DNA of 29,827 nt from a virus, in IMG/VR virus record IMGVR_UViG_3300023184_000391, positions 1 to 29,827 of that record, one strand, 5' to 3'. The translations under genes were made by a program, and so were the position numbers. The notes under the pieces were generated by a model. That model had not been told where the DNA came from. It saw only the letters and a program-made list of their open reading frames with translations, and searched no databases. The stretch's first letter is position 1. Each line of letters opens with the position of its first letter. Shown here in pieces: positions 1 through 29,827 of this stretch.

Positions 1-1
1 A

Positions 2-355
2 CCCAAGCCAGATGGATCAAACAAAGCACTTACTGCTCCATTGCCTGTTAAAGAAGTTGAAAGAGATGCTAGAGGTAGATTGACTGCTGATTCAGATCCT
101 AGAGTGGCAGCAATGCAAGCATCATTGGCACCGCAGTTGAATGTAAACCCTAGCAGTAACTTGCCGCAAAATATAAACATGGCACCACCTGGACCTAATG
201 ACAATGCATCGCCATCGCCGCCACCTTTGCCTCCAACTTCGAGCAGCGGAGAAAACTTAGATGTAGGTGATCCTTTTGTGCCGCCAGGGCGTTTGTCTAG
301 AGATTCAATAGAAGGCGTTCAATCAACTCCACAAATTATATCAAGAGATTTTTAA
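2..355 (+). CDS. Pro-rich virion-region protein, 3' end only
   Basis: The reading frame is open from the window edge (base 2) to TAA at 353-355, so this is the C-terminal about 117 residues of a gene that begins upstream. A TTG at 41 could act as a start, but the frame has no stop before it, so a partial gene is more likely. The tail is low-complexity: it runs through an Asn/Pro stretch into a Pro/Ser-rich segment (PSPPPLPPTSSSG) and then a short charged end. This looks disordered. It lies 9 bp before gp5 on the same strand, so it is probably part of the baseplate operon. I do not recognise the family. In related phages this place may hold another baseplate protein, but nothing visible here proves that. 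Confidence 0.6.
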   Translation, partial: PKPDGSNKALTAPLPVKEVERDARGRLTADSDPRVAAMQASLAPQLNVNPSSNLPQNINMAPPGPNDNASPSPPPLPPTSSSGENLDVGDPFVPPGRLSRDSIEGVQSTPQIISRDF

Positions 356-364
356 GGAACAACA

Positions 365-1879
365 ATGGCAGAACAAATTCAACGCAGTAGAGGGCGCAGT
401 CAAAATTACAAAATGGACCGTGGTGGTGTACCTGCGGAGTTTGGACCTTTCTACGGCATTGTGAAAAATACCAATGATTCAATACGATCAGGACGTATAC
501 AAGTGTATATCACAGCATTTGGCGATGGCAGCGAAGACGATGAAACCAAGTGGACCACTGTGAGTTACATGCCACAGTTTTTTGGGTCAACCCCTTATAA
601 CCCTCCGCAACAAGGCATAGGTTCATACATTGACGGCAACTCCAACAGTTACGGCATGTGGTTTACACCTCCAGATGTGGGTATTACAGTGCTGTGTGTG
701 TTTGTAAACGGAGACCGCAGTCAAGGCTATTATATTGGCACAGCACCAGATCAAAGTATAGGACACATGGTTCCTGCCGTTGGTGCAGCACCAGTTAGAA
801 CTCAAGTGATTGCAGAAAATGCAAATCAAGCTGCTTATTTTGACGGAGCAGAACAACTACCAGTAGTTGAAATTAATACCAACAATATTGCATTAGAAGA
901 AAATTCTAGATTCTTTAATGCCCCTAAACCTGTGCATTCTGTAGTAGCAGAAACCATGTTTCGACAAGGCTTGATCAAAGATCCACAACGTGGGCCTATA
1001 TCAAGTAGCAGCCAACGTGAAAGTCCCAGTGCTGTGTTTGGTGTTAGTACTCCAGGACCTGCTGTGTACCGAGGCGGCATGCAACTGGGGGAAATACAGA
1101 AAAAAATTGAAACTGGAGAACTCAAACCACAAGACCTCAACGTAATTGGTCGCGTGGGCGGTCATAGTATTGTGATGGACGACGGTGACATAGACGGCAA
1201 CACTAGATTGATGAGATTTAGAACCACAGCCGGACATCAAATCACAATGAGTGACAGCGGAGACTTTTTCTACATCACTCATGCCAACGGCCTAGCATGG
1301 TTTGAACTTGGCGCCCAAGGCACACTGGATGTGTATGCCACAAACTCAATCAACTTGCGCACACGCGGAGACATCAACTTGCATGCTGACAGAGATATCA
1401 ACATGTATGCCGGTGGCAGTATCAAAGCCAAAGCAGTAGAAGATATTACGTTGCAAGCTGATGCAGACTTTACTGTGATAGCACAAGAAAATTTAAAACT
1501 GTATAGTAAAAGTTACATTGGTATCAAAGCAGACGGCAGTCTTGCTTTGCAAAGTGCCAATGGCAGTTGGGATGGTGGCAGTGCATTAAAGTTCACAGCA
1601 GGCGGCATTGACCTCAACGGGCCAGCAGCAGATGCAGTATCTGCACCCAACAACTTGGCCGCAACCATTTTAGATGACACTACATTCAGCAGCGCCACTG
1701 GATGGACAGTTGACACAGATGGGTTAGAAAGCATTGTGACTCGAGCACCCACACATGAACCATATCCTTATCACAACAAAGGTGTAGATATTGAAATTCC
1801 TTTAGAAGACGGTCAGCCACCACCTAATCCTGGTGCTGTGCCTGTGCCTGCTGGATTTGAACTGGCGAGAAAAGCATGA
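365..1879 (+). CDS. 5: Baseplate central hub / tail spike protein, gp5-like without lysozyme domain
   Basis: This 504-residue protein is a gp5-like hub that should sit at the tip of the tail tube and pierce the cell envelope. Residues about 25-130 look like the gp5/VgrG OB fold (FGPFYGIVKN, then GRIQVYITAFG, then the conserved W and PPDVGITVLCVF). Residues about 260-390 form a repetitive beta-helix needle with the NSINLRTRGDINLHADRDIN pattern typical of gp5 and VgrG. T4 gp5 carries a lysozyme domain between these parts. Here the linker (about 135-260) is a polar stretch without the lysozyme Glu/Asp/Thr motifs, so the enzyme seems absent, as in other aquatic T4-like phages. The start ATG is preceded by AAGGA at 354-358. 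The stop overlaps the next gene by 4 bp (ATGA), which suggests translational coupling. Confidence 0.85.
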   Translation: MAEQIQRSRGRSQNYKMDRGGVPAEFGPFYGIVKNTNDSIRSGRIQVYITAFGDGSEDDETKWTTVSYMPQFFGSTPYNPPQQGIGSYIDGNSNSYGMWFTPPDVGITVLCVFVNGDRSQGYYIGTAPDQSIGHMVPAVGAAPVRTQVIAENANQAAYFDGAEQLPVVEINTNNIALEENSRFFNAPKPVHSVVAETMFRQGLIKDPQRGPISSSSQRESPSAVFGVSTPGPAVYRGGMQLGEIQKKIETGELKPQDLNVIGRVGGHSIVMDDGDIDGNTRLMRFRTTAGHQITMSDSGDFFYITHANGLAWFELGAQGTLDVYATNSINLRTRGDINLHADRDINMYAGGSIKAKAVEDITLQADADFTVIAQENLKLYSKSYIGIKADGSLALQSANGSWDGGSALKFTAGGIDLNGPAADAVSAPNNLAATILDDTTFSSATGWTVDTDGLESIVTRAPTHEPYPYHNKGVDIEIPLEDGQPPPNPGAVPVPAGFELARKA

Positions 1880-3279
1880 GCATATTTAACTTTGAATTCA
1901 ACGGACAAAAGTTTGAAGTCAAGGCACCTACTGGCGCCACATTTGAACAAGCCAAGGCAGTGTTTGATCAACAAACAGCCAGCGGCGGTCTTACAGGATT
2001 CAGAGTGGGTGATGTGTTGAGTCCAGCCACACAAGCTGCTGGTGGATTAGCATCAGCACAAAGTCAACTCACACAAGGTCTAGCAGAGTTATCTAGTAGA
2101 TTGCCAGCAGGAACAAATTTAAACAGTCTCACAGCTGGTATAGGAACACTTGGACAAGGTGCAGGCACACAAGTAGCCAGCGCACTACAAGGCGGTGCGG
2201 CAGCATTTAACTCACTGACTACTGGTGCTGGCGCTGGTACTGCTTCGATAAGTGCAGCATTGTCAGGAGCTGGTGCTGGATTTTCATTACCATCCACTTC
2301 GGCTATCACAGGCGCATTAACTGGCGCGGCAGCACGAGCAGGCAGTTTGGCCAGTTCTGCAGTCAACACATTATCGGGACTGATAAAGTCTACTCCCACT
2401 GACGGAATCAATGCAGCAGACTTTGCCAAGCAAGGTCCGGCACTGAGTGGGCTCGGCAGTATGAGTTTGCCTGATGTAACTGGAACATTGGCTCAAGCTT
2501 CAAAGCTGGTAGGTCAAACGGCTGACACCATTAGTAATAACGCAGGTGCAGGCAAATTTGGTCTTGACGCCAGTCAGCTGGAACGATGGGGCTTGGTCAA
2601 ACCAGGAACTGCTGCCACATTCTTAGGGCAAGGCAATAGTGATCTCGTTGGTGTATTAAAAAGTCCCACAGTATGGACTGGTAAAGATGGTGTAAAAAGT
2701 CTCGACGGATTATTGAGCAATCCCGGCTTGCAAGACAAAGTACAACAGGGCTTGATGACTGCTGGCGTAGCGGATTTAAAGTCGTTGGGTGTTCCCACTG
2801 ACAAGTTAACACCACAAGCACTGAGTGGGTTAGCAGCTAACGCTGCCAAAAGTGTGCCAAACACACTAGAATGGGCAAAAAATAATCCAGGCCTACCAGC
2901 TGACATTAAATCTAAGTTTGATGCCGCTGCTGTGAATGGAGCATTTGCAGTGAATCTCACTCAGACCAAAATAGATACGTCCATGCTTCAAGAATACACG
3001 CCTGTGGCTGCTGTTGATACTGTAAACACAGATACACTTGATGCTGCCGCCAAACGCATTGTAGGTAATGCCAAAGTACCTAGTATCTTGCCAGCAACTA
3101 TTGGATCTAGCCTGTATTCTAAAACACCAGACGACAAGTTAATATACACTGGAAATGATGACATAGTATGGGACAATATAAATGATGAAAGATTGCGTCG
3201 TGGGCTGCCAAGTCTCACTGCAATAGGCTATCCCAGACCCGATCCGTCACCTAATAATGGGCCAGCTCAAGGCGGATAA
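1876..3279 (+). CDS. Hub-adjacent Ala/Gly-rich structural protein
   Basis: This 467-residue protein starts inside the gp5 stop (ATGA overlap) and ends 8 bp before gp25, so it is made with the baseplate. Residues 1-45 form a compact N-terminal module (FNFEFNGQKFEVKAPTGATF followed by an EQAKAVFDQQ helix). Residues about 50-200 are a low-complexity Ala/Gly/Ser/Thr helical region with long coiled or collapsed character. Residues about 225-350 form a more ordered segment with LERWGLVKPG and SPTVWTGKDGV motifs. The C-terminus is charged and Pro-rich. I recognise the general type as a protein seen next to gp5 in aquatic T4-like phages, but no assigned T4 homologue. T4 has the PAAR tip gene 5.4 near here, and this protein shows no PAAR repeats. 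A role in hub or tip assembly is inferred from position only. Confidence 0.7.
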   Translation: MSIFNFEFNGQKFEVKAPTGATFEQAKAVFDQQTASGGLTGFRVGDVLSPATQAAGGLASAQSQLTQGLAELSSRLPAGTNLNSLTAGIGTLGQGAGTQVASALQGGAAAFNSLTTGAGAGTASISAALSGAGAGFSLPSTSAITGALTGAAARAGSLASSAVNTLSGLIKSTPTDGINAADFAKQGPALSGLGSMSLPDVTGTLAQASKLVGQTADTISNNAGAGKFGLDASQLERWGLVKPGTAATFLGQGNSDLVGVLKSPTVWTGKDGVKSLDGLLSNPGLQDKVQQGLMTAGVADLKSLGVPTDKLTPQALSGLAANAAKSVPNTLEWAKNNPGLPADIKSKFDAAAVNGAFAVNLTQTKIDTSMLQEYTPVAAVDTVNTDTLDAAAKRIVGNAKVPSILPATIGSSLYSKTPDDKLIYTGNDDIVWDNINDERLRRGLPSLTAIGYPRPDPSPNNGPAQGG

Positions 3280-3287
3280 ATATTATT

Positions 3288-3662
3288 ATGACTACCTTTG
3301 TTGGCTTTAACACACAGAATCAATACAAAAAATTCACGCTAGTGGACTTTGAATTGGTCAAGCGCGATCTCTTAAATGCTTTTAACATTCGTCAAGGCCA
3401 ACTGCCCGGCCGCCCAGGATATGGTACGGTACTATGGAACTACTTGTTTGAAAATCAAGTTGATGCTGTTCAACAAGGTATTATAAATGAAGTGCAAAGA
3501 GTAGCCGGCGGCGATCCTAGAATATTCATCAGCAATACAAATGTTTACCCACAGGAAAATGGTATGCTAATTGAGTTAGAAATACAAACAGTAGGCGGCG
3601 TAGATGCTGAAATATTGAGTGTATTCTTTAACCAAACTACTCGTTCGGCCAGCTACGTATAA
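3288..3662 (+). CDS. 25: Baseplate wedge subunit gp25
   Basis: This 124-residue protein matches the GPW/gp25 family (Pfam GPW_gp25). In T4, gp25 binds gp6 and gp53 in the inner baseplate and helps initiate sheath assembly. Family marks are the helix FELVKRDLLNAFNIRQGQLP, the PGRPGYGTVLWNYLFE core (the usual Glu-Pro-Arg region is PGRPGYG here), and a C-terminal beta region (MLIELEIQTVGG). Its length is close to T4 gp25 (132 residues). No convincing Shine-Dalgarno sequence precedes the ATG. The upstream stop lies only 8 bp away, so re-initiation after the previous gene is plausible. The next gene is gp6, its structural partner. Confidence 0.9.
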   Translation: MTTFVGFNTQNQYKKFTLVDFELVKRDLLNAFNIRQGQLPGRPGYGTVLWNYLFENQVDAVQQGIINEVQRVAGGDPRIFISNTNVYPQENGMLIELEIQTVGGVDAEILSVFFNQTTRSASYV

Positions 3663-3681
3663 CTACGCCGTTTTTTATCTA

Positions 3682-3689
3682 CATAAATA
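3682..3689 (+). promoter_or_regulatory. T4-type late promoter candidate before gp6
   Basis: CATAAATA differs by one base from the T4 late -10 element TATAAATA, which is recognised by the phage sigma factor gp55. It lies in the 56-bp gap before gp6, with 29 nt between it and the ATG. It sits in the loop of a perfect 7-bp inverted repeat (TTTATCT 3674-3680, AGATAAA 3692-3698). The leader then carries ACAAGG at 3703-3708, a weak ribosome binding site. The spacing equals that of the exact TATAAATA before the fibre gene at 23324, which supports both calls. Confidence 0.6.
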
Positions 3690-3718
3690 ACAGATAAAGA
3701 ATACAAGGCCCAGACGCA

Positions 3719-6700
3719 ATGGCAAAAACCACTAGACAAACAGCGATATTTGGTGTAGAAGATTGGAAACAAATCTATCAAACCTATCGCGAAGCAGACT
3801 TCCAAAGCTATGACTTTGAAACTCTACGCAAGAGTTTTACCGATTACCTGCGCCTGTACTATCCAGAAACATTTAATGACTACATTGAATCGTCAGAATA
3901 CATTGCCTTGCTGGATGTTATTGCGTTCATGGGCCAAGCACTGGCCTTCCGCACAGATCTAAACACACGTGAAAACTATTTAGACACAGCCGAGCGCAGA
4001 GACTCAGTCACACGTCTGGCCAACTTGGTCAGCTACACCGCCAAACGCAACACAGCCGCACAGGGCTTGCTCAAAGCATTTTCGGTGACCACAACAGAAA
4101 ATGTTGTGGATTACAATGGCGTTAATCTAGCCAACGTCACAGTCAACTGGGCAGATCCCACAAACTTTGACTGGTTAGAACAGTGGAACGCTATTATTAA
4201 TTCATCTTTGGTCAGCAGTCAAAAGATTGGTCGTCCGTCCAATCGTCAAACTATTTTGGGTGTGGATACCAGTGAGTATGGCATCAATTTAGTGCCTGGC
4301 TTCTTGCCTGTGATTCCCTATACCGCCACAGTGGATGGCGTAAACATGCCATTTGAAGCTACAACTTCTACCACAGCTGGCCGAGATTACATTTATGAAC
4401 CAAGTCCTAAACCCAATACTACATTCAATGTATTGTATCGCAATGACCAGTTGGGTTATCAGTCAGCCAACAACGGATTCTTTTTCTTCTTCAAGCAAGG
4501 CACACTACAAAATCAAGACTTCAACTTGGCTGAACGTATTGCCAATCGCACAGTGAATATCAACATTGAAGGTGTAAACAACGAAGACCGTTGGTTGTTC
4601 CAGTTGGACAACGTGGGCAGTATCAGTAGAGAATGGGTCTATACTCCAAACATTTATTCAGCAGCCGCAGAACAAACTGCGATGCTAAGACCAATTTTTT
4701 CTACCACCAGCAGAACCAATGACCAGATTACCATGGTGTTTGGTGATGGGGTGTTTTCAGAAATCCCAGTTGGTATCTTCCGTGCCTATGTTCGTGCTTC
4801 AAATGGTTTGCAGTACATTATCAACCCATCTGAAATGCAAAACGTAGTATTGCCAATCAGCTATATTGATCGCAATGGCAATCTACAAACTCTTACTTTT
4901 ACCTGCGGTATTACACAGCCAGTTAGTAATGCTCAGAGTCGTGAAAGCATTGATGCTATCAAACAACGAGCTCCTGCAAGATATTACACGCAGAATCGCA
5001 TGGTCAATGGCGAAGATTACAATCTGTTTCCATTTACTCTTTACAACTCTATCATCAAAAGTAAGGCTGTAAATCGTGCGTCTATTGGCACCAGTCGATA
5101 TCTTGATCTTGTGGATAACACTGGCAAGTATTCATCAACCAACACATTCTCTAGCGATGGTGCCATGTGGGAAAATAATATTCTTCCTACTAGTTTATTT
5201 GCCTGGAACAATCGCAACGAAATTGCTGATCTTATTACCAATCAAATACAACCAGCTATCATTGGTGCAACATTCAAACAATTCTACTATGCTAACTTTC
5301 CTAGAATTACTGTAAACACTGGCGCTACAGCACTCAGTAGCTGGCATCAAAGCACCACACTGGCCAATGAAACCACAGGTTATTTTCAAAATGCTCTTGG
5401 TGTACCAGTTATGGTTGGTACTGACAGCAGCACTGCATTTCAGTATGTGGTGCAAAAAAGTTTGATTAAGTTTGTGCCTCCGGTTATCAATGGACAACCA
5501 TATTACTTTGATGCAAATAATAGATTGGTACAAGGCCTACCGACTAGACCAGAAGACCACTTGGAAATTTGGGCTAGTCCTATTGCAATAGTAGGCAATG
5601 GTAGCAACAACGGCATTGGCAACTTAACCAACGGCCAAGGACCTATTGCGCTCAACAACTTTGTGCCCACCGGTGCAATAGTAGACAGTATTATTCCTGT
5701 ATTCCTTACAGATTTGACTCCAGCTGTTAGAGAACAAATGACACAACAAATTTTGTTGTATAGAAACTTTGGACTCGGATATGACAACGACGGCTCTATC
5801 ACAGGTACCGCTGGCACCTGGTATGTTATTACCAGCACTAACTTGGACGACAATGCTACATGGAGCCAAACTTATGCAGGTAATACATCTGGACAAAACT
5901 TAGATGCCAGCTGGATGGTGCAGTTTGTGGCAGTAGATAATAGCTATACAATCACATACCGAGGACTTGCCTATTACTTTGGATCAGTATTGCAAACAAG
6001 ATTTTTCTTCTACGGTAATCAAAAAATATACGATAGCCGTACAGGTACTACAATTAGAGATTTTGTTAACGTGCTGGCAGTAAACACCAAGCCAGATAGT
6101 TCATCTCCGTTGCCAGGCGACATTTTTACCACAATCATTGGTCAACCTGTGGAGTCTGATGGCTATGTTGACGACTTTCAAGTTTTGATTAGTTATCGTG
6201 ACAACGACAATGATGGTGTGCCAGACAATCCAGATTTCTTCAATGAGATTGTTGCACCAACAGTTAACCCTAATCTAAAACTGGTGTTCTTACAACGAAC
6301 TGTAGACTTTGATAATTTGCAAAGATATCTGTTGGTTGAACCAGGTGTGGTAAACTCAGATTATTCTACATATGACACCATTGAATTAGTTAAATTTCAA
6401 TACTCTCCTGGACAGGTGTTTTACGCTTATAGTGATGAATTGTTTTATGTATTAACTGTGAATACTGCCGGCGTGAGAGTGATAACTCAAACTACAGAAG
6501 GTGAGTGGATTGCCAGAACTGGCCGTCAGGCATTGTATTTCCAGTATCGTCACAACAGCCCACTGACCAATAGAATTGATCCAGGTACTACCAACATTAT
6601 TGACTTGTACGTTGTAACACAGTCATACTATACTGCTTACCAAAATTGGATTACAGACACCACTGGCACAGTGGCAGAGCCAAACATGCCAACGATTGAT

Positions 6701-7165
6701 GAACTCAGCACTGAGTATCAAAATCTTAATGAATACAAAATGCTAAGTGATAACATTATTTTGAATTCTGTGGTGTTTAAACCATTGTTTGGACCCAAAG
6801 CAGCTAAAACATTACAAGCCACAATCAAAGTTATTCGTGCTCAAAATTCCACAGCCAGCACCAGTGAAATCAAAAGTGCTGTGTTAGCGGCCATGAATGA
6901 ATATTTCTCAATCGACAAGTGGAACTTTGGCGACACATTCTACTTTTCAGAACTGGCAGCATATCTGCACAGATATCTTGGAACCATAATCAGTTCAGTG
7001 GTGTTAGTACCATTGGACACACAAAAATACTTCGGTGACATGTACGAAGTAAGAGCAGAACCCAGTGAAATATTTGTCAACGGCGCTACCATTGACAATA
7101 TTGTTGTGATTGATGCATTGACCAGTACCAACTTGCGTACTGCACCTGGTAGCGGAGTAATTTAA
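3719..7165 (+). CDS. 6: Baseplate wedge subunit gp6, enlarged
   Basis: This is a gp6-like wedge protein. In T4, gp6 dimers join the wedges into the inner baseplate ring and contact gp25 and gp53. The N-terminus has the family signature: FGVEDWKQIYQTYREADFQS, then FTDYLRLYYPETFNDYIES, then IAFMGQALAFRTDLNTRENY and a TAERRDSVTRLANLVSYTAKR helix. The C-terminus (about 1000-1130) has the NVILNSVVFKPLFG-like and LAAYLHRYLGTIISSVVLVP segments. At 1148 residues it is much longer than T4 gp6 (about 660). The extra length is beta-rich material in the middle (about 480-950), including an acidic NDNDGVPDNPDFFNE stretch. The start follows AAGG at 3705-3708. The stop shares one base with the next start (TAATG). 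Confidence 0.88.
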   Translation: MAKTTRQTAIFGVEDWKQIYQTYREADFQSYDFETLRKSFTDYLRLYYPETFNDYIESSEYIALLDVIAFMGQALAFRTDLNTRENYLDTAERRDSVTRLANLVSYTAKRNTAAQGLLKAFSVTTTENVVDYNGVNLANVTVNWADPTNFDWLEQWNAIINSSLVSSQKIGRPSNRQTILGVDTSEYGINLVPGFLPVIPYTATVDGVNMPFEATTSTTAGRDYIYEPSPKPNTTFNVLYRNDQLGYQSANNGFFFFFKQGTLQNQDFNLAERIANRTVNINIEGVNNEDRWLFQLDNVGSISREWVYTPNIYSAAAEQTAMLRPIFSTTSRTNDQITMVFGDGVFSEIPVGIFRAYVRASNGLQYIINPSEMQNVVLPISYIDRNGNLQTLTFTCGITQPVSNAQSRESIDAIKQRAPARYYTQNRMVNGEDYNLFPFTLYNSIIKSKAVNRASIGTSRYLDLVDNTGKYSSTNTFSSDGAMWENNILPTSLFAWNNRNEIADLITNQIQPAIIGATFKQFYYANFPRITVNTGATALSSWHQSTTLANETTGYFQNALGVPVMVGTDSSTAFQYVVQKSLIKFVPPVINGQPYYFDANNRLVQGLPTRPEDHLEIWASPIAIVGNGSNNGIGNLTNGQGPIALNNFVPTGAIVDSIIPVFLTDLTPAVREQMTQQILLYRNFGLGYDNDGSITGTAGTWYVITSTNLDDNATWSQTYAGNTSGQNLDASWMVQFVAVDNSYTITYRGLAYYFGSVLQTRFFFYGNQKIYDSRTGTTIRDFVNVLAVNTKPDSSSPLPGDIFTTIIGQPVESDGYVDDFQVLISYRDNDNDGVPDNPDFFNEIVAPTVNPNLKLVFLQRTVDFDNLQRYLLVEPGVVNSDYSTYDTIELVKFQYSPGQVFYAYSDELFYVLTVNTAGVRVITQTTEGEWIARTGRQALYFQYRHNSPLTNRIDPGTTNIIDLYVVTQSYYTAYQNWITDTTGTVAEPNMPTIDELSTEYQNLNEYKMLSDNIILNSVVFKPLFGPKAAKTLQATIKVIRAQNSTASTSEIKSAVLAAMNEYFSIDKWNFGDTFYFSELAAYLHRYLGTIISSVVLVPLDTQKYFGDMYEVRAEPSEIFVNGATIDNIVVIDALTSTNLRTAPGSGVI
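7154..7157 (+). promoter_or_regulatory. Ribosome binding site of the giant gene
   Basis: GGAG lies 7 nt before the ATG at 7165, inside the end of gp6. It supports the ATG that overlaps the gp6 stop as the real start of the 5109-codon frame and suggests coupled translation. Confidence 0.65.
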
Positions 7166-10100
7166 TGGCACGAGTACGCAGCGTAGATTTTCTTCCTGAG
7201 ATTTTTCAGACAGACGCCAACAAGCAATTTTTAGCAGCTACTTTGGATCAGTTGATTCAAGAGCCAAAGTTTAAAAAGACTCAAGGTTATATTGGTCGCA
7301 CAGTTGGGCCAGGTGTAAATCCCAACGACAAATATGTGATTGAACCTGATAAGACTCGTGCTGACTATCAGCTTGAACCGGGTGTGATCAGTATTGATCC
7401 CACTGACAACAGCAAAATAGTTGATGCTATTACGTATCCAGGCATTACTGATTCGTTAGTGTACCAAGGCAGTCCATCGACACAACCCAGTCGACTGTAT
7501 ACCAGTGATTACTACAGTCTTGATCCGTTTATTGACTTTGATACATTTGTAAACTTCAGCCAGTACTACTGGGTGCCAAATGGTCCTGATGTGGTCACTG
7601 TGCAATCGCCAGGAGTAGCACTAAGTCAAAACTTTGTGGTTGACCGCGCCAATGGAGTGTATACATTTTCTGGCGTGACTGGAAACAATCCCACAATAAA
7701 TTTAGTGCGTGGCGGTAACTACACATTCCAAGTATCACAAAATGCCAAAGAAACTGTCAACTACAAAGTAACACGAACCAATGTTACCAGTTACAACATT
7801 GACAATGAACCCAATGCTGCACTTACTTTGATTCGTGGTAATACCTATACATTCAATCTGTTTGTACAAGGTGATTTTCCATTCTGGATTAAGACAGCAC
7901 CTACTACCGGCACAGGTGATCAATACAACTCGGGCGTCACACGTAATGGATCAACAGTTGGTACTGTGACTTTTACTGTGCCACAAGATGCTCCTAACAC
8001 ACTGTATTACTCTTGTCAAAATCAAAGCCTCATGCAAGGCACCATCACAATCATTGATGCACAGCCAGGCGACGGTCCAGGATTTTGGATTCAAACCAAT
8101 CCAGGCATTAATGGTGTAAATCCTATCACTCCAAATGTGAGTTCTAGATCCATTTATGGTGTTACTGATAACGGTACTGATCTTGGCACCATTAACTTTA
8201 ATGTTCCACAAAAAACAGCTCAAGATTTCTTCTATGGTCTTGCTAGTATTGGCACAGTTGATCTTGTTACTGATTTGTTTTTTGAAAACATTAACGGTGC
8301 TAGATTAGATCAATTTATAGCTACCTATGGTGGCATTGATGGCATAACTGATCTTAACACACGAACATTGGTGTTTGCAAACAGTGCAGGAGATCCTTCA
8401 ACTGACTATTATAGCATATGGCGCATTAGTTATGTTGTTGTTGGAGCGTACACATACCTGTCTTTAGGCAGCATTCAAAACATAGCTAACTTAGAAAGAT
8501 GGACAATACGATACGGCACTGAATATTCCAGCACCCAATGGTATAAAAACCAAGCTGGGTACATTGTTGAAATGCCAGTGCTCACAGCCAAGTTAGACAC
8601 ATTGTACTACCAAGATGGTACTGATCCAGAAATCTTTGGCACAATCAGATTGATTGAACAAGATAACAGTAGCACAATATACATTGAAGATATTTTAGGC
8701 AAGAAAAACTATACCAGTCCAAATGGTGTTACATTTACCAATGGATTAAAAGTTCAGTTTTTAGGTAATGTATCCCCTGCCAGTTATGCAACGGGATCTG
8801 AGGCGTTTATTTGTACAAATACCGCGGCAGGTATTAACCTTATTACCACCGAGTCTACCGTGGGAATGGTAGCAGGCCAAGAAATTATTTTTACTGGCAC
8901 AACATTCGGTGGAGTCAGCACTGGTGTCACTTACTATGTGCAATCAGTGTTTACTAGCAGTCAATTCAAAGTAAGTGCGACTAAAAACGGTCCAGCAGTG
9001 ACATTAACGTCAGCAAATGGCACCATGACTGCCACTACCAATCAAAATCCACAATACTATGTAAGTGGAGTAGGTACAGCAATTGAACTATTACCTGTAA
9101 CAAACTACATTACGCCTGAACCATATGCTGCTGTAAATGATGTTGATTATCTTACAATCAACAGAGACAGTCCGGACTTAAATCCATGGAGTCGTAGTAA
9201 CCGTTGGTTCCATATTGATGTGCTCAATGCCACAGGTGCCTACAATAACACGCCTGTGGTAATAGACAATGATCGCAAAGGCAAGCGTCCAATTATACAA
9301 TTCCGTGGCGGCATTAGATTGTACAACATGGGCACAGATGCTAAACAGCTGGTAAATGTGATTGATTTTGTTGAAACTGACGCATTTAGCAATGTAGAAG
9401 GCAGCACTGGTTATGCAGTAAATGATTACACTTTTGTTAATGGCAGTCGTGTGATATTTGCAGCTGACGAAGATCCAAATGTACGAAGCAAAATTTATGT
9501 GGTAAATTTTGTTGTCCCAGACACTGTACCACCGCTGATTGCCCAACCAATCATAAACTTGGTTGAAGCACCAGACGGCGAAATATTTGTTGATCAAACT
9601 ACCACATGTATTAGTGGATCTCAAGTTGGTATTACTTATTGGTATGATGGAGTAAGTTGGTTAGAAGCACAACAAAAAACTTCAGTACAACAAGCACCAC
9701 TATTTGACATCTATGATGCTGATGGCATGAGCCTGGCCAATAGAGCTACCTATCCTAGTTCAACATTTGCAGGTACAAAGTTGTTTAGCTATGCAACTGG
9801 TTCAGGCGTGGCAGATCCAATACTACAACTCACACTAAAATATCTTTCATTGACAAACGTGGGAGATATTGTGTTTGACAACAACTTGTATGCAGACTCA
9901 TTTGTATATGTGCGTGACAATGTCAGTACCACAGCACCAATCAGTTCTGGATTTGTTTATGAATATGCGTCAAGAACTGTGTACGATAGATTGATTGGCT
10001 GGCAAACTGCCGCAGTGCCTACTTTGATGCGTCAACAGTTTAAGTTTATCTATGATACTGCACCACTTAGATTGGACGTAGCAGTAGAATCTGATACTGT

Positions 10101-13100
10101 TACCACTGTTCCTAGTGTGAAAGTGTTTGTGGGATCAATATTCCAAGATCCAGGAACTTATTCAGTAACCACTACTTCTAATACCACAACTATCACATTT
10201 TCAACTGTGCATGTGCCAGGAGATGTGATTGAAGTAGAAGTACTCAGCAATCAAATCAGTCAAGTTGCATTTTACCAAGTTCCGCTAAATCTCAATAACA
10301 ATCCATTGAATGCCAACAGCCCAAGTTTTACTCTAGGCACCTTGCGCACTCATTACAATAGTATCTGTCAAAATTTAACCACATTCTCAGGATCAATCAA
10401 CGGCGCAAACAACACTAGAGATCTTGGAAACATTATCCCTTACGGTCAAATAATTCTACAACAAAGTGCTCCACTGACACTGGCTGGATACTTTATGAGA
10501 TCTCAGCAGTACAATATTTTTGGTGCACTGGAATACAACAGCAGAGAATATCAAAAGTACAAAAATCAAATGCTGGAAGCAGTGACCAGACAGACCATTC
10601 AGTATGAAACTGCGTCACAAGTGCTTGATTTGGTAATAGCTGAAATCACACTGGGTCGTACCGCAAGCAATCCATTTTATTGGAGTGACATGCTGCCAGC
10701 CAGCGCGGTATTCACAACCACAACTTATACAGTGAGTTATATTACCAGTCAAGTGTTTGACACTGTGCAAGTATACAACTACACATCTGCCAACTATCTT
10801 GGCATGAATGTGTATGTGAATGATAGAATTTTAACTAGAGATTTAGAATATACTGTGGCCACAGATGGTCCACGTATTGATATTTTGATTGCCTTGGCCA
10901 TTGGCGACACAGTTACCATTCAAGAATACAGTGCCACATATGGCACCTATGTGCCTAACACACCTAGCAAAATGGGATTGTATCCTGCGTATCGTCCGGC
11001 TATTGTGCCGGTCAAAACTAGCGCAGGCGAACAATTGATCATACTAGGGCACGATGGCAGCCAAACTCCTATATTTGGCGACATACGTGATGAAGTGTTA
11101 CTAGAGTTTGAAACTAGAATTTACAATAACATCAAGTTGGCCGGCAATCCTGTTCCTCTTGATATTGTGGATGTGTTGCCTGGTCAATTTAGAAACACTG
11201 GCTATAGCTATGATGAAATTAACACTATATTAGAAACCAACTTTTTAACTTATGTTGGATGGAACAAATTAGACTACACCACACAAGAGTACAGTGCTGG
11301 CAACCCATTTACCTACAACTATAGTTCGTCAACCAACAGACTCAATGGCGATACTCTATTAGGCGCTTGGCGCGGCATTAACCGTTATTTCTACGACACC
11401 CAGCAACCAGAGCTCACACCATGGGAAATGATTGGATTTTCAGTTAAGCCAGACTGGTGGGAAATTACTTACGGCCCAGGACCATATACATCTGACAACA
11501 TGAACCTGTGGGATGATTTAGAACTTGGTCTTGTGAGAGATCCAGTTGGCGCATACACATTGCCAGCTTACGCAAGACCTGGATTGCTATCTGTACTACC
11601 AACTGATACAGCCGGTCAGTTGTTGGCTCCGCTTGAATCAGTAGTTGGCGGATACAATGCCCAAACATTCCAGAAAAGTTGGGCGCCAGGAGACGGAGGT
11701 CCAGTTGAAGCATCTTGGTGGAACTCTAGTGATTATCCATTTGCTGTGATGCGATTGTTGGCGCTGACTCGTCCAGCAAAATTCTTTGCATTGTTTGCTG
11801 ACAGAGACTTGTACAAATACAGCACAGAATTTGATCAGTATCTTTACAATGGTCGTTATAGATTAGATGCCAATGGTGTGCAAGTGTATGGTGATGGTAC
11901 CAGCAAAGCCAGTTATATCAACTGGATTGTGGATTACAATCGTATCACAGGTACCAACAGCACTGTGGCACTGGAAACAGATTTACAGAATTTAGACGTG
12001 CGTTTGTGCTATAGAATGGCTTCATTCTCAGACAAACAGTATTTGAAAATCTACACTGAAAAGTCTAGTCCCAAGTCGACCAATACTAGTTTGCAGATTC
12101 CTCCAGAGAGTTATCAACTGTTGGTGTATAAGAATCAACCATTTGACAGACTGATTTACAGTTCAGTTGTGATTCAAGTTGTAGATGGTGGTTATGCGGT
12201 GTTTGGTTACAGCACCGCAAGACCATTCTTCAACACATTTACCAGCATTCCAGTTGGTCAATTCCAGACATACAGTGTTGCTGGTAAGACCATTCAGGTA
12301 CCCGCCAATTACACAGATACTATCACTCAGATTCCTTATGGTTTTGTATTCACAACTGAATCAGCGGTGGCCAATTTCTTGTTGAGCTACGGAAAGTATT
12401 TAGAATCACAAGGTTTTGAGTTCAACAATCAAATTAATGGGTACTTGATGACTTGGTCACAAATGGTATATGAGTTCATATACTGGAGTCAACAAGGCTG
12501 GGGCGAAGGCAGTTTGATCAACTTGAATCCTTTAGCAACTGGACTGTCGGTATTTAAGGAACAAGCAGTTGTAGACACCATAACATCACAAACATCGGAA
12601 CATGTTATCCTGGATCAAAATCGCAGAGACTTTCCTGTTCGAGATCTCAATATTGTGCGAGTTGACAACAACTTTACTATTCAGCCTTTGAACAATCAAA
12701 GTCTAAGTTTTATTGACATGCGTTACACCAATTTTGAAAGCATGATTGTGTTTGACAACACAAGTTTGTTCGGAGACTTGATTTTTGAACCTATAACAGG
12801 TGCTAGACAAAGCAGACTGTATCTTTCTGGCACCACTACCACAGAATGGGATGGCAGTGTAAATGCACAGGGCTTTATCTTAAATCAAAACAACATACCA
12901 GCATGGACTGGATTAAAAACTTATGCCAAAGGTGAGATAGTAACGCACAAAGGTGCTTACTGGAGTGCGGCAACTATTGTGCAACCTAGCACCAAGTTCA
13001 ACTACAATGATTGGAATCAAAGCGATTACACTTTCATTGAACAAGGTTTGTTGGCCAACTTAGCAAACAAAGCTGACCAACTGAGCAACAGTTACGATAT

Positions 13101-16100
13101 TAATTCAGCTAACTTGATTACTGATAATGATTTGTTGAGTTATGGCTTGATAGGATTTAGACCTCGACAGTATATGGCTGCATTGAACCTCGATGACGTA
13201 AGTCAACTCAATGTTTACAGAGAGTTTCTTGGAACCAAAGGAACCAAAAACAGCATTGACTTGTTTGGACAAGCCAAATTCAATAAAGAAGTTGCTGACT
13301 ACAAAGTCTACGAAAACTGGGCCATACAACGTGGGGTATATGGTGCCAACGCCAATCGCAGCTTCTTTGATTTACGATTGAATCGTGCATTGTTATCAAG
13401 CAACCCCAGCTTGGTGCAAGTTGTGGTACCAAATGAATCAAGCACTGCTGATCAACAAATTTTCCTCAGTGATGTATGGAAGAGCAGTTTCCCATTGACT
13501 ACTCCTGCACTGCTGCCAACCACAACCACATTGCCAACAGATATTGCTTTGCCTAATGCAGGATATGTCAATATTGATGATGTTGATATAACAGTGTTTA
13601 ATTTGGACGATCCTGCAAGTCTTGATGCCAATATTAATTCTATCATAGTTGGAACCAGTATTTGGGTGGCCAAAGTAAACAACTATGATTGGAACATTTA
13701 CCGTGCAGAGGCTGTGCCAGGTACTATCCAACACGTTTGTGACAACCTTAATGGCACCAGCAGAGTTATATTCAGCGGACAGCATGGATTGACTACTGGT
13801 GATAGATTGATCATAAGATTTTTTGACACAGAAGTCAATGGTGTTTACACAATACTAAGCATTCCAAACATAACCACAGTGAATATTGCATTAGACCTTG
13901 TGGGCAATCGCACTGTGGTCGATGGCACAGGTATTGGCTTTACTTTGAAGACCATGCGGGTGGATCAAGCCAGCGATGTGTTGAATTTACCATATGCTCA
14001 ACAAATTTTGCCCGGAGCAAAAGTTTGGGTAGACGACAACGGGCAAGGCCTGTGGGAAGTATTACAAAAACAAAATCCGTTTACTGAACGAACAATATTA
14101 GCACCAGTGTTACTTGATGCCACAGAACAGTATGGTGCATCAGTGGCACAAGCCACAAATCGATCAGCATTATTTGTGGGTAGCCCACGTTATGGATTTG
14201 GGTCAGGTACTGCCAAAGGGGGCATCTATCTATATGTAAGAAGTTCAGGTGATCAGTATATACCAATTAGTCCTATCAATGGTCAAGACACTATTCTTAC
14301 ATTGAGCACCACAGGCCTGCGTGGATACGGCAATGCTGTAGATGCTGGTAACCAAACTTGGGCAGTAGGTGGAGCAAGTGCCAGCTTGGGCCCAGCGCCT
14401 GCAGGATCCCCTGCCAACAACGGATATGCTGTGGTGCTATGGCGTGATCCCACAGCTGGAGCAGCTAATAGTAGTCCTTGGTATCAATCACAGTTGTTGA
14501 CACTTCCAACTACCACAACTACCACAACACCAGGTGCTGGTGAATTTGGCTACAGTGTGGCAATGAGTCTGGACGAGCGTTGGTTGTATGTTGGTGCTCC
14601 TGGATTGAATAAAGTTTATGCATACGGTCAAGTGCAATGGCAAGATCAAGTTTTACAATACAAAGCCAATGGTACCAGCAATACTGCTGACATCAGTAGT
14701 ACTATACAAATAAACAATGCAAATCAAATTGTTGTTCTTAAAAACAATGCAGTATTAACACTTTCATCTGATTATACAGTAAACCCTGGATTTACCACAG
14801 TGACATTTACGGCAACTCCAGCAGCTGGTGATGTTATTACAATTTCAAGAAAATACGTCAAAGCATTTACTGCAAGTGGTGCCACATATTCATTGTCGCC
14901 ATGGTTGTTTACAGCCACAGCAAATAACATTTACTCATTCTCAGTCACTGTTGATAATGTATTGCAACGTCCCAATATTGATTACACTTATTCTGGTACT
15001 ACACTAACATTCTATAATGTTCCTAGTGGTGGTTCGTCTATTATTGTAACATCACAGTTTTATTATGAACTTGCCGGTACTATTACGCCAACTGTTGCAG
15101 TGGCCGCTGGTGCAAGATTTGGCAGCAGCGTTCAATGTAGCACAGATGGCCGCCAAGTTATCATTGGATGTTCGAGTGCTACCGTAAACGGCTTGCTTGA
15201 AGCAGGTTCTGTGTATGTGTTTGATAGAAACGTACAAAAATTTATTCGTCAAGATGACAGTTCTAACACCTATACTGTGTTGGGAACTGTAACTGCTCCA
15301 GTCAGTATGCTGGTTAACAATGTGTTCTTGACCAATCAAACTGACAGCATTATTGGTGCTGATAACACGTTCTCAGTGTCAGGCAACAACATCACCATAA
15401 ACAAAGATTTATTTGTGGGCGATGTGATTGAGATTGAAATCAATCAGTTTGTGCAACAGCAGTTGATCAACGAAAACACCATAGCAGAGTATACCAACTA
15501 CGGTCAAAGTTTAGACTTGTGTCCATACAACTGTAGTTTGTATGTGGGTGCGCCGCAAGATTCCAGCATAGTCTGGAAAAGTGGTGTGGTTGAACGCAGT
15601 GTGAACCAAGCTAGAAGTTATGGCACAATCACAGCCACAGTGGCTAACCCCAGCCTAACTGCTGGACAAACATTGAGAGTTAACAACGTTGATATTGCTG
15701 TTCCAGCCAGCCCAAATAATAATGTGGCAGGCCTTGCTGCTGCCATCAATGGTGGCGAAGCAGGGACCAATTCAGGTGCTCCTAATGCTACAGCGGTAGT
15801 TTCTGCCACTGGTTACTTGACTATTTTTGTAACCAATACAGATGCTGCACCAGAAGGCAACAAACTGCAAGTGGCACCAGGTTCCGTTGGCACAGTATTT
15901 TCTGCACTTGGCTTCAATACATTTGTTTACACACAGACTATTGCCAGCCCACGCCCACTAGAGTTTGCTCAGTTTGGTTACTCAGTAGCAGTAAACGACA
16001 CTGCACTGAATCTTGTTGTTGGTTCGCCTAGAGGCAGCTTGTATCTGCCCATGGTATTTGATTACAACACCACAACAGAAAAAGCAGGCACTACGTTTGA

Positions 16101-19100
16101 TGGCAACTCTACCACGTTCTTCAGCCCGGTAATACAGAGTGGTGTGGTATACACCTATGATTATTTGCCTAGCAACAGTCTCAGCGTGGCCAACCCAGGT
16201 AAATTTATATTTGGGCAACAAGTTGAAACTAATGCAGTATCATACTTAGATCAATTTGGTTACGCAGTAAGTTACAACTCTGGAGTGCTGGTCGCTACTG
16301 CTCCTGGTGAAGACTTTGAAGATAGCACATACAGTGAGTACGGTGCTGCCTATGTGTTTGAAAATCCCACAAGACGTTTGGCTTGGGAACCAATTGCTAT
16401 TCAACAGCCAGTGGTAGATATCAAACTGTTGACCAGTGTATACATGTATGACAGAATCTCTTCTGCTAAGAGTCAGTTCTTTGATTTCTTTGATCCACTA
16501 CAAGGAAAAGTGTTGGGAGCTGCTCAAGAAAACATTGACTACATTAGTGCTGTTGATCCTGCCTCATACAATGTTGGCCCAGTAAACAATCGTGGTGACA
16601 CCTGGAACATCGCACACATTGGTGAAGTTTGGTGGGACATCAGCACAGTGAGATTTATTGACCCTAACCAAGACAATCCGACCTACGCCAGCCGAGAATG
16701 GGGTCAAGTATTTCCAGGCAGCCGAGTTGATGTTTATCAGTGGATTACCAGCTCGGTACCACCAGCAAACTATGTTGGAGTTGGCACACCATACAGCACC
16801 ACCAGTTATGTGGTAAGCACTCGATTGAACCAGTCTGGAACTTTTGTAACTGAATACTATTTTTGGGTACGTGGTATAACCGAAACTGCATCACAGTTGG
16901 GCAAAACACTCAGTGTGGCCACAGTTGCTTCGTATATTCAAGAACCCAAAGCCAGTGGCATCAGTTATATTGCGCCAATCAACTCTAGTACTATTGCAAT
17001 CTACAATGCACTTGAATATATTGTGGCATTTGATACAATTCTCAGCATTGAGTTTGATCAATCGCTTACAGATGCCAATGTACACACCGAATACGAGTTA
17101 ATTGCACAAGGACAAGCAGATGCTTTCTTAAGTGATAATCTATATCGCAAACTACAAGATAGTTTCTGCGGGGTAGATACATTTGGTAACAAAGTACCTG
17201 ATCCAAATCTAAACTATGCTCAACGGTATGGCGTACAGTTCCGTCCACGTCAGAGCATGTTTGTGGATCGTTTCCTTGCATTGAAAAATTATATAACACG
17301 TGCCAATGATGTGTTTGCATTATATCCTATAACAGAAAGCAGAAGTTTTGCACTATTAAACAGCGCAGAATCTGAACCAACATCAGTTGTATTGGTTAAT
17401 GCTGGTGAGTTTTCTATAGGCCAAACATATACAATCAACACAGTTGGCTCAACTAACTTTACTTTAATTGGTGCATCAAGTAACACAGTTGGTGTTACAT
17501 TTGTTGCTACAGGTGTAGGTAGCGGTACTGGTATAGCATCTTATACAAACTGGAATCTGCGTGTGGCTAACTTGGAAATTTTAGGATTTCAAAATATCTA
17601 TGCTGTACCGTTAGGTTACAAATACCTTGTGGCCACTAACAGTTTGAATCGTGGATTATGGACTATTAACGAAGTACAAGCTACAAACGATCCAGCAGTA
17701 AGAGAAATAGTGTTGAGTCGTGTGCAAAATTACAACACACGTCAATACTGGAGTTATGTAAACTGGTATCAGCCAGGATACAATTCTAGCTCAACCATTG
17801 TGACAGAAGTACCAAACTATGCCGCATTGAGTACCTTGACAGTGGCCATCGGTTCTAGCGTTAAAGTAACTGCTAATGCACAAGGTAAATTTGAAATTTA
17901 TCTACGCACTGATACAGGCTGGGACCGTGTGGGCCTTGAAGATGGTACTATTGAGATCTCTGCTCAAATATATGATTATGCACTAGGCAGATTTGGATTT
18001 GACGTTGAAGTGTTTGATGCACAGTATTATGACCAAGAGCCAGTTATTGAAACTCGCAAGATTATTCAAGCTATCAATGAAGAATTGTTTATTGATGAAC
18101 TAAAGATTGAAAGAAATAAGTCTCTTACTTTGATGTTCAACTTTATTCTTAGTGAATTGTTAGCACCAGAGTGGTTGATTAAAACCAGTTTGATTGATGT
18201 ACAACACAAAGTTAGAGACTTGGTGCCGTATCAAAATTACATTCGTGACAATCAAGATTTTGTGAGTGATTACATTCAAGAAGTCAAACCTTATCATGTA
18301 CAAATACGTGAATTCAATCTAACGTATGATGGCGCTGACAATTATCAAGGTAGCTTGACTGACTTTGATGTGCCGGCTTATTACGACACTGATCTAACTT
18401 TGCCACAGTTTGTAAGCCCAATTTTATTGCCTTACCAACATGCTACTGCTCAGGCGTTTAATACACTGAGTGACACTCCACCTAATAGCACTCTTTGGCC
18501 AACATGGCCATACAGCCAGTGGTTTGATAACTATTTGCTGCATGTAGATGCAATCACTGTGACCAATCAAGGCACAGGGTACACCATAGCACCCACAGTG
18601 CTTATTGTGCCTGCTGAAGGAGACACCGGCTCTGGAGCAGAAGCTGTGGCAGTTCTCAACTCATTGGGGAATATTGTATCCATAACATTGATAAATGGTG
18701 GATCAGGTTACCGTGTAACCCCAAGCATAGTATTTGATGGCGGCAATGGCACCGGTGCAGCAGCCTATCCTCAAATGGCCAATGGACTTGTGCGCAGTTT
18801 CCGCACAGTGCTCAAATATGACCGTTATCAATATCAAACATCTGTGTTAACCTGGAGTGCAGATGGCACATATGAAAATGGCACCCTTGTGCGTTATGAC
18901 AATCGTGTGTGGCAAGCCAACAGCGCCGACGGCAGCAGTGCTGTAGTTGGCCCAGATTTTAATCTTGAAGATTGGACGTTGGTAGATGCAGCCACACTAA
19001 GTGGCGTTAACCGTACCATGGGCTATTATATTCCAGGTGTAAACGAACTCGGATTAGATTTAAACTTATTGGTTGATGGCACTAGCTATCCAGGTGTGCA

Positions 19101-22100
19101 AGTTTGGGGTGATTATTTCTTAGGTAGTGCGCCAGTAAGTCCTACCTTAATATGTACTGCTACCAACGCCACTACTAATGAAATTACATGTGTTCAAACA
19201 GTAAGACTATCACTTAATGATTCTATTAGATTTTACGGAACTGTGTTTGGAGGCATTGTAGCAGGTACGGTTTATTATATCAATAGTATTGTTGATGCCA
19301 CACATTTTACAGTGTCATTAGCACCTACAGGACTCACAGTTAGTTTGACCACTGCTACCGGTACCATGATTGCAGATGTACCAGAACCTGTAGACGCAAT
19401 CTATGCCAGCAGCTTTACTGATCTATATCTTGGATTACGCCCAACTGATATCAATGTGGATGGTGGTGAATTCATCGGACCGTACGAAGGCCATGCTCCA
19501 GAAGAGTTGATAAACGGAGCCGAATACGATACATTAGATTTTCGTGTTTACACACGCCCAGGTGCAGACTGGACCGGACGTGGTCATGGATTTGCTATAG
19601 GTACATACAATTATTTGTATGATAATAATGCCTTGTATTGGGGTGATTTGGTACAAAATCCTGTAAGCATTGAAGTATCTAATGAAAATACAAACAGTGA
19701 TCTCACACCAGATATAGACTATGTTGTGGATTGGGAAAAACAAACAATAACAGCAATCGCCGGCGGCGGTATCTCCACCGGCGACATAATTAGTATCACT
19801 GCTTATGAAATGGGCGGCGGCGATCAACTGTTCCGTGGCAACTATGGTGGGTCAGATATCAATAACTCTGTAGTGATCCCAGTAGATTCTAATGAAATTT
19901 ATGAACTGGTGTTATTTGTAAATGGTACAAATGTGTCAGGCGCAACTTGGGCACCGTATTCTGAAAGTATATCTTGGACTTACGAAAATTCTTATGCAGC
20001 GCAAACTGTTGTTAGCAATAACAATGTTTATTATCGAGCATTGCAACCAGTCCCAGTAGGAACTTTGCTAGATAATCCACTGTACTGGATAGAATTTGTC
20101 CCAGCTCTGCAATCCACAGTTACATTCCCATATCCAATGGCCAATGTAAAATATGCAACCACAACATCTTTGTTTGGATCGTTTGGTTATGTGTACGCCA
20201 ATGGAGTAAACGGTGTTGGTGCAACACTGACAAATTACAACACATTTGATGTTTACGCCACTTTAAGCATTGATAATACTACTCCGTCAGTGGGAGATCG
20301 TATACTTGTTAAAAATGAAACTGGTGTATATGTTAACAATACCACGCAAAGTGCCGCATTCAATGGTATCTACACTGTCACTCAAATTGGCAGCAATACA
20401 GTTCCTTGGATATTAACTAGAGCAACAGATTTTGATGCATCTTCGGATATTCCTAGTGCAATCACTTTGGTCACATCAGGATTTACTAATGCTGCAACAA
20501 GATGGGTGTGTACATCAAATCCTTCTATCTCTATTGGAACCACTGAGATTGATTGGACTCGATTCATTGGTAGCGAAGCACCATATGGCCCTGGAGACGG
20601 CATTTCTATCACTGCTATGGGTGTTGAAACTCCTCAATACAGTTGGAGCACAGCAGTAACACAGTATCATACCACCACTGAGGCTGATGTATTAACCAAC
20701 AGTATCAATCTTGACAACAGCATGCAAGGCACCAATGTGGCCAACTTGGTAGTCACAGTGAACGGCAAGCGTTTGCAACCACCAGAGGGTATTGAATGGA
20801 CAGGTGACGGCACCAGCAGTAGTTTTGGTTTGCCACAACGCGGCGGCTATCCGCAGTCTGCTATCAACGCCAATACTGATATCCTAGTTTGGGTTAATAA
20901 TGTTCTGCAGGTACAAAACTTTGGTGCCACTGTGGGTGATTATTATGTGACCAATTACAATGGCAGCAACACTCCTGGACGTCAGGTAGTGTTCTTTACA
21001 CCACCAACTGATGGCGCACAGATTTTAATATCAGTTAGTACCATTGCACAATACAGAATTGTGGTAGGATCTCCTAGCAGATTGTTGATAACTCCGTTGC
21101 TGAATGTAGGTGACCAAATTGCAATCACCAGCTGGAATGATACCGCACAACAAGACCCACTGACATTGGTATTTGTTGGACCAGTGGTCACAGGCATTAC
21201 AGTGATTGAACCATATGACAGTACTGGATACAGTTATCCAGATTTTGCAAATAATACATCGGGCAGTTACGACTACAGTTTAGGTGTGGCTATTCCAGAT
21301 AATAATTTTGATTTGGGTCGAGAAGGAATATTAGCCAACAGATTGTGGGTAACATTAGATGGCAATAGATTGTACCCAGGAGTTGACTATGCAGTTCAAG
21401 GACAATATTTAATATTGGGTAGTGGCATAATTGGTCAGGCGCAAGTATTGGCTGTAACTGAATTTACAGAAAGTATTGTTCCAGGAGCAATGGCATTTAG
21501 ATTGTTCCAAGACATGCGTGAAGTTCAAACCACATTCCGCATCACTAGATCAACTACAACAACAGTGGCTCAACCAGTGTCTGCAATTGCAGACATCATT
21601 TACGTTGATAATGCTGCATTGCTCAGTGAGCCTAATCTAAGTGCTGGTATTTTTGGAGTAATCACGATTGATGGTGAACGCATACTGTATCGTGAAAGAA
21701 ATCTTTCTACAAATTCAATCAGCGGGCTACAACGCGGCACTGCCGGAACAGGCGCAACTACTCATGCAGTAAATGCTGAAGTATACGATATGGGTATTGG
21801 AAATAGACTACCGCAAGAGTTTCAAAATTACATTGTGAGTGATACGTCTATAGGTAATGGAACTACCACAACATTCTATGCTGCCAGCTTAAATTCATCC
21901 AATGTTAGTATTACCATCAATGCTGGTAATTTTAAGATTGGTCGTACTTACACCATTGCTACTATAGGTACTACTAACTTTATCGCAATTGGTGCAACCA
22001 GTAATACCGTAGGTGTTGTATTTGTTGCTACAGGTACAGGTAGTGGCACCGGAACTGCCACTACAACTTATAGCGGCATTGAAGTTTATGTTGGCGGCAA

Positions 22101-22494
22101 ACTTGCTAGACTGGGATACAATGCTGGACAGTTTGTAGTTGGCCAAACTTATACTATTGCCAGTGTTGGCAACACCAACTGGCATGCGATTGGATTACCA
22201 AGCGATGTTTATCCATTACCGGGTGTGGTGTTTACAGCTACAGGCGTGGGATCAGGAACAGGTGTAGCAGGCGACAGTTTGGCCAGCAACTACTATCGAG
22301 TAACCAGTTATAATCCGTTGACCATACAGTTCCTTACTGCCAACGATTTATTACCTCCAGGTGACGGAGTAGAAGTTACTGTTCTGCAACGTCGTGGTGT
22401 AACTTGGTATGCTCCGGGCAATGGAACACCTAGCAATGGTGAGCCACTACAACTTACCGACACAAATGCCGCAAGGTTTTTACGTGGATTATAA
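7165..22494 (+). CDS. Giant modular virion protein (5109 residues)
   Basis: One unbroken frame encodes a 5109-residue protein right after gp6, the position of the T4 wedge genes 7 and 8. The N-terminus (DFLPEIFQTDANKQFLAATL, YYSLDPFIDFDTFVNFSQYY) and C-terminus (LTDTNAARFLRGL) look like the ends of very large virion proteins in aquatic T4-like phages. Modules in order: degenerate cupredoxin-like segment 157-298 with a half copy 304-355; FTG-FGG repeat 550-626; beta modules near 985 and 1213; a conserved Trp/Tyr-rich core about 1350-1900; CBM-like motif 1913-1957; seven FG-GAP-like blades 2320-3066; helical block 3626-3740; GxGY repeat 3795-3870; CBM-like motifs near 3887 and 4270; second FTG-FGG copy 3997-4072; beta modules 4250-4980; GxGSGTG repeats near 3413, 4920 and 4987. 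I see no signal peptide or membrane segment. Likely an outer baseplate or fibre-network component; exact role unknown. Confidence 0.8.
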   Translation: MARVRSVDFLPEIFQTDANKQFLAATLDQLIQEPKFKKTQGYIGRTVGPGVNPNDKYVIEPDKTRADYQLEPGVISIDPTDNSKIVDAITYPGITDSLVYQGSPSTQPSRLYTSDYYSLDPFIDFDTFVNFSQYYWVPNGPDVVTVQSPGVALSQNFVVDRANGVYTFSGVTGNNPTINLVRGGNYTFQVSQNAKETVNYKVTRTNVTSYNIDNEPNAALTLIRGNTYTFNLFVQGDFPFWIKTAPTTGTGDQYNSGVTRNGSTVGTVTFTVPQDAPNTLYYSCQNQSLMQGTITIIDAQPGDGPGFWIQTNPGINGVNPITPNVSSRSIYGVTDNGTDLGTINFNVPQKTAQDFFYGLASIGTVDLVTDLFFENINGARLDQFIATYGGIDGITDLNTRTLVFANSAGDPSTDYYSIWRISYVVVGAYTYLSLGSIQNIANLERWTIRYGTEYSSTQWYKNQAGYIVEMPVLTAKLDTLYYQDGTDPEIFGTIRLIEQDNSSTIYIEDILGKKNYTSPNGVTFTNGLKVQFLGNVSPASYATGSEAFICTNTAAGINLITTESTVGMVAGQEIIFTGTTFGGVSTGVTYYVQSVFTSSQFKVSATKNGPAVTLTSANGTMTATTNQNPQYYVSGVGTAIELLPVTNYITPEPYAAVNDVDYLTINRDSPDLNPWSRSNRWFHIDVLNATGAYNNTPVVIDNDRKGKRPIIQFRGGIRLYNMGTDAKQLVNVIDFVETDAFSNVEGSTGYAVNDYTFVNGSRVIFAADEDPNVRSKIYVVNFVVPDTVPPLIAQPIINLVEAPDGEIFVDQTTTCISGSQVGITYWYDGVSWLEAQQKTSVQQAPLFDIYDADGMSLANRATYPSSTFAGTKLFSYATGSGVADPILQLTLKYLSLTNVGDIVFDNNLYADSFVYVRDNVSTTAPISSGFVYEYASRTVYDRLIGWQTAAVPTLMRQQFKFIYDTAPLRLDVAVESDTVTTVPSVKVFVGSIFQDPGTYSVTTTSNTTTITFSTVHVPGDVIEVEVLSNQISQVAFYQVPLNLNNNPLNANSPSFTLGTLRTHYNSICQNLTTFSGSINGANNTRDLGNIIPYGQIILQQSAPLTLAGYFMRSQQYNIFGALEYNSREYQKYKNQMLEAVTRQTIQYETASQVLDLVIAEITLGRTASNPFYWSDMLPASAVFTTTTYTVSYITSQVFDTVQVYNYTSANYLGMNVYVNDRILTRDLEYTVATDGPRIDILIALAIGDTVTIQEYSATYGTYVPNTPSKMGLYPAYRPAIVPVKTSAGEQLIILGHDGSQTPIFGDIRDEVLLEFETRIYNNIKLAGNPVPLDIVDVLPGQFRNTGYSYDEINTILETNFLTYVGWNKLDYTTQEYSAGNPFTYNYSSSTNRLNGDTLLGAWRGINRYFYDTQQPELTPWEMIGFSVKPDWWEITYGPGPYTSDNMNLWDDLELGLVRDPVGAYTLPAYARPGLLSVLPTDTAGQLLAPLESVVGGYNAQTFQKSWAPGDGGPVEASWWNSSDYPFAVMRLLALTRPAKFFALFADRDLYKYSTEFDQYLYNGRYRLDANGVQVYGDGTSKASYINWIVDYNRITGTNSTVALETDLQNLDVRLCYRMASFSDKQYLKIYTEKSSPKSTNTSLQIPPESYQLLVYKNQPFDRLIYSSVVIQVVDGGYAVFGYSTARPFFNTFTSIPVGQFQTYSVAGKTIQVPANYTDTITQIPYGFVFTTESAVANFLLSYGKYLESQGFEFNNQINGYLMTWSQMVYEFIYWSQQGWGEGSLINLNPLATGLSVFKEQAVVDTITSQTSEHVILDQNRRDFPVRDLNIVRVDNNFTIQPLNNQSLSFIDMRYTNFESMIVFDNTSLFGDLIFEPITGARQSRLYLSGTTTTEWDGSVNAQGFILNQNNIPAWTGLKTYAKGEIVTHKGAYWSAATIVQPSTKFNYNDWNQSDYTFIEQGLLANLANKADQLSNSYDINSANLITDNDLLSYGLIGFRPRQYMAALNLDDVSQLNVYREFLGTKGTKNSIDLFGQAKFNKEVADYKVYENWAIQRGVYGANANRSFFDLRLNRALLSSNPSLVQVVVPNESSTADQQIFLSDVWKSSFPLTTPALLPTTTTLPTDIALPNAGYVNIDDVDITVFNLDDPASLDANINSIIVGTSIWVAKVNNYDWNIYRAEAVPGTIQHVCDNLNGTSRVIFSGQHGLTTGDRLIIRFFDTEVNGVYTILSIPNITTVNIALDLVGNRTVVDGTGIGFTLKTMRVDQASDVLNLPYAQQILPGAKVWVDDNGQGLWEVLQKQNPFTERTILAPVLLDATEQYGASVAQATNRSALFVGSPRYGFGSGTAKGGIYLYVRSSGDQYIPISPINGQDTILTLSTTGLRGYGNAVDAGNQTWAVGGASASLGPAPAGSPANNGYAVVLWRDPTAGAANSSPWYQSQLLTLPTTTTTTTPGAGEFGYSVAMSLDERWLYVGAPGLNKVYAYGQVQWQDQVLQYKANGTSNTADISSTIQINNANQIVVLKNNAVLTLSSDYTVNPGFTTVTFTATPAAGDVITISRKYVKAFTASGATYSLSPWLFTATANNIYSFSVTVDNVLQRPNIDYTYSGTTLTFYNVPSGGSSIIVTSQFYYELAGTITPTVAVAAGARFGSSVQCSTDGRQVIIGCSSATVNGLLEAGSVYVFDRNVQKFIRQDDSSNTYTVLGTVTAPVSMLVNNVFLTNQTDSIIGADNTFSVSGNNITINKDLFVGDVIEIEINQFVQQQLINENTIAEYTNYGQSLDLCPYNCSLYVGAPQDSSIVWKSGVVERSVNQARSYGTITATVANPSLTAGQTLRVNNVDIAVPASPNNNVAGLAAAINGGEAGTNSGAPNATAVVSATGYLTIFVTNTDAAPEGNKLQVAPGSVGTVFSALGFNTFVYTQTIASPRPLEFAQFGYSVAVNDTALNLVVGSPRGSLYLPMVFDYNTTTEKAGTTFDGNSTTFFSPVIQSGVVYTYDYLPSNSLSVANPGKFIFGQQVETNAVSYLDQFGYAVSYNSGVLVATAPGEDFEDSTYSEYGAAYVFENPTRRLAWEPIAIQQPVVDIKLLTSVYMYDRISSAKSQFFDFFDPLQGKVLGAAQENIDYISAVDPASYNVGPVNNRGDTWNIAHIGEVWWDISTVRFIDPNQDNPTYASREWGQVFPGSRVDVYQWITSSVPPANYVGVGTPYSTTSYVVSTRLNQSGTFVTEYYFWVRGITETASQLGKTLSVATVASYIQEPKASGISYIAPINSSTIAIYNALEYIVAFDTILSIEFDQSLTDANVHTEYELIAQGQADAFLSDNLYRKLQDSFCGVDTFGNKVPDPNLNYAQRYGVQFRPRQSMFVDRFLALKNYITRANDVFALYPITESRSFALLNSAESEPTSVVLVNAGEFSIGQTYTINTVGSTNFTLIGASSNTVGVTFVATGVGSGTGIASYTNWNLRVANLEILGFQNIYAVPLGYKYLVATNSLNRGLWTINEVQATNDPAVREIVLSRVQNYNTRQYWSYVNWYQPGYNSSSTIVTEVPNYAALSTLTVAIGSSVKVTANAQGKFEIYLRTDTGWDRVGLEDGTIEISAQIYDYALGRFGFDVEVFDAQYYDQEPVIETRKIIQAINEELFIDELKIERNKSLTLMFNFILSELLAPEWLIKTSLIDVQHKVRDLVPYQNYIRDNQDFVSDYIQEVKPYHVQIREFNLTYDGADNYQGSLTDFDVPAYYDTDLTLPQFVSPILLPYQHATAQAFNTLSDTPPNSTLWPTWPYSQWFDNYLLHVDAITVTNQGTGYTIAPTVLIVPAEGDTGSGAEAVAVLNSLGNIVSITLINGGSGYRVTPSIVFDGGNGTGAAAYPQMANGLVRSFRTVLKYDRYQYQTSVLTWSADGTYENGTLVRYDNRVWQANSADGSSAVVGPDFNLEDWTLVDAATLSGVNRTMGYYIPGVNELGLDLNLLVDGTSYPGVQVWGDYFLGSAPVSPTLICTATNATTNEITCVQTVRLSLNDSIRFYGTVFGGIVAGTVYYINSIVDATHFTVSLAPTGLTVSLTTATGTMIADVPEPVDAIYASSFTDLYLGLRPTDINVDGGEFIGPYEGHAPEELINGAEYDTLDFRVYTRPGADWTGRGHGFAIGTYNYLYDNNALYWGDLVQNPVSIEVSNENTNSDLTPDIDYVVDWEKQTITAIAGGGISTGDIISITAYEMGGGDQLFRGNYGGSDINNSVVIPVDSNEIYELVLFVNGTNVSGATWAPYSESISWTYENSYAAQTVVSNNNVYYRALQPVPVGTLLDNPLYWIEFVPALQSTVTFPYPMANVKYATTTSLFGSFGYVYANGVNGVGATLTNYNTFDVYATLSIDNTTPSVGDRILVKNETGVYVNNTTQSAAFNGIYTVTQIGSNTVPWILTRATDFDASSDIPSAITLVTSGFTNAATRWVCTSNPSISIGTTEIDWTRFIGSEAPYGPGDGISITAMGVETPQYSWSTAVTQYHTTTEADVLTNSINLDNSMQGTNVANLVVTVNGKRLQPPEGIEWTGDGTSSSFGLPQRGGYPQSAINANTDILVWVNNVLQVQNFGATVGDYYVTNYNGSNTPGRQVVFFTPPTDGAQILISVSTIAQYRIVVGSPSRLLITPLLNVGDQIAITSWNDTAQQDPLTLVFVGPVVTGITVIEPYDSTGYSYPDFANNTSGSYDYSLGVAIPDNNFDLGREGILANRLWVTLDGNRLYPGVDYAVQGQYLILGSGIIGQAQVLAVTEFTESIVPGAMAFRLFQDMREVQTTFRITRSTTTTVAQPVSAIADIIYVDNAALLSEPNLSAGIFGVITIDGERILYRERNLSTNSISGLQRGTAGTGATTHAVNAEVYDMGIGNRLPQEFQNYIVSDTSIGNGTTTTFYAASLNSSNVSITINAGNFKIGRTYTIATIGTTNFIAIGATSNTVGVVFVATGTGSGTGTATTTYSGIEVYVGGKLARLGYNAGQFVVGQTYTIASVGNTNWHAIGLPSDVYPLPGVVFTATGVGSGTGVAGDSLASNYYRVTSYNPLTIQFLTANDLLPPGDGVEVTVLQRRGVTWYAPGNGTPSNGEPLQLTDTNAARFLRGL
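7633..8240 (+). repeat. Degenerate cupredoxin-like segment in the giant protein, with partial second copy
   Basis: Residues 157-298 carry two LxRGxxYTFxV strands (near 178 and 220), FPFWIKTAP at 238-246, a TGTGDQYNSGVTRNG loop, then VTFTVPQDAPNTLYYSC and a Met at 290. This is the pattern of plastocyanin-like domains found in many aquatic proteins. The expected copper ligands are only half kept: Cys284 and Met290 are present, but the usual His before PFW is Phe238 and the usual His after the Cys is Gln287. A shortened second copy (304-355) repeats GFWIQT, GVTDNGTDLGTINFNVP. Copper binding is therefore unlikely and the fold is probably structural. Confidence 0.55.
8812..9042 (+). repeat. FTG-FGG module, copy 1 of 2 in the giant protein
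   Basis: Residues 550-626 share a spaced pattern with residues 3997-4072: Cys-Thr at the start, GTxFGG, then GxxYYxxS, FxVS, and a closing GTMxA. The two copies are about 10 kb apart in the same gene. They look like an old duplication or independent capture of one beta module. The function is unknown. Confidence 0.65.
12901..13035 (+). other. CBM5/12-like motif in the giant protein
   Basis: Residues 1913-1957 read AWTGLKTYAKGEIVTHKGAY followed by WSA and, 17 residues on, YNDW. The pattern W-x-YxxGxxVxxxGxxYxA...W is that of small chitin-binding-like modules (CBM5/12). Similar spacing recurs near residues 3887-3940 (TYENGTLVRYDNRVWQA) and 4270-4312 (SYAAQTVVSNNNVYYRA, YWIEF). Binding to a host surface glycan is an inference; the motif is short and can also be purely structural. 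Confidence 0.4.
14119..16362 (+). repeat. Seven FG-GAP-like propeller blades with inserted domains, inside the giant protein
   Basis: Seven units share the outline [QEF]-[FY]-G-x-[SA]-[VL] ... [LV]-[FYV]-[VI]-[GA]-[SA]-P ... G-x-[VI]-Y-x-[YF]. They begin near residues 2322 (QYGASVA), 2387 (GYGNAVD), 2460 (EFGYSVA), 2651 (RFGSSVQ), 2778 (NYGQSLD), 2936 (QFGYSVA) and 3030 (QFGYAVS). FG-GAP propellers such as integrin alpha have seven blades, so the count fits one closed propeller. The last five carry large insertions between blades 3-4 (about 2488-2640), 4-5 (2692-2772) and 5-6 (2814-2930). A run of seven Thr (2449-2455) leads into blade 3. The calcium-binding DxDxDG loops of integrins are not evident. 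The blades resemble the bacterial FG-GAP_2 type. Confidence 0.65.
15610..15945 (+). other. Domain inserted between propeller blades 5 and 6
   Basis: Residues about 2816-2927 read as an independent alpha/beta unit: TAGQTLRVNNVDIAVPASPN, then VAGLAAAINGG, ATAVVSATGYLTIFVTN and VFSALGF. The order (strand-turn-strand, AAIN helix, strand pair) resembles the flagellin-hook 'IN' type motif found in flagellar and adhesin proteins. This is a similarity in pattern only. The unit interrupts the FG-GAP-like repeat series. Confidence 0.35.
17401..17538 (+). repeat. GxGSGTG repeat, copy 1 of 3
   Basis: Residues 3413-3458 contain AGEFSIGQTYTINTVGSTNF, then LIGASSNTVGVTF and TGVGSGTG. The same unit recurs at 21922-22062 and 22123-22272. 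The unit looks like a short beta-hairpin pair closed by a glycine-rich turn. It is widespread in structural proteins of aquatic phages. Codons here favour T in the third position more than the flanking sequence does, which fits a separate origin. Confidence 0.75.
18547..18774 (+). repeat. GxGY tandem beta unit in the giant protein
   Basis: Residues 3795-3870 contain two related halves: VTNQGTGYTIAPTVLI with GSGAEAVAVL, and LINGGSGYRVTPSIVF with GTGAAA. The G-x-GY-x-x-x-P-x-[VI]-x-[FIV] pattern followed by G[ST]GA is a common repeat in phage tail and fibre proteins. The role is unknown and presumably architectural. Confidence 0.6.
19153..19380 (+). repeat. FTG-FGG module, copy 2 of 2 in the giant protein
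   Basis: Residues 3997-4072 match residues 550-626 at the same spaced positions (CT, GTVFGG, GTVYYINS, FTVS, LTTATGTMIA). The match is over the full unit and not just one motif, so a common origin is likely. Confidence 0.65.
21922..22062 (+). repeat. GxGSGTG repeat, copy 2 of 3
   Basis: Residues 4920-4966 contain AGNFKIGRTYTIATIGTTNF, then AIGATSNTVGVVF and TGTGSGTG. It is the closest of the two C-terminal copies to copy 1 at 17401, in both protein and DNA. It is separated from copy 3 by one short YVGGKL beta module. Confidence 0.75.
22123..22272 (+). repeat. GxGSGTG repeat, copy 3 of 3
   Basis: Residues 4987-5036 contain AGQFVVGQTYTIASVGNTNW, HAIGLPSD, PGVVF and TGVGSGTG. This copy is altered in the middle, where the usual SNTVGVVF becomes SDVYPLPGVVF, a short insertion. 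It lies close to the C-terminus of the giant protein. Confidence 0.75.
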
Positions 22495-22512
22495 CAAGGT
22501 AAATAAACGATC

Positions 22513-22671
22513 ATGTCAACTACTATGCCAAAACAGCCAGTAACAGTAAATTCTGAGAAAAAACAACCTCAGCCCAAGCGTCCCAACGAGCAAGGATCAT
22601 TTTCCGTTGAAGCTCATGTGCGTATTTTTGACCCAAAAACAAAAGAAGTTTATATGGAGGGCAGAGCATGA
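22513..22671 (+). CDS. Small 52-residue protein sharing a motif with the next gene
   Basis: ATG at 22513 opens a 52-codon frame ending TGA at 22669-22671. The first half is basic and Pro/Gln/Lys-rich (MSTTMPKQPV, KKQPQPKRPNEQ), likely disordered. The second half reads SVEAHVRIFDPKTKEVYMEG. The final 4 bases overlap the next start (ATGA). It fills the gap after the giant gene exactly, and the strong GGAGG for the next gene lies inside its end. HVRIFDPKTKEV resembles FIKIHDPNTGEV near the start of the next protein (six identical positions of eleven or twelve), suggesting kinship. Its own ribosome binding site is weak (ACAAGG 22494-22499, 13 nt away). The function is unknown; a small virion or assembly protein is likely. 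Confidence 0.75.
   Translation: MSTTMPKQPVTVNSEKKQPQPKRPNEQGSFSVEAHVRIFDPKTKEVYMEGRA
22656..22660 (+). promoter_or_regulatory. Strong Shine-Dalgarno of the 207-residue virion protein
   Basis: GGAGG lies 7 nt before ATG 22668, inside the last codons of the preceding small gene. It is the strongest ribosome binding site in the structural block and fixes the start. Confidence 0.75.
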
Positions 22672-23291
22672 TTACTCCAGGATTGGCTCAAATTCAAGGG
22701 TTTATAAAAATACACGATCCCAATACAGGTGAAGTATTAGTTGATAAGAAAAACGCAATCCACTACGAAAATATTTCCATTGCTATGGCACAAAGCCTAA
22801 GCAATAGATTGGACATCAATGGTTCTAGACTGGGAATCATCTATTCCATGGCATTTGGCAACGGTGGCAGCTCTGTGGATCCCACAGGTGTGATTACATA
22901 TTTGCCCCCAAACACTGTGGGGCAAAACGCTGGATTGTACAATGAAACTTATTCTAAAGTTGTTGACGACAACTCAGCTGCTAACAGCGACCCTCAAACC
23001 AACTATATGACTGTGATACACACAGCTGGCACTGTTTACACAGATATCCTTGTGACTTGCCTATTAGACTACGGCGAACCACCCACACAGCAAGCATTTG
23101 ATAATTCAACAAATTTTAACGGTGAATATGTGTTTGATGAACTAGGACTAAAATCTTGGAACGGTAGCGCAACAGATTTGCGACTGATTACCCATGTGAT
23201 TTTCCACCCAGTACAAAAAAGTTTGAATCGTCAAATTCAAATTGATTATACCTTACGTATACAGACGTTGAGCAACATAAACGCTGTATAA
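22668..23291 (+). CDS. Conserved virion structural protein (207 residues)
   Basis: This 207-residue protein is of a type common after the giant gene in aquatic T4-like phages, annotated there as a virion structural protein. The N-terminal part (GFIKIHDPNTGEVLVDKKNA then IHYENISIAMAQSL) looks like a beta-hairpin followed by a helix. A Gly/Ser/Pro-rich middle (AFGNGGSSVDPTG) and a beta-rich C-terminus with FDELGLKSW and LITHVIFHPVQKS follow. No catalytic motif or membrane segment is visible. It overlaps the small gene before it by 4 bp, and its stop codon forms part of the late promoter of the fibre gene. A fibre attachment or tail-associated role is plausible from position but unproven. Confidence 0.75.
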   Translation: MITPGLAQIQGFIKIHDPNTGEVLVDKKNAIHYENISIAMAQSLSNRLDINGSRLGIIYSMAFGNGGSSVDPTGVITYLPPNTVGQNAGLYNETYSKVVDDNSAANSDPQTNYMTVIHTAGTVYTDILVTCLLDYGEPPTQQAFDNSTNFNGEYVFDELGLKSWNGSATDLRLITHVIFHPVQKSLNRQIQIDYTLRIQTLSNINAV

Positions 23292-23294
23292 ATA
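23287..23294 (+). promoter_or_regulatory. T4-type late promoter before the tail fibre gene
   Basis: TATAAATA is an exact match to the T4 late promoter element. It overlaps the stop codon of the preceding gene (TAA 23289-23291). There are 29 nt between it and ATG 23324, exactly as for the candidate before gp6. The leader carries ACAAGG at 23310-23315, 8 nt from the ATG. Late expression of the fibre gene follows by analogy with T4 gp55-dependent transcription. Confidence 0.7.
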
Positions 23295-23323
23295 TAGAAA
23301 AATATAGGAACAAGGCGACCAAC

Positions 23324-25102
23324 ATGGCATATACAATTAATCTAACAAACGGCACAACGTTTGCTACCATTACAGATGGTACTGTAAACCAAGCCAGTTC
23401 GATGACGTTGATCGGCAAAAACTATGCTGGGTATGGCCAGTTTTTAGATGATAACTTTATTCACTTGTTGGAAAATAGTGCTAACACAACAGCACCATCG
23501 GCTCCACTTACCGGACAGTTATGGTGGGATAGCACTAATACACTATTAAAAGTTTATACAGGTGTGGTTTGGACCGTGGTCGGCGGCGCTACCGCATCAA
23601 GCTCAGCACCAAGTCCTGCTGTGCAAGGAGATTTATGGTTTGATACCACAAACCAGCAACTGAAAGTTTGCTCAGTAGCACCTAGTACATTTATTGTGGT
23701 CGGTCCAGCATATTCGAGTGTTCAAGGTACATCGGGTGCAGTACCACTTACCATTGCCGATGGATCAACAGGTTACGTTGTTACAGGATTGTATGCTTCT
23801 GGTTCTTTAGTTGGCATTATCAGCAGTGTTACTGATTTTGCACCGGCTGGTAATAGTATTGCGTATGCCACAGCATTTCCTAAAATTTACAAAGGTTTTA
23901 CAGTTTGGAATACCGGCAATAACAGCGGTAATATCAGCAACCCAGGAAATGTTACACTAGCAGTGGCCGGAAGTGTGATTGAAACAGTGGCCAGCACAGG
24001 GGTATATGTGACTGGATTAGTAAGCTCAACTGGCAATGTTACTGCACCTAACTTTATTGGTAACGTAATTCCACCAGCAGGTGGATCAGTTAGCACTACT
24101 GGAAACATCACTGGTGGCAATCTTTTAACCAGCGGAATAACATCAGCCGGCGGCAACATAACAGGCGCCAACTTTATTACCAGTGGTCTTGCTACAGTAA
24201 CTGGAAATGTCCAGGGTGGCAATTTAAGAACTACTGGTTTAATCAGTGCAACAGGAAATATCACAGGCGGTAATGTTCTATTCGGAACAGGCATTGTTTC
24301 GGGCACAGGAAATATCACAGGCGGTAATGTTCTATTCGGGACAGGCACTGTTTCGGGCACCGGCAACATAACTGGTGGTAATGTTCTATTTGGAACAGGC
24401 ATTGTTTCGGGCGTTGGCAATATAAGTGCTAGCTTTTTCTTGGGCAATGGCAGTCAGCTCACTGGATTGAGCTCGGCTGTGAGCGTAACTAAAATTGAAA
24501 ATGGTAGTTCATGGGGCAACGTTGCATCATCTGGTGGTAATATTGTGTTCCAAGTTGGCGGCATTAATAGTGTTATGGTGCTGGCTACCACTGGAGCGAT
24601 TGTGACTGGTTTGAGTACTCCCAGTATCGAGCACACTGGCACAAATGCTGTAGGCAATATTGGATCATCCAGCAGTTACTTTAATCGATTGTTTGCCACA
24701 GCTACCACAGCCCTGTACGCTGACGTTGCAGAACGTTTTGCAGCTGACGAAGAACTAGCACCAGGTACAGTGGTTGAACTGGGCGGTGCTGCTGAAATTA
24801 CCAGATCCAAACAAGATTTAAGTGAAAATGTGTTCGGCGTTATAAGTACTAATGCAGCCTACCTAATGAATGGTGGCGCCGGAGAAGACAACACGCATCC
24901 ACCAGTTGCAATGACTGGCCGTGTTCCGGTGCAAGTAATTGGTGTAGTGCGCAAGGGTGACAGACTGGTATCAGCAGGTGACGGAGTAGCAAGGGCTGCT
25001 CAACCAGGCGAAGCCACAGCATTCAACGTAATTGGACGAGCATTGGTTGACAAGCCTACTGCTGGACCAGGTACAATAGAAGCAATTGTGACCATCAAGT
25101 AA
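23324..25102 (+). CDS. Tail fibre-like protein with GNITGGN repeat shaft
   Basis: This 592-residue protein probably trimerises into a fibre for host contact. Residues 1-60 (YTINLTNGTTFATITDGTVN, then TLIGKNYAGYGQFLDDNFIH) and two GxLWxDTTNxxLKV units near 65 and 103 form an N-terminal part that is widespread in aquatic T4-like phages. Residues 260-369 are a repeat shaft: three 17-residue and three near-identical 18-residue units starting GN[IV]. A short linker with GNGSQLTGLSS follows. The C-terminus (about 440-592) starts with IEHTGTNAVGNIGSSSSYFN and YADVAERF, then a compact beta domain (ENVFGVIST, MTGRVPVQVIG). That layout resembles fibre C-terminal domains that act as trimerisation or self-cleaving chaperone units, but I cannot confirm cleavage. 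A late promoter lies upstream. Confidence 0.78.
   Translation: MAYTINLTNGTTFATITDGTVNQASSMTLIGKNYAGYGQFLDDNFIHLLENSANTTAPSAPLTGQLWWDSTNTLLKVYTGVVWTVVGGATASSSAPSPAVQGDLWFDTTNQQLKVCSVAPSTFIVVGPAYSSVQGTSGAVPLTIADGSTGYVVTGLYASGSLVGIISSVTDFAPAGNSIAYATAFPKIYKGFTVWNTGNNSGNISNPGNVTLAVAGSVIETVASTGVYVTGLVSSTGNVTAPNFIGNVIPPAGGSVSTTGNITGGNLLTSGITSAGGNITGANFITSGLATVTGNVQGGNLRTTGLISATGNITGGNVLFGTGIVSGTGNITGGNVLFGTGTVSGTGNITGGNVLFGTGIVSGVGNISASFFLGNGSQLTGLSSAVSVTKIENGSSWGNVASSGGNIVFQVGGINSVMVLATTGAIVTGLSTPSIEHTGTNAVGNIGSSSSYFNRLFATATTALYADVAERFAADEELAPGTVVELGGAAEITRSKQDLSENVFGVISTNAAYLMNGGAGEDNTHPPVAMTGRVPVQVIGVVRKGDRLVSAGDGVARAAQPGEATAFNVIGRALVDKPTAGPGTIEAIVTIK
24101..24427 (+). repeat. Tandem repeat of the fibre shaft (3 x 51 bp, then 3 x 54 bp)
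   Basis: Units of 51 bp start at 24101, 24152 and 24203 (GNITGGNLLTSGITSAG and two variants). Units of 54 bp start at 24254, 24308 and 24362 (GNITGGNVLFGTGIVSGT and variants). A partial GNIS unit follows. The first two 54-bp units differ at three bases only; the third differs at more, mostly silent, sites. The array keeps frame throughout. Confidence 0.9.
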
Positions 25103-25115
25103 TTAGGACAAGGCA

Positions 25116-26108
25116 ATGACATATTCAAGTGGCGGGTTAATTCAAGCATCAGACTTTAACGGTTTTGTAAGCACTGGAAGCCCAAACATCAACAACATTT
25201 GGAGCACGGGCTCGACTGACAGCGGATGGGGACAAACTGCATTGTCAACAGTGAGTGTTGGCGGAACTGTAACTGCAACTAACTGGGCCAGTTTGGTTAA
25301 TACACTGGCCAGCATGGGCAGTCAAACTGGTACAACTATTACTGCTAGATCAGCACCCACCGCAGGTCAAACGATTAGTGTGTTGGCTGCTGTGAGCACA
25401 GACATTACCAACTGCAACACCAATCGCGCTAACGCTGCGGCTGTTGGGTCAACCAGCACAACTTGGACTGGGGCAGCAGCTAAAACCACAACCACTGGGG
25501 CAGGCAATACCGCTTGGACTATTACCTGGACACAAACCGTGACGTTTCCATCTGCGGATCAAGCTAGATATTTTTTCAATGCAGGCGGTAGAATTTATTT
25601 GACCATGAATAAGTCATCTACTGGGTTAGACAGTGATGCAGACTGGAATACATTTGTAGGCAAAGTTGGAACATTGAGCTTTACTGGCCTTGCTGGATCT
25701 AAAACCCTAGCTGGTACCGCATACACAGGAACCACAAGAACAGGTGGAACTGGTGGTACTCAAACCACACTGAGTACAGGTACAGGTTGGTATGCACTAA
25801 CCGCTGGTGCAGCCGCTACTACCATATTCCAACTGAATGACGATTTGTCAGTTTACACCGGCGATACTGTTATTATAACTGCTGCCAAAAATGCAGGCTC
25901 AACTGCTATAACTTTTGTCACAACCTGGAATAGTACAGCCCGAACTGGTGCAGGTCAAAACACTCAAATTTCGGGTGGCACAGACACCACAAGTCCATTC
26001 TCAGTGTACGGCACAGCACCCACAGTGCTTTGCAGATTTGTTCCACCATCAACCACTTATCTATCCAATAGCTGGGGCACACCCACAGTGGCAAGCACAG
26101 TAGCTTAA
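25116..26108 (+). CDS. Thr/Gly/Ala-rich virion structural protein
   Basis: This 330-residue protein is rich in Thr, Gly and Ala, with few charged residues, typical of phage surface beta structures. Residues 1-90 include YSSGGLIQASDFNGFVS and a TNWASLVNTLASMGSQTGTT stretch. A region near 145-200 has FPSADQARYFFNAGGRIYL, a motif I know from virion proteins of many large tailed phages, followed by DSDADWNTFVGKVG. The C-terminal half is repetitive beta with TGTTRTGGTGGTQTT. AGGA at 25105-25108, 7 nt before the ATG, is its ribosome binding site. It lies 13 bp after the fibre gene and is the last gene before a terminator, so it belongs to the late structural unit. The specific role, possibly fibre or whisker-like, is unknown. 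Confidence 0.75.
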   Translation: MTYSSGGLIQASDFNGFVSTGSPNINNIWSTGSTDSGWGQTALSTVSVGGTVTATNWASLVNTLASMGSQTGTTITARSAPTAGQTISVLAAVSTDITNCNTNRANAAAVGSTSTTWTGAAAKTTTTGAGNTAWTITWTQTVTFPSADQARYFFNAGGRIYLTMNKSSTGLDSDADWNTFVGKVGTLSFTGLAGSKTLAGTAYTGTTRTGGTGGTQTTLSTGTGWYALTAGAAATTIFQLNDDLSVYTGDTVIITAAKNAGSTAITFVTTWNSTARTGAGQNTQISGGTDTTSPFSVYGTAPTVLCRFVPPSTTYLSNSWGTPTVASTVA

Positions 26109-26112
26109 CCAA

Positions 26113-26138
26113 AAAGGGCCGCAAGGCCCTTTACTTTT
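26113..26138 (+). terminator. Rho-independent terminator closing the structural block
   Basis: AAAGGGCC (26113-26120) and GGCCCTTT (26125-26132) form a perfect 8-bp stem around a GCAA loop, a stable GNRA tetraloop type, followed by ACTTTT. It starts 4 bp after the stop of the last structural gene. On the minus strand the same hairpin would also be followed by a T run (complement of 26111-26115), so it may act in both directions. Confidence 0.85.
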
Positions 26139-26158
26139 CCCTGTAAATTCTGTACAAT
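26130..26158 (+). promoter_or_regulatory. Sigma70-like promoter of the modification cassette
   Basis: TTTACT (26130-26135) and TACAAT (26153-26158) are separated by 17 bp, the ideal spacing for host sigma70. The -35 box lies in the 3' arm and tail of the terminator just described. The predicted start of transcription, about 7 nt after TACAAT, falls at or next to the ATG at 26165. It gives this downstream unit a transcript of its own, apart from the late promoters. Confidence 0.5.
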
Positions 26159-26164
26159 CGTAAC

Positions 26165-26473
26165 ATGAATACCGACGATTTAATTTCGCACAGCCGTGCT
26201 CGTTTTGATCATGTGGCTGCAAAACGCATACTTCGAGAGAAATACGAAGCAAAGATGATATTTACCCATGCCGGCGGCATGTGGCGGGCAGGTCCCGAAC
26301 TACAATGCACATTGTTGTCGTGTGCTCAAGATAAGGATGTTGTGTTACTAGACTTGTATGAAACTCCTGTGCAAGTAAATGTCATCGAAATGTTTGCTAA
26401 ATCACACGAGCGGTGGCAAGAGCAAATGAATGCTTGGTTAGCAGAACACAACGAACTCAGTACCAAACGATGA
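26165..26473 (+). CDS. Conserved hypothetical phage protein (102 residues)
   Basis: This 102-residue protein is of a type I recognise as recurring in aquatic T4-like phages, without a known function. It begins with a basic helix (DLISHSRARFDHVAAKRILR, then EKYEAKM), continues with a short beta core (THAGGMWRAGPEL) containing two Cys near 48 and 53, and ends in an amphipathic helix (VIEMFAKSHERWQEQMNAWL). No signal peptide or membrane segment is visible. No Shine-Dalgarno sequence precedes the ATG, and the promoter places the transcript start almost on it, so translation may be leaderless. It overlaps the next gene by 4 bp (ATGA) and is the first gene of the second unit. Confidence 0.75.
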   Translation: MNTDDLISHSRARFDHVAAKRILREKYEAKMIFTHAGGMWRAGPELQCTLLSCAQDKDVVLLDLYETPVQVNVIEMFAKSHERWQEQMNAWLAEHNELSTKR

Positions 26474-27312
26474 CTACCGGCGCACTGATATTTGCATTTG
26501 ATACTGAACACACACGCTACCTAGACATGGCGGCATGGTGTGCGGAACGAGTCAAAGACTTCTTAAACATTCCTGTAGCAGTGGTCACAAACAATCCTGC
26601 TGCTGAAAATGAAACTGTATTTGATCGAGTGATATACGCAAACCCACTGGGTGAGAACTCACGCTGGTTTGGAGACTTGCAAGAACATGTGATCTGGCAC
26701 AATGGCAACAGAGTGGATGCATACAATCTCACACCTTGGGATCAAACGTTGGTGTTGGACGCTGACTTTGTGGTTAACAGTGAACAGCTCAAAATGGTAC
26801 TAGACAGTCCGCAAGAGTTCATGTGCTTTAGATCCGCTTTTAATCTTGCTAGACCCGAGGAAGAATTTTTAAACACTTTTGGCACACATCGGTTTCCCAT
26901 GTACTGGGCTACTGTGATGATGTTTCGTAAAGGCAACACCTCACAGTATATATTTGATGCCATGCAAATGATTCGCGAGAACTGGGCGCACTATAGAGAT
27001 CTCTATCACATTGCACAACCCACATACAGAAACGACTATGCACTGAGCATAGCATTGGGTATTGTGAGTGGACACACCTTAAAAGTAGATGCCATACCCT
27101 GGGGTATGCCCAGTGTGGTACCTGAAAGCAAACTCACATTCGATAACCCATTCTGGAATATTGAGTATGAAGATGCACAAGGCAAACTCAAAACAGTCTC
27201 GTATGTTGGACAAGACTTTCATGCCATGGGCAAAAGAGATTTAGGAGCAATAGTTGAAACCTATAGAAGAGCAAGGTTATCTAATACCAGCACTGAACAC
27301 AGCCTCAGTTGA
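26470..27312 (+). CDS. GT-A-like glycosyltransferase candidate, first of a tandem pair
   Basis: This 280-residue protein looks like a nucleotide-sugar transferase of GT-A type. It starts with a hydrophobic strand (GALIFAFDTEHTRYLDMAAW), a second strand after a helix (IPVAVVTNN), and has the metal-binding DxD site as Asp97-Ala98-Asp99 in TLVLDADFVV. The C-terminal part holds PMYWATVMMFRKG, a helix with RENWAHYRDLYHI, and YVGQDFHAMGKRD, which could supply acceptor-site residues. The start is taken at ATG 26470, which overlaps the previous stop by 4 bp; an upstream non-ATG start at 26413 would overlap far more. It aligns in outline with the next gene, so the two are likely a duplicated pair. The sugar donor and target are unknown. 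Confidence 0.6.
   Translation: MTTGALIFAFDTEHTRYLDMAAWCAERVKDFLNIPVAVVTNNPAAENETVFDRVIYANPLGENSRWFGDLQEHVIWHNGNRVDAYNLTPWDQTLVLDADFVVNSEQLKMVLDSPQEFMCFRSAFNLARPEEEFLNTFGTHRFPMYWATVMMFRKGNTSQYIFDAMQMIRENWAHYRDLYHIAQPTYRNDYALSIALGIVSGHTLKVDAIPWGMPSVVPESKLTFDNPFWNIEYEDAQGKLKTVSYVGQDFHAMGKRDLGAIVETYRRARLSNTSTEHSLS
27243..27247 (+). promoter_or_regulatory. Shine-Dalgarno that supports a TTG start
   Basis: AGGAG ends 6 nt before TTG 27254, and an in-frame TAG stands at 27251-27253 directly before it. The gene therefore cannot start further upstream, and this TTG has ideal ribosome binding spacing. No in-frame ATG occurs until far into the conserved fold. Confidence 0.7.
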
Positions 27313-28036
27313 TTACGTGGCTTGTGCTGTGCGCCTGGCTCGCAGCATAAGACAGTTTCATCCTGATGCCAGCATCTCTGTGCTGACACTTGATCGCTGT
27401 AGTGATCCTGTGTTTAACCATGTGATACCCTTGCCACACGGAGATGTTGGTGATGGAACCAATCATCAGTGCAATGACTGGCAAGTGTTCTTTGCTACAC
27501 CTTACAGAGAAACTGTCAAGCTGGAAGCTGACATGCTGATTGCTAGTTCAATTGATCATTGGTGGACCATGTTCAGGCACAGAGATGTTGTTGTAAGCAC
27601 GGGTTGTAGAAACTGGCAAGATCAACCTAGCACAGCTAGAAACTATAGAAAAGCATTTGATGCCAATAATCTGCCAGATGTGTACAATGCCATAACATAC
27701 TGGCGCTTGAGTAAAACTGCACGAGACTTCTTTGTGTTGGTACGTGATATATTTGCCAACTGGACAGAGTTTCGAAAGTTGATTCGTTTCCCAGAAGATC
27801 AACCCAGCACTGATCTTGTGTATGCCATGGCAGCAGACATCATTGGCAGAGAACAAGTTACCCTGCCATTTGCCAGCTATCCTAAAATAGTACACATGAA
27901 ATCTGCACATTCGGGCACAAAGACCGCCAACTGGACCAATGAGTTAGTATGGGAAAACAATCCACTACGCATACAAACTCTAGCACAATGGGGTGCGTTT
28001 CACTATCATGTCAAGGATTGGAACAATGACACCTGA
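27254..28036 (+). CDS. GT-A-like glycosyltransferase candidate, second of a tandem pair, TTG start
   Basis: This 260-residue protein has the outline of a GT-A transferase: a first strand (GYLIPALNTASVDYVACAVR), a helix with LARSIRQFHPDA, a second strand ISVLTLD, and an acidic Glu91-Ala92-Asp93 (VKLEADMLI) where the DxD motif is expected. YNAITYWRLS, then RDIFANWTEFRKL and EDQPSTDLVYAMA match the previous protein's PMYWATVMMF, IRENWAHYRDL and RNDYALSIAL in order. It ends with IVHMKSAH, where His could complete a metal site. TTG 27254 is the start, given the AGGAG before it and the in-frame TAG next to it. It overlaps the previous gene by 59 bp in another frame. Function and substrate are inferred from fold pattern only. 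Confidence 0.6.
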   Translation: MKPIEEQGYLIPALNTASVDYVACAVRLARSIRQFHPDASISVLTLDRCSDPVFNHVIPLPHGDVGDGTNHQCNDWQVFFATPYRETVKLEADMLIASSIDHWWTMFRHRDVVVSTGCRNWQDQPSTARNYRKAFDANNLPDVYNAITYWRLSKTARDFFVLVRDIFANWTEFRKLIRFPEDQPSTDLVYAMAADIIGREQVTLPFASYPKIVHMKSAHSGTKTANWTNELVWENNPLRIQTLAQWGAFHYHVKDWNNDT

Positions 28037-28361
28037 AGAGTTTTGGGGCATACTGCATGCCATGCCCGAGCCCTTACCTGTGTTTTATCGATTGTATTAT
28101 AACAATCTAGGGCAGCCTGTTTGTTACAGCATGGAAGACCTAGCAGGTAACTACATTGATATAGACGCTGAAACATTTGCGTTAGCACCTGCTAACGTGC
28201 GAGTAGTCGACCATAAACTCAAATACATTACAGTACGCACGTCAGACAAACTTGTGCCAGGCAACACAGGCACACAGTGCCATCCGCAGTCGGTTGCGAT
28301 TGTGGTTGAACAAAACGGAATACACTGGAGCAAACAAACATATGGCCTTGAATCAAATTGA
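28026..28361 (+). CDS. Conserved hypothetical phage protein (111 residues)
   Basis: This 111-residue protein begins at ATG 28026 (AAGGA at 28013-28017, 8 nt away), inside the end of the previous gene with an 11-bp overlap. An alternative GTG start at 27993 would add eleven residues and a longer overlap, and lacks comparable support. The sequence shows a short helix (EEFWGILHAM), then strands with VFYRLYYNNLGQPVCYSMED, LAGNYIDIDAETF and VRVVDHKLKY, and a polar C-terminus. I know similar small proteins from aquatic T4-like phages but no function. Its place between two transferase candidates suggests it helps the same pathway. It overlaps the next gene by 20 bp. Confidence 0.7.
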   Translation: MTPEEFWGILHAMPEPLPVFYRLYYNNLGQPVCYSMEDLAGNYIDIDAETFALAPANVRVVDHKLKYITVRTSDKLVPGNTGTQCHPQSVAIVVEQNGIHWSKQTYGLESN

Positions 28362-29274
28362 CATTGCAGATTTAGACTGCATCTACCTAAGCTATGACGA
28401 ACCTGAAAAAGAAGAGTTTTGGATCAAGATTAAGAACATGGTGCCCTGGGCACGACGAGTGGATGGCGTTAAGGGCAGTGACGCGGCGCACAAAGCAGCG
28501 GCCATGGCCAGCACTACTGAACGGTTTATCCTCATCGATGGCGACAATCTCCCCGATCCAGCGTTCTTTAATCAAACGCTACACTTTCCTACTGCTGATT
28601 ATTTATCTGCTGTGTTTAGATGGCGAGCACGTAACCATATCAACGGACTGATGTACGGCAATGGAGGTTTAAGTTCATGGACAAAGGACTTTGTTATGAA
28701 CATGCAAACGCACGAAGCCACAGACGGACGCACAGAAACACAAGTGGAGTTTTGTTTTGATCCACTGTACTGGCCCATGTATGACTGTTACTCAACCACA
28801 TACCCCAATCAATCCCCATTCCATGCATGGCGTGCAGGCTTTCGCGAAGGCGTTAAAATGTGCTTGGACCGTGGCCGTAAACCAACCACAGCAGAGTTTC
28901 AGGACCGTGTGCATCAACGCAACTTGGATCATTTGACCATTTGGCACAACGTGGGTGCTGATGTAGACAACGGCTACTGGGCCATGGCCGGCGCACGCCA
29001 AGGCACGTATATGACCATGCTCACTGCCTGGGACCATACTCTGGTGCAGAGCTTCGATGCACTGGCTGAACTGTGGAAGACTGTTGAAACATCTGAGCCC
29101 AGACTATTAGCTGGACGCTTGGCAGAAGATTTAAACACACAGTTGGGCTTGCCTATGATTGTGATGGAAGCTGAACAAAGTGAATTCTTCAAACGGCACT
29201 ACAGATCCAACTGGCACAACCAAGGTATAATGACACGCGAGATTGATGTTATCCGCAAACAAGAAGGCTGGTAA
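28342..29274 (+). CDS. GT-A-like glycosyltransferase candidate, third in the cassette
   Basis: This 310-residue protein opens with a strand (LDCIYLSYDEPEKEEFW), a helix with KIKNMVPWARRVDGVKGS and AHKAAAMA, then ERFILIDGDNLPDP, where Asp66-Gly67-Asp68 is a DxD-type site. This order (SYDEP, then VxGVKGSDAAHKAAA, then IDGDN) is a known phage protein type with a GT-A-like N-terminus. The middle is rich in aromatic residues (FRWRARNHINGLMYGNGGLS, CFDPLYWPMYD). The C-terminal helices may be a separate domain. The ATG at 28342 fits the conserved start; GGAG at 28327-28330 is 11 nt away. It overlaps the previous gene by 20 bp, and its stop shares one base with the next start. It differs clearly from the two earlier transferase candidates. 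Confidence 0.6.
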   Translation: MALNQIDIADLDCIYLSYDEPEKEEFWIKIKNMVPWARRVDGVKGSDAAHKAAAMASTTERFILIDGDNLPDPAFFNQTLHFPTADYLSAVFRWRARNHINGLMYGNGGLSSWTKDFVMNMQTHEATDGRTETQVEFCFDPLYWPMYDCYSTTYPNQSPFHAWRAGFREGVKMCLDRGRKPTTAEFQDRVHQRNLDHLTIWHNVGADVDNGYWAMAGARQGTYMTMLTAWDHTLVQSFDALAELWKTVETSEPRLLAGRLAEDLNTQLGLPMIVMEAEQSEFFKRHYRSNWHNQGIMTREIDVIRKQEGW

Positions 29275-29827
29275 TGCAAAATAAAGGCGACGAAACAGTA
29301 GACAACAAGAGCCGGTTCCTTAACTCTGCTGAGCAAATGAAGGCTGATCTAGGCCCTGCACTTTGCTTGGCCAAATGGAAACAAGTAAGTCTGCATTTGC
29401 CCACAGGACTCAACAACTCCTGTTACCATCCGCCCTTGCATAAGATACCTGTGGACAACTTAGCCACAGATCCTGGGTCCTTGCACAACACGCCGCACAA
29501 GAAAGCTCAGCGTGTGATGATGTTGCGCGACGAAAAACCCGCCGAGTGTCAGTACTGCTGGAACATGGAAGCGGAAAACAAGCTGAGTGACAGACACTAT
29601 CGTTCAGGCGAGCCATGGGCCGCTGTGGACTTTGAACAGATTCGGAATTCAACAGGAGAAGAAAATGACGTTATCCCTAGCTACGTTGAGGTTAATTTTA
29701 ATAATGTGTGTAATCTCATGTGCAGTTATTGCAGTCCGCAATTCTCTAGCAGCTGGCAACAAGAAGTGGACCGATCGGGCGGCTACCCTACTGCTCGTGT
29801 TCACAATGATCCTGGGCATTCTGGTGG
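29274..29827 (+). CDS. Radical SAM enzyme, 5' part (runs off the window)
   Basis: The first 184 codons are visible. The radical SAM cluster motif C-x3-C-x2-C is Cys146, Cys150 and Cys153 in VNFNNVCNLMCSYCSPQFSS, and Tyr152 is the usual aromatic residue before the last Cys. Such enzymes bind a 4Fe-4S cluster and S-adenosylmethionine to start radical chemistry. Before it lies a Cys-bearing region: Cys50 (NNSCYHPP), then LHNTPHKKAQR and Cys92/Cys95 (ECQYCWNME). This resembles the SPASM/twitch-type auxiliary region, placed N-terminally here. ATG 29274 overlaps the previous stop by one base (TAATG), with GAAGG 6 nt before it. Such genes occur near glycosyltransferases in aquatic T4-like phages. 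The substrate is unknown. The TIM-barrel remainder is outside the window. Confidence 0.8.
   Translation, partial: MQNKGDETVDNKSRFLNSAEQMKADLGPALCLAKWKQVSLHLPTGLNNSCYHPPLHKIPVDNLATDPGSLHNTPHKKAQRVMMLRDEKPAECQYCWNMEAENKLSDRHYRSGEPWAAVDFEQIRNSTGEENDVIPSYVEVNFNNVCNLMCSYCSPQFSSSWQQEVDRSGGYPTARVHNDPGHSG

Follow-up and report, generated by a model that had tools for sequence, protein, structure and literature searches.

The window analysed here, a 29,827-base virus contig from IMG/VR, carries a single gene (7165–22494, + strand) for a virion protein of 5,109 aa, which we consider probably to represent a baseplate-associated wedge scaffold of a jumbo phage bearing exchangeable and probably adhesive domains on one chain. 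The blocks, domains, and modules of this protein, as well as the putative ribosome-binding site of its gene, are given below with their + strand coordinates. Alignment with relatives points to a chain in which fairly constant blocks alternate with expandable slots, the content of the slots being specific to individual clades.

An earlier sequence-only reading had described an unbroken single gene of 5,109 residues, encoding one protein rather than a chance run of open codons, and our analysis bears out both statements. The frame extends from ATG to stop without internal stop codons, and an open run of 5,109 codons would arise by chance with a probability of about (61/64)^5109, or ~10^-106 (simple arithmetic with equal base frequencies). 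A putative ribosome-binding site, GGAG (7154–7157), can be seen in the sequence 7 nt ahead of the ATG, and the start (TAATG) overlaps the stop of the upstream gp6-like gene at 7165. The gene does occupy half of the window (51%), as was claimed, though the window itself is a fragment: contigs of its relatives reach up to 349–364 kb.

The relatives were collected by a viral-contig scan with residues 1019–1912, which revealed 563 of them (below, the “window’s clade”), and the best 80 of the 563 were used. In 43 of these 80 IMG/VR relatives, the longest frame is closed within the available DNA, and in 41 of the 43 it comprises 4,729–5,337 aa; since some contigs are near-identical, 41 should not be read as a count of independent assemblies. 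The two shorter proteins are those of L048 (2,373 aa) and L068 (2,917 aa), where the giant frame is interrupted by either a real break or an assembly error, both being possible. Comparison by the Nei–Gojobori count with four relatives having 88–89% protein identity to the window protein (L008, L009, L010, and L014) gave dN/dS of 0.065–0.069 for the whole gene and 0.037–0.126 for its five segments, although these values are only rough because the synonymous differences are high (~0.55 per site). The giant gene is under purifying selection. An assembly chimera or a missed stop might be suspected in a metagenomic contig, all the more with two of 43 relatives interrupted, but it is very unlikely, to the point of being negligible, because the other 41 closed frames are intact and dN/dS is ~0.07. 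The ends of the protein had also been described as conserved, which holds for residues 1–100 in the six isolate relatives (31% mean identity, 97% coverage), whereas the last nine residues are conserved in the clade (80%) and weakly so in the isolates (24%, 72% coverage).

Three overlapping pieces of the giant protein match PHROG 10938 (“virion structural protein”, 3,324 positions) with E values of 2.1e-149, 5.2e-127, and 1e-38, and by this likeness the window protein belongs to the PHROG 10938 family of giant virion proteins of jumbo phages. Directly upstream, there is a gp6-like baseplate wedge gene for 1,148 aa (3719–7165, + strand), matching phrog_10646 (E 8.2e-276), phrog_219 (E 7.6e-23), and the T4 gp6 family (hhalign 94%, E 1.4e-7). 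The upstream gene set comprises a hub/lysozyme-like gene, one gene without assignment, a gp25-like gene, and this gp6-like gene. The PHROG 10938 relatives are located right after a gp6-like gene in PA5oct (3,857 aa), Atu_ph07 (4,449 aa), CBB (3,340 aa), Phosso (4,555 aa), and Vibrio 2.275.O (3,771 aa), that is, in five of the six isolate records; the exception is Salicola SCTP-2, where the relative (3,807 aa) lies ~90 kb off the gp6-like match. In a rhizobiophage, a wedge protein of 1,198 aa is described as being followed by a structural protein of 4,455 aa (PMC11242549). The same place is occupied in three T4-like cyanophages by S-MbCM6_080 (7,022 aa), a protein of S-SSM4 (6,932 aa), and a protein of S-B43 (4,337 aa), the latter being annotated as “baseplate wedge initiator”. 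Since the relatives measure 3.3–4.6 kaa and the cyanophage giants 4.3–7.0 kaa, a length of 5,109 aa is not exceptional.

The sequence-only reading had assigned the protein to the virion and its gene to the place of T4 genes 7 and 8. The former is supported via the relatives: CBB_236 appears in the mass spectrometry table of CBB virion proteins, where the values 21 and 7.72 are given for it (PMC5259590), and the record of PA5oct gp355 bears the note ESI-MS/MS. The latter is supported by the succession of the gp6-like and the giant gene, which repeats the beginning of the T4 order 6-7-8.

A MAFFT alignment of 18 members, cut at residues 120, 660, 2080, 3085, and 3770 of the window protein, divides the chain into six parts. 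The constant blocks are N (aa 1–120; 7165–7524), core1 (aa 661–2080; 9145–13404), and core2 (aa 3086–3770; 16420–18474), which in the 18 members measure 119–145, 1,349–1,743, and 507–742 aa, respectively. Between them are slot A (aa 121–660; 7525–9144), having 26 aa in CBB, 540 in the window protein, and 26–610 across the members, and slot B (aa 2081–3085; 13405–16419), which varies from 222 aa in CBB through 1,005 in the window protein to 1,550 in Atu_ph07 (222–1,550 among the 18 members, with 222–224 aa in the five Rak2-like ones). The C-terminal part (aa 3771–5109; 18475–22491) is expandable as well, spanning 502–1,434 aa. An EVKPY-type motif occurs once per protein in all 18 members, being located at aa 3706 (core2) in the window protein. 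Such length and separable constant blocks would also be suitable for a polyprotein that is cut after translation into several baseplate and fibre proteins, which we regard as distinctly improbable.

Structure models of the core blocks were of middling confidence: the mean pLDDT was 66.7 for core1 (aa 1080–2150) and 59.4 for the second core-block model, in which the first copy of module A (see below) was mostly under 50. Searches of the PDB gave no match by sequence at E 1, either with core1 alone or with both profiles, and no match by fold at E 0.001 for either model. In BFVD, the core1 model had 21 matches at E 0.001 or better, the named ones being an Atu_ph07 structural protein, uncultured Caudovirales phage proteins, and one Myoviridae sp. 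protein.

The gene order 6-7, shared with T4, raises the question of whether the giant protein is a true, hugely expanded orthologue of T4 gp7, with one constant block corresponding to the gp7 core and the rest added. We consider this possible though somewhat doubtful. It is favoured by the same place after gp25-like and gp6-like genes, as well as by the three cyanophage giants, which the gp7 profile matches at the FYSTKG motif (E ~2e-6 to 7e-6, three sequences searched) and which may themselves be expanded gp7, since they have this motif in common with T4 gp7. The window protein has a resembling, not significant motif, FLGTKGT (aa 2021–2027; 13225–13245), the KG of which (aa 2025–2026) is invariant in 31 aligned window-family sequences; hhalign aligns this hand-picked region with the gp7 motif (P 0.0034, probability 9.6%), but we do not count this P value as evidence of gp7 membership because the region was chosen by eye beforehand. 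Against orthology, profiles of gp7 and gp8 built from five phages gave only noise in the window family while the gp6 control was positive. The gp7 motif profile reached at best -0.5 bits in the family versus up to 5.4 for shuffled decoys. T4 gp7 is also absent among the PDB matches listed for both structure models, which does not exclude gp7. Single T4 sequences from gp5 to wac gave only noise against the profiles of N, core1, core2, the C-terminal part, and the whole protein (13 rows, mostly near-duplicates, were left out of these profiles). The suggestion that the giant protein replaces several T4 baseplate and fibre proteins is unproven. In the PA5oct record, a T4-like gp10 is annotated further downstream.

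The “mosaic” character ascribed to the protein is correct in substance, since many modules and domains can be recognised along the chain. The most extended of them is a set of seven FG-GAP_2 repeats (aa 2318–3068; 14116–16368) predicted to form a seven-bladed beta-propeller with other domains between the blades. One repeat matches Pfam PF14312 (FG-GAP_2) with E 6e-10 and 39.6 bits versus a cut-off of 23; four of six tested stretches gave FG-GAP_2 matches (E 2.3e-5, 1e-4, 0.038, and 0.067) and the other two none. In the window’s clade, FG-GAP repeats were found in 43 of 44 proteins (seven repeats in 40, eight in one, and six in two), L048 having no match in a protein that is truncated ahead of the last blades. 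In four long relatives, FG-GAP_2 was confined to the giant frame in all six places, with three of the four records above the cut-off. A profile seeded from the blades of the window protein matched none of 13 outgroup members at E 0.05, and the same profile matched the S-MbCM6 giant three times at E <0.01. A seven-bladed FG-GAP propeller is the predicted content of slot B in the window’s clade.

Two further domains resemble CBM5/12 (chitin-binding type 3) folds. The first (aa 1906–1956; 12880–13032) combines a fold match to 8fqc_P1, from the baseplate with receptor binding complex of the Agrobacterium phage Milano (VIA Z 7.5, rmsd 0.9, 45 aligned), with a weak match to Pfam CBM_5_12 (E 0.005, 17.3 bits, under the cut-off of 26.2); the second (aa 3891–3941; 18835–18987) matches 8fqc_P1 with Z 6.2, rmsd 1.2, and 45 aligned. 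Such Z values under 8 are suggestive at most and may mean only a common arrangement. In slot A, aa 197–298 (7753–8058) match the C-terminal part of phrog_677, a family annotated with the T4 gp9 name (baseplate wedge tail fiber connector), with E 1.3e-17 over profile positions 305–410 of 412, and a second match has E 4.1e-20; because only the end of the family (~105 positions) is matched, we read this as a shared domain. Eight fibre-type VNG..DYTV domains were found at E <0.01, three of them between the FG-GAP blades. Finally, a 149-aa module (aa 4323–4471; 20131–20577) matches phrog_30390 (E 9.6e-18), phrog_8745 tail fiber (7.8e-15), and phrog_2647 head decoration (1.4e-9), and has no counterpart in 33 of the 41 clade relatives compared (the six isolates, L048, and L068 being left out of this comparison).

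Besides these domains, the family possesses small modules of ~50, 80, 65, and 51 aa, which we followed by HMM. The window protein has three copies of module A: copy 1 (aa 3413–3459; 17401–17541) shares its site with L009 only among 56 other proteins, copy 2 (aa 4920–4966; 21922–22062) occupies a site unique among the 57 family proteins, and copy 3 (aa 4987–5035; 22123–22269) was detected by HMM. Module B was detected likewise in two copies. The site of copy 1 (aa 548–626; 8806–9042) is empty in 11 of the 41 clade relatives; copy 2 (aa 3995–4073; 19147–19383) is predicted to be a small beta-barrel, and its match to the head-to-tail protein 9jlf_E of phage FCWL1 (Z 7.7, rmsd 2.1, 74 aligned) is no better than those to many cellular barrels, which reach Z 8.0. 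Module Y, of the GxGY..P type, is present by HMM at aa 3799–3869 (18559–18771) and has PHROG matches to baseplate, hub, head-closure, and fibre families; slot B of Atu_ph07 and Phosso contains 9 and 8 copies of it, respectively, all inside the slot. Module D was labelled CBM-like by eye.

Across the 57 family proteins, HMM detected module A 64 times (in 36 proteins, with 0–8 copies per protein), B 56 times (37 proteins), C 7 times (7 proteins), D 57 times (43 proteins), and Y 67 times (48 proteins). The profiles, which were built from clade copies, detected modules A–D in none of the 13 outgroup members. In the family alignment, whole modules differ between proteins of 86–89% overall identity. 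When placed on a core tree of 55 proteins (without L048 and L068), these differences amount to at least 45 presence/absence changes, of which module A accounts for 26 (in 11 site bins), modules B and D for 7 each, and module C for 5. This count is approximate, since the tree is a quick one in which some forks are open and the branches to the outgroup are long, and since we defined the site bins ourselves; it is not inflated by near-identical contigs. In L059, one C module is nested inside an A module.

As to the origin of the new copies, DNA identity of module A does not exceed 77% between different sites (mean 0.54; at most 71% within a genome) and reaches up to 100% at the same site; 11 near-duplicate loci and all pairs sharing fewer than 90 bases were excluded from this comparison. 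Fresh copying of module A between sites of the same gene is thus unsupported, and recent within-gene copying is an unlikely source. Clean transposition was considered too: at aa 3416 and 4921, module A replaces a short loop (~6 and ~17 residues, respectively, by eye), with no target duplication visible by eye, and we rejected this route.

Module A is spread beyond the giant family. A viral-contig scan with its typed consensus gave at least 599 stretches, at least 446 of them confirmed, and the best 80 matches were used, a choice that favours typical copies. Of the 83 ORFs with module A in these 80 loci (L183–L262), 22 match the giant family by BLAST over at least 150 aa and 61 lack such a match; the split is rough because shared modules also give BLAST matches. 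With the module masked, the 61 ORFs fell into 23 groups unjoined by BLAST (E 1e-5, 60 aa), the largest comprising 22 ORFs. Their PHROG matches, as given for 25 of 67 families, include 8 to central tail fibre J, 7 each to tail fibre 5616 and head closure Hc3, 4 each to tail sheath 11196 and the sheath stabiliser, 3 to adaptor Ad1, and 2 to the distal tail protein; the same protein can be counted in several families, and shared modules may account for some of the matches. In Pfam, the 61 ORFs include four T4-gp15 sheath stabilisers, one sheath C-terminal domain, and one SU10 adaptor, and the commonest family accounts for 6 of the 61.

The window copies of module A themselves gave only Pfam matches under the cut-offs, and tblastn of one copy against the isolates at E 0.01 gave none, although the low-complexity filter may hide matches. 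Within the records of nine relatives, module A is situated in the giant frame or in separate frames of 245–290 aa, and in two of the nine only in the latter. From these matches, we conclude that the 47-aa module A, which has no Pfam family, is common in particle proteins of environmental phages. We found no work on it in the literature, where its motif is not text-searchable, and we make no claim as to its publication status. One can imagine that modules A–D represent in-frame mobile units, i.e., a pool of 50–85-residue domains that enter the loops of almost any particle protein, perhaps by targeted recombination, with the giant protein in the gp7 place as their main platform. We hold this to be an improbable reading; were it true, the C module inside an A module in L059 would fit a dedicated or targeted insertion route.

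Returning to the wedge scaffold with exchangeable domains, which we prefer, we suppose the following arrangement. The giant protein would be made as one chain and would be built into the particle, the latter having been shown for its relatives. Blocks N, core1, and core2 may form a scaffold that takes the gp7 place, docked beside the wedge protein of the gp6-like gene, as suggested by the gene order and the constancy of the blocks; the location of the SCTP-2 giant gene far from its gp6-like match argues against such a wedge contact. The slots and the long tail would point mostly beta domains outward: the FG-GAP propeller, the CBM5/12-like folds, the VNG..DYTV domains, modules A, B, D, and Y, and, in the relatives, module C. 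This display is suggested by the fact that the modules are the parts that vary, while an adhesive function, most likely binding of cell-surface or other glycans, is suggested by the CBM5/12-like folds and the FG-GAP repeats; sugar binding as such is guessed from fold. The small modules are probably swapped at loops, with phage virion genes from a diverse pool as the partners in recombination, and this exchange would diversify the surface, strong purifying selection continuing to act on the scaffold. In the cyanophage S-PM2d, a baseplate wedge gene “gp8” is reported to have mutated during coexistence with the host (PMC9910659), which, by analogy with a protein of another family, is in keeping with a surface role of the proteins in the wedge place.

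The same domains may be explained in another way, with the giant protein being a peripheral fibre, whisker, or adhesin protein encoded in the baseplate operon without being a part of the wedge. Many of the recognisable domains are indeed of the fibre or decoration type, whisker-like structures are described along the CBB tail (PMC5259590), and SCTP-2 again fits, having its gene away from the gp6-like match. However, the adjacency to gp6-like genes in five of the six isolate records and the ~2.2 kaa of fairly constant scaffold are less expected for a peripheral protein, and we judge this explanation rather unlikely.

Downstream of the giant gene, a 52-aa ORF (22513–22671) fills the gap and overlaps the start of the next gene (ATGA); PA5oct and Atu_ph07 have a 41–42-aa gene directly behind the giant gene, similar to this ORF by size and place. 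The next long gene encodes 207 aa (22668–23291, + strand; phrog_11259), and a gene of similar size, alike in size and place only, occurs within a few ORFs after the giant gene in PA5oct, Atu_ph07, Phosso, SCTP-2, and Vibrio 2.275.O. It is followed by a 592-aa fibre-like protein (23324–25102) with many similar NITGGN-type repeats, the PHROG matches of which include a virion structural protein. Three ORFs of 299, 260, and 340 aa (26413–29274) look glycosyltransferase-like by eye and have no Pfam match at E 0.01. The partial ORF at 29274–29825 has no Pfam match at E 0.01 either; its CNLMCSYC stretch resembles that of a radical SAM enzyme. In Atu_ph07 and Phosso, the giant gene is followed, after a few kb, by annotated radical SAM genes.

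Compared with known systems, the giant gene itself is of a known kind and not unprecedented. Its closest counterparts are the PHROG 10938 giants of Rak2-like and related jumbo phages (CBB_236, PA5oct gp355, Atu_ph07 gp180, and Phosso 294), which are like the window protein in the core-block profile match, in length, and mostly in their place after gp25-like and gp6-like genes, although it has 5.1 kaa and the isolates 3.3–4.6; by a table entry, AP-J-162 ORF 58 is a PHROG 10938 giant as well. The window’s clade differs from the 13 outgroup members by the FG-GAP repeats in slot B and by modules A–D, none of which were found in the outgroup. The filling of the slots differs between clades: the Rak2-like phages have little in them, the Agrobacterium/Sinorhizobium phages carry arrays of module Y, and the window’s clade has FG-GAP repeats.

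The giants of T4-like cyanophages, compared through three proteins (L267, L268, and L269, one covered to residue 6,242 only), share with the window protein the place after gp25-like and gp6-like genes, the mosaic structure, module Y (9–17 copies), and the VNG..DYTV domains (1–4). They differ from it in that the N and core1 profiles gave nothing significant, the core2 matches fall at module Y, no modules A–D were found, and a gp7-like motif is present. The T4 gp7 wedge protein (1,032 aa) has the same gene place and no significant sequence likeness to the window protein.

Promiscuous Ig-like domains are a familiar feature of phage proteins. Domain mosaicism and shuffling in phage proteins generally were described by Smug et al. 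2023 (PMC10684548). The window family resembles this known mosaicism in that fragments are common to unrelated virion proteins and shuffling is ongoing; it differs in the very short cassettes, in the many sites within one gene, in the one nested case, and in differences between relatives with ~92% identical cores. Because such relatives differ by whole modules, they represent a natural series for studying the effects of modules on adsorption. A strangely long gene thereby turns into a testable picture of a scaffold beside the tail wedge with variable slots, and module A deserves a name and a structure. What is new, in comparison with the known giants and the known mosaicism, is that a fixed scaffold occurs together with slots whose content depends on the clade (in the window’s clade, the predicted seven-bladed propeller) and with very short domains that turn over fast and are in part nested.
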